DNA from: Mesorhizobium loti
GTDB taxonomy: Bacteria; Pseudomonadota; Alphaproteobacteria; Rhizobiales; Rhizobiaceae
Reading direction: 5' to 3'
DNA length: 64,000 bases
Assembly: GCA_002356515.1 (NCBI GenBank)
Contig: AP017605.1
Span: forward strand, 6,681,020 to 6,745,019
A program made the position numbers and the translations under genes. This document shows positions 1-64,000 of the stretch, piece by piece. Numbering within the stretch: the stretch's first letter is position 1; every line of letters starts with the position of its first letter. Under the pieces are notes generated by a model. It was not told the origin of the DNA and searched no databases. It worked only from the letters and a program-made list of their open reading frames with translations.

Positions 1-1110
1 CGCCCGTCGATCGCCGACCCCTTTCTGCCGAAGAAGGTGGAGGAGGGGCGTATCGAGGACATCCGCGAATGCATCGGCTGCAACATCTGCATCACCGGCG
101 ACATGACCATGTCGATCTCGCGCTGCACGCAGAACCCGACCTTCATGGAGGAGTGGCGCAAGGGCTGGCATCCCGAGCGCATGCAGGCCAAGGGCGACAG
201 CGACAGCGTGCTGATCGTCGGCGCCGGTCCCGCAGGACTGGAGGCCGCCCGCGCGCTCGGCCTGCGCGGCTATCAGGTGGCCATTGCCGAGGCCGGCACC
301 GAACTCGGCGGCCGCGTCGCGCGCGAGTGTCGCCTGCCTGGGCTCTCGGCCTGGGGTCGCGTGCGCGACTATCGCCAGTACCAGCTCAGCCAGATGTCCA
401 ATGTCGACATCTATTTCGAAAGCCGGTTGTCGGCGCAGGACATACTGGCCTTCGGTTTTCAGAACATCGCGCTGGCCACCGGCTCGACATGGCGCCGCGA
501 CGGCGTGGCGCGCGCCCATGTCGTGCCGATGCCGATCGACCCGGCCATGCCGGTCTACACGCCGGACGATCTGATGGCTGGAAACGTGCCGACCGGCAAT
601 GTCGTGCTGTTCGACGACGACCACTACTATATGGGTGGCGTTCTGGCTGAGCTGATGGCGCGCAACGGTAGCAAGGTGACGCTGGTGACGCCGTCCGCCT
701 ATGTCTCCGACTGGACCCGCAACACGCTGGAGCAGGGCGCCATCCACCGCCGTCTGGCGGGGCTCGGCGTCGAGATCGTGCTGAACCGGACCGTGACACG
801 CATCGTGCAAGGAGGCGTTGCCACCGCCTGCGCCTACACTGGGGCCGAACGTGATATTGCCGCCGACGCCGTGGTGCTGGTGACGTCGCGCCAGCAGGAC
901 GACCAGGTCTGGCGTGAGCTGAGGGCGCGGCGCGACGAATGGGCCGACAATGGTATCAGTTCGATCAAGGTCATAGGCGATGCCGAGGCGCCGGGGCCGA
1001 TCGCCTGGGCGACCTATGCCGGCCACCGCTTCGCGCGTGAGCTGGACGAAGACGATATCGGCGATGCGCTGCCGTTCCGGCGGGAGGTGACGGCCCTGGC
1101 GGCGGAATAG
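1..1110 (+). CDS. C-terminal part of TMADH/Old Yellow Enzyme-type dehydrogenase (N-demethylase family), left-truncated
   Basis: The frame is open from base 1, so the N-terminal FMN TIM barrel lies outside the window. The visible part starts at the iron-sulfur region: Cys codons at 70, 79 and 88 (CIGCNIC) and a fourth at 124 (RCTQN) match the [4Fe-4S] site of the trimethylamine/dimethylamine dehydrogenase family. A dinucleotide-binding motif VLIVGAGPAGLEAA follows near 208-250, then the C-terminal nucleotide-binding domain. Family members oxidatively demethylate or deaminate amines such as dimethylamine, histamine, dimethylglycine and N-methylproline, passing electrons to an acceptor protein. 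The next gene is a formaldehyde-detoxification esterase, which favours a demethylating role. The exact substrate cannot be read from this fragment. Confidence 0.85.
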   Translation, partial: RPSIADPFLPKKVEEGRIEDIRECIGCNICITGDMTMSISRCTQNPTFMEEWRKGWHPERMQAKGDSDSVLIVGAGPAGLEAARALGLRGYQVAIAEAGTELGGRVARECRLPGLSAWGRVRDYRQYQLSQMSNVDIYFESRLSAQDILAFGFQNIALATGSTWRRDGVARAHVVPMPIDPAMPVYTPDDLMAGNVPTGNVVLFDDDHYYMGGVLAELMARNGSKVTLVTPSAYVSDWTRNTLEQGAIHRRLAGLGVEIVLNRTVTRIVQGGVATACAYTGAERDIAADAVVLVTSRQQDDQVWRELRARRDEWADNGISSIKVIGDAEAPGPIAWATYAGHRFARELDEDDIGDALPFRREVTALAAE

Positions 1111-1184
1111 GCGGGACTTGCGCCTGGCACCCGTGGTCCTTAGACAGGCGGCCGTGACGTTTGCCGATGGCGGAGAAGAAGAAC

Positions 1185-2057
1185 ATGTCGGACCGGATGA
1201 AGACCATCTCCTCGGCCAAGTCGCATGGCGGCGTGCAGGGCGTCTATTCCCATGCTTCGGATGCCTGTGCCTGCGACATGACATTCGCCGTATTCGTGCC
1301 GCCGCAGGCCGGTGAAAAGCCTTGCCCTGTCGTATGGTACCTCTCCGGCCTGACCTGCACCCATGCCAATGTCATGGACAAGGGCGGGTACAGGCGCATG
1401 GCCGCCGAGCTTGGCCTGATCGTCGTCTGTCCCGACACCAGCCCCCGCGGCGCCGACATTCCCGACGAGAAGGACAATTGGCAGTTCGGTTGCGGCGCCG
1501 GCTTCTATGTCGACGCGACGCAAGCACCCTACGCCACGAACTACCGCATGTATTCCTATGTCACCGAGGAATTGCCGGCATTGATCGCCCAGGAATTTCC
1601 GGCCGATATGACGCGCCAGGCGATCTTCGGCCACTCGATGGGCGGGCATGGTGCGCTGACGATCGCGCTGAAAAATCCCGAGCGCTTCAAAAGCTGCTCG
1701 GCCTTCGCGCCGATCGTGCAACCGAGCACCGCCGGCTGGTCGCGGCCCGCCCTCGAAAAATATCTCGGCGCCGACGAGGCGTCATGGCGGGGCTACGATG
1801 CCACCTTGCTCATCGAGGATGGCCATCGCTTCTCCGAGCTTTTCGTCGATCAGGGAACGTCGGACGGCTTTCTCAAGGACGGGCTGAGGCCTTGGCTGCT
1901 GGAAGCGGCCTGCGCCAAGGCCGGCATCCCTCTGACCCTGCGCATGCAGGATGGCTACGACCACTCGTATTTCTTCATTTCGACATTCATGGATGACCAT
2001 CTGCGATGGCATGCCGAAAGATTGTCTGACCCGGTTCTCGGCACCGGGTCACGCTGA
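1185..2057 (+). CDS. fghA: S-formylglutathione hydrolase
   Basis: An esterase-D family alpha/beta hydrolase of about 290 residues that hydrolyses S-formylglutathione to formate and glutathione, the last step of glutathione-dependent formaldehyde oxidation in the cytoplasm. The nucleophile elbow GHSMGGHGAL is present, as are the oxyanion-side block WYLSGLTCTHANV, the PDTSPRG segment and the C-terminal catalytic His in DGYDHSYFF. Longer in-frame starts exist (TTG 1161, ATG 1167). ATG 1185 is preferred because GGAG at 1172-1175 sits 9 bases upstream and the product then aligns with the usual family N-terminus. It lies 74 bp after the demethylase-like gene on the same strand, consistent with coupled formaldehyde production and removal. 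Confidence 0.93.
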   Translation: MSDRMKTISSAKSHGGVQGVYSHASDACACDMTFAVFVPPQAGEKPCPVVWYLSGLTCTHANVMDKGGYRRMAAELGLIVVCPDTSPRGADIPDEKDNWQFGCGAGFYVDATQAPYATNYRMYSYVTEELPALIAQEFPADMTRQAIFGHSMGGHGALTIALKNPERFKSCSAFAPIVQPSTAGWSRPALEKYLGADEASWRGYDATLLIEDGHRFSELFVDQGTSDGFLKDGLRPWLLEAACAKAGIPLTLRMQDGYDHSYFFISTFMDDHLRWHAERLSDPVLGTGSR

Positions 2058-2082
2058 ACCATTGGGATAGCCCCCAGCAGGT

Positions 2083-3015
2083 TTAATCCCGCAGCAGGTC
2101 GAACATCAGCTTGAAGAAACGGTCCGCATCGACCTCATGGGCGATACGGGCATTGTCCTTCTCGCCGCGCTCGCTCCAGAAATCGGCGACCGTCGCGCCG
2201 AACGCATAGGTGCCGGACAAATCGACGCCGATATGGGCCGGACGCGTGCGCACCAGCGTCGGGTCGATGGCCAGCGCCAGTGCCAGCGGATCGTGCATGG
2301 CGCCGCCGACGCCCATCGAGTTGCGGTGCAGCTTCTCGTAGAACAGCAGCCAGTCGTTGACCAGTTTGCCGAGCGGCGTGTCGATCGTCGCCAGCTCGGC
2401 ATATTGCGGCGCCTCGATCAGCACCTGCATGGTGACATCGAGGCCGACCATCAGGATCGGCACGCCGCTGTCCAGCACGATCTTCAGCGCCTCCGGGTCG
2501 CAGAAGGCGTTGAACTCCGTCGGCGTGATGATCTCGCTCTTGCGGTAGAACACGCCGCCCATCCAGATCAATTCCTTGATCTTGGGCAGCACGTCGCGAT
2601 GCTTGAGGATCATCAGGCCGATATTGGACAGCGGGCCGGTGGCGACGACCAGGATCGGTTCCGGCGAGGCGCGCAGCTTGTCGGCCAGGAAATCGACGGC
2701 GTGCTGGTCGACCGGCTTGATCGTCGCCTGCGGCAGATAGGGCGAGCCTTCGAGGCCGCTCGGACCGTCGGCGGTGCCAAGCACCAGCGGCCGCGCCAGC
2801 GGGCGGTGACAGCCTTGCGCGACCGGCACGTCGCCGGCGCCGATATACTCCAGGATGCGCAGCGCATTGGCCGTCGTCTTCTCGACCTCGGCATTGCCGC
2901 AAGTGGTGGTGACGCCGAGCAATTCGATAGCCGGCGAGCGATGCGCCATGACCAGCGCGATGGCGTCGTCATGGCCGGGGTCGCAGTCGAACAGGATGGG
3001 AGTTGCAATGGTCAT
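2083..3015 (-). CDS. Inosine/uridine-preferring nucleoside hydrolase 1
   Basis: A 310-residue nucleoside hydrolase (IUNH family) that splits the N-glycosidic bond of ribonucleosides to base plus ribose. The N-terminal calcium-binding motif DCDPGHDDA is canonical. VVATGPLSNIG, NAFCDPEAL and the His in MHDPLALA also match the family. A GTG at 3030 would extend it by five codons but overlaps the upstream stop; ATG 3015 has GAGGA eight bases upstream and is chosen. It is the last gene of a six-gene leftward operon encoding a BMP-type ABC importer, so it probably acts on imported nucleosides in the cytoplasm. The base preference (purine, pyrimidine or modified) is not visible. Confidence 0.9.
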   Translation of the reverse strand: MTIATPILFDCDPGHDDAIALVMAHRSPAIELLGVTTTCGNAEVEKTTANALRILEYIGAGDVPVAQGCHRPLARPLVLGTADGPSGLEGSPYLPQATIKPVDQHAVDFLADKLRASPEPILVVATGPLSNIGLMILKHRDVLPKIKELIWMGGVFYRKSEIITPTEFNAFCDPEALKIVLDSGVPILMVGLDVTMQVLIEAPQYAELATIDTPLGKLVNDWLLFYEKLHRNSMGVGGAMHDPLALALAIDPTLVRTRPAHIGVDLSGTYAFGATVADFWSERGEKDNARIAHEVDADRFFKLMFDLLRD

Positions 3016-3026
3016 TTTGGCGGTCC

Positions 3027-4040
3027 TCACGCGGCTTGTTCGTAGCGCGCGATGGTTTGCTTGAAGATGTTCAGGAAGCGGCGGCCGTCGAGATCGGTGC
3101 AGATGCGCGTGGTCTTAGGCCCGCCGCCGGGCAGCAATTGCCGGCCGCGATGGGCAACCGTCTGTCCGCGCGCGAGACGCCCGTCCAGCACGACATCGAC
3201 GAAGAGCGGTTCGGTCATCGTGGCGAGGCTGGGGTCGAAGGCCAAAGCCACGGTGATGACGTCGTCCATCGGGAAGCCGACGAGGTCGAAGAACTCGCGC
3301 CAGATATCGATGTAGATCGGGAAGCTGTCGGCGATCATGTCGAAGACGGCGTTCTTGCGGGCAACGGCATGCATGTCGGCGATGTCATCGCGCGTCAGCA
3401 TCGAGGCGGCGACGCGGTTGTCCTCGCAGATGTCGAGCGGTACCAGGATCTTCTCGACATCGGCGTTGAGCACGATGCGTGAAGCTTCGGGGTCGGCCCA
3501 GATGTTGTATTCCGACAGCGGCGTGATGTTGCCGGGTGTCTGGAAATTGCCGCCAAGCACCAAGAGCCGCTTCAACGCGCCCGTCAGGCGCGGCTCCTGA
3601 AGCAGCGCCATCGCCGCATTGGTCAGCGGCCCCGTCGTCACCAGCGTGATCTCGCCGGGATTGGCCATGACTGTCTCGATGATGAAATCGACCGCGTGCC
3701 CCGGCGTTGCCGGGCGGACGGGCGGCGGCGCCGGCGGGTTGAATTTCTTCAGCCGGTCGCCGAAGCGGGCAACCAGCCGCTTCTCGAAATGCACCGGCGC
3801 TTCCATGTCGGCCTTGGCGTTGCCGACGATCGGCCGCCAGGCGCCGGCATGGACCGGAACGTCGTCGCGCCCGGCCAGCGTCAGCGTGTTGAGCACGACA
3901 TTGGTGACCTGTTCGATCGGGCCTGCCGCACCGGTCACGGTGGTGACGCCTTCGAGCCGGATATTCGGGTTCGCCGCGGCAAACAGCACGGCGAGAATGT
4001 CGTCGCCGGCAGAATCCACGTCGAGGATTATGCGTTCCAT
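3027..4040 (-). CDS. Nucleoside hydrolase 2, divergent N-terminal motif
   Basis: A 337-residue protein of the same family as its downstream neighbour. Family landmarks are VTTVTGAAG, LVTTGPLTNAAMALL and EYNIWADPEAS. The usual DTDPGxDDA loop reads DVDSAGDDI: the acidic residues that coordinate calcium are kept, but the Pro-Gly pair is Ser-Ala. This suggests an altered active-site loop and perhaps a different nucleoside. The stop is 11 bp before ATG 3015 of nucleoside hydrolase 1, and the start is 13 bp after the permease stop, so all are co-transcribed. Two divergent hydrolases in one operon suggest two nucleoside classes, or a substrate unlike the common ones. Confidence 0.87.
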   Translation of the reverse strand: MERIILDVDSAGDDILAVLFAAANPNIRLEGVTTVTGAAGPIEQVTNVVLNTLTLAGRDDVPVHAGAWRPIVGNAKADMEAPVHFEKRLVARFGDRLKKFNPPAPPPVRPATPGHAVDFIIETVMANPGEITLVTTGPLTNAAMALLQEPRLTGALKRLLVLGGNFQTPGNITPLSEYNIWADPEASRIVLNADVEKILVPLDICEDNRVAASMLTRDDIADMHAVARKNAVFDMIADSFPIYIDIWREFFDLVGFPMDDVITVALAFDPSLATMTEPLFVDVVLDGRLARGQTVAHRGRQLLPGGGPKTTRICTDLDGRRFLNIFKQTIARYEQAA

Positions 4041-4053
4041 GAGAGTTCCTTCA

Positions 4054-5037
4054 CTAGGGATTTTTGTCGACCGGGGCGCTGTTCCTGTCCACCGACAGAA
4101 GTTTCTGCATCGAGGCCAGCGTCTCCTTGATGATTTTCGGCCGTGCCCGGTAGGACAGTGCGAACAGCGCCGTCAGCGCGACGACATAGGGCACGGTGAG
4201 AACCAGATAGGACGGGAAACCGAAGGTCTGCAGGCGCAGCGAGAAGGCATCGGCGAAGCCGAACAAAAGGCAACCGGCCAGCACCTTCAGCGGATCGCCA
4301 TTGGAGAAGATCAGGATGGCCACCGCCATGAAACCGCGGCCCGAGGACATGTTCTCGGTGAACATGGTGATGTAGCCGAGCGACAGATGCGCGCCGGCCA
4401 GCCCCGCCAGCAATCCGCTCAGCAGCGAGGCGATGTAGCGGACGCGGGTGATCGAAATGCCGAGTGCTTCCGCGGCTTCGGGCTTTTCGCCGACGACGCG
4501 GATATAGAGCCCAAGCCGGGTGCGGTTGTAGAACAGCACCAGCAGCGGCACGGCGATGAAGGCGACGTAGACAATCGGCGTGAAGCCCGAGATCAGCGGC
4601 GCCCATGACCCGAGCAGCGCCTGGGCGCCGGGTATCTGCACCTTGGGCAGGCCGACAATGCCGTGACCGACGATCGATCCGCGTGTGCCGAAAATCGCTT
4701 TCATCAACGAGATCGTCATGCCGCCGGCAAGGATGTTGAGCGCCAGCCCGACGACAACTTCGTTGGCCCGGAACGTCACCACCAGCACGGCAAAGGCAAG
4801 CGCGAAGGCAAGGGCCGCGGCGACGCCGCAGGCGACCCCCGCGAATGCCGAACCTGTCCAGATCGAGCCGATGACAGCGAAGAAGGCGCCGGCCAGCATC
4901 TGTCCTTCGAGGCCGATGTTGAAGATGCCAGCCTTGGTGGTGAACGACCCGCCGAGCGCCACCAGCAGGATCGGCGCGGTGGTGCGAAGCGTCGCGGCGA
5001 TCAGCGCGACGTTGATGAGCTTGTCTAGAATTTCCAT
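4054..5037 (-). CDS. Nucleoside-type ABC importer permease, NupQ/YufQ-like
   Basis: A 327-residue polytopic inner-membrane protein of the branched-chain/simple-sugar permease superfamily. LLVALGGSFTTKAGIFNIGLEGQML near residues 25-50 is split here as a family signature: GIFNIGLEGQ is typical of permeases partnered with BMP-family receptors. Hydrophobic segments run through the whole length. It overlaps the preceding permease by 13 bp, and GGGGGAG lies 5 bases before ATG 5037. With the other permease, the double ATPase and the BMP receptor it forms one transporter of the NupOPQN type, which imports nucleosides in characterised cases. Confidence 0.9.
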   Translation of the reverse strand: MEILDKLINVALIAATLRTTAPILLVALGGSFTTKAGIFNIGLEGQMLAGAFFAVIGSIWTGSAFAGVACGVAAALAFALAFAVLVVTFRANEVVVGLALNILAGGMTISLMKAIFGTRGSIVGHGIVGLPKVQIPGAQALLGSWAPLISGFTPIVYVAFIAVPLLVLFYNRTRLGLYIRVVGEKPEAAEALGISITRVRYIASLLSGLLAGLAGAHLSLGYITMFTENMSSGRGFMAVAILIFSNGDPLKVLAGCLLFGFADAFSLRLQTFGFPSYLVLTVPYVVALTALFALSYRARPKIIKETLASMQKLLSVDRNSAPVDKNP

Positions 5038-6068
5038 CGCCGCTCCCCCGCCTGGCTGTCGCCGCGGCGTTTGATCAGGACCTGCGCCGAGACGCTAAGG
5101 ATGATCAGCGCCTGGATGACGGTGATGATTTCGCGCGAGGCGCTGGTGTCGACCTCGAGCAGCAGCGACCCGCTGCGAAGCGCGCCGAAGAACAGCGCCG
5201 TGACGATGGTGGCAACCGGCGAGCCATTGGCGAGCAGGGCGGCGATCAGCCCGTCGAAGCCGAAGCCGGGAGCAAAGCCCTCCATGAAACGGTGATGCAC
5301 GCCGAGCGTCTCGACGCCGCCGGCGAGGCCGCCGACGGCACCTGAAAGCAGCAGCACGACAAAGCCCTGCCGTTTCACGTTGACGCCGCCATATTCGGCG
5401 AATTTCGGCGCCGAGCCGACCATGGTCACGCCATAGCCCCAGCTGGTGTAGCGGAAGATCAGCGCGACGCCGACCGCCAGCGCCAGGCCGATGAACAGCC
5501 CCCAGTTCAGCCGCGAGAAGGAAAAAATCTCGGGCAGATAGGCCGTCGCCAGGATCGGCGGCGTCTCCGACCAGCCGCCGGGCCGTTTGAACAGGAAGAT
5601 GGTGAAGTAGGAGGTGAGCAGCACCGCGATGTAGTTCGACAGGATCGTCGAGACGACCTCGTTGGTGTTGTATCGGGCGCGGAAAAAGGCGGGGATGGCA
5701 ACCCAGGCAGCACCCGCGACGACCGCGAGCGCCAGCGCCGCCAGCATATGGATGCCAGCGGGCAGGGAAAAGCTGAAGCCGACCCAGGCGGCGGCAAAAC
5801 CGCCGAGGAACAGCTGACCCTCGATGCCGACATTGAACATGCCGCCGCGCAGGCCGATGCAGGCGGCGACGCCGCAGATCAGGATCGGCGTCGTCTGCAG
5901 CAGCGTGCCGGCAATCTTTTCCTGGTCGCCAAAGGCGCCGCGCAGCAGCGTCATCAAGACATGGATCGGACTTTCGCCGACCAGGAGGATGATGATCGCC
6001 CCCAAGAGCAAGGCTACGCCGACGGCGATGATCTGGCCGGAAAAGGCGCGCAAACGGTCGCTCATCAT
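5025..6068 (-). CDS. Nucleoside-type ABC importer permease, NupP/YufP-like
   Basis: A 347-residue inner-membrane permease with about eight hydrophobic segments. GLRGGMFNVGIEGQLFLGG is the hallmark of this permease family, and the EVVSTILSNYIAVLL block is also typical. Its start codon overlaps the ATPase stop (ATGA-type junction at 6065-6068) and its end overlaps the next permease by 13 bp, so the two permeases are translationally coupled. Two ATG codons occur in tandem at 6068 and 6065; the first is listed. Confidence 0.9.
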   Translation of the reverse strand: MMSDRLRAFSGQIIAVGVALLLGAIIILLVGESPIHVLMTLLRGAFGDQEKIAGTLLQTTPILICGVAACIGLRGGMFNVGIEGQLFLGGFAAAWVGFSFSLPAGIHMLAALALAVVAGAAWVAIPAFFRARYNTNEVVSTILSNYIAVLLTSYFTIFLFKRPGGWSETPPILATAYLPEIFSFSRLNWGLFIGLALAVGVALIFRYTSWGYGVTMVGSAPKFAEYGGVNVKRQGFVVLLLSGAVGGLAGGVETLGVHHRFMEGFAPGFGFDGLIAALLANGSPVATIVTALFFGALRSGSLLLEVDTSASREIITVIQALIILSVSAQVLIKRRGDSQAGERRWKF

Positions 6069-7582
6069 GCGGGCTCCAGCTGCGGCGAAACACCCGCCAT
6101 CATCATGCCGATCCTGTCTTCGTCGGCATCGTCGCCGGCGACTTCGCCCATGATCCGCCCGTTGAACATCACCAGGATGCGGTCGGCGAGCGCCGCCAGT
6201 TCGTCGAGCTGCACGGAAATCAAGAGGATGGCCCGGCCGGCCGCGCGCTGGCGCATGATCTCGTCATGGATGGCCTCCTGGGCGCCGATATCAACGCCGC
6301 GCGTCGGCTGGTCGATCAGCAGGAAGTCGGCGCCATTGGTGAATTCGCGCGCCAGCACGACCTTCTGGATATTGCCGCCGGAAAGCCGCTTGACGGCATC
6401 GCCCGCTCCTTGCGCACGAATGTCGAAGCTCTTGATCAGCGCTCCGGCATTTCCGCCGATCGCCTTCCAGTCGAGCACACCGTTGCGGCTCCACGGCGCG
6501 CGGTGCTGGCGGCCCATCAGCGTGTTTGCCGCGATCGACGCATTGCGATCGACCCCGCGCACCATGCGATCGCCAGGGACATGGGCAAGGCCGGCTTCGC
6601 GGATCGCGGCGGGCGAGAGGGTGGTGAGGTCCTGGCCTTTCAGCCAGGCTTCGCCATGGCTTGCCGGCCTCAGGCCCGAAAGCACTTCCGCCAGTTCCGT
6701 CTGCCCATTGCCAGCGACGCCCGCAATTCCCACCACTTCGCCGGAGCGGACAGTGAAACTGACGTTGCGAAGAGCCGGCAGACGGCGATCATCCCGCGCC
6801 CACAGATCCTTGACCTGAAGGACCACGTCACCCTGCAGCGCCACGCGTGGCCGCCGGTCGAAACTGACTTCGCGGCCAACCATCATGCGCACCAACTCGT
6901 CCTTGTTGAGTTCCGACGTCGGGCGGGTCGCCACCTTCTTGCCGTTGCGCAGCACCGTCACCGTGTCGGACACCTCCATCACCTCTTCCAGATGATGCGA
7001 GATGAAGATCACGGTCATGCCCTCGGCCACGAAGCTGCGCAGTGTCTGGAACAGTTCGCGGCTTTCCTGCGGCGTCAGCACGGCGGTCGGCTCGTCGAGG
7101 ATGATGGTGCGGGCGCCGCGCACCAGAACTTTCAGGATTTCGATGCGCTGCTCGATGCCGACCGAGAGCAGGCCGACGCGCTCGGTCGGATCGACATGCA
7201 GCCCGAAACGCTTCGACAATTCCTCAGTGCGCGCGATCTGCGCGGCATGGTCGATCAGCCCGTGACGACGGATCTCCATGCCGAGAAAGACATTGTCGGC
7301 GACCGATAGCGAAGGCACCAGCTTGAAGTGCTGGTGCACCATGCCGAGCCCTGCCTTGATGGCGGCGGCCGGGTCGGCGACCACTATCGCTTCGCCATTC
7401 AGCCGGATCGAGCCTTCGTCCGGCTGGAGGAGGCCGAACAGGATGTTCATCAGCGTCGTCTTGCCGGCGCCGTTCTCGCCGATAATGGCGTGGATTTCGC
7501 CCCGGCGCACGGCAAGGTCGATGCCGTCATTGGCAACAAAGGCGCCAAAACGCTTGGTGATGCCTGTCAACTCGACGGCCAT
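6065..7582 (-). CDS. Nucleoside-type ABC importer ATPase, two fused nucleotide-binding domains
   Basis: A 505-residue ATPase with two ABC domains in one chain, as in simple-sugar and nucleoside importers. Domain 1 has Walker A GENGAGKTT and Walker B TIILDEPTA; domain 2 has a degenerate P-loop GVAGNGQTE, signature LSGGNIQKVV and Walker B LLIDQPTRGVD. The weak second P-loop is normal in this family. A GTG at 7657 would add 25 residues, but it lies inside a perfect 17-bp hairpin and the extra residues resemble nothing in the family, so ATG 7582 (MAVELTGITKRFG) is preferred. The gene is separated from the receptor gene by that hairpin, which probably lowers its expression relative to the receptor. 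Confidence 0.9.
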   Translation of the reverse strand: MAVELTGITKRFGAFVANDGIDLAVRRGEIHAIIGENGAGKTTLMNILFGLLQPDEGSIRLNGEAIVVADPAAAIKAGLGMVHQHFKLVPSLSVADNVFLGMEIRRHGLIDHAAQIARTEELSKRFGLHVDPTERVGLLSVGIEQRIEILKVLVRGARTIILDEPTAVLTPQESRELFQTLRSFVAEGMTVIFISHHLEEVMEVSDTVTVLRNGKKVATRPTSELNKDELVRMMVGREVSFDRRPRVALQGDVVLQVKDLWARDDRRLPALRNVSFTVRSGEVVGIAGVAGNGQTELAEVLSGLRPASHGEAWLKGQDLTTLSPAAIREAGLAHVPGDRMVRGVDRNASIAANTLMGRQHRAPWSRNGVLDWKAIGGNAGALIKSFDIRAQGAGDAVKRLSGGNIQKVVLAREFTNGADFLLIDQPTRGVDIGAQEAIHDEIMRQRAAGRAILLISVQLDELAALADRILVMFNGRIMGEVAGDDADEDRIGMMMAGVSPQLEPA

Positions 7583-7654
7583 CGCTACTGTGCTGTGAAG
7601 GGTCGGGGACCCCGGCGCGTTCGACACGATGCTCTCGCAGATTGGCAGACTGGA

Positions 7655-7690
7655 CACTGATCCGCCGCGGCAAGCCGCGGCGGATCAGTG
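7655..7690 (-). terminator. Perfect 17-bp hairpin between receptor and ATPase genes
   Basis: Bases 7655-7671 and 7674-7690 are exact inverted complements with only two bases between them, giving a very stable GC-rich stem in the leftward mRNA. There is no long U-tract after it, so partial termination or protection of the receptor message against 3' exonuclease is more likely than full termination. Such hairpins commonly set a high receptor-to-transporter ratio in ABC operons. Confidence 0.75.
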
Positions 7691-7725
7691 TAGCGCGTTC
7701 TTGGGAGGGATGCGCTGTTGCTGGC

Positions 7726-8730
7726 TTACTTCGCCTTGGCGATCACGATCTTGCCGTCGAGGATGCCCTTCTTGATCTCGTCCAGCTTGGTGGTCACGTC
7801 GGCCGGGATCTTCGGCGCGATGTCGTCGCAGACTTTGAACTCGACGCCGCCCGACGCCAGGTCGAAGGTGCGGGTGCCGGCGGTGACCTTGTTGCCCCCG
7901 ACCTCGTCCTTGATCAGCGTGTAGACGGCGATGTCGCCGCGCTTCAGCATGCTGCCGAGCACATTTCCGGGAGCCGTGCCGCACATGTCGATATCGACGC
8001 CGATCGAATATTTGTCGGCGGCGGCACTTGCCTGCATCACGCCTTCGCCGGTCGGGCCGGCGACGTTGTAGACGATGTCGGAGCCCTGGCCGTAGAGCGC
8101 CTGGGCAAGCTCGCTGCCCTTGGCCGGATCATCGAAGGTGCCGGCGAAGACGGAGTTCACCTTCACATCGGGCGCGGCGTATTTGGCGCCCTGCTCGTAG
8201 CCGCCGAGGAAGTTGCGGATGACCGGGATGTCGCGGCCGCCGACGAAGCCGATTGCCTTGCCGTCGCCGATCTTGGGAAATTCGCTGCCCTTGGCCTCGA
8301 TCATGCTGGCCAGCGCGCCGGCGACGAAGGAGCCCTGTTCCTCGGCGAAATTGGCATAGATCATCTTGGGATTGTCGAGCACGCCATCGATGAAGACGAA
8401 GCGCTGGTCGGGGTATTCCTTGCTGACCTTCTGCAGCGAATCCACCAGTTCCCAACCCATTACGAAGATGAGGTCGTACTGCTTGCCCTTGGCGAGGTTC
8501 TCGAACTGCTCCTGATAGTCCAAAGCGCGATTGCCGGTGTCGACCAGCTTGAGATCGATGCCGAAATCAGCCTTGGCCTTGTTGAGGCCGTTGACGATCG
8601 AAACGCCAAAGCCCTGTGCGAAATATCCAGAGATGGCGGCCACCGAAACCTTGGTCTGTGCGGCGGCCGATCCCAACGAAACAGCCAGCATCGTGCCGGC
8701 CATAAACAAACTCTTGAGCGCCCTTGTCAT
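7726..8730 (-). CDS. BMP-family periplasmic nucleoside-binding protein
   Basis: A 334-residue solute receptor of the basic membrane protein (BMP/Med) family. Residues 1-24 form a Sec signal peptide ending in SAAAQ. There is no lipobox cysteine, so it should be a soluble periplasmic protein and not a lipoprotein. Family features include GFGVSIVNGLNKAKADFG, YDLIFVMGWELVDS, IYANFAEEQGSFVAGALA and the hinge IGFVGGRDIPVIRNF. BMP receptors with this permease and ATPase arrangement bind purine or pyrimidine nucleosides. It is the first gene of the leftward operon and has its own strong promoter at 8827-8855. Confidence 0.92.
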   Translation of the reverse strand: MTRALKSLFMAGTMLAVSLGSAAAQTKVSVAAISGYFAQGFGVSIVNGLNKAKADFGIDLKLVDTGNRALDYQEQFENLAKGKQYDLIFVMGWELVDSLQKVSKEYPDQRFVFIDGVLDNPKMIYANFAEEQGSFVAGALASMIEAKGSEFPKIGDGKAIGFVGGRDIPVIRNFLGGYEQGAKYAAPDVKVNSVFAGTFDDPAKGSELAQALYGQGSDIVYNVAGPTGEGVMQASAAADKYSIGVDIDMCGTAPGNVLGSMLKRGDIAVYTLIKDEVGGNKVTAGTRTFDLASGGVEFKVCDDIAPKIPADVTTKLDEIKKGILDGKIVIAKAK

Positions 8731-8810
8731 GTTATTCCCCTTCAGCTTTTTTCAGCTTTTGAAGCCACGCCTTGACCATCCCCCACATATCGCCGGAATG
8801 CCGGCGAGTT

Positions 8811-8855
8811 CGTTGATGGTCATATGAGTTTAGGAGCGGCTAAACAGGCTGTCAA
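8811..8855 (-). promoter_or_regulatory. Promoter and shared 17-bp operator of the nucleoside-import operon
   Basis: On the minus strand TTGACA (8855-8850), a 17-base spacer and TAAACT (8832-8827) form a near-consensus sigma-70 promoter. Directly after the -10 lies TCATATGACCATCAACG (8827 down to 8811), where a bound repressor would block initiation. The identical 17-mer occurs upstream of the sugar-binding protein gene at 19895-19911, and close variants are at 12661-12677 and 12819-12835. Confidence 0.75.
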
Positions 8856-8910
8856 TCGTCATCCGATGCGGTTTTCTTAGGCCCGTCATCCGCGTCCTTC
8901 ACCTCCGTGC

Positions 8911-8952
8911 TTGACAAATATCGCGATGCATAATTGTTGATGCTCTAACGAA
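8911..8952 (+). promoter_or_regulatory. Possible promoter and degenerate operator for the DUF1185 pair
   Basis: TTGACA occurs at 8911-8916, followed downstream by GTTGATGCTCTAACGAA near 8936-8952. The latter resembles the GTTGATGCTCATACAA site at 12662-12677 but lacks one base and the second half is poor. No convincing -10 at standard spacing is visible. It is listed as a weak relative of the shared operator. Confidence 0.35.
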
Positions 8953-8985
8953 TTTTCGTGAGTGACGGGACGAAGGATACGCGCA

Positions 8986-9570
8986 ATGCCAGCTGTGGTG
9001 GTCAGGAAATTTCTGGTCCAGGTCGAAGAGATCTTCCATGAGGGCGGGCCGCCCGCAGCGCGTCCGCCCAAGCGCGGCGCGATCGTCGCCGTCATCGCCA
9101 ACCCTTTTGCCGGACGCTACGTCGAGGAGATCACCGGCTTCATGGAGGATCTTAAACCGCTTGGCCTCGAAATGGCGCGGCGCCTGATAGACGCCATGGG
9201 CGATGGCGTCGCCGCCGTCGAAGGCTATGGCAAGGGCGCCATCGTCGGTGCCGCCGGCGAGCTTGAACACGGCGCGCTGTGGCACAATCCCGGCGGCTAC
9301 GCGATGCGCGAACTTCTTGGCGACGCCAAGGCGATCGTGCCCTCGACCAAGAAGGTCGGCGGCCCCGGAACGCGCATCGACATTCCGATCACCCACATCA
9401 ACGCCTCCTATGTGCGGAGCCATTTCGACGCGATCGAGATCGGCGTTGGCGATGCGCCGCGCAGCGACGAGATGGCGGTCATCCTGGCGATGACGACAGG
9501 TGCGCGCGTTCATGCGCGGGTCGGCGGCCTGGCTGCGGCCGACATCAAGGGCGAGGACGGATTGCGATGA
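8986..9570 (+). CDS. DUF1185 / 'amino acid synthesis' family protein, copy 1
   Basis: A 194-residue soluble protein of the DUF1185 family, whose biochemical role is not known to me. Recognisable blocks are the N-terminal VVRKFLVQVEEI, the AVIANPFAGRY segment, GKGAIVGAAGELEHGA and IVPSTKKVGGPGT. ATG 8986 is chosen over GTG 8962 because AAGGA sits eight bases upstream. It shares about half of its residues by eye with the next gene and overlaps it by ATGA, so the two are translationally coupled and probably form a hetero-oligomer. The surrounding genes encode cyclic-amide and amide hydrolases. Confidence 0.85.
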   Translation: MPAVVVRKFLVQVEEIFHEGGPPAARPPKRGAIVAVIANPFAGRYVEEITGFMEDLKPLGLEMARRLIDAMGDGVAAVEGYGKGAIVGAAGELEHGALWHNPGGYAMRELLGDAKAIVPSTKKVGGPGTRIDIPITHINASYVRSHFDAIEIGVGDAPRSDEMAVILAMTTGARVHARVGGLAAADIKGEDGLR

Positions 9571-10151
9571 GCCTGGAAATCCGCCGCATCATCACTATTG
9601 TCGAGGAAACCCGGATCGAAGGCGGCCGCCCCGTCGATCCGCCGACGCGGCGTGCCGCGGCGATCGCGGTGATCCGCAACCCCTATGCCGGCACCTTTGT
9701 CGAGGACCTGTCGGGGCTAAGCGATATCGGCGAAGCGCTGGGCGATATCTTGCCCAGGCGCGCGGTGGCAGCCCTTGGCATTGCCGGCAGTGAGGTCGAG
9801 AGCTTCGGCAAGGCTGCTGCCGTCGGCGCCGACGGCGAGCTCGAACATGCCGCCGCCATCCTCCACCCAACGCTCGGTGCTCCGTTCCGCGATGTGCTGG
9901 GCAAGGGCGCCGCGCTCATTCCCTCATCGAAGAAGCGCGGCGGCCTCGGCGTGCCGCTCGACATTCCGCTCGGCCACAAGGATGCGGCGAAGGTGCGCAG
10001 CCATTTCGACGGCATGGAGGTCCGCGTCCCCGATGCGCCGCGCGCCGACGAGATCGTCGTCGCCATCGCCGTCACCGATTCCGGCCGGCCGCACCCGCGC
10101 GTCGGCGGGCTGACCAAGGATAAGATCGTCGGCAAGGACGGCGTGAGTTGA
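9567..10151 (+). CDS. DUF1185 / 'amino acid synthesis' family protein, copy 2
   Basis: A tandem paralogue of the preceding gene and of equal length, 194 residues. Matching blocks are IRRIITIVEETRIEGG, AVIRNPYAGTFVEDL, GKAAAVGADGELEHAA and LIPSSKKRGGLGVPLDI. The start ATG overlaps the TGA of copy 1. The gene converges on the enamidase-like gene with only 15 bp between the stops, so it is a two-gene unit divergent from the nucleoside importer. Conserved Gly, Lys and Glu-His residues shared by both copies hint at a common active site, but no catalytic assignment is made. Confidence 0.85.
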   Translation: MSLEIRRIITIVEETRIEGGRPVDPPTRRAAAIAVIRNPYAGTFVEDLSGLSDIGEALGDILPRRAVAALGIAGSEVESFGKAAAVGADGELEHAAAILHPTLGAPFRDVLGKGAALIPSSKKRGGLGVPLDIPLGHKDAAKVRSHFDGMEVRVPDAPRADEIVVAIAVTDSGRPHPRVGGLTKDKIVGKDGVS

Positions 10152-10166
10152 TGCCTGCGAAGGCCG

Positions 10167-11360
10167 CTACGCGGCCCTGACCTCTGGCACTCGCAGAGCC
10201 GGCGGGGTGTTGCGGCTGCGGCCGGTGCGCACCTCGCCGTCGATGACGACCATACCGATGCCCGGCAGATTGCCGAGCGCCACGCTGTCGAGCAATCCGT
10301 CGCCGGCACCGCCCATCGCCTGGTCGATGAAGATCAGATCGGCTGCACGGCCGACCTCGATGATGCCGCGATCAGCCAGTCCGCGCACACGCGCCGTGTT
10401 GCCGCTGGCAAGGCAGAACGCCACTTCCGGCGCGATGCCGCCCAGCGAAGCCAGCATGGTCAGCGTCCTCAAAATGCCGAGCGGCTGGACCCCGGATCCG
10501 GCCGGGCTGTCGGTGCCGAGGACGACGCGCGAAAGCTCGCCGCGCTGCCTCGCCAGATCGAGCACGAACAGTCCGGTGCGCAGATTGCCGTTGTGGACGA
10601 TTTCCAGCGCGCGCGAGCCGTTCTCGCAGATCTGCCGGATTTCGGCTTCGGGAAGTGCCGTCGGTCCGCCATTGACGTGGGCAACGATATCGGCGTCGAC
10701 CTCCAGCACGACATCGGCACCGATGCGGCCGGAGCCGGGCAGGGACGGACCGCCCGTATGAGTCATCGAGGTCATGCCGTATTTGCGCGCCCAGGCGATC
10801 ATCTGCCGGCCGGTCGGACCATCCTTGACGCCGCCAAGCCCGACCTCGCCGATGAGTGTCACGCCGGCTTCGGCGAGATAGCGGAAATCATCCTCGACCA
10901 GGCCGTGCTCCAGGATGGGCGCGCCGGCCAGGATCTTCATGCCGTTGGGACGGAAGTTGGAGAAGGTCCGCTGCGCCGCGATCGCCAGCGCCTTCAGCCC
11001 GACCAGGTCGCGCGGGCGTCCCGGCGTGTGGACCTCGCCCGCCGAGATGATGGTGGTAACGCCGCCATGCACGGTGGAATCCATCCAGCCGATCTGGTTC
11101 TGCCGCGGCGTCCAGTCGCCGGCCACCGGATGAGCATGGTTGTCGATAAGCCCTGGCGCGACCGCGCAGCCCATCGCATCGATGATCGTTGCCGTGTTGC
11201 CACCGTCGACATCGCCGGCCTTGCCTATGGCTGATATGCGCCCGTCGGCCACGACGATGGTGTCGGCATCGAGGATCGGCTGGCCGAGGTCACCGCTCAG
11301 AAGGAGGCCGATGTTGCGGACGATGAGCGTGTTGGCAGACGACTTGGGGTCGGACGGCAT
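10167..11360 (-). CDS. Enamidase-like metal-dependent amidohydrolase
   Basis: A 397-residue cyclic-amide hydrolase of the amidohydrolase superfamily. The N-terminal metal motif is GLIDNHAHP; IGEVGLGG supplies the bridging Glu that enamidase uses in place of carbamylated Lys; later ligands are the His in MTHTGG and AHVNGG and the Asp in GTDSPAG. The block HGGVTTIISAGEVHTPGRP and the C-terminal RSRNTPPA closely follow, from memory, enamidase of Eubacterium barkeri, which opens the ring of 6-oxotetrahydronicotinate. No nicotinate hydroxylase or reductase is nearby, so the substrate is probably another lactam or enamide. It is last in a cysteine hydrolase-MarR-amidohydrolase operon. Confidence 0.82.
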   Translation of the reverse strand: MPSDPKSSANTLIVRNIGLLLSGDLGQPILDADTIVVADGRISAIGKAGDVDGGNTATIIDAMGCAVAPGLIDNHAHPVAGDWTPRQNQIGWMDSTVHGGVTTIISAGEVHTPGRPRDLVGLKALAIAAQRTFSNFRPNGMKILAGAPILEHGLVEDDFRYLAEAGVTLIGEVGLGGVKDGPTGRQMIAWARKYGMTSMTHTGGPSLPGSGRIGADVVLEVDADIVAHVNGGPTALPEAEIRQICENGSRALEIVHNGNLRTGLFVLDLARQRGELSRVVLGTDSPAGSGVQPLGILRTLTMLASLGGIAPEVAFCLASGNTARVRGLADRGIIEVGRAADLIFIDQAMGGAGDGLLDSVALGNLPGIGMVVIDGEVRTGRSRNTPPALRVPEVRAA

Positions 11361-11401
11361 CGGATCTCATTTCTGCTGGTATGGAAAGGTCCAGGCGCGG
11401 C

Positions 11402-11950
11402 CTATTTGCCGCCGTCGCCATTCGATGGATCGTCGTCATTGATGCGCTTGAGCAGGCGAAGCAGCGTCGCCTGCTCGGCGGGTGAAAGCGGTGACAGGAA
11501 GCGGCGCCCGACCTCGACGCTGCGTGCGAGCCGCTCGAGCGTGTATTCGGTCCCTTTCTCGGTCAGCGCGATCATCGACAGGCGCTGGTCGGTGTCGGAA
11601 GCGCTGCGCGTGATCAGGTCGTGTTTCAGCAGCTTGCGCATGACGATGCTGATGGTCGACGGATCCATCGCCGTCAGCCGGCCGAGATGGTTCTGCGAGA
11701 CCTCGCCATGTTTGAGGATCGTGGCAAGGGCCGCGAATTGGGTCGGCGACAGATCTTCGCCGGCCATGACCTGCTGGAAACGCAGCGTCGCGCGCTGATG
11801 CGCCTTGCGGATGACGTGTGCCGGGTGCTGGTCCAACGCGTAGCCGGTCTCGGCGTATCGCTCCAGAACCTGCTCGCGGGTCAGGGGTTCCGCGTTGCCG
11901 CGTTGCTGCTTCGATGTCGCGCTTTTCTCGGTTTTCTTTTCGGTCGTCAA
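11402..11950 (-). CDS. MarR-family transcriptional regulator
   Basis: A 182-residue winged-helix regulator. The wHTH spans roughly residues 65-130: LSPTQFAALATILKHGEVSQ, the recognition helix LTAMDPSTISIVMRKLLKH, and the wing SDTDQRLSMIALTEKG. It starts with TTG at 11950, supported by AGGAG seven bases upstream; no ATG lies near the N-terminus. The first 30 residues are charged and probably disordered. It is the only regulator gene between 1 and 20000, so it is the first candidate for binding the shared operator. It resembles MarR proteins controlling N-heterocycle catabolism such as NicR, but that is inference. Confidence 0.88.
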   Translation of the reverse strand: MTTEKKTEKSATSKQQRGNAEPLTREQVLERYAETGYALDQHPAHVIRKAHQRATLRFQQVMAGEDLSPTQFAALATILKHGEVSQNHLGRLTAMDPSTISIVMRKLLKHDLITRSASDTDQRLSMIALTEKGTEYTLERLARSVEVGRRFLSPLSPAEQATLLRLLKRINDDDPSNGDGGK

Positions 11951-11995
11951 ACCGGACTCCTGTTGCCTGTCTCGGATGCCGCTGGCTTTGGTAGC

Positions 11996-12640
11996 TCAAG
12001 CCGCGACTTCGATCGGTTGCAGCGATGTCCCGTCGCGAAGCGCCGCGACGACATCAGCCGAATCGCTGACCACGCCGAAATGCGTCGCTATGTCGTAGAG
12101 CGAGCTTTCCTGCTCGCGGGGTCCCGTCGCCGCGCAGCAATCGCTCGGCACCACCACTTCATAGCCCTGGAAAAATGCGTCGTGGACGGTTGATCGCACG
12201 CAGATGTTGGTGACCACGCCGAAGATGACCAATTGGTCGATCTGCATGTCCTTCAGTGTCAGGTCGAGGTCGGTCTGGAAGAAGGCCGAGTAGCGCCGCT
12301 TGATGACGTGGATCTCGTCATCGCGGGCGCCAAGATCTTCGATGATCTCCGGTCCCCAGCTGCCTTCCAGGCAATGTGGCGTGCGCTTCACCCATTCGCG
12401 CTCGCGGCGCATGCCCGGCCGGTGCGCATCGTGAACCCAGATCACCGGCACGCCGCTCGCGCGGGCCGCCTCTATGACGGCCAGTTGCGGCCCGACCAGC
12501 GTCTCGTATCCAGGCAGGACCATGGCCCCGCCCGGTTTGCAGAACTCGTTGACCATGTCGATGACGATAATGGCCGCGCGCTGCGGATCAAGGCGCATCG
12601 CGTCGTCGTGCCGATGTGAGGAAAAAACGTCCACGGCCAT
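11996..12640 (-). CDS. Isochorismatase-like cysteine hydrolase (amidase)
   Basis: A 214-residue protein of the isochorismatase/nicotinamidase superfamily. The catalytic triad is visible as Asp in IIVIDMVNEF, Lys in VIKRRYSAFF and Cys in GVVTNICVRSTVHDA. Enzymes of this fold hydrolyse linear amides, carbamates or ureido compounds (RutB, NicF, N-carbamoylsarcosine amidase). AAAGGAG lies six bases before ATG 12640, which decides the start against longer frames. It heads the leftward operon with the MarR and the enamidase-like hydrolase, so it may cleave the linear amide made by ring opening. The actual substrate is unknown. Confidence 0.88.
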   Translation of the reverse strand: MAVDVFSSHRHDDAMRLDPQRAAIIVIDMVNEFCKPGGAMVLPGYETLVGPQLAVIEAARASGVPVIWVHDAHRPGMRREREWVKRTPHCLEGSWGPEIIEDLGARDDEIHVIKRRYSAFFQTDLDLTLKDMQIDQLVIFGVVTNICVRSTVHDAFFQGYEVVVPSDCCAATGPREQESSLYDIATHFGVVSDSADVVAALRDGTSLQPIEVAA

Positions 12641-12660
12641 GGCGGACTCCTTTGGTCGAT

Positions 12661-12702
12661 CGTTGATGCTCATACAAAAAACCTTGGCGGGTGCCAAGTC
12701 AA
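12661..12702 (-). promoter_or_regulatory. Promoter and shared operator of the cysteine hydrolase-marR operon, with extra palindrome
   Basis: On the minus strand a -35-like TTGACT occupies 12702-12697, and the operator variant TTGTATGAGCATCAACG runs from 12677 to 12661. Between them is a perfect inverted repeat, CTTGGC (12683-12688) and GCCAAG (12693-12698), which could be a second, autoregulatory site for the MarR protein. The only in-frame ATG inside the operator (12673) lacks a ribosome-binding site. Confidence 0.65.
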
Positions 12703-12788
12703 TCCCGTTCGACGCAAAGCAGTAGTCACCGGCCTTGCGCATGCCGCGCTGACAAGCGTATGCGCTATTTGTCCAGCCGGATATGGCC

Positions 12789-12835
12789 TTGACAAGGGGC
12801 GGCAATCATGGACTCAATTTGTATGACCATCAATG
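12789..12835 (+). promoter_or_regulatory. Promoter and shared operator of the epimerase-SDR unit
   Basis: TTGACA at 12789-12794 is followed 24 bases later by TTGTATGACCATCAATG (12819-12835), a variant of the shared operator in the same orientation relative to the gene. The -10 is poor (around CTCAAT, 12814-12819). The first gene starts at 12875. Confidence 0.65.
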
Positions 12836-12874
12836 ATATCCAAGCCTCTGTGCTTGCGAGCCGAGGGCCGTGAT

Positions 12875-13729
12875 ATGAGGGCGATCGTCACCGGTGCCAG
12901 TGGCCTGCTTGGCCGCCACGTTGCCGAGGCCCTGCTTGCCGCCGGCCATGACGTGCTGGGCATCGATACTGTGGCGCCGGTCGGGGGCGCATGGCGTCAG
13001 GTCACCGCCGACCTGACGGATCTGGGATCGACCCTGCAGCTGGTGCGCGATTGCGATGCCGTCGTGCATGTCGCGGCCATTCCGCGGCCGACCGGCCGGG
13101 CCGGCGGCGAGGTCTTCAAGACCAATGTCGCCACCGCCTACAATGTCGTCGAGGCCGCCGCCACGGCTGGCATCAGCCGCTTCATCTATGCCTCGTCCTT
13201 CAGCGTCTTCGGTTATCCCTTCTTCGAGAAGGCTGTCACCCCGCCCTATCTGCCGGTCGACATGAACCACCCGGTCGGCGCGCAGGACCCATACGGCCTG
13301 TCCAAATGGCTGGGCGAGGAAATCGTCGACGCGGCGGTGCGCCGCGGCGCCTTTTCGGCGGTCAGTATCCGCATGCCATGGATCCAGACCGCGCAATCCT
13401 TCTTCGCCGGCGTCGGTCCGCGCCGCGCCACCGCCGATAGCGCCCGCGACCTGTGGGCCTATCTCGATGCGCGCGATGCCGGGCAGGGTTTTCTACGGGC
13501 GCTCGAATGGCAAGGCGACGGCCATCTGCGCGTCCTGCTCAGCGCCGCCGACACCTTCATGGAGGAAGAGACCGAAGCGCTCGTTCGCCGGGTGTATCCA
13601 GGCGTCGCCCGGTCGCGGCCGATCGCCGGTTTCGGCTCCGTGCTCGATACGGTCCATGCGCGCGAGACGCTCGGCTTCGCGCCGGAGCATTCATGGCGTT
13701 CCTATCGAAAGCCGGAGACCAAGGGATGA
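12875..13729 (+). CDS. NAD-dependent epimerase/dehydratase family protein
   Basis: A 284-residue extended short-chain dehydrogenase. The N-terminal Rossmann motif is VTGASGLLGRHVAEALL and the catalytic pair appears as Tyr and Lys in DPYGLSKWLGEE, with the upstream Ser in YASSFSVFG. The family acts on nucleotide sugars or free sugars and lactones; some members are uronate or aldose dehydrogenases. GAGGG lies seven bases before ATG 12875. The stop overlaps the next SDR start by ATGA. Its promoter carries the shared operator, so it is expressed with the sugar importer on the opposite strand. Confidence 0.85.
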   Translation: MRAIVTGASGLLGRHVAEALLAAGHDVLGIDTVAPVGGAWRQVTADLTDLGSTLQLVRDCDAVVHVAAIPRPTGRAGGEVFKTNVATAYNVVEAAATAGISRFIYASSFSVFGYPFFEKAVTPPYLPVDMNHPVGAQDPYGLSKWLGEEIVDAAVRRGAFSAVSIRMPWIQTAQSFFAGVGPRRATADSARDLWAYLDARDAGQGFLRALEWQGDGHLRVLLSAADTFMEEETEALVRRVYPGVARSRPIAGFGSVLDTVHARETLGFAPEHSWRSYRKPETKG

Positions 13730-14532
13730 AGCGGTTCGACCAGAAGAAAATCCTTGTCACCGGCGGCGCCGGCGCCATCGGCAGCGCCGCGGTCCGACGT
13801 TTCCTCGACGAAGGCGCGCGCGTCGCCATCGTCGACCGCAACGGCGCGGCGGCCCGCGAGCTGGCTCGTTCTCTCGGCGACAGCACCATAGCCATCGAAG
13901 CCGACGTCACCGACGAGACAAATGTGCGCAACGCCGTCACAACGACCGTCGAGACATTCGGCGGGCTGGATGTCGTGTTCAACAATGCCGGCATTTCGGG
14001 TGTCGTCGCTCCCGTGCATGAATTGCCCGTCGAGGATTGGGACACCATCATCCGCATCAATCTGCGCGGCATCTTCCTCGTCCTGCAGGCGTCGCTCCAG
14101 GCGATGATCAAGGCCGGGGCCGGCGGCTCGATCGTCAATATGGGATCCTCCATGGCCGGCTGGGACGTGCTTTCGGGCGGCGCCGGCTATGTCGCCTCGA
14201 AGCATGGCGTGGTCGGGCTGACGCGGGTCGCAGCGCTCGATGCCGCGCCCTATGGCATTCGCGTCAATGCCATCTGTCCCGGCGTGATCGAGACGACGCT
14301 CGGCGTGCCGGCTTCCGGCGACGGCGATTTCAAGAGCAGCGTCCAGCATTTCGCCGACCGTATCCCGTTGCGCCGCATCGGCCAGCCGGACGATGTCGCG
14401 ACCGCGGTGGCGTTCCTTGCCTCGGACGAGGCAAGGCATGTCACCGGCGTCGACTGGCTGATCGACGGCGGCCAGACCTTGCAGAGCTGGGCCAACGCGC
14501 CCGCCGGCAACGCGTTTCCGAAGTATCGCTAG
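13726..14532 (+). CDS. Short-chain dehydrogenase/reductase (SDR)
   Basis: A classical 268-residue SDR that oxidises or reduces a hydroxyl group with NAD(P). The cofactor motif is TGGAGAIGSAAV, followed by NNAG in FNNAGISG, the catalytic Ser in VNMGSSMAG and the Tyr-Lys pair in GYVASKHGVV. An acidic residue after strand 2 (VDRNG) suggests preference for NAD. ATG 13726 overlaps the epimerase stop, so translation is coupled. The gene converges on the Gfo/Idh gene with a 34-bp gap. A polyol or sugar-lactone step is likely from context; no specific substrate is claimed. Confidence 0.88.
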   Translation: MKRFDQKKILVTGGAGAIGSAAVRRFLDEGARVAIVDRNGAAARELARSLGDSTIAIEADVTDETNVRNAVTTTVETFGGLDVVFNNAGISGVVAPVHELPVEDWDTIIRINLRGIFLVLQASLQAMIKAGAGGSIVNMGSSMAGWDVLSGGAGYVASKHGVVGLTRVAALDAAPYGIRVNAICPGVIETTLGVPASGDGDFKSSVQHFADRIPLRRIGQPDDVATAVAFLASDEARHVTGVDWLIDGGQTLQSWANAPAGNAFPKYR

Positions 14533-14566
14533 GAAACAGCCACGGCTCGCGTAGGCGGATTCACCG

Positions 14567-15637
14567 TCAGAGCCTTTTGGGCGGCATCGCCTGGATGATC
14601 CGGACCGCAAGATCGAGATCGGCCAGCCCGCCCGAAAGCGGCGTGCGCGGTTTTGCTCCGGCCAGGATACAGTCGGCGAAATGCTGCCATTCACGGCGAA
14701 ACGAGGTGTCGGGGATACCCGGTAGGACGCGCTCGGACGCGGTTTCGCCTGTTGCCTCGCGCAGGCGCACCGTTGCCGAGGCGTTGCGGAAATAGGGGTT
14801 CTGGAATTCGATCCGCACCTCGTCGCGCTCGCCATGGACATGGATCCACTCATCCCACCATTCATACTGGGCGAGCGCCATGTCGAACAGGCAAGGAACG
14901 CCGCCATAGTCAAGCACGGCCAGCAACTGGTTGGGTCCGGTCTGCTGCGCATGGACGACGCGGTCCGGCGTGCCGAACGCGCCGCGCATGACGGCAAGAT
15001 CGTGGCTGCTGAGGCCGAGCAGCAGCAAATAGAGGTCGCGATAGCCGGCATGATCGGCACCGAGTGCCGCCTCGACGCGCCGCGCGACCGCATCGCGTCC
15101 CGCCGCCAACATTTCGGCGGGCACGTCGGCGATCCGGGTCTGCGTGTAGAGCTTGCCATAGCGGTCGAAGCGGCCGGCGAAATCATGGACGTGGATCGAC
15201 TTCGGCCGGCCGATCGCGGCGATGCGCTCCAATCCGGTTTCGTAGCCGGGATCGTAGAATTTCATGTAGCCGACAAGGGCGACGAGGCCGCTCCGCTCGG
15301 CCTGCTCGACCAGCGGGCGCGCCTCCTGCGGCGTGAAGGCGAGCGGCTTCTCGACGATCAGGTGCTTGCCGGCACGGATTGCGTCGGCGACCATCTCGCC
15401 ATGGTCGTAGGTGCAGATCACCACCGCATCGACATTCGGATCGGCGAGCAAAGCGCGATGATCCGTATAGCGTGCCGCGACACCGTAATGCTCTGCGACC
15501 GCGTCGACCGTGCCGGGCGAGATGTCGCACAGGGCGGCGATGCGAAACGCCGGCAATTCCATGAGATAGGGCAAATGCATCAGCTGGGCGATCTCGCCGC
15601 AACCGATGACGCCAACGCCAATAACCCGATCCTGCAT
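14567..15637 (-). CDS. Gfo/Idh/MocA-family oxidoreductase
   Basis: A 356-residue NAD(P)-dependent sugar or inositol oxidoreductase. The Rossmann motif is VGVIGCGEIAQLMHLPYL and the family's catalytic EKP motif is present in LIVEKPLAF near residue 97. The C-terminal beta-sheet domain includes GERDEVRIEFQNPYF. It is the last gene of the leftward binding protein-isomerase-permease-permease operon; its ATG follows the permease stop with one base between. Members of the family oxidise hexoses, inositols or amino sugars at a ring carbon. Confidence 0.88.
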   Translation of the reverse strand: MQDRVIGVGVIGCGEIAQLMHLPYLMELPAFRIAALCDISPGTVDAVAEHYGVAARYTDHRALLADPNVDAVVICTYDHGEMVADAIRAGKHLIVEKPLAFTPQEARPLVEQAERSGLVALVGYMKFYDPGYETGLERIAAIGRPKSIHVHDFAGRFDRYGKLYTQTRIADVPAEMLAAGRDAVARRVEAALGADHAGYRDLYLLLLGLSSHDLAVMRGAFGTPDRVVHAQQTGPNQLLAVLDYGGVPCLFDMALAQYEWWDEWIHVHGERDEVRIEFQNPYFRNASATVRLREATGETASERVLPGIPDTSFRREWQHFADCILAGAKPRTPLSGGLADLDLAVRIIQAMPPKRL

Positions 15638-15638
15638 G

Positions 15639-16532
15639 TCAGCCCTTCACGGCGCCGGCGGTGAGGCCGGCAATGAACTGCCGTTGCATGGCGAGGAAGA
15701 CGACGATCACCGGCAGTGTCGTGATCGTCAACGCGGCGAAATAGAGTGTCCAGAGCGAATCGTACTGCTGGAAGAAGCTGACCAGGCCGAGCGGGATGGT
15801 CTGCACCGATGGGTCGCGCAGCAAGAGGAAGGCGAGGAAGAAATCGTTCCAGATCTCGATGAAGCCGAAGATCAGGATCAGCGCGACGCCCGGCCGCACC
15901 AGCGGCAGCATGATGTGGATCAGGATTTCGAGCCGGCTCGCGCCGTCGACGCGCGCGGCATCTTCGAGATCGGCGGGCAGCGTGACGAAGAAGCTACGCA
16001 GGATGAAGACCGACAGCGGCAGCGACGTCGCCGCATAGACGAAGGCGATGCCGAGCCGGTTGTTGATCAGGCCGAGGTCGCGCGCCACCATGAACAGCGG
16101 AATGGCCATCACCTGCGGGGGCACCAGCATGGCGGCAACTGCCACGGCCAGCACGACGCCGCGTCCGGGAAACCGCAGCCGTGCCAATGCGTAGGCGCAG
16201 GGCGTTGCCACGACAACGAGGATGATCAAGGCCGAGCCGGTGACCAGCACGGAGCTGACGATGCGCGATCCCATGCCGGCGATGCGCCAGGCATCGGCAT
16301 AGTTCTGCAGCACCAGGCTCGACGGCGGGCCCCAGATGTTGCTCAGCATCTCCTCCTTGGTCTTGAGCGAGCCGAACAGCACCCAGAGCAGGGGATAGAG
16401 CGTCTCGATGAGCACGACGGCGAGCGCGGCGTAGATGCCCGCGACTTCCAGCAGGCTGCGCGTGCCAAGGCGCCGGGGACGGCGGGCCGCGCCGTCATCA
16501 GGGGTGAGCGAAGGCTTGGCCGCGCTGCTCAT
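15639..16532 (-). CDS. Sugar ABC importer permease (MalG-type)
   Basis: A 297-residue inner-membrane permease with about six transmembrane segments. The EAA loop that docks the ATPase is visible as EDAARVDGASRLEILIHI in the second half, followed by LPLVRPG. The N-terminal 25 residues are hydrophilic. The start overlaps the first permease stop by one base (TGATG). No ATPase gene accompanies the pair, so a shared MsmX/UgpC-type ATPase encoded elsewhere must energise it. Confidence 0.9.
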   Translation of the reverse strand: MSSAAKPSLTPDDGAARRPRRLGTRSLLEVAGIYAALAVVLIETLYPLLWVLFGSLKTKEEMLSNIWGPPSSLVLQNYADAWRIAGMGSRIVSSVLVTGSALIILVVVATPCAYALARLRFPGRGVVLAVAVAAMLVPPQVMAIPLFMVARDLGLINNRLGIAFVYAATSLPLSVFILRSFFVTLPADLEDAARVDGASRLEILIHIMLPLVRPGVALILIFGFIEIWNDFFLAFLLLRDPSVQTIPLGLVSFFQQYDSLWTLYFAALTITTLPVIVVFLAMQRQFIAGLTAGAVKG

Positions 16533-17464
16533 CAGACGTCCAGCCTCTGCCGCCGCATCAGCGCGAGCAGGCCGACGCTGGCCAGCCCGACGATCAGGAA
16601 CAGCACATAGCCGATTGCCGCGGCATAGCTCATGGCGCCGTCCTGGAAGGCCTTGCTCATCATGTAGGTGAGCACGACTTCGGTGGCGTGGTTCGGGCCG
16701 CCCTTGGTCAGCACATAGACGATGTCGAAGTTGCGCACGAAGGCGCCGGACAGGCCGAGGATGGTGTTGATGAAGACGATCGGCATCATCATCGGCACGG
16801 TGACGTGCCGGAAGCGCTGCAGCGGGCCGGCGCCGTCCATCTTGGCCGATTCATAGAGTTCCGACGGGATCGTCTGCAGCCCCGCCAGATAGATGACGGC
16901 GTGGAAGCCGAGCCATTTCCAGACGTCGACGACGATGATCGAGTAGAGCGCGATGTCGGCATCGCCAAGCCAGGACTGTTTCAGCCCGCCGAGGCCGAAC
17001 AGATCGAGCGCGCCGTTGAGCAGGCCGAACACCGGATTGTAGATCCACGACCAGAGCAGCCCGACCGCGACGAAGGACATCGTCACCGGGATGAAGGCGG
17101 CGGCACGAAAGAAGGCGCGGCCGACCAGCGCCTGGTTGAGCAGCAGCGCCAGCCCGAGGCCGAGCACATTCTTCAGGATGACGACGGCGACGACGAAGAT
17201 CAGATTGTTGCGCAGCGCGCCGAGGAAGATGCGGTCGTGCAAGAGGCGCTGATAGTTGGAGAAGCCTGCCCAGGTCGGATCGGAAAACCCGTCCCAATTG
17301 TGCAGGCTGAGCCAGAAACCGTTGACGAAGGGCCAGAGGTAGAAAAGGCAAAACAGGATCGCGGCGGGCAGGATCATCAAGAAGGCCACCGCACCATCCC
17401 CGGCAAGAAAGCGCCAGGGATCGGAACGGCCAGAAGCAGCAGCCTCTTGTGATCGCGCGGTCAT
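16532..17464 (-). CDS. Sugar ABC importer permease (MalF-type)
   Basis: A 310-residue inner-membrane permease. The hydrophobic segment LMILPAAILFCLFYLWPFV follows a short cytoplasmic tail, and SLHNWDGFSDPTWAGFSNY is the usual periplasmic block. The EAA loop reads YESAKMDGAGPLQRFRHV. ATG 17464 overlaps the isomerase stop by ATGA. The longer upstream frame is antisense-like noise and is not used. It forms the translocation pore with the following permease. Confidence 0.9.
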   Translation of the reverse strand: MTARSQEAAASGRSDPWRFLAGDGAVAFLMILPAAILFCLFYLWPFVNGFWLSLHNWDGFSDPTWAGFSNYQRLLHDRIFLGALRNNLIFVVAVVILKNVLGLGLALLLNQALVGRAFFRAAAFIPVTMSFVAVGLLWSWIYNPVFGLLNGALDLFGLGGLKQSWLGDADIALYSIIVVDVWKWLGFHAVIYLAGLQTIPSELYESAKMDGAGPLQRFRHVTVPMMMPIVFINTILGLSGAFVRNFDIVYVLTKGGPNHATEVVLTYMMSKAFQDGAMSYAAAIGYVLFLIVGLASVGLLALMRRQRLDV

Positions 17465-18399
17465 GCAGCCTTCGCGCTTTGTGGTGTCAGCACCAGCCCG
17501 AGCGTGTCCCTGACATAGGCGATGCTTTCCAGCGTGCTTTGCTCCGCCGTCTTCTTCGACGCATCGAGCTCGATGATGGCGAGACCATCGTAATTTGCCT
17601 CCAGCAGCACGTCGACGATGCCGGCAAGATCGACCACGCCGGCGCCGAGTTCGCAAAAGGCGCCATAGCGATCATAGCCCTTTAGCGCCGGATCCACCCT
17701 GGTGTCCTTGAAATGCATGTAGCGCACGGCCGAGATGTAGGTTCGAACCGCGTCGACCGGATCGGAATTGGTGTGGGCAAGATGCGCCGGATCGATGCAG
17801 AGGCCGGCGAGATCGGTATCGAGCTCATCCATCATGCGGTCGAGCTGGTCGCGGCGCTCGATGAAGGTGTCGAGATGCGGGTGATAGACCGTCTCGATGC
17901 CGAGGTCCTTTGTCCGCCTGCCGATATCTTCGAGCGCGCGGCAAAAGGCGCGATAGTCGTCGGCGGTGTGTGGGCCGGCGATCGCTTCCGAGGGGCCGCC
18001 ACCGAGAACCAGCACGGGTGAGCCGAAACCCTTCAACATCCGGGTCAGCGCCACCAGCACGTCGCGCTCGTACGGCCAGGCGACGGGGTTGGTGAAGATC
18101 GCATTGACGTAGAAGGAGGAGAGCTTGATGCCATGCTCGCTCTGGCCTTCCGAGAGCAGCGCGTAACGCCGCAGAATGTCGGTGTCGGTGGTGACCCCCA
18201 TTGGCGGCTGGTTGCCGAGCTGCATGTATTTGCGGGCGTACTGGTCCGACAGGCTGGTGAAGGCGAGGATCTCGAACCAGCCGAAACCCTGTTCGGCGAG
18301 GAACTTGATGGCCGGCCTGAGCGGCAGGCCGGTCAGGTCCCAGCTGTTCAGGTGATAGCCGATCGAGAAGCGCTGCCGTTCGGCACGGGTTTGCGTCAT
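17461..18399 (-). CDS. Sugar phosphate isomerase/epimerase (xylose isomerase-like TIM barrel)
   Basis: A 312-residue TIM-barrel enzyme of the AP-endonuclease-2/xylose isomerase superfamily, which includes inosose dehydratase IolE and ketose epimerases. Metal-ligand candidates in order are Glu in GIETVYHPHLDTF, Asp/His in CIDPAHLAHT, His in MHFKDTRVD and Glu in AIIELDASK. GGAGA lies eight bases before ATG 18399. It is the second gene of the sugar operon, directly after the binding protein, so it probably isomerises or dehydrates the imported sugar or cyclitol. Confidence 0.87.
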   Translation of the reverse strand: MTQTRAERQRFSIGYHLNSWDLTGLPLRPAIKFLAEQGFGWFEILAFTSLSDQYARKYMQLGNQPPMGVTTDTDILRRYALLSEGQSEHGIKLSSFYVNAIFTNPVAWPYERDVLVALTRMLKGFGSPVLVLGGGPSEAIAGPHTADDYRAFCRALEDIGRRTKDLGIETVYHPHLDTFIERRDQLDRMMDELDTDLAGLCIDPAHLAHTNSDPVDAVRTYISAVRYMHFKDTRVDPALKGYDRYGAFCELGAGVVDLAGIVDVLLEANYDGLAIIELDASKKTAEQSTLESIAYVRDTLGLVLTPQSAKAA

Positions 18400-18493
18400 G
18401 TGGTTTCTCCGATTGATGAGGCTGCCCGAAACGGGCGGCCTCTGTTTGTCGTGCCGCGCGGATCGGCCTGGCTGGATGCGCGCCGGGAAGCGC

Positions 18494-19846
18494 TTACTTC
18501 GGCGGCCAGCTGCCCTGCGCCTTGAGGTCGTCGAAGGTGGTCTGGATCGAGGCGGCGGCATCCTCGGGCGTCGTCGTGCCGCCGACGATGCCGGCGATGG
18601 CCGAGGCCGTGGCTGACGCGACTTCCGATGGCCAGATCCAGTCGAGGAACTTGATGGTGCTCGGGAAGGCTTGCTTGCGCAACTCGACGGCGTAGGCATC
18701 CTCGACCTGCGGCACGCCCTTGATCGAGGCGGCGATCGGCTGCTCGGGGGCAAGATAGAGCGTCGCCACCTCCGGCCGTGTCAGATATTCGATGAACTTG
18801 ACCGCGGCATCGAGTTTTTCGGGCGGGATCGACGAGGCGACGCACATGCCGTTGTCGGCGCCGCCACCATGGCCCGGCGCGCCCGGTGTGCCGTCCATTT
18901 TCGGAAACGCGAAGACGCCCCATTTGAACGCCTTGACGCTGGTCTGCAGCGACGGGATTTCCCAGGTGCCACCATAGTACATGGCGCTCTTGCCGGCGGC
19001 GAAGGCTGCACGCATGCCGTCCTGGTCGACCGAAAGCGAATCCTTGGACAGGATGCCGTCGTCGACCCATTGCTTGATCAGCTTGAAGCCTTCGACATCG
19101 GGCGCGTCGGTGAATTTCGCCGTGCCTTCGAGATTCTTCTGCGTCTTGCCGATGGCATCGCCCGAGGCCTGCGAGAAGGTTTCGAAGTACCACATCGGCC
19201 ACATCACGGTGTTCGAGCCCTGATGCAGCAGCGGGATCACGCCCGCCGTCTTGAACTTCGGCACGGCTGCCTTGAGATCGTCATAGGTCGGCGGAACGGC
19301 GATGCCGAGCTTCTGGAAAAGGTCGACATTGTAGAAAATCGTCGACGTCGAGAGCGTCGAGATCGGCACGCCATAGACCTGGCCGCTGATGGTGAAGGCG
19401 CCCAGCGCTGCGGCGTCGATCCGGTCCTGGAAAGGCTTGATCTTGTCGGTGATCGGCATCACCAGCTTGCGCCGGACATAGGCGCCATTGGTGTAGAAGG
19501 CCGGGCAGGCGATCAGGTCCATTTCCTGGTTCGCAAGCTTGGCGGTCATCAGGCGCTGGATCGAATCGGTCTGCGGCCCCTGGGCATCCCACTCGACAGC
19601 GGTGACGTCGGGATTGGCCTTGAGGAAGCCGTCGATGACCTGCTGCTGGATTTTCTTCTGCTCGTCCGGCGCTTGGCGCGGCGCGAGTTCGTCAAGCGCC
19701 GAGCCGCCGAAAACCTTGAGCGTGATCCCGTCGGCATGGCTGACGCCAGGCAGTGTGATCAGGCCGAGGCCTAGCAGTACGGTGGCAAGGATGGAGCTGG
19801 CGGGGCTTTGTTTGGAACGATGGGTCACTCTCTGCTGAACGGGCAT
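18494..19846 (-). CDS. Extracellular sugar-binding protein (family 1) of ABC importer
   Basis: A 450-residue periplasmic receptor. The signal peptide extends to about residue 38 (hydrophobic core ILATVLLGLGLITL, cleavage near SHADG). Family-1 features include GAYVRRKLVMPITDKIKPF, GVPISTLSTSTIFYN, AAFAAGKSAMYYGGTWEIP and the C-terminal FIEYLTRPEVATLYL. The start is ATG 19846 with AAAGGAG seven bases upstream; a longer frame to 19891 has no ribosome-binding site. It is the first gene of the leftward sugar operon and carries the shared operator in its promoter. Ligand specificity is not readable. Confidence 0.9.
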   Translation of the reverse strand: MPVQQRVTHRSKQSPASSILATVLLGLGLITLPGVSHADGITLKVFGGSALDELAPRQAPDEQKKIQQQVIDGFLKANPDVTAVEWDAQGPQTDSIQRLMTAKLANQEMDLIACPAFYTNGAYVRRKLVMPITDKIKPFQDRIDAAALGAFTISGQVYGVPISTLSTSTIFYNVDLFQKLGIAVPPTYDDLKAAVPKFKTAGVIPLLHQGSNTVMWPMWYFETFSQASGDAIGKTQKNLEGTAKFTDAPDVEGFKLIKQWVDDGILSKDSLSVDQDGMRAAFAAGKSAMYYGGTWEIPSLQTSVKAFKWGVFAFPKMDGTPGAPGHGGGADNGMCVASSIPPEKLDAAVKFIEYLTRPEVATLYLAPEQPIAASIKGVPQVEDAYAVELRKQAFPSTIKFLDWIWPSEVASATASAIAGIVGGTTTPEDAAASIQTTFDDLKAQGSWPPK

Positions 19847-19894
19847 CTGGCTTCTCCTTTCGCCAATGCCGAGGGGCAACCTCGGGACCAAGAT

Positions 19895-19940
19895 CGTTGA
19901 TGGTCATATGATCTTGGTCGCCTGTTATGATTTTTGTCAA
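19895..19940 (-). promoter_or_regulatory. Promoter and shared operator of the sugar importer operon
   Basis: On the minus strand TTGACA (19940-19935) is followed 23 bases later by TCATATGACCATCAACG (19911 down to 19895). That 17-mer is identical to the one in the nucleoside-importer promoter 11 kb away. The -10 is less clear, near AAGATC. The rest of 19941-20161, up to the stop of the next gene, shows no coding sequence. Confidence 0.7.
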
Positions 19941-20161
19941 TCGGCAAGTGTGCCTATAATTTGATCCGTCTCGTGGGTGCTTTGCGGACGTGAAAATGGC
20001 TCCTCGCGTCCGGACGTGAGGCGGCCTCGGGAGCAAAACCGCTGGCCGCCCCACCCCGTCGAGAGGCGATGAGGCCGAAGCGTCGAGTTCCTGCAATGGG
20101 TGCCTATTTCGATGAAGCCGTTGCGGCCTCACGCGCCGTCAGGCTCGGCGGGCTCTTCGTG

Positions 20162-21454
20162 TCAGAGGCCGAACCGGTCTTTCAGTCGCCCCGAAAGGAT
20201 CGCTGCCTTCACCCCGAGCGGCCAGAAGCGGTGAAACCGGATTGGCTTGAGCGGCGATATCTGCATGGGGAACGGCGACGTCTCGTCGCCGCGCAGGCGC
20301 TGCGCCAAGGCAGCGCCCATTGCCGAGGCCATGGCGACGCCACGGCCATTGTAGCCAAGGCAGATCAAGACGCCGTCTTCCGGCTCGTGAATGTGCAGGA
20401 GATGGTCCTTGGTGATCGCAACCCGGCCGTTCCAGCCATGTGTCCAGCGTGTTCCCGCAAGTGCTGGCCAGAGCCGCAGCGCATAGTCGGTGAGGTAACG
20501 GATGGCGGAAGCATCGCCGATCGGTTTCATCGGCCCCCGACCGCCCATGAGCAGACGCCTCTGGGCGTCGATGCGGTAGTACACGGTGATGTTGCCGGCT
20601 TCGTAGAGGACGGGCCTTTCCGGGAGAATTACGGCTGCGGCCGCCGGCGACAGCGGTTCGGTTGCCGCGATCGCGCTGAACACCGGAACCAGCGACTGCT
20701 CCAGGCCCGGCCACAGGGTTCCGGTATAGCCGTTGGTCGCGACAAGCGCTTTCTCGGCGCTGACGGAGCCGTTCGCGGTTTTGAGGATCCAACGTCCGGC
20801 CTCCCGCTTCAGCGAAAGCACTTTGCTGCCGCCGAATATCCGTGCACCGGCGTTTTGCGCGGCGGCTGCCAGGCCGATTGTATATTTCAAGGGGTGGAGG
20901 TCGCCGCCGCGGGCGTCGAACATGCCGGATATGTATCTGTCCGTTCCGGTACGCGCTGCCATCGCCTGGGCGTCCAGCAGGCTGACCGGCATTCCCCGCC
21001 GTTCGCATTGCGCGGCGGTGGTCCGCACCGCGGCTTCCGGCTTCGGCCGGATCGCCGCGCGTATCGTGCCGTTCTGCCGGGCATCGCAGGCGATCGACAG
21101 GCGCTTGATGAGGCCGAAGGTGAAATCCGGCGCGCCATAGGAGAAATCGATCATCCGCGGCCCAAGCTCGGGGCCGAACATCGCCTCGATCGTGTCGGGA
21201 TCGTATTTAAGCCCGGGATTGACCTGGCCGCCATTCCGGCCCGACGCGCCCCAACCCGGCTGCTGGGCCTCGAGCACGGCAACATCGTCGCCGGCTTCCG
21301 CCAGATGCAAGGCTGTGGAAAGGCCAGTGAAGCCGCCGCCAACAATGGCGACCCTTGCCCGCTGCGCGCCAGCCAGGGCAGGGTATTTGCCTGTGTCGCC
21401 GGCCGTTTCGCGGTAGAGACTCCGGGGCGGGCTGCTTTCGAGCATACTAGACAT
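20162..21454 (-). CDS. FAD-dependent amine oxidoreductase (DAO family, PuuB-like)
   Basis: A 430-residue flavoprotein of the D-amino-acid oxidase/glycine oxidase superfamily. The FAD-binding motif VAIVGGGFTGLSTALHLAEAG starts near residue 35, and WGASGRNGGQVNPGL is typical of gamma-glutamylputrescine oxidoreductase-like members. The C-terminal CLGYNGRGVAMASAMG completes the FAD site. ATG 21454 is used; TTG 21460 is also possible and neither has a clear ribosome-binding site. It lies 157 bp downstream of the HisC-like aminotransferase on the same strand. Oxidative deamination of an amine or amino acid is expected; the substrate is unknown. Confidence 0.86.
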   Translation of the reverse strand: MSSMLESSPPRSLYRETAGDTGKYPALAGAQRARVAIVGGGFTGLSTALHLAEAGDDVAVLEAQQPGWGASGRNGGQVNPGLKYDPDTIEAMFGPELGPRMIDFSYGAPDFTFGLIKRLSIACDARQNGTIRAAIRPKPEAAVRTTAAQCERRGMPVSLLDAQAMAARTGTDRYISGMFDARGGDLHPLKYTIGLAAAAQNAGARIFGGSKVLSLKREAGRWILKTANGSVSAEKALVATNGYTGTLWPGLEQSLVPVFSAIAATEPLSPAAAAVILPERPVLYEAGNITVYYRIDAQRRLLMGGRGPMKPIGDASAIRYLTDYALRLWPALAGTRWTHGWNGRVAITKDHLLHIHEPEDGVLICLGYNGRGVAMASAMGAALAQRLRGDETSPFPMQISPLKPIRFHRFWPLGVKAAILSGRLKDRFGL

Positions 21455-21611
21455 CGTCAAAGTGACCGGAAGGGACGCAGGTCAGAGAGGCTGGGTGGAA
21501 GCATTGAACGAAAGATGATGTGCCACCTGCGAGAAACTCCATGAGGGAACGACAGACCGTCCAATATCGTGCCCGGTGCGCGCCAGGCAATTCAGCATGG
21601 CTTTCGGGAAA

Positions 21612-22715
21612 TCACAACAGCTGCGACAGCGCCGCCATGAAGTGGTCGTTCTCCGATGGCGAGCCGATGCTGACACGCACATAGCTGTCGAAGCCCTCCT
21701 GCTTCCAGGGTTTGACAATGACGCCTTCGCGCAGCAGGCGCTCGGCGAAGGCGGAGGCATCGTGCCGACAGTTGAAGAACAGGAAGTTGCCTCGTGAAGG
21801 GGCGACTTCGAGGTCTTTGCTCCTGAGAAAGCTCTCGACACGTGTTCTTTCCGCCTTGGCCAGCGCCACGACCTTGGCAAGATGTTCCTCATCCGCGAGC
21901 GCCGCCAAGGCTGCCGCCTGCGCCATGCCATTGGCGTTGAACGGCGTGCGCACCCGGTCGAGCAGCGCGCGCAATTCCGGATCACCGACGATGCCGAAGC
22001 CGATCCGTAAGCCGGCAAGCCCGAACGCCTTGGAAAATGTCCGCAGCACGATCCACGGCTGGTCGCGTCTGCCGAGATAGGGCAGGGACGAGGCGTAGTC
22101 GTCGCCCTCGGCATATTCGGCATAGGCTTCGTCGACGACAACAAGCGTTTCGTCGCTGGCGGCATCCAGAACCTTCGACAGATCGCTGGCGGAGAGCCAA
22201 CTGCCGACGGGGTTCATCGGGTTGGAGAACAGCAGCATGCGCGGCCGCTCGCGCACCGCCTCGATCAGGGCGTCGACGTTGATTGTGAGGTCGTTGTTGA
22301 CGGCCACACGCTTGACGCGCGCGCCCATCAGCGTCGCATAGTCCTCGTGCAGCGGGAACGACGGATAAAGCGTGACGACGGTATCGCCGGGCCGCAGCAC
22401 GGCGCGGCTGATGACGGAGAGGAGGTCCTCCGACCCATTGCCGAGGATGATTTGGTCCTCGCTGAAGTCGTATCTGGCGGCGATGGCCTGGCGCAGTTCG
22501 CGCCCGGCCGGATCCGGATAGAGCCGGAACATCTCGGCGCCGGCCTGCATCATCGTGGCGAGCGTCGGGCTCGGGCCAAGCGGGTTTTCATTCGAACCCA
22601 GCTTGGCGATCCGGACTGGAGCGTATCGCTGCATGACCTCGGCGATGGTCAGTCCGGAATTGTAAGGCGACAGGCGCGTGACCTCGGTTCGGACCATGTC
22701 TGAAGCTTTCGACAC
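21612..22715 (-). CDS. HisC-like PLP aminotransferase (class I/II)
   Basis: A 367-residue fold-type I aminotransferase resembling histidinol-phosphate aminotransferase. LGSNENPLGPSP opens the domain, VVDEAYAEY and FSNPMNPVGSWL bind PLP, and the Schiff-base Lys is in TFSKAFGLAGLRIGF. The GTG start at 22715 is supported by AAAGGAG seven bases upstream. It sits next to a HisD-like gene and not in a histidine biosynthesis operon, and shares a divergent promoter region with a paired-repeat operator. A catabolic role on an amino alcohol or amino sulfonate is more likely than histidine synthesis. Confidence 0.85.
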   Translation of the reverse strand: MSKASDMVRTEVTRLSPYNSGLTIAEVMQRYAPVRIAKLGSNENPLGPSPTLATMMQAGAEMFRLYPDPAGRELRQAIAARYDFSEDQIILGNGSEDLLSVISRAVLRPGDTVVTLYPSFPLHEDYATLMGARVKRVAVNNDLTINVDALIEAVRERPRMLLFSNPMNPVGSWLSASDLSKVLDAASDETLVVVDEAYAEYAEGDDYASSLPYLGRRDQPWIVLRTFSKAFGLAGLRIGFGIVGDPELRALLDRVRTPFNANGMAQAAALAALADEEHLAKVVALAKAERTRVESFLRSKDLEVAPSRGNFLFFNCRHDASAFAERLLREGVIVKPWKQEGFDSYVRVSIGSPSENDHFMAALSQLL

Positions 22716-22866
22716 GAGCGGGCTCCTTTGCTGTTGGCCAAGCGACTTCCGTCTTCGGCCGGGTTCTCAAACACCGGGTTTCGCTGCATCGTCCTGGGGC
22801 GAGCCAGGTCGCCGACGGGCGCGCCGGTGAAGCGAATTTTGTCAGGAGTAGCGTAGCCGAAACTGT

Positions 22867-22885
22867 TTGTATATGCTTGTATATG
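22867..22885. promoter_or_regulatory. Paired TTGTATATG half-sites in the hisC-like/SDR divergent promoter region
   Basis: TTGTATATG occurs at 22867-22875 and again at 22877-22885, spaced by exactly ten bases, one helical turn. It lies between divergent genes starting at 22715 and 22934. A near copy is at 26979-26997 before the TauA-like gene. HutC/GntR-family operators are known to be TGTATA-type, so the HutC-like protein at 26185 is the likely ligand. The rest of 22716-22933 shows no gene. Confidence 0.65.
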
Positions 22886-22933
22886 TAACCTGATCTGATA
22901 GTCTCGGTAACCGACACCGGCAAGGAGGATTAC

Positions 22934-23707
22934 ATGCGCAATGCTTCTCTGTTCGATCTTGCCGGCAGAAAAGCGCTTGTCACCGGTGCCAGCCGCGGCA
23001 TCGGCCGCAGCATCGCCGAGGCGCTGAGCGCGGCCGGTGCCGACGTCGCGGTCACCGCGCGCAGCCTGGCCTCGCTGGAGGAGACGACAGCGGCGATCCG
23101 CGCGGCCGGCGGGGTTGCGCATGCGGTTGCCCTCGACGTCACCGATGTCGGCCGCTGCCGGACAGCCACCGCCGAGGCAGCCGGCCTGCTCGGCGGTCTC
23201 GACATCCTCGTCAACAATGCCGGGATGGAAGAGGTCCGGCCTTCGCTCGATGTCGACGAGGCGCTGTGGGACCGGATCGTCGATACCAATCTCAAGGGCG
23301 CGTTCTTCTGCGCCCAGGCTGCGGCACGGCAGATGCGCGACGCCGGGCGTGGCGGCGCCATCATCAATCTCTGCTCGCTGACTTCAGAAGTCGGTATTCC
23401 GACCGCCGTGCCCTACGGCTCGTCGAAGTCGGGCCTGCTCGGCATGACCCGGGCGCTGGCGGCGGAGTGGGCCGATCTCGGCATCAGGGTCAACGCCATC
23501 GCCCCGGGCTACTTCCGGACGGCGATGACCGATGTGTTCTACAGCAACGAGGCTTGGCAGCAGTCCATGCTCGCCAAGATCCCGCAGCACCGTTTCGGCG
23601 ATCTCGGCGACCTGCATGGCGTTGCCGTGTTCCTCGCCTCGGATGCGGCGGCCTACATCACCGGCCAGTCCATTCCGGTGGATGGCGGCTTCCTGGCATC
23701 GATTTGA
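22934..23707 (+). CDS. Short-chain dehydrogenase/reductase (SDR)
   Basis: A 257-residue classical SDR. The cofactor motif is VTGASRGIGRSIAEAL, followed by NNAG in LVNNAGMEE, the catalytic Ser in NLCSLTSEVG and Tyr/Lys in PYGSSKSGLLG. An Arg after strand 2 (TARSLAS) allows NADP. AAGGAGG lies six bases before ATG 22934. It begins a rightward operon with the HisD-family dehydrogenase, a zinc-type dehydrogenase and the HutC-like regulator. In dihydroxypropanesulfonate catabolism three dehydrogenases of different families (HpsO, HpsP, HpsN) act together; this SDR would fit HpsO, which is only inference. Confidence 0.87.
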   Translation: MRNASLFDLAGRKALVTGASRGIGRSIAEALSAAGADVAVTARSLASLEETTAAIRAAGGVAHAVALDVTDVGRCRTATAEAAGLLGGLDILVNNAGMEEVRPSLDVDEALWDRIVDTNLKGAFFCAQAAARQMRDAGRGGAIINLCSLTSEVGIPTAVPYGSSKSGLLGMTRALAAEWADLGIRVNAIAPGYFRTAMTDVFYSNEAWQQSMLAKIPQHRFGDLGDLHGVAVFLASDAAAYITGQSIPVDGGFLASI

Positions 23708-23789
23708 GGCGGCTTGCTACAGGTTCGAAATCAAAGTCTTCCGCACTGTGACCGGTCGGCACATTGCGTTCCAACAAAGAGGAATACCC

Positions 23790-25112
23790 ATGTCCGACAT
23801 CAGCTTCCACGATCTGTCATCCCTCGATGCCAACCAACGGGCCGGCCTGCTGAAACGCGCCGAGAGCGATCTGTCGGTCTTCGTCGAAAAGGTCCGCCCG
23901 ATCATCCAGGCCGTCAAGGACGAGGGCGACGCTGCGCTGATCCGCTTTGCCAGGGAACTTGACAAGGCCAACGTCGCCGAAGGCGGGCTGAAGGTCTCGG
24001 AAGCGGAGTTCGACGCGGCCTTCGACAAGGTCGAGAAGGATGTCGTGGAAAGCATCAGCTTCGGCATCGACAACATCAGGCGTTTCCATGAGGAGCAGAA
24101 GCCGGAAACGATGTGGCTCAAGGAGGTCCGCCCGGGCGCCTATGCCGGCGACCGGTATACGCCGATCGCTTCGGTCGCGCTTTATGTGCCGCGCGGCAAG
24201 GGCGCGTTCCCGTCGGTGACGATGATGACGTCGGTTCCGGCAGTCATTGCCGGGGTGCCGCAGATCGCCATCGTGACGCCGCCGACATCGGACGGTTCGG
24301 TGGATGCGGCGACCCTGGTCGCCGCGCGCCTCGCCGGCGTGCACACCGTCTACAAATGCGGCGGCGCCCAGGCCGTCGCCGCCGTCGCCTATGGCACCGA
24401 AACGGTGAAGCCCGCGCTCAAAATCGTCGGCCCAGGGAGCCCTTGGGTGGTGGCGGCCAAAAGTGTGCTGTCGTCGATCATCAACACCGGTCTTCCGGCC
24501 GGTCCGTCGGAAGCCATCATCTTTGCCGATGACAGCGTTGACGGCGGCCTTGCCGCGCTCGACCTTTTGATCGAGGCCGAGCACGGGCCGGATTCCTCGG
24601 CCTATCTGGTGACGCACAGCCGCAAGGTCGCCGAGGCTGCAGTTGCCGCACTCCCGGAGCACTGGTCGCGGATGACCGAACAGCGCGTGGAATTCTCGCG
24701 CGCGGTGCTGACGGGAAAACGCGGCGGCATCGTGCTGACCGCATCGCTGGAAGACAGCTACCGCTTCATCAACGACTATGCGCCCGAACATCTGGAAATC
24801 CTGTCGAAGGAGCCGTTCGCGCATCTCGGACACATCACCGAGGCCGCCGAGATCCTCATGGGCCCGCACACGCCGGTGACGCTTGCCAACTTCGTCCTTG
24901 GGCCCAACGCCGTGCTGCCGACCAGCCGCTGGGCACGCACCTATGGACCGCTTTCGGTGACGGATTTCGTCAAGCGCTCGTCGGTCGGCTATGTCACCTC
25001 GGCGGCCTATCCGGAACTGGCGAAACATGCCCGCAGGCTTGCCCGCTATGAGGGCTTCAGCTCGCATGAGAACGCGGTCTCGGAGATCCGCGACGGCTAT
25101 CTCGCCGGCTGA
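23790..25112 (+). CDS. HisD-family dehydrogenase (HpsN-like), altered zinc ligands
   Basis: A 440-residue NAD-dependent four-electron dehydrogenase of the histidinol dehydrogenase family. Family blocks: VALYVPRGKGAFPS, KCGGAQAVAAVAYG, GLPAGPSEAIIFAD and the catalytic Glu-His in NDYAPEHLEIL. Compared with true HisD, the zinc-ligand motif QAEH reads EAEH, GDYASG reads ANFVLG (Asp to Asn), while the final His in GFSSHENAV is kept. These changes, and the non-biosynthetic neighbourhood, argue against histidine synthesis. Sulfopropanediol 3-dehydrogenase HpsN is the best-known catabolic member and a TauABC-type importer follows, so a C3-sulfonate substrate is plausible. GAGGAA lies six bases before ATG. 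Confidence 0.82.
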   Translation: MSDISFHDLSSLDANQRAGLLKRAESDLSVFVEKVRPIIQAVKDEGDAALIRFARELDKANVAEGGLKVSEAEFDAAFDKVEKDVVESISFGIDNIRRFHEEQKPETMWLKEVRPGAYAGDRYTPIASVALYVPRGKGAFPSVTMMTSVPAVIAGVPQIAIVTPPTSDGSVDAATLVAARLAGVHTVYKCGGAQAVAAVAYGTETVKPALKIVGPGSPWVVAAKSVLSSIINTGLPAGPSEAIIFADDSVDGGLAALDLLIEAEHGPDSSAYLVTHSRKVAEAAVAALPEHWSRMTEQRVEFSRAVLTGKRGGIVLTASLEDSYRFINDYAPEHLEILSKEPFAHLGHITEAAEILMGPHTPVTLANFVLGPNAVLPTSRWARTYGPLSVTDFVKRSSVGYVTSAAYPELAKHARRLARYEGFSSHENAVSEIRDGYLAG

Positions 25113-25121
25113 ACGGAGACG

Positions 25122-26153
25122 ATGATGATGAAGGCGGCACGGCTTTATGGACCCGGCGATCTGCGCGTGGAGGACATCGCCTCGCCAGGCGTCCCGGATG
25201 CCGGCTGGGTGAAACTCAGGGTCGACGCCGCCGGCATTTGCGGGTCGGACCTGCACAATTTCCGCACCGGCCAGTGGATCAGCCGCTCGCCTTCGACGGC
25301 CGGCCATGAACTGACGGGCACGGTGATCGCGCTTGGTGAGGACGTCGACACCGTCGCCGTCGGCGACAGGGTGGTTGCCGATTCCCGTTTCTGGTGCGGG
25401 GCGTGCGCGCAATGCCGTGCGGGCAGGCGCCATCTCTGCGCTTCGCTGGGCTTCGTCGGCGAAGTCTGCGACGGCGGCTTCGCCGAACAGGCGGTGTTGC
25501 CCGCGCGCCTGCTGCATGTCATCGATCCGGTACTTGACGAGCGGGTCGCGGCGATGGCCGAGCCGCTCGCGGTGGCGCTGCACGCGGTGCGGCGACTGCC
25601 GAAGGCGTCGGGCTCGGTGCTTGTCGTCGGCTGCGGGCCGATCGGTGGTCTCGCCGCGCTGCTGCTCTCTCGGACTTTCCCTGGCACCGTGCTTGTTGCC
25701 GACCGCAACCCGGCGCGCTCTGCCCGCGTGGCAGGGGTGACCGGCGCAACAATCGTCGACCTGGATCGCGATGCCATTGCCGCTGCGACCGCCAATGCCC
25801 CGCTGCTGGCCGCCGTCGAGGCGACCGGCAGCATCGCGGCATTCACTCAATTGCTCGGCGTTCTCGATTCCGGCAGCGCGGTGGCGATGGTCGGCATCTT
25901 CCATGGCCGTCTCGACATCGACCCCAACCTTCTGGTCGAACGCGAGATCGCGTTGCTGGGATGCCATGCCTTTGCCGATGAACTGCCCGACGCCGTGCGG
26001 ATGCTGGGTGAATTGAGCGACCCGCTGCTGGCCCTGATCGATCGCGAGATCGGTCTCGACGACATTCCTGCCGCCTATGAGCGGCTGTTGGCGGGGCAGA
26101 GCGATGGCTTGAAAACAATCATCCGCATGCGGCAACCTGTTGAGCCGGCGTGA
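25122..26153 (+). CDS. Zinc-dependent alcohol/polyol dehydrogenase (MDR family)
   Basis: A 343-residue medium-chain dehydrogenase of the sorbitol/threonine dehydrogenase type. Catalytic zinc ligands are Cys in GICGSDLHNF and His-Glu in TAGHELTG. The structural zinc lobe has Cys residues in WCGACAQCRAGRRHLC. The nucleotide motif is VVGCGPIGGLAALLL, with DRN after strand 2 indicating NAD. Three tandem ATG codons start the gene. It follows the HisD-family gene by 9 bp and would fit a second alcohol-oxidising step (HpsP-like) in the same pathway; other diols cannot be excluded. Confidence 0.87.
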   Translation: MMMKAARLYGPGDLRVEDIASPGVPDAGWVKLRVDAAGICGSDLHNFRTGQWISRSPSTAGHELTGTVIALGEDVDTVAVGDRVVADSRFWCGACAQCRAGRRHLCASLGFVGEVCDGGFAEQAVLPARLLHVIDPVLDERVAAMAEPLAVALHAVRRLPKASGSVLVVGCGPIGGLAALLLSRTFPGTVLVADRNPARSARVAGVTGATIVDLDRDAIAAATANAPLLAAVEATGSIAAFTQLLGVLDSGSAVAMVGIFHGRLDIDPNLLVEREIALLGCHAFADELPDAVRMLGELSDPLLALIDREIGLDDIPAAYERLLAGQSDGLKTIIRMRQPVEPA

Positions 26154-26184
26154 TTTCCGATAAATTGCCGGAAAGGATTTTGAA

Positions 26185-26916
26185 ATGATCGATTTGCCCG
26201 ATACGGCGAGCCCCCTTTACGAGAAGGTGAAGGACTACATCCTGGCCAACATCGGAACGGGCAGGTGGGGCAAGGATCGCAAGCTGCCGTCCGAGAACGA
26301 GCTGGTGGTTTCGCTGGGCGTCTCACGGATGACGGTTCACCGGGCCTTGCGGGAACTGACCGCTGCGGGATTCCTGATCCGGCTGCAAGGCGTGGGCACG
26401 TTCATCGCGCCGCCCCGGCCGCAATCGACGCTGATCGAGATCAACAACATCGCAGCCGAGATAGTCGAACGCGGCAACAGGCATCGCTCCGAAGTCCTCG
26501 TGCTGGAAACCATCATGCCGACGAAGGAACTTGCACTGTCGTTCGAGTTCCCAAAGCGTGTCTCGATCTATCATTCCGTCGTCGTCAATTTCGAGAACGA
26601 TTTGCCGGTGCAGCTGGAAGAGCGCTTCGTCAATCCGAGCCTGATCCCCGACTACGACAAGCAGGATTTTTCGAAGACGGCGACCTACGACTATCTCATG
26701 CAGAAGACCCCGGTGACCGAGGTCGAGCATATTATCTCGGCGATCCCCGCCGACGCCGAGACGGCGCGGCATCTGAACATCGATGCCGGCAGCTGCTGCC
26801 TGTTTCTGCACCGCCGCACATGGACGGGCGCGATTGTCGCCACCATCAGCAAGCTGACCTATGTCGGCAGCCGCTACTCGCTCGGCAGCCGCTATTCCCC
26901 TTCCAGGACCAACTGA
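26185..26916 (+). CDS. GntR-family regulator, HutC subfamily
   Basis: A 243-residue regulator with a GntR winged helix at residues 8-75 (LPSENELVVSLGVSRMTVHR) and a UTRA effector domain, closely resembling the histidine-utilisation repressor HutC (GVGTFIAPP, LEERFVNPSLIPDY, LFLHRRTWTG). No hutUHIG genes are here, so it is a paralogue serving this pathway. The C-terminus has a small duplication, GSRYSLGSRYS. It is the last gene of the SDR operon and probably binds the TTGTATATG pairs at 22867 and 26979, regulating itself, the aminotransferase unit and the importer. Confidence 0.88.
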   Translation: MIDLPDTASPLYEKVKDYILANIGTGRWGKDRKLPSENELVVSLGVSRMTVHRALRELTAAGFLIRLQGVGTFIAPPRPQSTLIEINNIAAEIVERGNRHRSEVLVLETIMPTKELALSFEFPKRVSIYHSVVVNFENDLPVQLEERFVNPSLIPDYDKQDFSKTATYDYLMQKTPVTEVEHIISAIPADAETARHLNIDAGSCCLFLHRRTWTGAIVATISKLTYVGSRYSLGSRYSPSRTN

Positions 26917-26978
26917 CGGCAACACAGATGGAGGCAGGCTGATGCGCCGGACCAGCGGGAAAATTGAGTCACTCTAAC

Positions 26979-27034
26979 TTGTATATGCATGTATGTATTT
27001 TAGCCTTGACATCCGCTTCTGCTGACGCTGAAAT
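26979..27034 (+). promoter_or_regulatory. Operator and promoter of the TauA-like importer operon
   Basis: TTGTATATG (26979-26987) and ATGTATGTA (26989-26997) repeat the ten-base-spaced arrangement seen at 22867-22885. Just downstream, TTGACA (27006-27011), a 17-base spacer and TGAAAT (27029-27034) form a sigma-70 promoter, so the operator lies immediately upstream of the -35. Confidence 0.65.
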
Positions 27035-27041
27035 ATCCCTG

Positions 27042-27162
27042 CACTTCACCATGAAGTGGTGGGCAAGACGCCGGGGCACAGTGCCGCGAGAGCAGAAACC
27101 CGCAGTCTCACCAGACCGGATGCCTGGGTAAAAAAAGCGGTCTGATCATCAAGGGGAACTAG
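27042..27162 (+). other. Structured 5' leader of the TauA-like operon
   Basis: The predicted transcript would begin near 27042 and run about 120 bases before the first codon. It holds a 7-bp hairpin (27042-27048 with 27052-27058) and a second stem, CAGACCG (27112-27118) with CGGTCTG (27138-27144), whose loop contains a seven-A run. No known riboswitch consensus was recognised. The AAGGGG ribosome-binding site at 27151-27156 lies just after the second stem. Confidence 0.4.
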
Positions 27163-28173
27163 ATGATGCGTAACCTAGCAGGACAATTTCGCGCGCTCAT
27201 GATGGCCGCCGCCATCGGGCTCGCCGCCGCGCCAGCGGCGCACGCGGCCGATGCGGCCATTCCCACGACGCCCGAGGCAGGAAGTTTCAAGATCGGTATC
27301 GAGCCCTGGCTCGGCTACGGCCAGTGGCACGTCGCCGACGCCAAGGGCCTGTTCAAGACGAATGGCCTGTCGGACGTCCAGATCGTCAATTTCGCCGAGG
27401 ACAAGGACATCAATGCGGCGCTCGCAAGCGGCCAGCTCGACGCCGCCAACATCGCCACCCACACGGCGATGGGCATGGTCGCCGCCGGCCTGCCGGTGAA
27501 GATCGTGCTGCTGCTCGATGTCTCGATGACGGCTGACGCCATCATCGCCGGCAAGGACGTCACCTCCATCAAGGACCTCAAGGGCAAGCAGGTCGCCTTC
27601 GAGGAAGGCACGACGAGTGACATCCTGCTCAAATACGCGCTCGCCAAGAACGGCATGTCGATCGACGATGTGAAAGCCGTTCCGATGCCGGCCTCCGACG
27701 CCGGCGGCGCGCTGATCGCGGGTCAGGTGCCGGTCGCCGTCACCTACGAACCATACCTCACCGTCGCCATGGCGCAGAACAAGGACGTCAAGCTGCTGTT
27801 CACCGCCGGCGAGGATCCCGGCCTGATCAGCGACGTGCTGGTGGTGCGCGACGAAGTGATCAAGTCGCGGCCCGGCCAGGTGCTGGCCATGATCAAGAGC
27901 TGGGACGCCGCGCTCAAGGACTACAATGCGGACACGCCCGGTGGCCGTGCCATCATCGCCAAGGCGGTCGGTTCCGACGTGAAGGACCTCAACACCGCTT
28001 TCGACGGCGTGCGCTACTACTCGCTCGCCGAAAACAAGACGGCGCTGACCGGCGATTTCACCACCAAGACCTTCGCCGACGTCGAAGCGGCCGCCAAGAA
28101 CGCCAAACTGCTCCAGGCCGATGTGACGCCGGAACAGATGATCGACCCGTCTTTCGTCAAGGCGGCGCAATGA
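27163..28173 (+). CDS. TauA/SsuA-type periplasmic substrate-binding protein
   Basis: A 336-residue receptor of the nitrate/sulfonate/bicarbonate (NitT/TauT) class. The signal peptide spans about residues 1-28, with cleavage near AAHAAD. Typical segments are IGIEPWLGYGQWHVADAKGL, ALASGQLDAANIATHTAMGM and LKGKQVAFEEGTTSD. AAGGGG precedes ATG 27163; ATG 27166 is equally possible. The class binds sulfonates, sulfate esters, nitrate, or thiamin and pyrimidine precursors. Together with the HpsN-like enzyme the sulfonate option is favoured. It heads a three-gene importer operon. Confidence 0.87.
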   Translation: MMRNLAGQFRALMMAAAIGLAAAPAAHAADAAIPTTPEAGSFKIGIEPWLGYGQWHVADAKGLFKTNGLSDVQIVNFAEDKDINAALASGQLDAANIATHTAMGMVAAGLPVKIVLLLDVSMTADAIIAGKDVTSIKDLKGKQVAFEEGTTSDILLKYALAKNGMSIDDVKAVPMPASDAGGALIAGQVPVAVTYEPYLTVAMAQNKDVKLLFTAGEDPGLISDVLVVRDEVIKSRPGQVLAMIKSWDAALKDYNADTPGGRAIIAKAVGSDVKDLNTAFDGVRYYSLAENKTALTGDFTTKTFADVEAAAKNAKLLQADVTPEQMIDPSFVKAAQ

Positions 28174-28201
28174 CAAAGGCCGGATCGCGGTGGTAGCGCA
28201 A

Positions 28202-29065
28202 ATGTCCGCGAAGCCCCCCGCGAAAACGGGTCTGGCTCTTCCCTCATCAGGGCCGGCCAGAAAACAGGCCAGGCGTCGCCGATCCTCCGGGATCGGCGTG
28301 CCCATCGCCAGGTCGCGTTTCCTGATGATCGCGGTGACCGTCTTTGCCGGGCTTGGCCTTGCCTGGTGGGCGGCGACCGGGCTGGAATGGGTAAAACCCA
28401 TCTTCCTGCCGTCGCCAGGCAGCGTCGCCACCCAGATCGCCAAGCTCGCCACCGACGGCACGTTGTGGGTGGATCTCAGCGCCTCGGCGTATCGCATTTC
28501 CATCGGCTTCCTCATCGCCTCGGCCCTGTCCATCCCGATCGGCGTGCTGATCGGCAGTTTCCGCTCCTGGGAAGCGGCCATCGAGCCGCTGGTGGATTTC
28601 ATCCGCTACATGCCGGTCGTCGCTTTCGTGCCGCTTTCCATCCTGTGGGCCGGCACCGGCGATACCCAGAAATTCCTGATCATCTTCATCGGCACCTTCT
28701 TCCAGCAGGTGCTGATGATCATGGACAATGTGAAACGGGTTCCCGCCGATTTCATCGGCCTTGGCCGCACGCTCGGCCTGCCGGACCGCAAGATCCTGAC
28801 GCGCATCGTCGTGCCCAGCGCCCTGCCGGGCATCTGGGACACGCTGCGCATCAGCCTCGGCTGGGCATGGACCTGGCTGGTGCTGGCCGAGCTCGTCGCG
28901 GCAACGTCCGGCTTGGGCTATCGCATCACCGTGTCGCAGCGCTATTTCCAGACCAACACCATCATCGGCTACATCCTGCTGCTGGGCGTGCTCGGCCTCA
29001 TCACCGACCAGGTCATGAAGGCCCTGGAAAAGGTCCTGTTCCGGCAGGATGGCCATTCGCAATGA
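28202..29065 (+). CDS. TauC/SsuC-type ABC permease
   Basis: A 287-residue inner-membrane permease with about six transmembrane segments after a basic 35-residue cytoplasmic N-terminus. Family signatures include FLPSPGSVATQI, FIRYMPVVAFVPLSILWAG and the EAA-type loop GLGRTLGLPDRKILTRIVVP. GTG 28190 would add four codons; ATG 28202 is listed, and neither has a strong ribosome-binding site. It lies between the receptor and ATPase genes of the same importer. Confidence 0.88.
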   Translation: MSAKPPAKTGLALPSSGPARKQARRRRSSGIGVPIARSRFLMIAVTVFAGLGLAWWAATGLEWVKPIFLPSPGSVATQIAKLATDGTLWVDLSASAYRISIGFLIASALSIPIGVLIGSFRSWEAAIEPLVDFIRYMPVVAFVPLSILWAGTGDTQKFLIIFIGTFFQQVLMIMDNVKRVPADFIGLGRTLGLPDRKILTRIVVPSALPGIWDTLRISLGWAWTWLVLAELVAATSGLGYRITVSQRYFQTNTIIGYILLLGVLGLITDQVMKALEKVLFRQDGHSQ

Positions 29066-29075
29066 GGAACCGCCG

Positions 29076-29858
29076 ATGACTGTTCCCAAATTGCGCATTG
29101 CCGGTCTCGACAAGAGCTTCGGCACCGGCGACCGGCGCACGGAGGTGCTGCGCGACATCAATCTCGATCTTGCCGACAATGAGTTCGTCTCGCTCGTCGG
29201 CACGTCGGGCTGCGGCAAGAGCACGCTCTTGTCGATCGTTGCCGGACTGCAGGATTTCGACGCCGGCGATCTCAGCATCGACGGCGCGCCGATCCTGGAG
29301 CCGGGTCTCGACCGTGGCGTCGTCTTCCAGTCCTACACGCTGCTTCCCTGGCTGACGGCACGGCAGAACATCGAGTTTGCCCTCAAGGCCGCCGGCTACG
29401 ATCGCACGGCCTGCCGCGAGATCGCGCTCGAGCATCTCGATCTCGTCAAGCTGTCGCAAAGCGCCGACCGCTTTCCGTCCGAACTGTCGGGCGGCATGAA
29501 GCAGCGCGTCGCCATAGCGCGTGCGCTGTCTTATCGGCCCAAGATGCTGCTGATGGACGAGCCGTTCGGCGCGCTCGATGCCTTGACCCGGCATCAGATG
29601 CAGGAGCTGCTGACCCAGATCTGGGAAGAGCACAGGCTGACCGTGCTGTTCGTCACGCATGATGTGGAGGAGGCGGTCTATCTGTCGGACCGCATCGTCG
29701 TCATGGGGATCGGTCCGGGACGCATCATGCAGACCTTCAATGTCGATATCGAGCGCCCGCGCCGGGAAGAGGTGATGGAAACCCCGGCCTTCATGGATTT
29801 GCAGCGCGGTGTGCACAAGGCGATCCGCGAAGCGTCAAGACGCCCCGAAATGGCCTAG
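29076..29858 (+). CDS. TauB/SsuB-type ABC ATPase
   Basis: A 260-residue ATPase: Walker A GTSGCGKST, Q-loop in VFQSYTLLPWL, signature LSGGMKQRVAIARAL, Walker B MLLMDEPFGALD and the switch His in VTHDVEEAVYLSD. These are the exact forms used by the nitrate/sulfonate importers. ATG 29076, with GAGGAA upstream, is preferred to ATG 29049, which overlaps the permease. It is the last gene of the importer and is followed by a convergent hairpin terminator at 29901. Confidence 0.9.
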   Translation: MTVPKLRIAGLDKSFGTGDRRTEVLRDINLDLADNEFVSLVGTSGCGKSTLLSIVAGLQDFDAGDLSIDGAPILEPGLDRGVVFQSYTLLPWLTARQNIEFALKAAGYDRTACREIALEHLDLVKLSQSADRFPSELSGGMKQRVAIARALSYRPKMLLMDEPFGALDALTRHQMQELLTQIWEEHRLTVLFVTHDVEEAVYLSDRIVVMGIGPGRIMQTFNVDIERPRREEVMETPAFMDLQRGVHKAIREASRRPEMA

Positions 29859-29900
29859 CTCCGGGCGAGGCCTCCTCCTGCATTGCGCGGAATGACCAGG

Positions 29901-29929
29901 CAGCCGTCCCGGAACATCCGGGCCGGCTG
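29901..29929. terminator. Convergent hairpin terminator
   Basis: Bases 29901-29913 pair with 29917-29929 over 13 positions with one mismatch and a three-base loop (ACA). It sits between the importer ATPase ending at 29858 on the plus strand and the secreted-protein gene ending at 29960 on the minus strand. No U-run follows, so efficiency is uncertain. Confidence 0.6.
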
Positions 29930-29959
29930 TCCTGTGCGGGTGGGTAGTCTGGTCAGCAA

Positions 29960-30280
29960 TCAGGGGCCGTGGGGACCGCAGAGGTCGAGCGTCCAGGCGA
30001 TGGTTCCGCAGAAGTCGCCGACGTCGCCACGGTAACTGCCGTAGCCATTGTAGTAGTTGTCCATCCGGCCATTGTAGGTGGCCGAATTCTCGGCAGTCCA
30101 ACCGCCGCCAACCCAGCCGCCGTGGCCTCCATGTCCACCGTTCGCATGGCCGCCATGCGCAGCGGTGAGTTGGACAAAATGGTGCCTGACGACGGCGGCA
30201 TCGGCGACGGTGGCAAACGGGATCGCGCTGGTGGCCAAGGTCAGCAGGATGGAGCTGACGAATACGAGTTGCTTTTTCAT
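29960..30280 (-). CDS. Small secreted Gly/His/Tyr-rich protein
   Basis: A 106-residue exported protein. Residues 1-28 form a signal peptide (MKKQLVFVSSILLTLATSAI, cleavage near ADA). The mature part has a low-complexity GGHANGGHGGHGGW stretch, Tyr/Asn repeats (YNGRMDNYYNGYGSY) and two Cys residues near the C-terminus (DFCGTIAWTLDLC) that could form a disulfide. AAAGGAGAT eight bases upstream decides ATG 30280. No family is recognised; metal binding by the His-Gly tract or surface adhesion are possibilities. The 330 bp between this gene and the MFS gene contains no recognisable feature. Confidence 0.72.
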   Translation of the reverse strand: MKKQLVFVSSILLTLATSAIPFATVADAAVVRHHFVQLTAAHGGHANGGHGGHGGWVGGGWTAENSATYNGRMDNYYNGYGSYRGDVGDFCGTIAWTLDLCGPHGP

Positions 30281-30610
30281 GGGAATATCTCCTTTCCGTT
30301 TCAGAGATATGGGGAGGAAAGTCGTCCCTTGCCGGACACGTTCCTTCACGAAACCGGGACGGACGCTCGCTGAACTGTGCGGCGTCCTTGGGCGACGTCG
30401 GATGGCATCTCTGGTCTGGCTGGCGCCCCGTCAATTCACGGCGCCGGTCAAGATTTGTTGACTTCCGGCAGGGTCGAAATGACTACCCCCAAACCTATTT
30501 GTCGGACCATAAGACGGCCGTGCGATCAGGCTCCAGCTGGTTGGCACGTAGGGCAATCTTGCCTTTGGACGGGGATGCGCCACTTTGGCTAGAGACTGTA
30601 AGCCGCCCGC

Positions 30611-32056
30611 ATGACGGAATTGGCCGCAGCATTGGAACAGCCTCAATTTGCCACCGAGCGTGATCCGCGGCTGAGGCTTATCATCCCTGTTATCGTCGCC
30701 ATCGCCTTTCTGATGGAGCAGCTCGATTCCACCATCATCACCACCGCCATCCCGGCCATCGCGCACAGCCTCGACACGACACCGGTCCGGCTGAACCTTG
30801 CGATCACCACTTACATCCTGACGCTCGCCGTGTTCATTCCCGTCAGCGGCTGGTTCGCAGACAGGTTCGGCGCGCGAAAAGTGTTCGCGCTGGCGCTCTT
30901 CACCTTCACGCTCGGCTCGGCGCTATGCGGCGTGGCCAACAGTTTCACCATGCTGCTGGCCATGCGCGCGCTGCAGGGGCTGGGCGGTGCCATGATGACG
31001 CCGGTCGGACGGCTGATCCTGCTGCGCAGCTTTCCGCGCAGCGGGTTGATCACGGCCATGACCTACATGACCTTGCCGGCGATCATGGGACCGGTCATCG
31101 GGCCGCTGCTCGGCGGCCTGCTCACCACCTACGCTTCATGGCGCTGGATATTCTACGTCAACGTGCCGTTCGGCTGCCTCGGCATTCTGGCGGCACTGCG
31201 CTTCGTCGACGATTTCCACGAGGAAGCCGTGCAGCGCTTCGACTTCGCGGGGTTCCTGATGGTGGGATGCGGCGTGGCGCTGCTACAATTCGGGCTGGAA
31301 AATATCGGCCGGCCGATCATTCCCGTTTCAGCCACAGTGCTGGTGCTAGCTGCCGCCGTCCTGCTGCTGCTCGCCTTCGGGCGCTATGCGCGCCGCGTCG
31401 CGGCGCCGGCCGTCGACCTGACGCTGTTTCGGTTTCGCTCCTTCTGGGTCGGCACGCTGGCAGGCGGCCTGTGCCGCATCGGCCTCAACGGCGTGCCCTT
31501 CCTCGTGCCGCTGATGCTGCAGCTCGGCTTCGGCATGAGCCCGGTCACTTCGGGGTCGCTGACATTCGTCGGCAGCTTCGGCGCCTTGCTCATGCGGCCG
31601 CTGCTGTCACCGCTGCTGCGGCGCTTCGGCTTCAGTGTCGTGCTGATCGGCAGCGCCGTCGTCGGCTCCGCCACCGTGGCGGGTTTCGCCCTCATGGGCC
31701 CCGACACACCGCATTGGATGATCGGCGTCTATGTCTTCCTGTTCGGCATCGTCCGCTCGGCGCAGTTCATGACCTCCAACACCTTGTCCTATGCCGACCT
31801 GCCGGCGGACAAGCTCAGCCGCGCCACCAGCCTTGGCGGCGTGCTGCAGCAGCTCAGCGTGTCGCTTGGCGTCTCGATCGCCGCCATGCTGCTGGGCCTG
31901 ATCGCAGGGGAGACCCATGTGCTGACCCCGGAACGCTTTCACCAGGTGTTCCTGCTGACCGCCATCATCCCGCTGATCTCCATTCCCGGCTTTCTGTACC
32001 TGCGCGCCGAGGACGGCGTGCAGGTCAGCGGCCACGTCAGGGGATCTGGCAAATAG
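30611..32056 (+). CDS. MFS exporter, DHA2 (EmrB/QacA) family
   Basis: A 481-residue, roughly 14-helix proton-driven efflux protein. Motif A reads GWFADRFGARKVF, motif C is in PAIMGPVIGPLLGG, and the helix-1 motif LDSTIITTAIPAI is typical for the family. Substrates of relatives are lipophilic drugs, dyes and organic solutes. The ribosome-binding site is weak. There is no linked membrane-fusion protein, so it probably exports into the periplasm. Directly after its stop codon, in the same frame, lies a remnant of a LysR-type regulator. Confidence 0.9.
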   Translation: MTELAAALEQPQFATERDPRLRLIIPVIVAIAFLMEQLDSTIITTAIPAIAHSLDTTPVRLNLAITTYILTLAVFIPVSGWFADRFGARKVFALALFTFTLGSALCGVANSFTMLLAMRALQGLGGAMMTPVGRLILLRSFPRSGLITAMTYMTLPAIMGPVIGPLLGGLLTTYASWRWIFYVNVPFGCLGILAALRFVDDFHEEAVQRFDFAGFLMVGCGVALLQFGLENIGRPIIPVSATVLVLAAAVLLLLAFGRYARRVAAPAVDLTLFRFRSFWVGTLAGGLCRIGLNGVPFLVPLMLQLGFGMSPVTSGSLTFVGSFGALLMRPLLSPLLRRFGFSVVLIGSAVVGSATVAGFALMGPDTPHWMIGVYVFLFGIVRSAQFMTSNTLSYADLPADKLSRATSLGGVLQQLSVSLGVSIAAMLLGLIAGETHVLTPERFHQVFLLTAIIPLISIPGFLYLRAEDGVQVSGHVRGSGK

Positions 32057-32086
32057 GCTCTGCCGGCACCGAAACATGTCGCGGCG

Positions 32087-32251
32087 CCCGGCTTTCTCGT
32101 CGTTGACGACGATCTGCGCAGCGGTGCGCTCGTCGCTCTCAAGCTCGACCCTCCTACCAGCCCCATGCATGCTTACGCGCTGTTTGCCCGGGCGCGATGG
32201 CAGCCGGCGAAGGTCCGGGCGATGATCGATTTTCTGGTGGAGCGGCTATAG
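32087..32251 (+). pseudogene. Remnant of a LysR-type regulator (C-terminal about 55 codons)
   Basis: Translation in the frame ending at TAG 32249-32251 gives PGFLVVDDDLRSGALVALK, followed later by AKVRAMIDFLVERL. This is the standard C-terminal end of the LysR effector domain. No start, DNA-binding domain or earlier part is present. It is in the same frame as the preceding MFS gene and begins soon after that stop, so it looks like the surviving tail of a regulator whose front was deleted. Confidence 0.7.
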
Positions 32252-32365
32252 CCTACTGCGGCTTCGCGCCGGTACGGACTGGGTGACCCGCCTTCAGCTT
32301 GTCAGGCATTCGTACTGGATTGACAACCGGAAAGCTTCGAAGCGCCTGCAGAGGGAGTCTCAGCG

Positions 32366-32554
32366 ATGGCCTATATGGTAATTTGGTACGGGAAAGAGGG
32401 CATCGTTGAAAAGACGCCCTTCGATGCCGAGAAAGCCGCAAGAGATCACGCGATGGCGACATTTCTTGCTCGAAAGCAGAAAGACGGGATCGTAGCGGTG
32501 GAAGTTCGCAAGGACGATGGCACGGTTGTATTCAGTCAAGCAGGAGCCGGCTAG
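32366..32554 (+). CDS. Small conserved-looking protein, 62 aa
   Basis: Begins MAYMVIWYGKEGIVEKTPF and continues with a charged region and VEVRKDDGTVVFSQ. GAGGGAG lies about eight bases before ATG 32366, which supports translation. The predicted structure is a short beta hairpin, helix, beta strand. No family is recognised and there is no signal peptide or membrane segment. It is isolated in a region of small genes. Confidence 0.6.
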   Translation: MAYMVIWYGKEGIVEKTPFDAEKAARDHAMATFLARKQKDGIVAVEVRKDDGTVVFSQAGAG

Positions 32555-32648
32555 GTCGTCGCCGCAGTGCCTCAGTGGCTACAGGTCGAAAGGATCGTCC
32601 TTCAACCGGTAGAGCAGATCAGGTCTGGTTCGAGGATAAAACGTAAAA

Positions 32649-32676
32649 GCCCGCGCCTTTGGCGGAGGACGCGGGC
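32649..32676 (-). terminator. Intrinsic terminator for leftward transcription
   Basis: GCCCGCG (32649-32655) and CGCGGGC (32670-32676) form a 7-bp GC stem with a 14-base loop. Read on the minus strand it is followed by TTTTACGTTTT, so it terminates leftward transcripts, most likely that of the 28-residue gene at 32865-32951. The bases between 32677 and 32864 show no gene. Confidence 0.65.
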
Positions 32677-32864
32677 CCTTGGGGCAGGGATCCCGATCGA
32701 GCAGTAGCACTGCCAACCTACAACTCTTGAAAGCCTCGAAGGATTACTTACTGACTACCTCGGATCAGGCGACGACGAAGTCGGCCAAAAGGACCGCAAG
32801 AACAAGCGACAGAGGTACGCAAGAAGCCAGCGAGCCGTTGTGCTGGTTATCCACTTACGGAACC

Positions 32865-32951
32865 TTAGTACCAGCGTCCGCGACCGTAAAATCCGCCACC
32901 GCCCAGCACGAGAACAATAAGAACTATGACCAGGATTGTGGTGATATCCAT
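32865..32951 (-). CDS. Tiny single-membrane-span Gly-rich protein, 28 aa
   Basis: The product is a hydrophobic helix (ITTILVIVLIVLVLGGGG) followed by FYGRGRWY. AGGAGG lies six bases before ATG 32951, and an EcfG-type promoter lies about 100 bp upstream on the same strand, so this is likely a genuine stress-induced membrane miniprotein despite its size. Tiny proteins with an Ile/Leu/Val helix and a Gly-Tyr-Arg tail are common in Rhizobiales, but their role is unknown to me. Confidence 0.65.
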   Translation of the reverse strand: MDITTILVIVLIVLVLGGGGFYGRGRWY

Positions 32952-33040
32952 ATGCGCCTCCTGAGCGCGCCCGGCCGAGTTGGCCGTTCACCGCTCTTGC
33001 CCTGTGGGGCATGATTGTTCCTGTTACTTTGACATCCACC

Positions 33041-33066
33041 AACGTTCCGCACGGCATTCTTGTTCC
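33041..33066 (-). promoter_or_regulatory. EcfG (general stress sigma factor) promoter
   Basis: On the minus strand GGAAC (33066-33062), 17 bases, then CGTT (33044-33041) matches exactly the alphaproteobacterial EcfG/RpoE2 consensus. It points towards the 28-residue gene. The region 33067-33418 contains overlapping short frames on both strands but nothing with a ribosome-binding site or family match. Confidence 0.65.
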
Positions 33067-33418
33067 AATGGACGCAAGGCATGAACCGCCGCTCAACGAA
33101 CCGCTGGCCTCGCATCTCGGCTGGAAAGGTTTCGGAAACCATGTCCGGGTCCACCAAGGAACCAACTGGCCTGACGATTTCTTTAGCTGCATGAAAAGAC
33201 CTGGCCCGCTCACAACGGAAGATCACGACCACACCGATGCGGTGCGCACGCCGCCCGAATTGCCATCCCAATACCAGGATGCTGAAGGAGATTTCGGCGG
33301 TCGATTTGGATATGGGCATCCCACTCACAAGCCGGATCCTTTTACTACATCCACGTTTTCGCCCGGGGCTGTTCGTCCTCTACCGGTCGAAAACAAGAAA
33401 AGATGGCGCTAACCGGCT

Positions 33419-33616
33419 GTGCAAAAACCCTATGAAACGGCCTATTTCGCCAGGAAGCACGGGATCACGCAGGCCCAGGCACGGCGGATCACCAAGGACT
33501 TCGGCCCTTCACGTGTCAGGTGCGACACAGCCGCCCAGAATCTAAACTTGGCGCTGACAGAGCTCATCGCCTTGCATGAGCGTCGGCAGCATCTGCGTCT
33601 TCGAGGGAATAGCTGA
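33419..33616 (+). CDS. Small DUF3606-like protein, 65 aa, possibly truncated
   Basis: Starts with GTG directly after an in-frame stop and lacks a clear ribosome-binding site. The core YFARKHGITQAQARRITKDF followed by GPSRVRCDTAA parallels the neighbouring gene at 33662-33856 (HFAKKHGLTLRDAKFII, GPSRRTCDAAA). The pattern of an aromatic residue, RKHG(I/L)T and a helix recalls the short DUF3606 stress-associated proteins. It may be a decayed duplicate. Confidence 0.45.
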   Translation: MQKPYETAYFARKHGITQAQARRITKDFGPSRVRCDTAAQNLNLALTELIALHERRQHLRLRGNS

Positions 33617-33661
33617 TCCTGGACGCAGGGTGCCAAAGCCGATGCATCGGTCTTGGCACAA

Positions 33662-33856
33662 TCATCGAAGCCACTTCCTGAACCTCGCGGCTTTGTTCCG
33701 CGCGAATGCAGCAGCTGCCGCATCACACGTCCTTCGCGATGGTCCATTCGCGGCAATGATGAACTTGGCGTCTCTGAGCGTTAGACCGTGCTTCTTTGCA
33801 AAGTGGGTTGCTCCATAAGGCTCGTCTTGGGGTATGCCCCCGTTGGTGTGGGCCAT
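33662..33856 (-). CDS. Small DUF3606-like protein, 64 aa
   Basis: A convergent paralogue of the preceding small gene. Begins MAHTNGGIPQDEPYGATHF, with core HFAKKHGLTLRDAKFII and a basic C-terminus ARFRKWLR. GAGG lies six bases before ATG 33856, and an EcfG-like promoter lies about 60 bp upstream. It is probably a small stress-response protein; the function is unknown. Confidence 0.58.
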   Translation of the reverse strand: MAHTNGGIPQDEPYGATHFAKKHGLTLRDAKFIIAANGPSRRTCDAAAAAFARNKAARFRKWLR

Positions 33857-33917
33857 TTGTGCCTCGCATGACGGATGGCTAAGCTTCGGCCCTTCCGCCC
33901 GCCCAATCTGGTACATC

Positions 33918-33943
33918 AACCTTCGACGACAGGCGAAGGTTCC
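33918..33943 (-). promoter_or_regulatory. Possible EcfG-type promoter
   Basis: Minus-strand GGAAC (33943-33939), 17 bases, then GGTT (33921-33918). It differs from the full consensus only at the first base of the -10 element. It is placed correctly for the small gene starting at 33856. Confidence 0.4.
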
Positions 33944-33963
33944 GATCGCTGGAACGGCACCAT

Positions 33964-35859
33964 TCACGTCGCTTTGCCGACCGCCGCGTCAATTCCCATC
34001 TCTTCCTGCGAAATGTCGTCGAACGAAGCGTAGTTCATGTTGTAGAGGCGGGCGTAGAGGCCTTTCCTCTGCATCAGCTGTTCGTGGTTGCCGCTTTCGA
34101 CGATCTCGCCATTCTGCAGCACGATGATGCGGTCGGCGCCGCGGATGGTGGCGAGCCGATGGGCGATGACCAGCCCGGTGCGGCCCTCCAACAGTTTGAT
34201 CAGCGCCTTCTGGATCAGCATCTCGGTGTAGGAATCGATGCTGGCCGTGGCTTCGTCGAGCACCAGGATCTTGGCATCGGCCACCAGCGCGCGCGCAAAA
34301 CTGATCAGCTGGCGCTGGCCGAGCGAGAGGTTGCCGCCGCGCTGCTCGAGTTCAGTGTCGTAGCCATCGGGCAACTGCTCGATGAAGTCATGTGCGCCGA
34401 CGGCCTGTGCCGCGCGCACCACCTCCTCGCGGCTGGCGCCGGTCTTGTGGTAGCGGATGTTTTCCAGCACCGTGCCAGAGAACAGGAACGGCTCCTGCAG
34501 CACCATGGCCACCTGATCGCCGAGCGAATCCTGCGTCAGGTCGCGCACATCATGGCCGCCGACCAGGACCTCACCCGACCAGACATCGTAGAAGCGGTGC
34601 ACCAGCGCCATCGAACTCGACTTGCCCGACCCCGTCGGGCCGACAAGGGCGACCGTCTCGCCCGGGTTGACGCGGAAGGAGATGTTCTTCAGCACCGGCT
34701 GGTTCGGCCGGTAGCCGAAGGTGACGTTCCTGAACTCGACCGAGCCGTCCGTGTCGCGCGACAGCGCCACCGCATTGTCCTTGTCGCTGACATCCACAGG
34801 CACGTCGAGCACTTCGGAGATGCGCTGGCCCGAGGCCATGGCGCGCTGCATGACGCTGTACTGCATGGTGAGCGAGCGGATCGGGTCGAAGAAGCGCTGG
34901 ATGTAGAACAGGAACGCCACCATGACGCCGACGTCGAGGCTGTGCGACAGCACCATCGAACCACCGACGACGATGACCGTCGCCATGGCGATGCCGGTCA
35001 GCGTGTCGACGATCGGCACCATCACCTGCGCGTATCTCGCGGATCGCAGATGGGCGTTGAGGTTGGCCAGCACTTTCTCGTCGTAGAGGTCGAAATTGAC
35101 ATGCTGGCGCTCCAGGCTCTGCACGGTGCGCACGCCATGGATGCCTTCGGCAAGCGCGCCGTTGGCGATGGAATTTGTCTCATGCGCGGCCATGAAGGCA
35201 ACCTTGGCGCGCGGCAGCCAGAGCAGGCGCACGATGAACAGCATCGGCATGGTCGACAGCGTCAGCAGTCCGAGCCGGCAATCGAGCCACAAAAGGACGG
35301 TCACGATGCCGAACAGCAGCACGATGTCGCCCACCGACATGACTGACGTTTCGAGGAACTCCTGCATCGAATTGACGTCGCCCTGCAGGCGCGACATCAG
35401 CCGGCCGACCTCAGTCTTGTCCATGAAACTCAGGGACACGCGCTGCAGATGGCTGAACATGGCGCGGCGCAGGTCGGACAGCACATTCTCGGCCACCTTG
35501 CCGACGACGCTTTCCTGCACATGGCTGGCGGCATAGTTGATCAGGATGATCACCGCGAAGGTGCCGGTTGCCCAGATCATCACCGAACGGTCGAGCCTGC
35601 CCGGAGCCATGCCGTGGTCGATGGCGTAACGGATGACCAGTGGGATCGCCAGCTGCGTCAGCGTGAACACCAGCACCGCCGCGACCGAGATGAAAATCCG
35701 GCCCTGATACGGTCTGACGAAACCCCAGATGCGCCTGATGATACGCGGATCATAGGCCTTGCCGAAAACCTCTTCCTCGTCACGATGCGAGCCGACGACC
35801 GCCTTTGTCGGCCGCCCGCTTTTGTCGTCCTTCTCGTCATCGTCCTGCGTCGACGTCAT
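33964..35859 (-). CDS. ABC exporter half-transporter with canonical catalytic site
   Basis: A 631-residue fusion of a six-helix type I exporter membrane domain (residues about 45-350) and a nucleotide-binding domain. Walker A is GPTGSGKSS, signature LSLGQRQL, Walker B ILVLDEATAS with the catalytic Glu, and the switch His is in VIAHRLATI. A 40-residue acidic N-terminus precedes the membrane domain. It overlaps the partner gene by 4 bp (ATGA). With the partner it forms a heterodimeric exporter like TM287/288 or LmrCD; the substrate could be a drug, lipid or peptide. Confidence 0.9.
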   Translation of the reverse strand: MTSTQDDDEKDDKSGRPTKAVVGSHRDEEEVFGKAYDPRIIRRIWGFVRPYQGRIFISVAAVLVFTLTQLAIPLVIRYAIDHGMAPGRLDRSVMIWATGTFAVIILINYAASHVQESVVGKVAENVLSDLRRAMFSHLQRVSLSFMDKTEVGRLMSRLQGDVNSMQEFLETSVMSVGDIVLLFGIVTVLLWLDCRLGLLTLSTMPMLFIVRLLWLPRAKVAFMAAHETNSIANGALAEGIHGVRTVQSLERQHVNFDLYDEKVLANLNAHLRSARYAQVMVPIVDTLTGIAMATVIVVGGSMVLSHSLDVGVMVAFLFYIQRFFDPIRSLTMQYSVMQRAMASGQRISEVLDVPVDVSDKDNAVALSRDTDGSVEFRNVTFGYRPNQPVLKNISFRVNPGETVALVGPTGSGKSSSMALVHRFYDVWSGEVLVGGHDVRDLTQDSLGDQVAMVLQEPFLFSGTVLENIRYHKTGASREEVVRAAQAVGAHDFIEQLPDGYDTELEQRGGNLSLGQRQLISFARALVADAKILVLDEATASIDSYTEMLIQKALIKLLEGRTGLVIAHRLATIRGADRIIVLQNGEIVESGNHEQLMQRKGLYARLYNMNYASFDDISQEEMGIDAAVGKAT

Positions 35860-37739
35860 GCGGCTCCCTCGAGCCGGTCGTCGTCCGGCCGCAGCTGCAG
35901 GTCGTAAAGCGCGCGGTAGCGCCCGCCCAGCGCCAGCAGCTCCTCGTGCGTGCCGCGCTCGACGATGCGGCCGCCTTCGACGAACAGGATCTGGTCGGCA
36001 TGCATCAGCGAGCTCAGCCGGTGCGAGATGATCAGCGTCACGCGATCCCTGGCGAAGCGCTTCATCGCCGCGCGGATGCGCTGCTCGGTGCCGGCGTCGA
36101 TGGCGGCGGTGGAATCGTCGAAGACCAGAACCGATGGCCGCAGCATCAGGCTGCGCGCAATGGTCAGGCGCTGCCGCTGGCCACCGGACAGCGACGCGCC
36201 GCGTTCGCCGACGACCGTGGTGTAGCCGGCCGGAAGGCCGATAATATAGTTATGCAACTGGGCATACTCGGCGGCCTGTCCGATGCGGGTCTCGCGCGCC
36301 CAGGGATTGCCATAGGCGATGTTGTTCTCGATCGAGGTGGTGAACAGGAACGCATCCTGCTGCACGACGCCGACCACCTTGCGCAGCGATTGCAGCGTCA
36401 CCTCCCGGATGTCCTGGCCGTCGATGGTGATCGCGCCCGAGGTCACGTCGTAGAAGCGCGGGATCAGATGCGCGATCGTCGACTTGCCGCTGCCCGGCGG
36501 GCCGACAATGCCGATCGTCTCGCCGGGCTTGGCCTCGAAGGAGATGCCGGACAGGGTCGGACGATCGCCCGTGCCCGCATAGCGGAAGCCGACATCGTCG
36601 AAGCGCAGCACGCCCTCGGTGATGACGAGATCCCTGGCATCGGGGGCATCCTCGATATCGAGTTCGGTGTCGAGCAGTTCGAACAGCCGCGTGCCGCAGG
36701 TCGAGGCGCGCGCGAACGAATTGACCATCAGGCCGAGCTGGCGCACCGGCATCTGCAGGATGGTCATGAAGGTGAGGAACTGCGCCAGCGTGCCGACACT
36801 GATCTGGCCCGCGATCACCTTCTGGCCGCCGAACCACAGCACCAGCCCCATGGCCGCCAGGAAGGAGAAGTTCATGGCGCTGGTGTTGGAGACGCGGATG
36901 TCGACGCGCTCATTGGCCAGCTCCAGCGCAGCCTGCTTTGCGCGGTCGAATTTTTTGAGCTCATGCCGCTGCGCCGCGAAGGCGCGCACGACGCGGATGC
37001 CGCCGAGATTCTCGTCCATCACCCGGCTCAGCACCGACAGCCGCTCCTGCAGCGTCAGCCAGGTGCTGCGCAGCCTGAGCTGGGTCACCGACGAGCGCCA
37101 GGCAACGAACGGCACGAAGCTGAGGCTGAGCAGCCCGAGCACGAGGTCGGTGCTGATCAAGAGATAGGCGCCGACGCCGATCAGCACGCCGAGCAGGACC
37201 ACGCGCAGGATGCCGGTGGCGAAGAACATGCGCACGCCGTCGAGATCGAGCAGCCCGAGCGTGATCAAATCGCCGGTATGGACCTTGTCGTGGTAGGAAA
37301 AACTCAGGCGCTGGATCTTCTCGTAAAAGGCCAGCCGCAATTCATAGCCCGTCTGATGACCGACGGCCTCGCCATAATAGTTCTGCGCCATGGTGAAGAG
37401 ACCGCGCAGGATGCTAACGACCAGCAGCGTCAGCGCGGTGTGCCAAAGTGCTTGCTCCGCGACGGCGCCGCCACTCGCGGCCATGACGCCTTGCGCCTGG
37501 TCGATGGCGCGCCCCAGCAGACGCGGAATGAAAAGCTGCAGCGTCGCGGCGATGAAGGTCGAGACCAGGGTGATGGCGACCTGCCAGGGATGGCGCAGCG
37601 TCATGCGCACGATCCGCAGCAAGGTGCTGAGGCCCTTGCCCCAGGAGGCTTCCGCCACATGGGCAAACGATTTGCCGCGCTTCGCCGCGCCGCTGGTTGC
37701 ATCCGTGGGCAAGGAAAATATCCAGTCCAATCCGGACAT
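35856..37739 (-). CDS. ABC exporter half-transporter with degenerate catalytic site
   Basis: A 627-residue partner of the downstream gene, with the same layout: membrane domain about residues 50-345, then the ATPase domain. Walker A is GPPGSGKST, signature LSGGQRQRL, switch His in IISHRLSSL. Walker B reads VLVFDDSTAAID: the catalytic Glu is replaced by Asp, the mark of the degenerate site in asymmetric heterodimeric exporters. It is transcribed first. No accessory outer-membrane or fusion protein is nearby. Confidence 0.9.
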   Translation of the reverse strand: MSGLDWIFSLPTDATSGAAKRGKSFAHVAEASWGKGLSTLLRIVRMTLRHPWQVAITLVSTFIAATLQLFIPRLLGRAIDQAQGVMAASGGAVAEQALWHTALTLLVVSILRGLFTMAQNYYGEAVGHQTGYELRLAFYEKIQRLSFSYHDKVHTGDLITLGLLDLDGVRMFFATGILRVVLLGVLIGVGAYLLISTDLVLGLLSLSFVPFVAWRSSVTQLRLRSTWLTLQERLSVLSRVMDENLGGIRVVRAFAAQRHELKKFDRAKQAALELANERVDIRVSNTSAMNFSFLAAMGLVLWFGGQKVIAGQISVGTLAQFLTFMTILQMPVRQLGLMVNSFARASTCGTRLFELLDTELDIEDAPDARDLVITEGVLRFDDVGFRYAGTGDRPTLSGISFEAKPGETIGIVGPPGSGKSTIAHLIPRFYDVTSGAITIDGQDIREVTLQSLRKVVGVVQQDAFLFTTSIENNIAYGNPWARETRIGQAAEYAQLHNYIIGLPAGYTTVVGERGASLSGGQRQRLTIARSLMLRPSVLVFDDSTAAIDAGTEQRIRAAMKRFARDRVTLIISHRLSSLMHADQILFVEGGRIVERGTHEELLALGGRYRALYDLQLRPDDDRLEGAA

Positions 37740-37797
37740 TAGCCCGGACGAATGAAGCAGACTCAGTTCTGATGGCGTGATGTTACGCGTGTGCGGC

Positions 37798-37817
37798 TTG
37801 GCCCTTCAAGGGGCCAA
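37798..37817. repeat. Inverted repeat upstream of the exporter operon
   Basis: TTGGCCC (37798-37804) and GGGCCAA (37811-37817) flank a six-base loop, 59 bp upstream of ATG 37739. It could be an operator or a hairpin in the leader. The stretch 37740-38090 otherwise shows only a doubtful 69-codon minus-strand frame (37883-38092). Confidence 0.4.
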
Positions 37818-38090
37818 TCGCGGTATCGCACTGTGCCTGAGAGGCGGTGCCGGCGTTCGCGGCCTTGCCGTCAAAATTCATGTCATGGTGTCCAGGCGAC
37901 ATTCGCTGGCACAAACAATTTCATGGCATTGACGCGCAGATTCTCCAGCTCGAACCAGCTTTGACGGACTATCAGTTCTGTCACGCATCGCCGAGATTCC
38001 TCGTAAGCGGCCGGTCCGGCAGCGAGGACCGCACCGCTGTGAATACCAAGAGGGCCGCCTTCCTTGACAAGTTTTCCCTTCACCGAAGCC

Positions 38091-39410
38091 ATGCCGATCC
38101 AGTTTCAAGCGCCGTTGCCGAAGGCTTGCGAGGTTGTGGTCATCGGCGGTGGCGTCATCGGCGTGACCACGGCTTTGTTCCTGGCGCGACGCAACATTTC
38201 GGTGACATTGCTGGAAAAGGGCCGCATCGCCGGCGAGCAGTCGTCGCGGAACTGGGGCTGGATCCGGCAGCAGGGTCGCGATGCCGCTGAACTGCCTGTT
38301 GTCATCGAAGCGCAACGCCTCTGGCGGCAGCTGGCCGAGGAGTGTGGCGAGGACATCGGACTGAAGCAGACCGGCGTCACCTATCTTGCGCGAACCGACA
38401 AGGAGATGGCCGGCTTCGCCAGGTTCTTGGAAGTAGCCGAGATCCACGGCGTCGACACGCGTCTCCTCGACCAGGCAGAGACAGCCAGGTTTATCCCGGC
38501 CATGTCGCGCTCCTTCAAGGGCGCGATGACCACCCCATCGGACATGCGCGCCGAACCCTGGGTCGCGGTCCCCGCGCTTGCTCGCCTGGCCGCCCGGGAA
38601 GGCGTCACGATCATCGAGAATTGTGCGGCGCGCATGCTCGACATATCGGCTGGACGCATCAGCGGGGTCTGGACCGAGCAGGGCCGTATCGCCACCTCTA
38701 GCGTCGTCGTGGCGAGTGGTGCGTGGACGTCGCTGTTCCTGCGCGCCCACGGCGTTTCCATCCCGCAGCTCAGCGTCAGGGCGACCGTCGCCGCGACCGG
38801 ACCCATGCCCGAAATCCATTCGGGTGCCGTCGCCGACGAACATATCGCTTTCCGGCGCAGGCAGGATGGCGGCTATACGCTGGCATCGGGAGGCTCCAAT
38901 CAGCTGTATGTCGGGCCTGATGCTTTTCGTCACGCGCGCAAATATGTTCCCGCCCTGATGGCCAACCCATTTGGTACCCACTATTTGCCGGCGGCGCCGC
39001 GCGGCTATCCGGACAGCTGGTCAACCCCACGCAGGTGGAACGCGGACGAGGAAAGCCCGTTCGAACGGATGCGCATCCTCGATCCTGCTCCCAAAGCCTC
39101 GGCGCTGCGTGATATCGACCGCGAATTCACAGCACTCTTCCCGCAGTTCAAGACGGTGCCGCTCAAGGCGAGCTGGGCGGGCATGATCGATGCGATGCCG
39201 GATGTCGTGCCGGTCGTTGATCGTGCCGCCGAAATTCCGGGTCTCGTCATCGCCACCGGAATGAGCGGTCACGGCTTCGGAATCGGCCCCGGAATGGGCC
39301 GCGTCGTGTCCGACCTCGTCCAGGGAAACGAGATCGGACATGATCTTCACAGGTTCCGTCAATCCCGCTTCAGCGACGGCAGCCCGATCAAGCTGGGACC
39401 CAGCCTCTAG
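38091..39410 (+). CDS. FAD-dependent oxidoreductase, DAO family (D-amino-acid dehydrogenase-like)
   Basis: A 439-residue flavoprotein. The FAD motif EVVVIGGGVIGVTTALFLARR begins near residue 15 (written here in part), NWGWIRQQGRD is a family block near residue 57, and the C-terminal ATGMSGHGFGIGPGMGR closes the FAD site. Related enzymes oxidise D-amino acids, sarcosine-like N-alkyl amino acids or hydroxyproline. ATG 38091 is used; no strong ribosome-binding site is visible. A fragment of a second, similar gene follows directly downstream. Confidence 0.86.
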   Translation: MPIQFQAPLPKACEVVVIGGGVIGVTTALFLARRNISVTLLEKGRIAGEQSSRNWGWIRQQGRDAAELPVVIEAQRLWRQLAEECGEDIGLKQTGVTYLARTDKEMAGFARFLEVAEIHGVDTRLLDQAETARFIPAMSRSFKGAMTTPSDMRAEPWVAVPALARLAAREGVTIIENCAARMLDISAGRISGVWTEQGRIATSSVVVASGAWTSLFLRAHGVSIPQLSVRATVAATGPMPEIHSGAVADEHIAFRRRQDGGYTLASGGSNQLYVGPDAFRHARKYVPALMANPFGTHYLPAAPRGYPDSWSTPRRWNADEESPFERMRILDPAPKASALRDIDREFTALFPQFKTVPLKASWAGMIDAMPDVVPVVDRAAEIPGLVIATGMSGHGFGIGPGMGRVVSDLVQGNEIGHDLHRFRQSRFSDGSPIKLGPSL

Positions 39411-39432
39411 ATCAGGCCGGGCGTCACGGGCC

Positions 39433-39570
39433 AGGAACGTCATCTACGCCTTTGGCCACGGCCACCAAGGCCTCATTGGCGGCGCCGTCACCGGCAAGAT
39501 CGTGTCGCAACTTGCCGACGGTTTGCCGCCGGTGATCGATCTGACGCCCTTCCGGGCGGATAGGTTCTGA
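39433..39570 (+). pseudogene. C-terminal remnant of a DadA/DAO-family flavoprotein gene
   Basis: The frame ending at TGA 39568-39570 encodes NVIYAFGHGHQGLIGGAVTG and then ADGLPPVIDLTPFRADRF, the characteristic last 45 residues of D-amino-acid dehydrogenases. No upstream part exists in this frame; the sequence before it belongs to the intact flavoprotein gene. A deletion or recombination between two related tandem genes would explain it. Confidence 0.72.
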
Positions 39571-39627
39571 TTATTCAGGACACCTGCTATCGCTGCAGGC
39601 CTGCCGTTCTTGCATGAGGGAAACGAC

Positions 39628-41067
39628 GTGACCGCAAACACCAGCGCACAGGCTGTGGAGCCGATCGATCCGCAAAGCGTCTACACCGTGCTGATCTGTG
39701 ATCTGGTCGGCCTGCGCTTCGGGCCTGACGGCAAGCCTGATCCGAGCGAAGTGCGCGCCCATGTCGAAGCCAAGGGCGGCCGCTTCCATGCAACAGCGCT
39801 TGGCGACAAAGCAGGCCTCGAACATGGCCGGGTGCATTTCTTCTACCAGCCGGACCTCAGCACCCGCGAGGAGCTGATCGAAGCCGCCGGCGACGGGCGC
39901 TACGACGCCGTCATCGCCGCCGCGACCTTCCTGCCCGCAGAAACCGTCTTTCCGCTGGCCGGCGTGCGGATCGGTGCCGGCACCGGCAACATGGGCTCGC
40001 GCTCCTGGGGCGGCGGCAGTGGCGAGGGCGGCAGCGCGGTGCTGATGAACACGCCCGGCATCAACAGCCGTGCCACCGCGCAGATGGTGATGAAGGCGAT
40101 CCTGAAAGTGCTGCCGGATCTTCCGGTCGACAGGCTTCACGAGCGGGTGGCGCGAGGTGATTTCGACACCGGCAGGGAGCTGCGTGATTTCCCGACCGAA
40201 AAACTCGAAGGCAAGACCATCGCGATCATCGGCTACGGCAATATCGGCAGGGAAGTGGCCAAGCTCGCCCGCGCCTTCGGCATGCGCGGGGTGATCCATG
40301 CAAGGCCACGGCACCGCGACTGGATAGAGGCCGAGGGCTTTGCCTTTGCGCCGGACCTCATCGATGCGGCAGAAGGCGCCGATGTGCTCAGCGTCCATGT
40401 CGGCCTCGGCAAGCAGGACGCGCAAAGCGGGCGCTACGCCAATGCCGGGCTCATCGGCAAGGATGTCCTCTCCCGCATGAATAAGGGCGCGCTGCTGGTC
40501 AATTACGATCGCGGCGAGCTTGTCGACGTTGCGGCGCTTGGCGATGCACTGGATGAGGGGCAGGTGCGCCATGCCGCCATCGACGCCGACCTGTTCAGGA
40601 ATGCGTCGACCGGCGCTCTTTCCGGTCCGATGCTGCCTTATCTCGACCTTGTCGAGAAGCATGGCGACAAACTCGAACTTCTGCCGCACGCCGCGGCTGA
40701 TACCGACCATCCCTCCCGCGTTGCCGGTGCCAAACAAGCCGTCGACCAGATATTCGATGTCATCTGCCGCAAATCGGCGACCAATGCCAAAGGCACCTTG
40801 CCGCCGGGCTTTCTTTCCCTGGGCGCGACGACGCCTCCCGGCATCGGGCCGGTGACAGCGGATCAATTCTCGAGATTGACCGCCAGCAACTGCTCCGAAC
40901 TGGCGGATGTCTGCGACCGGCAAAGCCGGTTGTGGAAGGCCCTGGCAGACACACCGTCCGTCGAGCGCAACAAAATCGTCGCCGAGCATGGCGAGGAGCT
41001 CGTGCGGCTGATCGACCGCTTCTGCCTGCTGGCCGAGAAACTGAACCTAAGAGGCCCTTACCAATAG
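39628..41067 (+). CDS. D-isomer-specific 2-hydroxyacid dehydrogenase family protein with C-terminal extension
   Basis: A 479-residue NAD-dependent oxidoreductase, about 100-150 residues longer than typical members. The nucleotide motif is IAIIGYGNIGREVAKLARAF; the substrate-binding Arg is in VNYDRGELVD and the catalytic His in ELLPHAAADTDH. The Asp after strand 2 of NAD enzymes is replaced by HARPRHRD, so NADP use is possible. After residue 380 a helical tail follows (FLSLGATTPPGIG, ELADVCDRQSRLWKAL) that is not part of the usual fold. GTG 39628 with GAGGG eight bases upstream is preferred to TTG 39610. Confidence 0.8.
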   Translation: MTANTSAQAVEPIDPQSVYTVLICDLVGLRFGPDGKPDPSEVRAHVEAKGGRFHATALGDKAGLEHGRVHFFYQPDLSTREELIEAAGDGRYDAVIAAATFLPAETVFPLAGVRIGAGTGNMGSRSWGGGSGEGGSAVLMNTPGINSRATAQMVMKAILKVLPDLPVDRLHERVARGDFDTGRELRDFPTEKLEGKTIAIIGYGNIGREVAKLARAFGMRGVIHARPRHRDWIEAEGFAFAPDLIDAAEGADVLSVHVGLGKQDAQSGRYANAGLIGKDVLSRMNKGALLVNYDRGELVDVAALGDALDEGQVRHAAIDADLFRNASTGALSGPMLPYLDLVEKHGDKLELLPHAAADTDHPSRVAGAKQAVDQIFDVICRKSATNAKGTLPPGFLSLGATTPPGIGPVTADQFSRLTASNCSELADVCDRQSRLWKALADTPSVERNKIVAEHGEELVRLIDRFCLLAEKLNLRGPYQ

Positions 41068-41114
41068 GCTCGACCTGCCGCTGTAGAGTTTGCGGCAGGT
41101 GGAATGACCGGCGC

Positions 41115-42611
41115 TCAGTACCGTGGGCCGGCCACCATCCGCGCCACCCGCGTCATGTCGGTGCTCATCTCGCGGTCGTCGTCGAGCGGGCAGACGAGCG
41201 CGCGCACGGCGGCAAAGGTGCGCTGCGGCCCTTCGCCCATGCTGTCGACGACACCGCGCAACTCCACGCCGGTCGCCGCGAAGATCAGTTCCATCGCCAC
41301 GAGATAGCGCATGCGCTCGATGATCTCGGCGGTCTTGGCCACGACCCGCGGCGCCATCGATGATTGATCTTCGATGCCGTCCGAAACCGCGAGCGGGCTG
41401 AGCGACATCGGGTTGGCCAGATGTCGGATTTCGGCCTCCAGCGCGGAAAGCGGTTTCTGCAGTTCCGCATAACCCTGGCGGCTGCCACCCCTGGCCGACA
41501 GGAAGCGCGGCAGGTCGGCGATAACAGGCGACATCAGCTTCATGCAGCGATTGGCGGTGCCAACCGCGCAATGCGCCAGAGCCTGGCCGAGCTGTTCAAA
41601 GGCCAGCGTCATCGCCGTGAGGTCGAAATTGCCGTTGGAAATCACCCGTTCGCCCTCTGCCAGGATCACCGGATTGTCGCCCGAATGGGTCAGTTCGATC
41701 TCGGTCGCCAACCGGGCCTGTTCGAATGCATTCAGCAGGCCGCCCCAGACCTGCGGCACACAGCGATAGCTGAGCGGATCCTGCAGACGCCGCGCGGCCT
41801 TGTCCTGCCACAGACCGCTACCGGCCAGCTCCGTGCGGAGCCTGGCGCCGATCTCGCGCTGGCCGAAGGCCGGCCGCGCGGCCAGCGCCTGCTCGTCGAT
41901 CGCCGTGAGGGAGGAGCGGAACGCCTCGTAGTTGAGCGCCACTGCAGCCAGCGCCCAGTCGATGAGATTGGCGACGTCTTCGAGGCACAGGCACGCGGTT
42001 CCGGTCGACAGGCTGTTGGCGACGATAATCGCGTGGCCGTCCTTCTCGCGCAGATCGAGCGGCTCGAGCCCGGCCAGAGCGAGCGCCTCGGCGGAGGGCA
42101 TGATCCTGCCCTGGAACTCCGCCTCGCCATCGCCGCGCAACGACCTTGCCATATGGCCGAGATGGGCAAGGTCGGCCGCCCCGATCGAACCCCAGGTTGG
42201 GATCACCGGATGCACACCGGCATTGAGCGCTGCGACAAGGCCAAGAACCACGCGTTCGGAGGTGCCGGTGCCGCCGGCGGCCATGCCCGAGATGCGCGCG
42301 GCCATCAGTGCCCGCACCGCCTCGGTGGGCAGCGCCGGTCCGATGCCCATGCTGTGGCTGAGCGGTACGCTGTGCTGGAAGGCGATCAGATCGGCCTGCG
42401 CGAGCGGCGTGTCGACGCAGGCGCCGAGCCCCGTGGTGACGCCATACATCGGTCTGCCAAGCCCGGTGAGATGCTCGATCAGGGCGCGGCTTGCCCGGAT
42501 GCGGCGCATCGCCTCCTCGCCCAGCATGAGCCGGGCGTTGCGGCGTGCGATCTCGGCGACGTCAGCCACGCCGAGCGGCTTGGCATCGAGCAGTATCATG
42601 CGGCCTGTCAT
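41115..42611 (-). CDS. Aromatic-amino-acid-lyase family protein lacking the MIO triad
   Basis: A 498-residue HAL/PAL superfamily protein. Conserved features include the Tyr loop MYGVTTGLG, DPLSYRCVPQVWGG, SGDNPVI and NGNFDLTAMTLAFEQLG. The segment that normally reads GSVGASGDLAPLAH is GSIGAADLAHLGH, so the Ala-Ser-Gly that cyclises to the electrophilic MIO cofactor is replaced by Ala-Ala with one residue lost. The DNA is unambiguous and the frame intact around 42190. It cannot work as a normal ammonia-lyase; a different elimination, isomerase or binding role is possible. It follows the doeC-doeD-MDR genes by 139 bp on the same strand. Confidence 0.85.
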   Translation of the reverse strand: MTGRMILLDAKPLGVADVAEIARRNARLMLGEEAMRRIRASRALIEHLTGLGRPMYGVTTGLGACVDTPLAQADLIAFQHSVPLSHSMGIGPALPTEAVRALMAARISGMAAGGTGTSERVVLGLVAALNAGVHPVIPTWGSIGAADLAHLGHMARSLRGDGEAEFQGRIMPSAEALALAGLEPLDLREKDGHAIIVANSLSTGTACLCLEDVANLIDWALAAVALNYEAFRSSLTAIDEQALAARPAFGQREIGARLRTELAGSGLWQDKAARRLQDPLSYRCVPQVWGGLLNAFEQARLATEIELTHSGDNPVILAEGERVISNGNFDLTAMTLAFEQLGQALAHCAVGTANRCMKLMSPVIADLPRFLSARGGSRQGYAELQKPLSALEAEIRHLANPMSLSPLAVSDGIEDQSSMAPRVVAKTAEIIERMRYLVAMELIFAATGVELRGVVDSMGEGPQRTFAAVRALVCPLDDDREMSTDMTRVARMVAGPRY

Positions 42612-42750
42612 GTCTCGCCTGTATCCTGTGACCAGAGGCCCGGACCAGCACTACAACGGGCGTCGCCGTTTGTGACGGCTCGCAGACGCGACTGCAAGCC
42701 ATTCCGATTGGGGCAGAGGCGACAAGGCGGCCAGAGCGAGGGTCAGGAGA

Positions 42751-43854
42751 CTATGCCGGCCGGTCCGCGATGGCGTCGGGCACCACGACCAGCTTGCCGA
42801 CGAAATCCTTGGCGACGAAGTCCGCCTGCGCGCGATGAAAATCGGAGAGCCTGTGGACGCCGCCGACCAGCGGCCGGATCTTCTTCGCTTCGATATACCC
42901 GACGATGCGGCGGAAATCGGCGCGCGTGCCCTGGCTCGAGCCATGCAACTGCAACTGCTTGAGATACATGGTCCTGAGATCGAGCTGCACGACCGGCCCT
43001 GCGATCGCGCCGGCGGTGGTGTAGCGGCCTTCGGGCCGGAGAATCCGCAGCAGATCGTTGAAGATCGCGCCGCCGACGAGATCGGCCACCACGTCGATCG
43101 GCTGGCCGTGGGTTGCCTCGGCCACCGCCTGCGGCAGGTCGGCGACGCCGCGGGTGATGACAGCCTCGGCGCCGATGTCGAGCACCGCTTGTTCCTTGCC
43201 CTTGCCGACAACGGCATAGGGAATGGCGCCGCGCGCCCGTGCCAATTGCACGATGCCGGAGCCGACACCGCCCGAGGCGCCGGTGACCAGCACCCGCTCG
43301 CCGGCCTTCAAGCCGGCGCGTTCCAGCATCTGCTCGCCGGTCAGATAGGCACAGCAGAAGGTGGCGAGTTCGACGTCGCTCATATCCGTGTCGACGACAT
43401 GTGCATTCTGCGCCGGCACCGCCTGATACTCGGCATAACCGCCGTCGCGGCCATGGCCCATATAGTCGATATCGGCGAGTGAATCGTCGTTGCGGTTGTA
43501 GATGGAGAAATCGACCATCACCCGCTCGCCTATGCGGTCCGGCGAAACGCCGTCACCGACGGCAACGATGGTGCCAACCGTGTCCGTGCCCTGGATGCGC
43601 GGGAAAACAAGCGTGTTGCCCTGCCTCCGCCAGGTCGACACGGCGGCGGCGTCCTCTTCCGTGCCATAGGCGCCCTGACGCACCCAGACGTCAGTGTTGT
43701 TCATCCCGCAGGCGCTGACCTTGACCAGCACCTCACCCGGGGCGGGCGCGGGCACCTTTACATCGGTGCGGTAGACGAGCTTTTCCGGTCCGCCGTGCCC
43801 GGTGAGCAGCACGGCAGCCATGGTGGCGGGGAGGGTTCTGGTCATGGCATTCAT
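42751..43854 (-). CDS. MDR-family NADPH:quinone reductase-like oxidoreductase
   Basis: A 367-residue medium-chain oxidoreductase. The N-terminal GroES-like domain has SACGMNNTDVWVRQGAYG, and the nucleotide motif is VTGASGGVGSGIVQLARARG. It lacks the structural-zinc Cys cluster. ATG 43854 lies eight bases after the doeD stop, so it is the third gene of the doeC-doeD operon. This gene is not part of the standard ectoine pathway that I know; it could reduce a reactive enal or ketone by-product. Confidence 0.84.
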   Translation of the reverse strand: MNAMTRTLPATMAAVLLTGHGGPEKLVYRTDVKVPAPAPGEVLVKVSACGMNNTDVWVRQGAYGTEEDAAAVSTWRRQGNTLVFPRIQGTDTVGTIVAVGDGVSPDRIGERVMVDFSIYNRNDDSLADIDYMGHGRDGGYAEYQAVPAQNAHVVDTDMSDVELATFCCAYLTGEQMLERAGLKAGERVLVTGASGGVGSGIVQLARARGAIPYAVVGKGKEQAVLDIGAEAVITRGVADLPQAVAEATHGQPIDVVADLVGGAIFNDLLRILRPEGRYTTAGAIAGPVVQLDLRTMYLKQLQLHGSSQGTRADFRRIVGYIEAKKIRPLVGGVHRLSDFHRAQADFVAKDFVGKLVVVPDAIADRPA

Positions 43855-43862
43855 CGTAGATC

Positions 43863-45242
43863 TCAGAGATTGGCAAACACGCTTTTCACCGCATCCGCCG
43901 TCTTCGAAACGACGATGTCGGCTTCCTCGCGCGTCAGGCAAAGCGGCGGCGCGAAGCCGAGAATATCGCCCTGCGGCATGGCGCGGCCGATGACGCCGCT
44001 TGCGGCAAGCGCTGTCGCCACTTGCGGCCCGATCTTCTGCGAAGCGTCGAAGAACACCCGGTCGTCCTTGTCGGCGACGAACTCGACCGCCGCCAACATG
44101 CCGTCGCCGCGAACGTCGCCGACATTCTTATGGCCGCCGACCGCCTTGGCCAGCTCGGCGCGGAAATAGGCGCCGGTCTCCCTGGCATTGGTCACCAGGT
44201 CCATCTCGTCGATCAGTTCGAGATTGGCGACGCCTGCGGCAACGCAGATCGGATGCGCCGAATAGGTCCAGCCATGGCCGAGCGAACCGAGCTTGTCGGA
44301 ACCCTGTACCAGCACCTGCCACATCTTGTCGGCGACGATGACGCCCGACAGCGGCGCATAGGCCGAGGTCAGGCCCTTAGCGATGGTGATCAGGTCCGGC
44401 TTGATGCCGTAATGATCGGAGCCGAACATCGTGCCCAGCCGGCCAAAACCCGTCACCACCTCGTCGGCGACCAGCAGCACGTCATATTTCTTCAGCACCG
44501 CCTGGATCTTCTCCCAGTAGCCGGCCGGCGGCGGCACGATGCCGCCCGTGCCGAGGATCGGCTCGCCGATGAAGGCGGCGACGGTTTCGGGACCTTCGGC
44601 CAGGATCATTTCCTCGAGCTTGTCGGCGCAATGCTGCGAGAATTGCTCCTCGCTCATCGAGCGGTCGGCGCGGCGGAAATAATAGGGGGCCTCGGTGTGC
44701 AGCACCGGCGCGCGCGGCAGGTCGAAGGCGTTGTGGAACAGGTCGAGCCCGGTCAGCGATCCGGTCATGACGCCCGAGCCGTGATAGCCGCGCCAGCGCG
44801 AGATGATCTTCTTCTTCTCCGGCCGGCCCAGCACATTGTTGTAGTACCAGATCAGCTTGATGTTGGTCTCGTTGGCGTCCGAGCCCGAGAGGCCGAAATA
44901 GACCCTCGACATGCCCTTGGGCGCGCGGTCGATGATCATCTTAGCCAACGTGATCGAGGCCTCGGTGCCGTGGCCGACATAGGCGTGGTAGTAGGCGAGG
45001 TTCTTCGCCTGGTTGGCGATGGCATCTGATATTTTCTGGCGGCCATAGCCGACATTGACGCAATAGAGGCCGGCAAAGGCATCGATGCTCTTCCTGCCAT
45101 TGTTGTCCCAGACGGTGACGCCTTCGCCGCCAGCCATGATGCGGGTCGGGGATTCACCCCGCGCGTGCGTGCCCATATGCGTCGAGGGATGGAAGAAGTG
45201 GTCGCGATCCCAGGCGGCGAGTTCGTTGGACTGGTCGAGCAT
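43863..45242 (-). CDS. doeD: Diaminobutyrate transaminase of ectoine degradation (class III aminotransferase)
   Basis: A 459-residue omega-aminotransferase. PLP contacts are visible in GLSGSDANETNIKLI, WRGYHGSG and ADEVVTGFGRLG, and the Schiff-base Lys in TIAKGLTSAYAPLSG. In ectoine catabolism this enzyme converts L-2,4-diaminobutyrate to aspartate-semialdehyde. The assignment rests on context: it follows the doeC-type dehydrogenase by 32 bp and lies beside doeX, enuR and ehu-eut genes. Other 4-aminobutyrate or putrescine transaminases look similar, so the sequence alone would not decide. Confidence 0.82.
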   Translation of the reverse strand: MLDQSNELAAWDRDHFFHPSTHMGTHARGESPTRIMAGGEGVTVWDNNGRKSIDAFAGLYCVNVGYGRQKISDAIANQAKNLAYYHAYVGHGTEASITLAKMIIDRAPKGMSRVYFGLSGSDANETNIKLIWYYNNVLGRPEKKKIISRWRGYHGSGVMTGSLTGLDLFHNAFDLPRAPVLHTEAPYYFRRADRSMSEEQFSQHCADKLEEMILAEGPETVAAFIGEPILGTGGIVPPPAGYWEKIQAVLKKYDVLLVADEVVTGFGRLGTMFGSDHYGIKPDLITIAKGLTSAYAPLSGVIVADKMWQVLVQGSDKLGSLGHGWTYSAHPICVAAGVANLELIDEMDLVTNARETGAYFRAELAKAVGGHKNVGDVRGDGMLAAVEFVADKDDRVFFDASQKIGPQVATALAASGVIGRAMPQGDILGFAPPLCLTREEADIVVSKTADAVKSVFANL

Positions 45243-45274
45243 TCTTTTGACTCCTTGAGAAATCCGGGTGGGGT

Positions 45275-46768
45275 CTAAGCCACATCTAAACAGAGATATT
45301 TGAGATCCGTGAAAGCTTCGAGGCCATGGCGCGAGCCTTCGCGGCCGATGCCGGACTGCTTGACGCCGCCAAACGGGATCGGCGCGCCGGTGATCTTGAC
45401 GCGGTTGATGGCGACCATGCCGGAATCGAGCGCACGGCCCATGCGCTGCTGGCGGGCGCCGTTCTCGGTCACGACATAGGCGACCAGGCCATATTCGGTG
45501 GCGTTAGCGCGCCCGATCACTTCATCCTCGCTGTCGAACGGCGTGACGGCGGCGACCGGCCCAAAAGTCTCCTCGCGCATGATCAGCGCCGCGTCGGCGA
45601 CATCGGCCAGCAGCGTCGGCTGGTAGAACAGCGGCCCGGCCGGATGCCGCTTGCCGCCGGCGAGGCAGCGTGCACCCTGGGCGAGGGCATCAGTGACCTG
45701 TTCCTCGACCTTCGCCACGGCGCGCTCATGCATCAGCGGCCCGATGTCGGTCTCCTCGGCCAGGCCGTTGCCGGTCCGCAATGCCTCGATGCGCTTGGCA
45801 AAGGCGGCGCAGAAGCGGTCGTAGATCGGGCGCTGGACATAGATGCGGTTGGCTGCGAGACAGTCCTGGCCCGATGTGGCGAATTTGGCATCGATGGCGA
45901 TGTTCACCGCTCTGTCGATATCCGCGTCGGCAAAGACGATCAGCGGGGCGTGGCCGCCAAGCTCCATCACCAGCCGCTTCATCGTCGGCGCGCACTGCGT
46001 GGCGATCAGCCTGCCGATCTCGGTCGAGCCCGTAAAACTCATGGCGCGGACGCGTGGGTCCTCGCACATGCGGCCAACGATCGTCGCGGCCTTGCCGGTG
46101 ACGATGTTGAAAACGCCGGCCGGCAGGCCTGCGCGTTCGCCGAGCTCGGCCAGCGCCAGCGCCGACAGCGGCGTTTCCGAGGACGGATGCGCGACAATGG
46201 TGCAGCCGGCGGCGAGAGCGGCGGCCGCCTTGCGGGTCAGCATGGCCGAGGGAAAATTCCACGGCGTGACGACACCGACGATACCGAGCGGCTCGCGCCG
46301 CACCATCATTTCCGCATCAGGCAAATGGCTGGTGACGCTCTCGGCGTTCAGACGTTTGGCTTCCTCCGCATACCATTCGACGAAGGAGGCGGCATAATCG
46401 ATTTCGCCGAGCGACTCCTGCAGCGGCTTGCCCTGCTCCAGCGTCATCAGCAAAGCGAGGTCGTCTTTCGCGGCGATGATCAGCTCGAACCATTTTCGCA
46501 GGATTTCCGACCGCTTCTGCGGCAGCAGCGACCGCCAGGCCGGAAAAGCGCGGGCGGCGGCATCGATCGCTTTTGTCGTTTGCCGTGCATCCAGCGCGGC
46601 GACAAAGGCGACGGTGGTGCCGGTCGCCGGATCGGTGACCTCAAAACTTTCAGCAGGCTCACTCGCCGTCCAGTGGCCGTCGACATAGGCGAGTTCGCGC
46701 AGCAGCCGGCGGTCGGCAAAGCGGTCGAGCGCTTCATGGCGATGCGAGCGGGCAAAATGCGCGGACAT
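45275..46768 (-). CDS. doeC: Aspartate-semialdehyde (succinate-semialdehyde-type) dehydrogenase of ectoine degradation
   Basis: A 497-residue aldehyde dehydrogenase. Catalytic residues: Asn in VTPWNFPSAM, Glu in VMELGGHAP and Cys in SGQDCLAANR; the NAD motif is FTGSTEIGRLI. GGAGG lies eight bases before ATG 46768. It heads the leftward operon doeC-doeD-MDR and would oxidise aspartate-semialdehyde to aspartate, the last step of ectoine catabolism. By sequence it is of the GabD class, and succinate semialdehyde activity is also likely. Confidence 0.82.
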   Translation of the reverse strand: MSAHFARSHRHEALDRFADRRLLRELAYVDGHWTASEPAESFEVTDPATGTTVAFVAALDARQTTKAIDAAARAFPAWRSLLPQKRSEILRKWFELIIAAKDDLALLMTLEQGKPLQESLGEIDYAASFVEWYAEEAKRLNAESVTSHLPDAEMMVRREPLGIVGVVTPWNFPSAMLTRKAAAALAAGCTIVAHPSSETPLSALALAELGERAGLPAGVFNIVTGKAATIVGRMCEDPRVRAMSFTGSTEIGRLIATQCAPTMKRLVMELGGHAPLIVFADADIDRAVNIAIDAKFATSGQDCLAANRIYVQRPIYDRFCAAFAKRIEALRTGNGLAEETDIGPLMHERAVAKVEEQVTDALAQGARCLAGGKRHPAGPLFYQPTLLADVADAALIMREETFGPVAAVTPFDSEDEVIGRANATEYGLVAYVVTENGARQQRMGRALDSGMVAINRVKITGAPIPFGGVKQSGIGREGSRHGLEAFTDLKYLCLDVA

Positions 46769-46952
46769 GGTCGAAACCTCCCGGTTCGGTCTGATGCCGG
46801 GAGAGTATCCATAGAGGGCAGACAGAGAGGCTGTTTGGACAGCTCTATGGAGAGAGGTTGTCTCTATTAGCCTGCGGGCGCAGACGATCTCTCTGGCTAA
46901 CCAGCGGACTGCTGCTCCCAAACCGTGATAATTGGCCGAAGCTTCCCCAACG

Positions 46953-47136
46953 TCGTCATCCACGGGCGGAGCAGGAGCCAAGCTCCGTCGCGAAGACCCG
47001 AGGATCCATGCCGGGACGCTGACGTAGAGTGCAGCGGAGCAGAATTCTGCACCGTTGTGGCGCTTTCGAGGTCGCGGCATGGATCCTGGGGTCTGCGCTG
47101 CGTCGCTTCGCTCCTTGCTCCTCCCCAGGATGACGA
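46953..47136. repeat. Intergenic palindromic repeat element, about 184 bp
   Basis: The two ends are imperfect inverted copies: TCGTCATCC at 46953 against GGATGACGA at 47128-47136, and GGATCCATGCCG near 47002 against CGGCATGGATCC near 47075-47086. The whole forms a long cruciform-capable structure with no coding sequence, between doeC and doeX. Elements with this GGATCCATGCC core are frequent in rhizobial intergenic regions as I recall; a count in the genome would confirm it. Confidence 0.65.
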
Positions 47137-47190
47137 AGTGATGGACGTTTCAGCCATCTCCTGGATGCGAGGTGATAAGGGAGATCGAGC

Positions 47191-47682
47191 TCACTGCGAT
47201 GCCGGCAACAGGTCGGCAATGGGCAGCGCGATATCGTCCTTCACCGTCTTGATGACGATGTAGGTGAAGTAACGGTCGATGCCGATCTCGCGCTCCAGCA
47301 GACTGTCAACCAGCCGCTGGTAGGCGTCGATGTCGCGGGTCATCACCTTCAGCACATAATCGACCCCGCCGCCCACCGACCAGCAGGCGACGATCTCGGG
47401 AATGTCGCGGATGACACGCTCGAAACGGTCGAAATCGGCCTGGCGGTGGCTGGCCAGCGTCACCTCCATCAGCACGGTGGCGACCGGCGCCACCACGCGC
47501 ATGGCGATCCTTGCGTGATAGCCCGAGACGATGCCGGCTTTCTCCAGCTTGCGCAGCCGCATCCAGCATGGGGTCGGCGACAGCCCGACCTGCTCGGCCA
47601 GCGCCAGCTTGGTGATGCGCCCGTCGCGCTGGATGGCTTCGAGGATTTTGAGGTCGATGGCGTCGAGTTTCGCGGCAGTCAT
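47191..47682 (-). CDS. doeX: Lrp/AsnC-family regulator of ectoine degradation
   Basis: A 163-residue regulator. The N-terminal HTH is LDAIDLKILEAIQRDGRIT followed by LAEQVGLSPTPCWMRLRKLE; the C-terminal RAM/ligand domain holds VGGGVDYVLKVMTRD. An AsnC-type gene (asnC/doeX) is a regular member of ectoine catabolic loci, and here it sits between doeC and the divergent enuR gene, 83 bp from its start. It may respond to diaminobutyrate derivatives, as the family senses amino acids. The ribosome-binding site is weak. Confidence 0.84.
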   Translation of the reverse strand: MTAAKLDAIDLKILEAIQRDGRITKLALAEQVGLSPTPCWMRLRKLEKAGIVSGYHARIAMRVVAPVATVLMEVTLASHRQADFDRFERVIRDIPEIVACWSVGGGVDYVLKVMTRDIDAYQRLVDSLLEREIGIDRYFTYIVIKTVKDDIALPIADLLPASQ

Positions 47683-47765
47683 CAGGGTCCACTTTTTCGT
47701 CAACAGTACCATGATGGCGCATTATTTCGATTGTCAATTGCACTGATTTCGATCTCTAATAAGTC

Positions 47766-49151
47766 ATGACATTGTGGCAACCCGACCCCGCGCTCATAAG
47801 GCGACCAGCCTATCAATCGCTGGCCGACCAGTTCGCCCGCGCCATCCATGACGGGCGGCTTGCCAATGGCGCACGGCTGCCGACGCATCGCCGGCTGGCC
47901 GACGATCTCAAACTGTCGGTGCAAACGGTCAGCCGCGCCTATGAGGAACTGATCCGGCGCGGCCTGATTTCCGGCGAGATCGGCCGCGGCAGCTTCGTCC
48001 AGACGCAGCGCCGCGAGCCGGAGCCGCCCTATCTGCCCGAACGTCTCGGCGAGGTCATCGACCTCTCCATCCTGAAGCCGGTCTGCGAGCCGATGCATCT
48101 GGAGCGGTTGAAGCAGGCATTGGGCTGGCTCGCCGAAAACCTGCCGTCGAGTTCGGCGCTGTCCTTCCGGCCCAACATGGTGTTTCCGCGCCACCGTGCC
48201 GTGGCGGTCGAATGGCTGAAACTATGCGGGCTGGATGTCTCCGCACAGAACATCAGCCTGACCAACGGCGCCACCGCCGGCATGACGGTGGCGCTGATGA
48301 GCGTGGCGCCGCCGGGCTCGACCGTTGCCACCGAGGCGATCGGCCACCACACGCTGGTGCCGCTGGCGCGCTATCTCGGCTTCAACCTTGAAGGCCTGCC
48401 GATCGATGACAACGGCCTGATCCCGGAGGCGCTGGACGAAGCTTGCCGGCTTTCCGACATCCGCGCTGTGTTCGTCCAGCCGTCGGTGATCAACCCGACG
48501 GCGACGCTGATGGATGCTGCAAGGCGCGAGCAGATCGGCGCGGTTGCGCGCAAGCACGACATCGCCATCATCGAGAACGATGTGCTGGGTCCGCTGGTCG
48601 AGGACCGGCCGCCGCCGGTCGCGGCTTTCGCGCCGGAGCGCACGCTTTACGTCACCTCCTTCACCAAGATCACCGTGCCCGGCCTGCGCATCGGCTACCT
48701 CGCCGCGCCCGACCGCTATGTCGCCGCCGTCGCCAACCGGCACCTGGTTTCCAACTGGATGGCAACGCCGCTGGTGGCCGAGATCGCCACCAAATGGGTG
48801 ACCGACGGCACGGCGATGGAGCTGGTGCGCTGGCAGCGCACCGCACTGCGGCGGCGGCAGGACATCGCCGCGGAGGTGCTTGCCGGGATCGACTATCGCG
48901 CCCGGCGCGACGGGCTGCACGTCTGGCTGCAACTGCCCGACAACCGCGCAGAGGAGGGGTTTGTCGCCCAGGCGCGGCTGCAGGGCGTGGCGATTGCGCC
49001 GGGCACCTCCTTCCGCATTTCGGATGCGCCATGGCACCCGGCGGTTCGCATCTCGCTGGGCTCGACCACCGAGGGGGAACTGCGCGCCGGCCTCGGCGTT
49101 GTCACCAAGCTGCTGCTTGGCGATCCCGAGCATTTGTTGCTTGCCATTTAG
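47766..49151 (+). CDS. enuR: MocR/GntR-type PLP-dependent regulator of ectoine catabolism
   Basis: A 461-residue regulator with an N-terminal GntR winged helix (residues about 15-80; LPTHRRLADDLKLSVQTVSRA) and an aminotransferase-like effector domain. The PLP-binding Lys is in VTSFTKITVPGLRIGYL. EnuR is known to hold PLP and to sense N-acetyl-diaminobutyrate and diaminobutyrate, derepressing ectoine genes. It lies directly upstream of ehuA on the same strand and divergent from doeX. A 31-bp palindrome before ehuA is a candidate binding site. Confidence 0.88.
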   Translation: MTLWQPDPALIRRPAYQSLADQFARAIHDGRLANGARLPTHRRLADDLKLSVQTVSRAYEELIRRGLISGEIGRGSFVQTQRREPEPPYLPERLGEVIDLSILKPVCEPMHLERLKQALGWLAENLPSSSALSFRPNMVFPRHRAVAVEWLKLCGLDVSAQNISLTNGATAGMTVALMSVAPPGSTVATEAIGHHTLVPLARYLGFNLEGLPIDDNGLIPEALDEACRLSDIRAVFVQPSVINPTATLMDAARREQIGAVARKHDIAIIENDVLGPLVEDRPPPVAAFAPERTLYVTSFTKITVPGLRIGYLAAPDRYVAAVANRHLVSNWMATPLVAEIATKWVTDGTAMELVRWQRTALRRRQDIAAEVLAGIDYRARRDGLHVWLQLPDNRAEEGFVAQARLQGVAIAPGTSFRISDAPWHPAVRISLGSTTEGELRAGLGVVTKLLLGDPEHLLLAI

Positions 49152-49179
49152 GCCGATATTGCTCCCAAATTGTGCGGAA

Positions 49180-49217
49180 TGGGAAATATTGTCATGATAT
49201 TATTTTCCCAATTGACA
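49180..49217 (+). promoter_or_regulatory. Candidate EnuR operator and promoter region of the ehu-eut operon
   Basis: TGGGAAATA (49180-49188) and TATTTTCCCA (49201-49210) form an inverted repeat around TTGTCATGATAT. TTGACA follows at 49212-49217 as a possible -35, so a bound regulator would sit next to the polymerase. The AT-rich block stands out from its GC-rich surroundings. Confidence 0.6.
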
Positions 49218-49276
49218 TGATTTGGCGCGTTCCGCATCGTTAAGGGGCACAGGCTTCTCCAGCAGGGGAAATTCAT

Positions 49277-50062
49277 TTGTCCACACCCATCATCAAGATC
49301 GACGGCATCTCGAAGAGCTTTGGCAGCTTCAAGGTGCTCGACGGCCTGTCGATGCAGGTCATGCCGCGCGAGAAGCTGGCGCTGATCGGCCCGTCCGGCT
49401 CGGGCAAGACGACGATCCTGCGCATCCTGATGACGCTGGAGCGCATCGATGGCGGTCATATCCAGATCGAGGGCGAGCAGCTCTACCACATGGAGCGCAA
49501 TGGCCAGCTGCTGCCGGCCGACGAGCGGCATCTGGCGCGGATGCGCCAGAAGATCGGCATGGTCTTCCAACTGTTCAACCTGTTTCCGCACAAGAGCGTC
49601 ATCGACAATGTGACGCTGGCGCCGATGCTGACCAAGGGCACGCCGCGCGCCGCCGCCGAAAAGCGGGCGATGGAACTGCTCGACATGGTCGGCATGGCCG
49701 ACAAGGCCAAGGCGATGCCGGCGCAACTGTCCGGCGGCCAGAAGCAGCGCGTGGCGATCGCCCGCGCGCTCGCTCTGCAGCCGAAGATCATGCTGTTCGA
49801 TGAGGTGACGTCGGCGCTCGATCCGGAACTGGTCGAGGAAGTGCTCAATGTCCTGTGGCGGCTCTGCGCCGAGACCGACATGACCATGCTCCTGGTCACC
49901 CACGAGATGGGTTTTGCCCACGACTTCGCTGACCGGGTGCTGTTCTTCGATCGTGGCAAGATCGTCGAGGAAGGCAAGCCTGACGAGATTTTCCGCCATC
50001 CCAAACAGGAGCGCACGCAAGGCTTCCTGAAGAAGATCATCGCGGCCGGACATCGCGTCTGA
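49277..50062 (+). CDS. ehuA: Ectoine/hydroxyectoine ABC importer ATPase
   Basis: A 261-residue amino-acid-type ATPase: Walker A GPSGSGKTT, signature LSGGQKQRVAIARAL, Walker B IMLFDEVTSALD, switch His in VTHEMGFAHDF. The start is a TTG at 49277, supported by AGGGGAA seven bases upstream; there is no in-frame ATG at a sensible place. It is the first gene of the ehuABCD-eutABC-doeAB operon. In Sinorhizobium meliloti Ehu imports ectoines as nutrients. Confidence 0.9.
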   Translation: MSTPIIKIDGISKSFGSFKVLDGLSMQVMPREKLALIGPSGSGKTTILRILMTLERIDGGHIQIEGEQLYHMERNGQLLPADERHLARMRQKIGMVFQLFNLFPHKSVIDNVTLAPMLTKGTPRAAAEKRAMELLDMVGMADKAKAMPAQLSGGQKQRVAIARALALQPKIMLFDEVTSALDPELVEEVLNVLWRLCAETDMTMLLVTHEMGFAHDFADRVLFFDRGKIVEEGKPDEIFRHPKQERTQGFLKKIIAAGHRV

Positions 50063-50126
50063 CCGCTTTGCGGGGCGGAAGATCGCCCCAACCAAACCAA
50101 GAAACGAAAACAAGGAGCTGGGAACA

Positions 50127-50978
50127 ATGAAGAAACTTGGCATTCTGGCCGGCGTCGCCGGCCTTGCACTTGCGGCGGTTCTGGCCGCCTCGATCCCGGG
50201 CTCGGCCGACGACAGCAAGCTCGAGCAGTTGAAGTCGCAGGGCTTCGCCCGTGTCGCCATCGCCAACGAGCCGCCCTATACGGCGGTCGCCGCTGACGGC
50301 AAGGTTTCTGGCGCAGCACCCGACGTGGCGCGTGAGATCTTCAAACGCCTCGGCGTTGGCGACATCGTCGCCTCGATCTCCGAATACGGCGCGATGATCC
50401 CCGGCCTGAAGGCCGGCCGTTTCGACGTCGTCACCGCCGGCCTGTTCATGAAGCCGGAGCGTTGCGCCGCGGTCGCCTATTCCGAACCGGTGCTGTGCGA
50501 CGCCGAGGCGATGCTGGTGAAGAAGGGTAATCCGAAGGGCTTCAAGAGCTACGAGGACGTCGCCAAGGACACGTCGGCCACGATCGGTGCGCCCGGCGGC
50601 GGCACCGAGGAGAAGCTGGCGCTCAACGCCGGCGTGCCGCGCGAACGCGTCATCGTCGTGCCAGACGGCCAGAGCGGCCTGAAGATGGTGCAGGACGGCC
50701 GCATCGACGCCTATTCGCTGCCGGTTCTGTCGATCAACGATCTGATGAAAAAGGCCAATGATCCGAACCTCGAAGTCATCGCGCCAGTGCAGGGCGCCCC
50801 GGTCTATTGCGACGGCGCCGCCTTCAAGAAGGGCGACGAGGCGCTGCGCGATGCCTTCGACGTTGAGCTCGCCAAGATGAAGAAATCCGGCGAATTCGCC
50901 AAGATCATCGAGCCATACGGTTTCTCGGCCGCCGCCGCCATGTCGACGACGCGCGACAAGCTCTGCTCGGCGAAGTAG
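50127..50978 (+). CDS. ehuB: Ectoine/hydroxyectoine periplasmic binding protein
   Basis: A 283-residue family-3 receptor. The signal peptide spans about residues 1-27 (LAAVLAASIPGSADD). ANEPPYTAVAADGKVSGAAP and IPGLKAGRFDVVTAGLFMKP are typical EhuB-like blocks, and MKPERCAAVAYSEPVLCDAE contains a Cys pair. AAGGAG precedes ATG 50127. A perfect 12-bp hairpin follows the stop and probably stabilises this message relative to the permease genes. Confidence 0.9.
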   Translation: MKKLGILAGVAGLALAAVLAASIPGSADDSKLEQLKSQGFARVAIANEPPYTAVAADGKVSGAAPDVAREIFKRLGVGDIVASISEYGAMIPGLKAGRFDVVTAGLFMKPERCAAVAYSEPVLCDAEAMLVKKGNPKGFKSYEDVAKDTSATIGAPGGGTEEKLALNAGVPRERVIVVPDGQSGLKMVQDGRIDAYSLPVLSINDLMKKANDPNLEVIAPVQGAPVYCDGAAFKKGDEALRDAFDVELAKMKKSGEFAKIIEPYGFSAAAAMSTTRDKLCSAK

Positions 50979-50988
50979 CGCCCTTCTT

Positions 50989-51015
50989 CCTTCTCCCCGT
51001 AAAACGGGGAGAAGG
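50989..51015 (+). terminator. 12-bp hairpin between ehuB and ehuC
   Basis: Bases 50989-51000 and 51004-51015 are exact inverted complements around AAA. There is no U-run, so partial termination or RNA stabilisation is likely. This CTTCTCCCC-type hairpin is common between rhizobial genes. Confidence 0.7.
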
Positions 51016-51041
51016 GACCAAGATCAAACGTTGGAATCTCA

Positions 51042-51701
51042 ATGACCCAGTGGTCCGGCTATCTCGGCCTGATATTGCAGGGAGCGCTTGTCACCATCGA
51101 GCTGACGCTGATGGGGTCGGTGCTTGCCCTGATCATGGCCTTTCTGGCCGGCATGGGACGGCTGTCGCGCTTTTTCGCGCTGCGGGCGCTGGCCACCGCC
51201 TATATCGAGTTCTTCCGCGGCACCTCGATCTTCGTGCAGCTGTTCTTCGCCTATTTCGTGCTGCCGCTGATTGGCCTCGAACTGACCCCGCTGCAGGCCG
51301 GCGTGCTGGCGCTGGGTTTGAATGTCGGCGCCTACGCCGCCGAAGTGGTGCGCGGCGCCGTGCAGTCGATCGGCCGCGAACAGCATGAGGCCTGCATCGC
51401 GCTCAATCTTGGCCGCTGGCAGGGCATGCGTCACGTCATCCTGCCGCAGGCCTTTCTGGTGATGCTGCCGACCTTCGGCAACAACGCCATCGAACTGCTG
51501 AAGGCCACATCGGTCGTCTCGCTGATCTCGCTCGCCGACCTCACCTTCCAGGCGCAGGTGGTGCGCGCGCAGACCGGCAACACAATGGTGCCCTTCGCCA
51601 CCATCCTGGTCATCTACTTCATCCTGGCGCTGCTCATTTCATGGGGCGTGCGCTCGCTGGAACGCCGCATGGCGCGCGGCCTTGATGGGGTGCGCATCTG
51701 A
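51042..51701 (+). CDS. ehuC: Ectoine/hydroxyectoine ABC importer permease EhuC
   Basis: A 219-residue His/Glu/Gln/Arg-type permease with about five transmembrane segments. EFFRGTSIFVQLFFAYFVLP and the EAA loop EACIALNLGRWQGMRHVILPQA are diagnostic. The order ATPase, receptor, permease, permease is that of ehuABCD. The ribosome-binding site is modest (GGAATC). Confidence 0.89.
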   Translation: MTQWSGYLGLILQGALVTIELTLMGSVLALIMAFLAGMGRLSRFFALRALATAYIEFFRGTSIFVQLFFAYFVLPLIGLELTPLQAGVLALGLNVGAYAAEVVRGAVQSIGREQHEACIALNLGRWQGMRHVILPQAFLVMLPTFGNNAIELLKATSVVSLISLADLTFQAQVVRAQTGNTMVPFATILVIYFILALLISWGVRSLERRMARGLDGVRI

Positions 51702-51735
51702 TGGCCAATGCCCTTCTGATAAATTGGGCCTGCTG

Positions 51736-52395
51736 ATGGAATGGGACTGGGATTTCGTATGGCAGATCATGCCGACGCTGATCCAGGGGGTGAAGATCAC
51801 CATCGTGGCGACGCTGCTCGGCTCGGTGCTGGCGGCGATCGTCGGGCTCGGCATTGCGCTGGCGCGCCGCTCGCCTAACAAGGCGCTGTCACGCACCGTC
51901 GGCTGGGCGGCCGAATTCATCCGCGGCACGCCGCTTCTGGTGCAGCTCTATTTCATCTTCTACGTGCTGCCCGACATCGGCATCCTGCTGCCGCCGCTTG
52001 TCGCCGGTGTCATCGGGCTCGGGCTGCACTACGGCACCTACACGGCGGAGGTCTACCGCGCCGGCATCGACAATGTGCCGCGCGGCCAATGGGAGGCCGC
52101 CAAGGCCTGCAACCTCAACGCCAGGCAGACCTGGACGCACATCATCATTCCGCAGGCGATTCCGCCGATGATCCCGGCACTGGCCAACTATTTCATCGCC
52201 ATGTTCAAGGAAACGCCGCTGCTCTCGGCGATCACCGTGCTGGAACTGATGAACCAAGCGAAAAGCGTCGCCAACACCTACTATCGCTACATCGAGCCGA
52301 TCACGCTGGTCGGCGCCTTCTTCCTCGCGATCAGCCTTTGTTCGGTCGTGCTGTTGCGCTGGCTGGAACGCCGTTACGGCAAGATCGAGAGGTAG
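51736..52395 (+). CDS. ehuD: Ectoine/hydroxyectoine ABC importer permease EhuD
   Basis: A 219-residue partner permease. EFIRGTPLLVQLYFIFYVLP is followed by the EAA loop WEAAKACNLNARQTWTHIIIPQA. ATG 51736 (MEWDWDFVW) is the natural start; an upstream in-frame ATG at 51682 overlaps ehuC and encodes nothing family-like. It is followed three bases later by eutA. Confidence 0.88.
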   Translation: MEWDWDFVWQIMPTLIQGVKITIVATLLGSVLAAIVGLGIALARRSPNKALSRTVGWAAEFIRGTPLLVQLYFIFYVLPDIGILLPPLVAGVIGLGLHYGTYTAEVYRAGIDNVPRGQWEAAKACNLNARQTWTHIIIPQAIPPMIPALANYFIAMFKETPLLSAITVLELMNQAKSVANTYYRYIEPITLVGAFFLAISLCSVVLLRWLERRYGKIER

Positions 52396-52398
52396 CCG

Positions 52399-53178
52399 AT
52401 GAAACCCTTGCCCGAGATCAAGGTCCACCCGAAACGGCCGGCGCTTGATGATCGCCCGCTCGAGCGGCGCATCGGCCTGATCATCCTGGCCACCGACCAC
52501 ACCAGCGAGCCTGACTTTCGCCGCATGGTGGCCAGCGAGCGCATCGGCGTCTATGTCGCGCGCATTCCCTATGCCAATCCGACGACGCCGGAAAATCTGC
52601 GCAAGATGCAGCCGGCGTTGACGGCGGGCGCGGCCCTGATCCTGCCCGACGAGAAGCTCGATGCGATCTGCTACTCCTGCACCTCGGCCTCGGTGGTGAT
52701 CGGCGACGCCGAGATCGAGGCGGCGATCCAGGCGGCCAAGCCCGGCGTGCCCGTCGTCACCCCGCCAATGGCCGGCGTGCGCGGGCTGAACGCCTTCGGC
52801 GTGCGCCGGATCAGCATCCTCACCCCCTACACGGCCGAAACCTCCAGGCCGATGGCGGCCTATTTCGCGGCGCGTGGATTCGACATCGCCAGCTTCACCT
52901 GTCTCGGCTTCGAGGACGACCGCGAGATGGCGCGCATCCCGCCGGCAGCCCTTGTCGATCTCGCGCGCCAGACGACCGATGCGAGCGCCGAAGCGCTGTT
53001 CGTGTCCTGCACGGCGTTGCGTGGGGCTCTCGCGGTTGCCGGCATGGAGGAGGCAATCGGCCGCCCCGTGGTGACCAGCAACCAGGCCAGCGCCTGGAAT
53101 TGTTTCCGGCTGTGTGGCGATGAGACGCCACGCCCCGAATTCGGCCGTCTGATGACGCTGTCGCTGCCGCGTGATTGA
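52399..53178 (+). CDS. eutA: EutA, Asp/Glu racemase/maleate isomerase-family protein of hydroxyectoine use
   Basis: A 259-residue protein with the two-Cys active-site layout of the aspartate racemase/arylmalonate decarboxylase fold: ICYSCTSASVVIG near residue 95 and FVSCTALRGA near residue 200. EutABC are thought to convert 5-hydroxyectoine to ectoine. GAGAGG seven bases before ATG 52399 supports the start. Its stop overlaps the eutB start. Confidence 0.86.
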   Translation: MKPLPEIKVHPKRPALDDRPLERRIGLIILATDHTSEPDFRRMVASERIGVYVARIPYANPTTPENLRKMQPALTAGAALILPDEKLDAICYSCTSASVVIGDAEIEAAIQAAKPGVPVVTPPMAGVRGLNAFGVRRISILTPYTAETSRPMAAYFAARGFDIASFTCLGFEDDREMARIPPAALVDLARQTTDASAEALFVSCTALRGALAVAGMEEAIGRPVVTSNQASAWNCFRLCGDETPRPEFGRLMTLSLPRD

Positions 53179-54170
53179 TGACCATGGCGACCGTCACTCT
53201 TAGCGATATCCGAGCCGCGCGTGAGCGCATTGCCGGCAAGGTCGAGCGCACGCCAACTGTGCTTTCCCAGAATTTGTCAGAACAATTGGGCATCCCCGTC
53301 CACCTCAAGCTCGAGCACCGCCAGACCACCGGCAGCTTCAAGCTGCGCGGCGCCTCGAATGCCGTCGCTTCGCTGAGCGCGGAGGAGAAAGTGCGCGGCG
53401 TCGTCGCGGCCTCGACCGGCAATCATGGCCGGGCGCTGGCGCATGCGGCGAAGCTCGAAGGCATGCGCGCGGTGATCTGCATGTCGCGACTGGTGCCGCA
53501 GAACAAGCTCGACGAAATCCGCCGGCTTGGCGCGGAGGTCCACATCGCCGGCAACAGCCAGGACGACGCCCAGGAGGAGGTCGAGCGGCTGGTGGCGCAG
53601 CAAGGGCTGGTGATGCTGCCGCCCTTCGATCATCCCGCAATCATCGCCGGGCAAGGCACGCTTGGGCTGGAGATGATCGAGCAGGTTCCGGATGCCGGTC
53701 TCGTGCTGGTGCAGCTCTCCGGCGGCGGCCTGGCCTCCGGCATAGCTGCGGCCATCAAAGGCGTCAGCCCCGGCACAAAGATCATCGGTGTTTCGATGGA
53801 GCGCGGTGCTGCGATGAAAGCGAGCCTCGATGCCGGCCGGCCAGTTCTGGTGGAGGAGTTGCCGACGCTGGCGGATTCGCTCGGCGGCGGCATCGGCCTC
53901 GACAACAGGCTGACTTTCACCATGTGCCGCGACCTGCTCGACGACGTCATCCTGCTCAGCGAGGACGAGATCACCGCCGGCATCCGCCATGCCTATGCGC
54001 AGGAGCGCGAGATCGTCGAGGGCGCCGGCGCGGTCGGCATCGCCGCGCTGCTCGCCGGCAAGGTCAAGGCGAACGGGCCGGTGGTCGTACTTCTCTCCGG
54101 CCGCAACATCGACATGAATGCGCACCGCAGGATCGTCTGCGGCGAGGCAATCGGGGAGCGCGCCGCATGA
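53178..54170 (+). CDS. eutB: EutB, threonine/serine dehydratase-like PLP enzyme of hydroxyectoine use
   Basis: A 330-residue fold-type II PLP enzyme. The Schiff-base Lys is in TTGSFKLRGASNA, STGNHGRALAHAA binds substrate, and LSGGGLASGI binds PLP phosphate. It is proposed to eliminate water from hydroxyectoine. ATG 53178 overlaps the eutA TGA by one base, and its stop overlaps eutC by ATGA, so the three are translationally coupled. Confidence 0.88.
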   Translation: MTMATVTLSDIRAARERIAGKVERTPTVLSQNLSEQLGIPVHLKLEHRQTTGSFKLRGASNAVASLSAEEKVRGVVAASTGNHGRALAHAAKLEGMRAVICMSRLVPQNKLDEIRRLGAEVHIAGNSQDDAQEEVERLVAQQGLVMLPPFDHPAIIAGQGTLGLEMIEQVPDAGLVLVQLSGGGLASGIAAAIKGVSPGTKIIGVSMERGAAMKASLDAGRPVLVEELPTLADSLGGGIGLDNRLTFTMCRDLLDDVILLSEDEITAGIRHAYAQEREIVEGAGAVGIAALLAGKVKANGPVVVLLSGRNIDMNAHRRIVCGEAIGERAA

Positions 54171-55159
54171 GCCGTATGACCATCCTGACCGAAGCTGAAC
54201 TGCGTGAGATCGTGAAGCTCGATCTCGATGCCGTCGCTTGCGTCGAGAACGCGTTCCGTGCGCTGGCAACGCTGCCGGTGGCGATGCCGCCGATCCTGCG
54301 CCTCGACATCCCCGAGCATCGCGGCGAGGTCGATGTGAAGTCCGCTTATGTACCCGGTATCGACGGCTTCGCCGTCAAGATCAGCTCCGGCTTCTTCGAC
54401 AATCCAAAACTTGGCCTGCCGAGTGGTGGCGGCATGATGGTGCTGCTTTCGGCAAAGACCGGTGTGGTCGAGGCGCTGCTGCTCGACAATGGCTACCTGA
54501 CCGATGTCCGCACCGCCGCGGCAGGCGCGGTCGCGGCCAAGCATCTGTCGCGTGAGGACTCGTCAGTCGCTGCGATCTTCGGCGCTGGCGTGCAGGCCGG
54601 GCTGCAGCTCGAAGCCCTTATGCTGGTGCGGCCAATTACTGAGGCGCGCATCTGGGCGCGCGATGTCGCCAAGGCAGAGCTGACGGCAGGCGCCTTGCGC
54701 GAGAAGCTTGGTATCGAAGTGCGCGCCGAAGCCGATGCGGCAGAGGCGGCTGCCGGCGCCGACGTCATCGTCACCACCACGCCGTCGACCGAGCCGCTGA
54801 TCAAGGCGGGATTCGTCTCCGCTGGCCAGCACATCACCGCGATGGGCTCGGATGCCGAGCACAAGAACGAGATCGCGCCGGCGATCCTGCGCATGGCCGA
54901 CGTCTATGTCGCCGACAGCGCGCGCCAGACGCGGCGGCTGGGTGAACTGCACCATGCCATCGCAGCAGGCGTGATGTCGGCCGATGCCGAGGTGACCGAG
55001 CTTGGCCAGATCGTCGCCGGTGCGAAACACGGCCGGCGCTCAGCCAGCGACATCACCATCGCCGACCTGACCGGCACCGGCGTGCAGGACACGGCGATTG
55101 CGACGCTCGCCCGCGATCGCGCGGGAGCCGCCAATGCCGGAACCATCTTTGAGAGCTGA
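54167..55159 (+). CDS. eutC: EutC, ornithine cyclodeaminase/mu-crystallin-family reductase
   Basis: A 330-residue NAD(P)-dependent enzyme. VKSAYVPGIDGFAVKISSGF contains the active-site Lys, DVRTAAAGAVAAKHL follows, and the Rossmann motif is AAIFGAGVQAGLQLEAL. It probably reduces the imine formed after EutB action, yielding ectoine. The stop is 38 bp before the doeA start. Confidence 0.88.
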   Translation: MSRMTILTEAELREIVKLDLDAVACVENAFRALATLPVAMPPILRLDIPEHRGEVDVKSAYVPGIDGFAVKISSGFFDNPKLGLPSGGGMMVLLSAKTGVVEALLLDNGYLTDVRTAAAGAVAAKHLSREDSSVAAIFGAGVQAGLQLEALMLVRPITEARIWARDVAKAELTAGALREKLGIEVRAEADAAEAAAGADVIVTTTPSTEPLIKAGFVSAGQHITAMGSDAEHKNEIAPAILRMADVYVADSARQTRRLGELHHAIAAGVMSADAEVTELGQIVAGAKHGRRSASDITIADLTGTGVQDTAIATLARDRAGAANAGTIFES

Positions 55160-55197
55160 TGCTGGCCGCCAGGCCCAACAAACGAGGACCAAGAACA

Positions 55198-56376
55198 ATG
55201 CAACCGAACCTGAAATTCTCGCGCGGCGAATTTGCGGATCGCCTCGCCAAAACACGGCAAGCGATGGAGGCGAAGGGCGTCGATCTTTTGATCGTCAGCG
55301 ATCCCTCCAACATGGCCTGGCTGACCGGCTATGATGGCTGGTCCTTCTACGTGCACCAGGCGGTCATCGTGCCGCCGTCGGGCGAGCCTGTCTGGTACGG
55401 CCGCGGCCAGGATGCCAACGGCGCCAGGCGCACCGCCTATCTCGCGCATGACAACATCGTCGGCTACGCCGACCACTATGTGCAGTCGACCGAACGCCAC
55501 CCGATGGACTTCTTGTCCAGCGTGCTTGCCGATCGCGGCTGGGGCAAGCTCACCATCGGCGTCGAGATGGACAATTACTGGTTCTCGGCCGCCGCCTTCG
55601 CCTCGCTGCAAAAACATCTGCCCAATGCTCGCTTTGTCGACGCCACCGCGCTGGTCAACTGGCAGCGCGCGGTGAAGAGTGCGACCGAGATCGATTATAT
55701 GCGCAAGGCCGCCCGCATCGTCGAGGCCATGCACCAGCGCATCGTCGACAGAATAGAGATCGGCATGCGCAAATGCGATCTCGTCGCCGAGATCTATGAT
55801 GCCGGCACGCGCGGCGTCGATGGTATTGGCGGCGACTATCCGGCGATCGTGCCGCTGCTGCCGTCGGGCGTCGATGCTTCGGCGCCGCATCTGACCTGGG
55901 ACGACCAGCCGATGAAGTCGGGCGAGGGCACCTTCTTCGAGATCGCCGGCTGCTACAACCGCTACCACTGCCCGCTGTCGCGCACGGTGTTCCTCGGCAA
56001 GCCGACGCAGGAATTCCTCGATGCCGAGAAGGCGACGCTGGAAGGCATGGAGGCGGGGCTGGCAGCGGCGAAACCCGGCAACGCCTGCGAAGACATCGCC
56101 AATGCCTTCTTCGCCGTCCTGAAGAAACACGGCATCGTCAAGGACAACCGCACCGGCTACTCGATCGGTCTTTCCTATCCGCCGGACTGGGGCGAGCGCA
56201 CGATGAGCCTGCGCCCCGGCGACCGCACCGAACTCAAACCCGGAATGACCTTCCATTTCATGACAGGCTTGTGGCTGGAAACGATGGGGCTGGAAATTAC
56301 CGAGTCGATCCTGATCACCGAAACCGGTGTAGAGTGTCTGGCCAATGTGCCGCGCAAACTGGTGGTGAAGAATTGA
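55198..56376 (+). CDS. doeA: Ectoine hydrolase
   Basis: A 392-residue M24 (creatinase/Xaa-Pro aminopeptidase-like) hydrolase, also called EutD, that opens the ectoine ring to N-alpha-acetyl-diaminobutyrate. A creatinase N-domain (LLIVSDPSNMAWLTGYDGWS) precedes the pita-bread domain with FFEIAGCYNRYHCPLSRT and HFMTGLWLE. ATG 55198 is chosen over ATG 55159, which would overlap eutC and add an unrelated leader. Its product, the N-acetyl compound, is the reported EnuR inducer. Confidence 0.89.
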   Translation: MQPNLKFSRGEFADRLAKTRQAMEAKGVDLLIVSDPSNMAWLTGYDGWSFYVHQAVIVPPSGEPVWYGRGQDANGARRTAYLAHDNIVGYADHYVQSTERHPMDFLSSVLADRGWGKLTIGVEMDNYWFSAAAFASLQKHLPNARFVDATALVNWQRAVKSATEIDYMRKAARIVEAMHQRIVDRIEIGMRKCDLVAEIYDAGTRGVDGIGGDYPAIVPLLPSGVDASAPHLTWDDQPMKSGEGTFFEIAGCYNRYHCPLSRTVFLGKPTQEFLDAEKATLEGMEAGLAAAKPGNACEDIANAFFAVLKKHGIVKDNRTGYSIGLSYPPDWGERTMSLRPGDRTELKPGMTFHFMTGLWLETMGLEITESILITETGVECLANVPRKLVVKN

Positions 56377-56381
56377 GCCCG

Positions 56382-57383
56382 ATGTCCAGCCTCCGCCCGT
56401 CGCCGATCGCGCCGACCGTCGATTTCGATCGTGACGGCGTCCAGCACGGTTTCCTGCGCCTGCCCTACAGCCGCGACGATTCGGCGTGGGGTTCAGTGAT
56501 GATCCCAATCTGCGTCATCCGCAACGGCGAGGGGCCGACGGCGCTGCTGTCCGGCGGCAACCATGGCGATGAGTATGAGGGGCCGCTGGCGCTCTACGAT
56601 CTCGCCCGCACGCTCGATCCGAAGGACGTCGGCGGCAGCGTGATCATCGTCCCGGCGATGAACTATCCGGCCTTCCGCTCCGGCACGCGGACCTCGCCGA
56701 TCGACAAGGGCAACATGAACCGCAGCTTTCCCGGACGGCCGGACGGCACGGTGACGGAAAAGATCGCCGACTATTTCCAGCGCGAATTGCTGCCGCGCGC
56801 CGACCTCGTCTTCGACTTCCACTCCGGCGGCAAGACGCTGGACTTCGTGCCGTTCTGCGCCGCCCACACGTTGCCCGACAAGGCGCTGGAGCAGAAAGCC
56901 TTCGATGCGGTCGCGGCATTCTCGGCGCCCTTCTCGATGCGCATGATCGAGATCGATTCCGTCGGCATGTACGACACGGCGGCGGAGAATATGGGCAAGG
57001 TTTTTGTCAGCACCGAGCTTGGCGGCGGTGGTACCTCGCGTGCGCAAACCGTTGGGATCGCGCGGCGCGGCATTCTCAATGTGCTGCGCCACGCCGGCAT
57101 CGTTGCTGGCGCGGTCGAGAAGGGCAGAACCCGGTGGCTCGACATGCCGTCAGGCGATTGCTTCTCCTTCGCCGAGGATGACGGGATGATCGAAACCATG
57201 GTCGATCTCGGTGAGCTTGTCAAAGAAGGCGCGGTGCTGGCCCGCATCCATTCCACCGGCCGCACCGGCATCGCCCCGCAGGAAATCCGCGCAAAAATGT
57301 CGGGCATGCTGGCGGCGCGCCATTTCCCCGGTCTGGTCAAGGCCGGAGATTGCGCTGCGGTGGTTGCCGTCGAAGTCGATTGA
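56382..57383 (+). CDS. doeB: N-alpha-acetyl-L-2,4-diaminobutyrate deacetylase
   Basis: A 333-residue zinc hydrolase of the succinylglutamate desuccinylase/aspartoacylase family, also called EutE. The zinc motif GGNHGDEYEGPLALYDLAR and the later His in DFHSGGKTLDF are clear; NMNRSFPG carries the substrate Arg. A C-terminal biotinyl-like beta domain follows (VKEGAVLARIHSTGR). It starts five bases after the doeA stop and releases acetate and diaminobutyrate for DoeD. Confidence 0.89.
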   Translation: MSSLRPSPIAPTVDFDRDGVQHGFLRLPYSRDDSAWGSVMIPICVIRNGEGPTALLSGGNHGDEYEGPLALYDLARTLDPKDVGGSVIIVPAMNYPAFRSGTRTSPIDKGNMNRSFPGRPDGTVTEKIADYFQRELLPRADLVFDFHSGGKTLDFVPFCAAHTLPDKALEQKAFDAVAAFSAPFSMRMIEIDSVGMYDTAAENMGKVFVSTELGGGGTSRAQTVGIARRGILNVLRHAGIVAGAVEKGRTRWLDMPSGDCFSFAEDDGMIETMVDLGELVKEGAVLARIHSTGRTGIAPQEIRAKMSGMLAARHFPGLVKAGDCAAVVAVEVD

Positions 57384-57468
57384 AGGAAGCGGTTTCGGGC
57401 CGAGGCTAGTCTCGTACACCAGGATACTCATATCCAGTCCGGTGGTTTTCCATTACGCTGGCTACCGT

Positions 57469-58167
57469 ATGACAGGGGAGCATCGATTGCGCGGATTTGC
57501 GGAAAGCTTGATCGAGAGGCCGCAGACGGTGGCGGAGCAGGTCGCCAACGTCCTGCGCGAGGCCATTGCCAGCGGCACGCTGAAGGCCGGCACCGCGCTA
57601 CGCCAGGACGAACTGGCCGAGCAGTTCGGCTTCAGCCGCATGCCGATCCGTGACGCGCTTCGCCAGCTGGAGGCGGAGGGCATTGTCTCCATTCATCCGA
57701 CCAAGGGCGCGCATGTCGCCCGGATGGACGGCGCCGAGATCAGCGAAATCTACGCGGTGCGGGAACTGCTCGAATGCGAAGCGCTGCGCCTCTCCATTCC
57801 GGCCTTGTTGGACGGCAAGCTCGATGAGGCCGAACAGGCGCTCGACCAGATCGACGCGGAGCGCAATGTCGGCCGCTGGGGCGCGCTGAACCGAACCTTT
57901 CATCTGTCCCTCTACCATGCCTGCGGCAACCAGCGTCTGCTCGGCCTGATCGAGGCGCATCACAACGCCGCCGATCGCTACGTCCGCATTCTCTTGTCGA
58001 ATCTCGACTACCGCACCCGCTCGCAGAACGAGCATCGCGACCTGCTGGCCGCCTGCCGCCAGGGCGATGGCAAGAAAGCCGTGAGCATTCTGAGGCAGCA
58101 TCTTCGCGAGGGAAGCGAGACGCTTGTCAACGCTACAAAGGGAGATGGCTTGTCGAGAACATCTTAG
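57469..58167 (+). CDS. GntR-family regulator, FCD (FadR) subfamily
   Basis: A 232-residue regulator. The winged helix spans residues about 15-80 (LRQDELAEQFGFSRMPIRDAL) and the FCD effector domain has metal-type His/Asp residues (RTFHLSLYHACGN, NEHRDLLAAC). ATG 57469 has no ribosome-binding site; TTG 57487, six bases after AGGGGAG, is an alternative start. It lies 85 bp after doeB but converges on the sugar-acid operon, which it more likely regulates, as FCD proteins often sense sugar acids. Confidence 0.85.
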   Translation: MTGEHRLRGFAESLIERPQTVAEQVANVLREAIASGTLKAGTALRQDELAEQFGFSRMPIRDALRQLEAEGIVSIHPTKGAHVARMDGAEISEIYAVRELLECEALRLSIPALLDGKLDEAEQALDQIDAERNVGRWGALNRTFHLSLYHACGNQRLLGLIEAHHNAADRYVRILLSNLDYRTRSQNEHRDLLAACRQGDGKKAVSILRQHLREGSETLVNATKGDGLSRTS

Positions 58168-58182
58168 GCCGTTGTTGGAGTT

Positions 58183-58635
58183 TCAGCCCTGCGTCGGTTT
58201 GCGTTCAACGATGTAGATGTGGTCGGCCGCCAGCACGACCTCGCCGCGCTGGTTGATCACCTCGCAGCGTTCGATCACCCGTCCCGAACCCGGCCGCTTC
58301 GGATCGTCCTCCTTAGCCGTGATGGTGGTGCGCGTGCGGATCGTGTCGCCGATGAACACCGGCTTGATGAAGCGCAGTCGGTCATAACCATAGGAAAAGG
58401 CGACCGGGTTGACGATGCTTGCCGTCAGCCCGATGCCGACCGAGAACACCAGTGTGCCATGCGCGATGCGCTGGCCGAATGGCGTCGTCTTCATGTATTC
58501 CGCGTCCATGTGGTGCGGGAAGAAATCACCGGTGTGACCGGCATGGACGATGAAGTCGGTCTCGGTGATGGTGCGGCCGCTGGTCAGCCGCGACGAGCCG
58601 ATCTCGTAATCTTCGAAATAGGTGATCTGTTCCAT
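58183..58635 (-). CDS. MaoC-like hot-dog hydratase
   Basis: A 150-residue single hot-dog domain protein. The hydratase motif with catalytic Asp and His is seen in [17 protein letters not shown], followed by [17 protein letters not shown]. Most relatives hydrate enoyl-CoA or mesaconyl-type compounds. It is the last gene of a sugar-acid operon and overlaps the Gfo/Idh stop by one base. A CoA-dependent role is uncertain because no CoA ligase is present in the window. Confidence 0.84.
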
Positions 58636-59711
58636 CAGGGTCTTTCCGCGATCGGCGTCGCCGGCGCCGCACTCGATTTATAGGCGGCTTCCACCAGCGC
58701 CATGGTGTTCCAAGCGTCCTCGACCGAGCTGACCAGTTCGTCGTCCTCGCCCGTGGCAAAGCGCTGGACATTGGCCATGCGGCCGACGAAGGCGTCAGGG
58801 AACCATTCACCGGCCAAGGGCACGGCAACCCAGTCCGTTCCGCCTTTCGGATAGATCTCCAGAATATCCGGTTCGCCCCGGGGATAGTCGAGGTTGAGGC
58901 CGAGCTTGAGGTAGGCGGCACCCTCGGTGCCGCAGATGCGGAACTCACAGGCCTGGTGCCGGCGGCCGAATTTGTGGTCGTGATTGATCGACAGGGCGCA
59001 ACGCACCGTCTCGCCATAGTCGAGAATGGCGCTGGTGCGCGTCTGCGCCACCTTGTGGTTGGGATGGCCGAGCGTCTTGGCGTGGACGCCACTCGGATCG
59101 CCCAGCAACTGCCGGATCAGGTCGAGATAGTGGATCGAGTGCATGGCGATCTCGACGCGCGGCGCTTTGAGCAGGAACTCCCACAATTGCCACGGCGTCG
59201 CCAGTGCCAGCCAGGCGTCGAAATCGACGACCTCGCCGAGCCAGCCCTTGGCGATCGCATCCTTGAGCGCCAGCATCATCGGCGCGAAGCGCAGCTGAAA
59301 GTTCACGGCCGCCTTGAGATCCTTGGCGCGGCAGATTTCAAGGATTTCGGTTGCCTCGCCGAGATAGTTGCCCATCGGCTTCTGGATCAATGCGACCGCA
59401 CCGTCAGGCAGGGCCTTCAGGATCTCGGCGTGCCGTCCCGGCGGCGTCGCCAGATCGAAGATCGCATCCTCGACGGCGGCCGCTTCGTCCACCGAGCGGA
59501 ATGCGGTGACACCCCATTTCTCGGCCAGGGTCCGCGCCTTTGTCTGGTCCGGATCATAAAGTCCGGCGACCGGAAAACCTGCCTTTCTGTAGGCCGGGAA
59601 ATGCGCATCTCCGACGATCGAACCTGCACCGAAAGTGACGATCGGCCGGGGCTTCGAGGGTTTGGGCCAAGACTGGATGAGCGAGGCAGGGTCGAAACCG
59701 ACCTCAGTCAT
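58635..59711 (-). CDS. Gfo/Idh/MocA-family oxidoreductase with modified EKP motif
   Basis: A 358-residue oxidoreductase. The Rossmann segment reads [18 protein letters not shown], an unusual form, and the EKP catalytic motif is QKPMG in [10 protein letters not shown], keeping Lys and Pro but changing Glu to Gln. The C-terminal domain contains [20 protein letters not shown]. It overlaps the mutarotase-like gene by eight bases. It probably oxidises a sugar or sugar-acid intermediate. Confidence 0.86.
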
Positions 59712-60033
59712 GATGGAAGACCTCGTCCATCGAAGCCCACCATTCGCCCTCCTTGCGGGTCGCCAGCGGCTCCTGGCACGGCATGCAGACCGCCCACCAT
59801 TCCTGCGTCTTCGGGTCGGCTGCCATCTTGGCCATGTCGGCCGCGTAGTCGGTGCCGTGATACTCGAAATAGGAAAACAAGAGATTCTCCGGCCGCTTCA
59901 GGTAGATCGAATAATTCTTGATGTTGCAGGCCGAGATCATGGTCAGCACGTCGGGCCAGACGGCGGCATGCAGGCGGACATACTCCTCGACCTTTTCCGG
60001 CTTCAGCCCCAGCACCATTCCCATCCGCTGCAT
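59704..60033 (-). CDS. L-rhamnose mutarotase-like protein (RhaM/DUF718 family)
   Basis: A 109-residue ferredoxin-like alpha/beta barrel protein. The start MQRMGMVLGLKPEKVEEYVR, the block NIKNYSIYLKR and the C-terminal EWWAVCMPCQEPLA match the RhaM family, which interconverts anomers of L-rhamnose and related 6-deoxy sugars. It lies in a sugar operon next to an enolase-superfamily dehydratase, which points to a 6-deoxyhexose or its acid as substrate. Confidence 0.87.
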   Translation of the reverse strand: MQRMGMVLGLKPEKVEEYVRLHAAVWPDVLTMISACNIKNYSIYLKRPENLLFSYFEYHGTDYAADMAKMAADPKTQEWWAVCMPCQEPLATRKEGEWWASMDEVFHHD

Positions 60034-60043
60034 GTCCGTTCCC

Positions 60044-61156
60044 CTATTTGGTGATCGCCGTGGTGAACTCGGCGATGCTCATGGCCTTGACCGCGTCCCA
60101 GTCCCAATCGATGCCGATGCCGGGCTCGTCGGGCGCCAGCGCATGCCCATCCTCGATGCGCATATGCTTGCCGGTCAACTGGTCGAGCTGCGGAATGTAC
60201 TCGACATAGCGGCCGTTCTGAACGGCGCAGGTCAGGCTGACATGCAATTCCATCAGGAAATGCGGGCAGACCGGAATATCGAAGGCTTCCGCCGCATGGG
60301 CGATCTTGAGCCAGGGCGTGATGCCGCCGATGCGGCCGACATCGACCTGCACGATCGAACAGGCGCCCTTCTGCATGTATTCGCGGAAATGGCGCATCGA
60401 ATAGAGCGACTCGCCGATGGCGATCGGTGTCGGCGTCGAATTCGACAGCCTGATATGCCCGTCGATGTCGTCGGCCGGCAGCGGCTCCTCGATCCAGGCG
60501 AGATCGAGTTCGCGCAGCCTGGCAGCACGCCGGATCGCCTCGTCGACGGAAAACCCCTGGTTGGCGTCGGTCATGATCTCGTAGCCATCGCCGACCGCCT
60601 TGCGCACCGCCGACAAGCGCGCCAGATCCTCCGATCCGTGCGGCTTGCCGATCTTCACCTTCGAGCCGCGAAATCCCTTGGCCTTGGCCGCCAGCGCATC
60701 ATCGACAAGTGCTGCCGTCTCGATGTGCAGCCAGCCGCCTTCGGTCGTGTAGAGCGGGCAGCGGTCCTTGGCGCCGCCGGCCAGTTTCCACAGCGGCAAA
60801 TTCTGCTTCTTCGCCCTCAGATCCCAAAGTGCCGTGTCGATCGCGGCGATGGCGATGGATGTGATGGCGCCGATGGTCGTGGCATGCGTGGCGAATTCGA
60901 GATCGTGCCAGATTGCCTCGATCATGTCGGGGTCGCGGCCGATCAGGCGCGGCGCCAGATGATCGGACAGGAGCCGCATCACCGAGGACCCGCCGGTGCC
61001 GATCGTGTAGCTGTAGCCGGTGCCCACCGCGCCGTCGGAATCGGTGATGGTGACGATGGGCGTTTCCTGGCTGACGAAGCTCTGGATGGCGTCGGTGCGC
61101 TTGACCTTGGGCACAAGGTCCACCATCCGCAGTTCGATCTTCTCGATTTTAGCCAT
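60044..61156 (-). CDS. Enolase-superfamily sugar-acid dehydratase (mandelate racemase subgroup)
   Basis: A 370-residue enzyme. The acid-base Lys motif is SKVKIGK near residue 165; metal ligands are Asp in MTDANQGFS, Glu in WIEEPLPADD and Glu in IAIGESLYS; a His follows in CPHFLMELHVSL. This is the mandelate racemase layout used by L-fuconate, rhamnonate, galactarate and related dehydratases. With the RhaM-like neighbour a deoxy-aldonate substrate is likely. It lies three bases after the ATPase stop. Confidence 0.88.
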   Translation of the reverse strand: MAKIEKIELRMVDLVPKVKRTDAIQSFVSQETPIVTITDSDGAVGTGYSYTIGTGGSSVMRLLSDHLAPRLIGRDPDMIEAIWHDLEFATHATTIGAITSIAIAAIDTALWDLRAKKQNLPLWKLAGGAKDRCPLYTTEGGWLHIETAALVDDALAAKAKGFRGSKVKIGKPHGSEDLARLSAVRKAVGDGYEIMTDANQGFSVDEAIRRAARLRELDLAWIEEPLPADDIDGHIRLSNSTPTPIAIGESLYSMRHFREYMQKGACSIVQVDVGRIGGITPWLKIAHAAEAFDIPVCPHFLMELHVSLTCAVQNGRYVEYIPQLDQLTGKHMRIEDGHALAPDEPGIGIDWDWDAVKAMSIAEFTTAITK

Positions 61157-61159
61157 CGG

Positions 61160-62257
61160 TCAGCTCCGCAATGTCTTTCCGGTCTCGGTGGCGAACAGAT
61201 GCGCCTGCGACAGGTCGAGGCTCATCGCCACCCGCTCGCCGGATTTGAGCGGCCGCGGGTTCAGCATGCGCGAGACCCAGTCGCTGCCGTTGAACTCGAC
61301 GAACACCAGCGTCTCGTTGCCGAGCGGCTCGGTGACCGTGACCGGCAGCTCGATCTGGTGGACGTCGGCGGCACCGCCAGAGCTGATGCCATGACCAGCC
61401 GGATAGATGTCGTCAGGCCTCAGCCCGAACACCACTCTGTCGCCGGTCGCGACATTGGCCTTGAACTGGGCGGGCAAAGGCAGCTTCTCGCCGCTCGAGA
61501 AAACCAGCTGGCCGTCATCGATCGTTGCCTCATGCAAATTCATCGGCGGTGAGCCGATGAAGCCGGCGACGAAGCGGGTCGCAGGCCGGCGGAACACCTC
61601 GTCGGGTGTGCCGACCTGTTCGATATGGCCGTCGCGCATGATGACGATGCGGTCGGCCAGCGTCATCGCCTCGACCTGATCATGGGTGACGTAGATCACC
61701 GTCGACTGCACCTTGGCATGCAGCTTCTTGATCTCGGTGCGCATCTGCGTGCGCAGCTTCGCGTCGAGATTGGACAGCGGCTCGTCGAACAGGAAGACGT
61801 CGGGGTCGCGCACGATGGCGCGGCCCATGGCGACGCGCTGGCGCTGGCCGCCGGAGAGTTGCGACGGGCGGCGGTCGAGCAGCGTGTCGAGGCCGAGAAT
61901 GGCCGAGGCCTCGGCGACACGGCGGTCCATCTCTTCTTTGGCCGCTCCTGCGATCTTCAGGGAAAAGCCGAGATTCTCGCGCACCGTCATATGCGGGTAG
62001 AGCGCGTAGGACTGGAACACCATCGAGATGTTGCGCGAGCGCGGCGGCAGATCGTTGACGACGCGCCCGCCGATCTCGATCGAGCCGGCGCTGATTTCTT
62101 CGAGCCCGGCGATCATGCGCAAAGTCGTCGACTTACCACAGCCCGACGGGCCGACCAGCGCGATGAATTCACGGTCGGTGATATCGAGATCGATGCCGTG
62201 CACGATCCCGATATTGCCGTAGCGCTTGGTCAGCTTTTTGAGGGAAACCGTTGCCAT
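61160..62257 (-). CDS. Sugar ABC importer ATPase (UgpC/MalK family)
   Basis: A 365-residue ATPase with a C-terminal regulatory OB domain. Walker A GPSGCGKST, Q-loop VFQSYALYPHM, signature LSGGQRQRVAMGRAI, Walker B VFLFDEPLSNLDAKLR and VTHDQVEAMTLAD are canonical. ATPases of this family often serve several permease pairs, so it could also energise the ATPase-less sugar importer at 15639-19846. It sits four bases after the permease stop. Confidence 0.9.
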   Translation of the reverse strand: MATVSLKKLTKRYGNIGIVHGIDLDITDREFIALVGPSGCGKSTTLRMIAGLEEISAGSIEIGGRVVNDLPPRSRNISMVFQSYALYPHMTVRENLGFSLKIAGAAKEEMDRRVAEASAILGLDTLLDRRPSQLSGGQRQRVAMGRAIVRDPDVFLFDEPLSNLDAKLRTQMRTEIKKLHAKVQSTVIYVTHDQVEAMTLADRIVIMRDGHIEQVGTPDEVFRRPATRFVAGFIGSPPMNLHEATIDDGQLVFSSGEKLPLPAQFKANVATGDRVVFGLRPDDIYPAGHGISSGGAADVHQIELPVTVTEPLGNETLVFVEFNGSDWVSRMLNPRPLKSGERVAMSLDLSQAHLFATETGKTLRS

Positions 62258-62261
62258 GGGA

Positions 62262-63128
62262 TCAGCCTTTCACCGCGCCGGAGGTCAGGCCGCCGACAAG
62301 GTGTTTCTGGACGATGTAGGTGAGGGTGAGCGCCGGGATGATCATCACTACGGCGAGCGCGCACATGCCGCGCCAGTCGATGGTGAATTCGGCCGTGTAA
62401 TCGAGCAGGCCGACCGGCAGCGTCTTGGCGCTGACCGAACGGGTCAGTTGCGAGGCCAGCGCGAATTCGTTCCAGCAGGTCAGGAAGGCAAAGATGGCGG
62501 CGGACGCGATGCCCGGACCGGCAAGCGGAAACTCGACCTGCCAGAAGGCCTGCCAGCGGGTGCAGCCGTCGATCTGCGCGGCCTCCGCGAGATCCCTCGG
62601 CACCTGGCGGAAGAAGCCGTCGATCAGCCAGATGGTGAACGGTACGTTGAGCGCGACATAGGCGAGGATCAGCCCGAAATGCGTGTCGATGATGCCGAGC
62701 CGCACATAGAGGAAGAACAGCGGCAGCGACAGCGCGATGCCGGGCACGGTGCGCGTCAGCATCAGGCCAAGGAAGACGCTCGATTTGCCGCGGAAGCGAT
62801 AGCGCGCGAAGGCGTAGCCGCCGGCCATGCCGATGGCCACCGCGATCACCGTGGAAGTCACCGAGATGATCAGCGAGTTGCGGAAATATTCGATGACCGG
62901 GATGCCGCCCTTGCCGATGCCTGAGAACATCGCGACATAGGCATCGAACGAAACCTCCTGCGGAATCCACACCGGCGGCTTGGCCATGATCTCGACGGTC
63001 GGCCGCAGCGACGACAGCACGATCCAGAGGCCCGGCAAACAGATCGTCAGCATCGCCAGGAACAGGCCGATGCGGTAGACGATGCCGGTGAGCCGGCGCT
63101 TCAGGCGGGCGGAAGAATTCTCGTCCAT
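62262..63128 (-). CDS. Sugar ABC importer permease (MalG-type)
   Basis: A 288-residue permease with about six transmembrane segments. The EAA loop is AEAAQIDGCTRWQAFWQVEF, and the C-terminus is the usual GGLTSGAVKG. ATG 63128 overlaps the stop of the partner permease by one base. A longer upstream frame to 63281 reads through the partner gene in another frame and is discarded. Confidence 0.9.
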   Translation of the reverse strand: MDENSSARLKRRLTGIVYRIGLFLAMLTICLPGLWIVLSSLRPTVEIMAKPPVWIPQEVSFDAYVAMFSGIGKGGIPVIEYFRNSLIISVTSTVIAVAIGMAGGYAFARYRFRGKSSVFLGLMLTRTVPGIALSLPLFFLYVRLGIIDTHFGLILAYVALNVPFTIWLIDGFFRQVPRDLAEAAQIDGCTRWQAFWQVEFPLAGPGIASAAIFAFLTCWNEFALASQLTRSVSAKTLPVGLLDYTAEFTIDWRGMCALAVVMIIPALTLTYIVQKHLVGGLTSGAVKG

Positions 63129-64000
63129 CACCACTCCGCACCGATCTGCGTGCGCGCCGCGGCGAGCTTGTTGAAGAAATAGACGGTGAAGGCGATCGAC
63201 AGCAGGATCGAGAAATAGGCCATGGCGTTGGCCATGCCCATGCGCCCATCGCTGTAGGCGGTGCGCGCCACCAGCGTCCACAACAGCTCGGTGCGGCCGG
63301 CCGGTCCGCCATCGGTCATGATCTTGACGATGTCATAGGCGCGCGCGACGTCGAGCGAGCGGATGGTCATGGCGATGTAGGCAAAGGGCATGACGAACGG
63401 CCACGTCACATAGCGGAATGTCTGCCACGGCGTGCAGCCGTCGACGCGAGCCGCCTCGATCGGCTCTTTTGGCATGGCGAGCAGGCCGGCGAGGATCAGG
63501 ATGGCGAAGATCGCGGTCGACGACCAGATTTCGGCGATCGAGATGGCGATGAAGGCGAGACGGCCCTCGATCAGCCATGGAATGGCGTCTTGCGTAAGCC
63601 CGAGTGACTGCAGGGCATTGTTCACCAGGCCGATATTGTCGTTGAACATGAACTTGAACTGGAAGCCGACGAGGATCGGCGAGAACATCATCGGAAACAT
63701 CATCAGCGTGCGCAGGATGCGCTGGCCGCGCGTCGCCTTCTCGACCAGCATGGCAAGGCCAAGGCCAAGCAGCATTTCGAGATTGAGCGCGATGGTCAGC
63801 AGCAGCACCGTGCGGCCGAAGGCCCACCAGAAATCGGCGTTGGCCAGGATCGAGAGATAATTCCGGAAGCCGATGAAGACATAGAATGTCTCGGGCTTGG
63901 TCAGGCGGAACGGCGTGAAGCTCGAATAGAGCGACAAAAGCAGCGGCACGACGACGACCGCCGCCAGCACGACGAAGGCCGGAAGCAGCAGCAGGAATGG
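63128..64000 (-). CDS. Sugar ABC importer permease (MalF-type), truncated at the right edge
   Basis: The frame is still open at base 64000 on the minus strand (FLLLLPAFVVLAAVVVVPLL precedes the GTG at 63970), so the start codon lies outside the window. SLYSSFTPFRLTKPE and the EAA loop IEAARVDGCTPWQTFRYV identify the family. It is the most upstream gene seen in this operon; the binding protein is expected just beyond the edge. Confidence 0.88.
   Translation of the reverse strand, partial: PFLLLLPAFVVLAAVVVVPLLLSLYSSFTPFRLTKPETFYVFIGFRNYLSILANADFWWAFGRTVLLLTIALNLEMLLGLGLAMLVEKATRGQRILRTLMMFPMMFSPILVGFQFKFMFNDNIGLVNNALQSLGLTQDAIPWLIEGRLAFIAISIAEIWSSTAIFAILILAGLLAMPKEPIEAARVDGCTPWQTFRYVTWPFVMPFAYIAMTIRSLDVARAYDIVKIMTDGGPAGRTELLWTLVARTAYSDGRMGMANAMAYFSILLSIAFTVYFFNKLAAARTQIGAEW

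Follow-up and report, generated by a model that had tools for sequence, protein, structure and literature searches.

A candidate MarR-controlled regulon joining nucleoside-import, enamidase-type and sugar-type genes in Mesorhizobium loti

Closest described systems

PcaV from Streptomyces is a MarR-family regulator that answers to protocatechuate. BpsR of Bordetella, also of the MarR family, is linked in PMC6837509 to nicotinate genes, answers to 6-hydroxynicotinate, and has Tyr15, His23, Arg26 and His32 as its ligand residues; the same paper gives Pseudomonas aeruginosa as the source of an unnamed MarR, PDB 2nnn. Enamidases, such as that of Eubacterium barkeri (PDB 2vun), hydrolyse 6-oxo-1,4,5,6-tetrahydronicotinate. 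KpiC, which is related more remotely (28% to the enamidase), opens 3,4-dihydroxypyridine instead (PMC7356986). For DUF1185 proteins, a structure was solved in 2010, with a role in amino-acid metabolism merely suggested (PMC2954203). In the literature searched, we found no account of the regulon described below.

We analysed a 64-kb window of the Mesorhizobium loti genome (the whole stretch, 64,000 nucleotides of contig AP017605.1), in which five predicted transcription units with 18 genes share one operator-like motif (Table 1). The MarR protein encoded there carries the family's winged-helix domain (PF01047, 44.3 bits, cut-off 24.6), and its best sequence match among solved structures is 2nnn (79.7 bits), while BpsR (6pcp/6pco) is related at 52 bits and PcaV (4fht) at only 51 bits, with the HPxHxxR stretch near the N terminus of PcaV aligning with H42-P43-x-H45-x-x-R48. 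If the BpsR chain is numbered as in PMC6837509, a numbering that all four residue types fit, then Tyr15, His23 and Arg26 align with Y37, H45 and R48, whereas His32 aligns with A54. Among the rows of this MarR, with three duplicate loci counted in, these positions hold Y in 43/43, H in 41/43, R in 43/43 and A in 43/43, and the BpsR-type ligand set for 6-hydroxynicotinate is thus incomplete in it. A distinct, BpsR-like MarR has H at the His32 position in 9/10 rows and lies at reductase clusters in nine of ten stretches; one copy is present in the same M. loti genome, apart from the MarR of the regulon. Given the differing fourth ligand residue and this separate protein, orthology with BpsR was rejected. 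The presumed DNA-reading helix is DPSTIS in 15 of the 16 rows listed for this MarR, and DxATxK in 9/10 rows of other MarRs at enamidase or nicotinate clusters.

The enzyme annotated earlier as an amidohydrolase aligns with 2vun over nearly its full length with one single-residue gap, and with HxH, GEVGLG, HTGG, HxNGG and the GxDxPxG aspartate at matching positions. We presume its metal-binding residues to be those of the amidohydrolase superfamily. However, unlike the E. barkeri enamidase, this homologue is grouped with nucleoside hydrolases and with what appears to be a BMP/PnrA-type nucleoside importer, having, as such importers do, a PF02608 binding protein, two PF02653 permeases and a double ATPase.

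Table 1. Operator sites and genes of the predicted regulon, in window coordinates
Feature	Position	Strand	Remarks
Operator 1	8811..8827 (21-mer 8809-8829)	-	before BMP-type importer operon
Operator 2	12661..12677	-	before cysteine hydrolase-MarR-enamidase operon
Operator 3	12819..12835	+	before epimerase-SDR operon
Operator 4	19895..19911	-	before sugar-type ABC cassette
Operator 5, degenerate	8933..8953	-	before DUF1185 pair, inverted relative to gene
Nucleoside hydrolase	2083..3030	-	PF01156; NCBIfam models below cut-offs
Nucleoside hydrolase	3027..4040	-	PF01156; PDB 6ba0
ABC permease	4054..5037	-	PF02653
ABC permease	5025..6068	-	PF02653
ABC ATPase, two ABC stretches	6065..7657	-	PF00005
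BMP/PnrA-type binding protein	7726..8730	-	PF02608; PDB 7x0r, 6shu
DUF1185/AA_synth protein 1	8962..9570	+	PF06684
DUF1185/AA_synth protein 2	9567..10151	+	PF06684; PDB 2qtp
Enamidase homologue	10167..11360	-	PDB 2vun, E=7.7e-111, residues 12-393 of 397
MarR-family regulator, proposed repressor	11402..11950	-	PF01047; second gene of own target operon
Isochorismatase-fold cysteine hydrolase	11996..12640	-	PF00857; PDB 8bkd
NAD-dependent epimerase/dehydratase family protein	12875..13729	+	PF01370
Short-chain dehydrogenase (SDR)	13726..14532	+	PF13561, PF00106
Gfo/Idh/MocA oxidoreductase	14567..15637	-	PF01408
Sugar-type ABC permease	15639..16532	-	PF00528
Sugar-type ABC permease	16532..17464	-	PF00528
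Xylose isomerase-like TIM barrel, distantly IolE-like	17461..18399	-	PF01261; IolE model below cut-off
ABC solute-binding protein	18494..19846	-	PF13416; sugar-binding relatives in PDB

Operator sites in the window, the genome and relatives

The initial annotation had listed four copies of a 17-mer, invariant at 13 of 17 positions and each 19-24 bases downstream of a TTGACA-like -35 box. A direct check recovered all four with the same coordinates and strands, there being 4 window matches at up to three mismatches against a mean of 0.12 and a maximum of 1 in 100 dinucleotide shuffles, and the variation was confined to positions 2, 3, 9 and 16. From the end of TTGACA (TTGACT at the cysteine hydrolase promoter), the measured spacing is 19-24 nt to the 17-mer and 17-22 nt to a 21-mer that begins 2 nt before it. 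A possible fifth copy near 8936 had also been suggested, and the total is now corrected to five: this copy, with TTGACA at 8911-8916 upstream in the gene direction, scores 19.4 bits versus 15.5 for the next window match under a matrix built from the four sites, and is kept upstream of the DUF1185 pair in relatives.

Over the 8,452,151 bases of the genome, exact matches to the pattern TNRTATGASCATCAAYGA occur only at the four 17-mer places of the window, with three further matches at two mismatches, and its reversed control gives one match at up to two mismatches. Profile R1, whose training set included some of the window's own sites, returned five genome matches at E<=1 (150 of 2319 first-look candidates scored), and these are the five window sites. 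The motif is thus not at background frequency in this genome.

In relatives, including Bosea and Kaistia with reshuffled gene order, the site recurs in front of the same transcription units, the conservation that had been proposed as a test. Nearly all sites of at least 20 bits (154/155, duplicates included) sit before cluster genes, and 150 of these are preceded, in the gene direction, by a TTGACA-like box 12-25 nt away; for the cysteine hydrolase-MarR-enamidase operon, the box is found at 31/31 such sites (window and duplicates included). The claim that these genes would not otherwise be grouped has to be softened, since they recur together in relatives, reshuffled within one set. The proposal of a single regulon over about 17 kb is supported by the exclusivity and conservation of the sites, but its extent has to be enlarged to 2083-19911, since the operons predicted to be regulated extend to 2083.

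The inversion of the site before the DUF1185 pair is compatible with a dyad operator. The importer promoters of six loci (L024, L025, L076, L077, L078 and L082, with L024 and L077 being the same DNA) contain a second copy, in most cases a weaker one, at a distance of exactly 20 bp on the upstream side facing the -35 box. Separately, a 9-bp inverted repeat (19887-19918) surrounds the sugar operator, with its axis one step off the core.

Association of the operator with the MarR gene

The MarR had been named as the only local regulator, and the window genes that lie between the sites indeed include no other regulator; operator 2 stands in the promoter of the MarR's own operon. A strong site (at least 20 bits) was found in 39/40 distinct loci with this MarR and in 1/18 loci that have enamidase or nicotinate genes and lack this MarR (Fisher p 1.6e-12, with relatedness left out of account), where many of the compared loci are close relatives and the counts are not independent, and where four of the 18 MarR-less loci (L093, L094, L095, L110) belong to genomes with this MarR elsewhere. 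At the genome level, this MarR (at least 54% identity) occurs in 18/34 genomes searched, the next best match anywhere being 41%, and profile matches of at least 16 bits occur in 16/18 genomes with it and 0/15 without it (33 scanned). Five of these 15 show matches at E<=1, the best at 15.4 bits, and an isolated 26.8-bit match occurs in G026, a genome without this MarR. Two genomes, G218 and G118, give only weak matches (12.7 and 14.4 bits); in the G218 locus L079, with its MarR at 54%, sites score at most 14.1 bits. On a separate contig of G074, three clustered matches flank this MarR (66-70% identical), together with a cysteine hydrolase, a DUF1185 pair and a different importer. A genus-wide common factor was rejected as the controller, as three genomes of the same genus without this MarR (G073, G155, G217) give no profile match. 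The MarR and cysteine hydrolase genes are adjacent in the mapped MarR loci, so that phylogeny cannot separate the two.

On the strength of this co-occurrence at both levels, the MarR is the best candidate regulator, and the motif is very probably its operator, with the protein proposed to repress five units locally, its own included. A MarR dimer would occupy a 20-bp imperfect dyad, in its ideal form ATTGTTTG-N4-CAAACAAT, which overlaps the -10 and start region, so that bound MarR would block RNA polymerase at the importer-nucleoside hydrolase operon, the DUF1185 pair, the cysteine hydrolase-MarR-enamidase operon, the epimerase-SDR operon and the sugar-type cassette. The MarR would be released by an intermediate of the pathway, probably a small carboxylate that is cyclic or heteroaromatic. 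Alternatively, the MarR may activate these units rather than repress them.

Alternative explanations

The alternative that survives best, though we consider it unlikely, accepts that the MarR binds the sites and treats the sugar cassette as a separate system merely borrowing the operator. This cassette is missing from the mapped region of several loci in which the other sites are retained, e.g., L011, L013, L015 and L027. However, one site is followed in L083, L084, L086 and L087 by genes in shared orientation for the binding protein, TIM barrel, two permeases, Gfo, epimerase and SDR, and in L028, L029 and L030 the cassette and the nucleoside operon are divergently oriented, the cassette having its own site.

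Control by a FadR-type GntR regulator encoded elsewhere, with the MarR as a bystander, appears quite improbable. The likeness to the GntR box noted initially is real in part: TTGTATGACCA at 12819 matches TNGTNNNACNA, which we take to be the consensus, as do 27/56 distinct sites under a strict fit, and the box has a symmetry score of 0.821 over three pairs versus 0.754 over four pairs for the 20-bp dyad. A GntR gene also adjoins a more remotely related DUF1185-amidohydrolase pair on a Mesorhizobium plasmid (L108), but sites in that stretch reach 13 bits at most. The box is broken in the other 29/56 sites, conservation extends 8 bases beyond it, just 51/79 distinct flanked sites have C at motif position 10, and A16 and A19, which lie outside the box, are invariant in these 79. 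Moreover, the site follows the MarR gene across loci and genomes, the window genes located between the sites include no GntR gene, and the GntR at 26185 is the histidine repressor HutC by an above-cut-off model score.

The operator thus looks more like the MarR dyad given above, the FadR-type box being judged the poorer fit, though not on symmetry score. The average site is asymmetric and two symmetry centres tie; strict TTGT-N10-ACAA is found in only 16/56 distinct sites, with near-perfect dyads in L080, L092, L109 and L111.

That the motif instead belongs to a special promoter element and is no regulator's operator is most improbable and was rejected, as its overlap with the -10 region and fixed distance from TTGACA are offset by its inversion before the DUF1185 pair, its reported confinement to this cluster in its own genome, its near absence from clusters without this MarR, and the second copies in importer promoters.

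Putative substrate and pathway

The regulon is predicted as a whole, with regulator, operator and 18 genes including those of DUF1185, and the common operator tells which transporters and enzymes go together. The genes look like an import and breakdown pathway for a pyridine-type nucleoside; recognition of the amidohydrolase as an enamidase homologue suggests the catabolism of a nicotinate-like nucleoside. A reductive nicotinate pathway cluster was rejected, since tblastn gave no match to 6-hydroxynicotinate reductase or Mo-hydroxylase in L075-L089 or L092. Moreover, no reductase homologue was found at E<=1e-20 in 9/33 genomes, all nine carrying the regulon, which fits a substrate ring needing no reduction; the M. 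loti genome has a reductase homologue 2.2 Mb from the cluster.

Quite tentatively, the genes might form a new route for breaking down a pyridine that carries a ribose and is reduced or hydrated from the outset, for instance an NAD(P)H breakdown product or another nicotinamide nucleoside. The compound would be imported by the BMP system and cleaved by the nucleoside hydrolases, the cysteine hydrolase would remove the amide, the enamidase homologue would open the enamide ring with assistance from the DUF1185 pair, and the epimerase-SDR pair and sugar cassette would process the sugar. The models nearest to the cysteine hydrolase are RutB and biuret hydrolase, with the RutB model below its cut-off. 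The operator grouping restricts the candidate substrates to nucleoside-like compounds with a base that an enamidase-type reaction would open.

A probable shared operator in the window and its genome

Reading of the sequence confirmed the four 17-mers that the initial annotation had located and joined into one repressor regulon. They are the only four matches to the 17-mer in the window at up to 3 mismatches (shuffled-sequence mean 0.12), and they vary at four positions only. In the 8.45-Mb genome (4 contigs), a degenerate pattern matches these four places and no other without mismatch; at 2 mismatches it gains three extra matches, and a reversed control pattern gives one match. A 21-position profile, trained on 38 of the 53 distinct sites with the window's own among them, gives five matches genome-wide at E<=1, every one within the window cluster, in a scan that scored 150 of 2319 first-look candidates and that weak sites could escape. 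The fifth of these matches is the degenerate copy that had been suspected near position 8936.

Features in the window, and in other loci where named
Feature	Position	Description
Operator	8811-8827	17-mer
Operator	8933-8953	fifth profile match
Operator	12661-12677	17-mer
Operator	12819-12835	17-mer
Operator	19895-19911	17-mer, sugar cassette
MarR gene	11402-11950 (-)	candidate regulator
Sugar-type ABC cassette	14567-19846	binding protein and two permeases; no ATPase among five genes
Inverted repeat	19887-19918	9 bp, perfect: ACCAAGATC / GATCTTGGT
Neighbouring gene set	20162-26916	FAD oxidoreductase-like, histidinol-phosphate aminotransferase, SDR, histidinol dehydrogenase-like, alcohol dehydrogenase-like, HutC-type GntR
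L066 (genome G026)	1499-1519	operator-matrix match, 26.8 bits
L107 (Sulfitobacter plasmid)	1340	dyad AATTGTTTGACAGCTAACAAT, 19.2 bits
L109	8837	site assigned to DUF1185
L110 (own genome, C1, ~4.48 Mb)	6954-14084	second cluster

The gene set next to the regulon contains no operator copy; its hisC and HutC labels come from NCBIfam matches above cut-off, and the others from reading the sequence.

Conservation and placement of the site

The loci compared comprise 24 relatives of the MarR gene (L008-L031) out of 25 returned by the similarity search, among which Mesorhizobium strains are closest and a Treponema locus (L032, 34% identity) was left out; 30 regions around the enamidase gene (L075-L104), from 28 of the 37 family genomes with that gene (the other nine being the window's own, G000, and eight outside the sample); three plasmids (L105-L107); and three further stretches (L109-L111). 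Three pairs are the same DNA (L018/L075, L024/L077 and L081/L111), and all were kept in the site counts (61 loci, 155 sites).

A matrix scan found the same genes preceded by the site across relatives, and no site above 13 bits on a further plasmid, L108. Among the 155 sites of at least 20 bits, 154 precede cluster genes (importer 40, DUF1185 36, epimerase 31, cysteine hydrolase 31, sugar binding-protein 16), and the remaining one lies within the enamidase coding sequence of L100. One DUF1185-assigned site, in L109, fits by strand and position a divergent periplasmic-binding-protein gene instead. A TTGACA-like box (at most 1 mismatch) stands 12-25 nt upstream, in the gene direction, of 150 of the 154 sites; in the motif orientation and over a slightly different range, the figure is 114 of 150, versus about 5% of random positions, the inversion of the DUF1185 sites accounting for most of the difference.

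Gene order is altered in Bosea (L028), Mesorhizobium sp. BR1-1-16 (L029) and Kaistia (L030), where the importer, nucleoside hydrolases, cysteine hydrolase, MarR and enamidase genes form one run with the sugar binding-protein gene divergent from it and the DUF1185 pair set apart, and the site is retained in each of the three promoter regions. Four other loci (L083, L084, L086, L087) show a single site followed by the sugar cassette, epimerase and SDR genes. Since the units have been reshuffled yet keep the site, there is strong evidence that their grouping is functional. In L018, L021 and L022, the SDR gene has short matches to the Gfo gene (32-44 residues) beside it, which suggests that these strains lost the sugar cassette by deletion.

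The candidate regulator

The MarR protein, counted as present in a locus at 50% identity or more to that of the window, occurs in 43 loci, or 40 after removal of duplicates. A site of at least 20 bits is found in 39 of these 40 (the exception is L079) and in 1 of 18 loci without this MarR, namely the one inside a gene (Fisher's test 1.6e-12, with related genomes treated as independent). Four of the 18 (L093, L094, L095, L110) do not show absence of the regulator, because their genomes carry this MarR elsewhere; they show a second enamidase or nicotinate cluster outside the regulon.

By genome, 18 of 34 have a MarR protein match of at least 54% identity (E<=8.6e-56), the next best match in any genome being 41%. 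With 33 of the 34 scanned, the profile reaches at least 16 bits in 16 of 18 genomes with this MarR (exceptions G118, 14.4 bits, and G218, 12.7 bits) versus none of 15 without, five of which have weak matches at E<=1 (best 15.4 bits); the comparison is one of consistency, because some of these genomes contributed training sites to the profile. A less circular, unplanned test comes from another contig of G074, absent from the training set as a locus, on which three clustered profile matches lie beside the genes for this MarR (66-70%), for the cysteine hydrolase (75%) and for the DUF1185 pair. The importer in this stretch is of the branched-chain type instead of the BMP type, and no enamidase was found there; therefore, the site stays with the MarR even where the transporter is a different one.

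The exact pattern occurs in 10 of 297 genomes, nine of which carry the enamidase gene. The tenth, G026, has no enamidase match and no match to this MarR at E<=1e-15, and its strong operator-matrix match is possibly due to chance. The predicted regulon is well supported by this comparative evidence, i.e., conservation of the site before the same units and co-occurrence with the MarR gene. The MarR protein is the best candidate regulator, and very probably the actual one, an assessment that stays the same once the comparison by genome and the G026 exception are taken into account.

Operator shape

The initial annotation had also noted a resemblance to FadR-type GntR boxes. Near-perfect dyads occur in L080 (AATTGTTTGAGCACAAACAAT) and L092 (GATTGTTAGAGTACAAACAAT), with similar ones in L109 and L111, and the window sites can be read as less symmetric versions of these. 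Mean symmetry is equal at two centres (0.423) and 0.396 at the GntR-type centre (all-centre mean 0.264), and a three-pair GntR-type test scores 0.821 versus 0.754 for a four-pair dyad test; mean symmetry is not decisive between the two. The extent of conservation favours the dyad over the GntR box, because T2, T5, A16 and A19 are jointly present in 54 of 56 distinct sites versus 27 of 56 for the strict GntR box. The placement of the site, which covers the -10 and start region, points to repression. The importer promoters of L024, L025, L076, L077, L078 and L082 (five distinct) hold an additional copy, weaker in most cases, exactly 20 bp upstream. The inverted repeat overlapping the ends of the sugar-cassette operator is retained in L008, L009, L014, L016 and L031, and has one mismatch in L012, L017 and L023.

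Pathway and ligand

As a system, a local MarR regulon is nothing unusual; what is of interest is the pathway that it outlines. The regulon amidohydrolase aligns over nearly its full length with the Eubacterium barkeri enamidase (E 7.7e-111). On plasmids L105 (Sulfitobacter) and L106 (Comamonadaceae), the same enamidase and DUF1185 pair adjoin a gene annotated as 6-hydroxynicotinate reductase, a name taken from the records and without an NCBIfam match; on L107 they adjoin a homologue annotated as hypothetical. A molybdopterin oxidoreductase is also present in L105 and L107. Because of this adjacent reductase gene, the DUF1185-enamidase pair is probably part of a nicotinate-type ring breakdown.

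No reductase homologue was found in MarR regulon loci L075-L089 and L092, or at E<=1e-20 in 9 of the 18 genomes with this MarR; all 15 tested genomes without it have one at that threshold. In place of the reductase, the regulon has the BMP importer and two nucleoside hydrolases, and the simplest reading is that the substrate would be a nucleoside and that an enamidase-type step would open its base. KpiC, a distant enamidase relative (28%), is described in PMC7356986 as opening 3,4-dihydroxypyridine by other chemistry, which calls for caution on this enamidase-type reading. In the window's own genome, the sole enamidase match at E<=1e-60 is the window gene, and a reductase homologue, accompanied by one DUF1185 gene and a BpsR-like MarR, is located 2.2 Mb from it. 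This second cluster (L110), in which there is no enamidase match, also holds UPF0280 and molybdopterin oxidoreductase genes.

In the regulon MarR, Y37 and R48 do not vary, and H45 is found in 41 of 43 rows. These residues match three of the four 6-hydroxynicotinate contacts of BpsR; the fourth contact position is A54 in 43 of 43 rows, so the ligand is probably another carboxylate, related to that of BpsR. The dyad on plasmid L107 adjoins a BpsR-like MarR gene, and the operator cores of the two MarR groups may be related.
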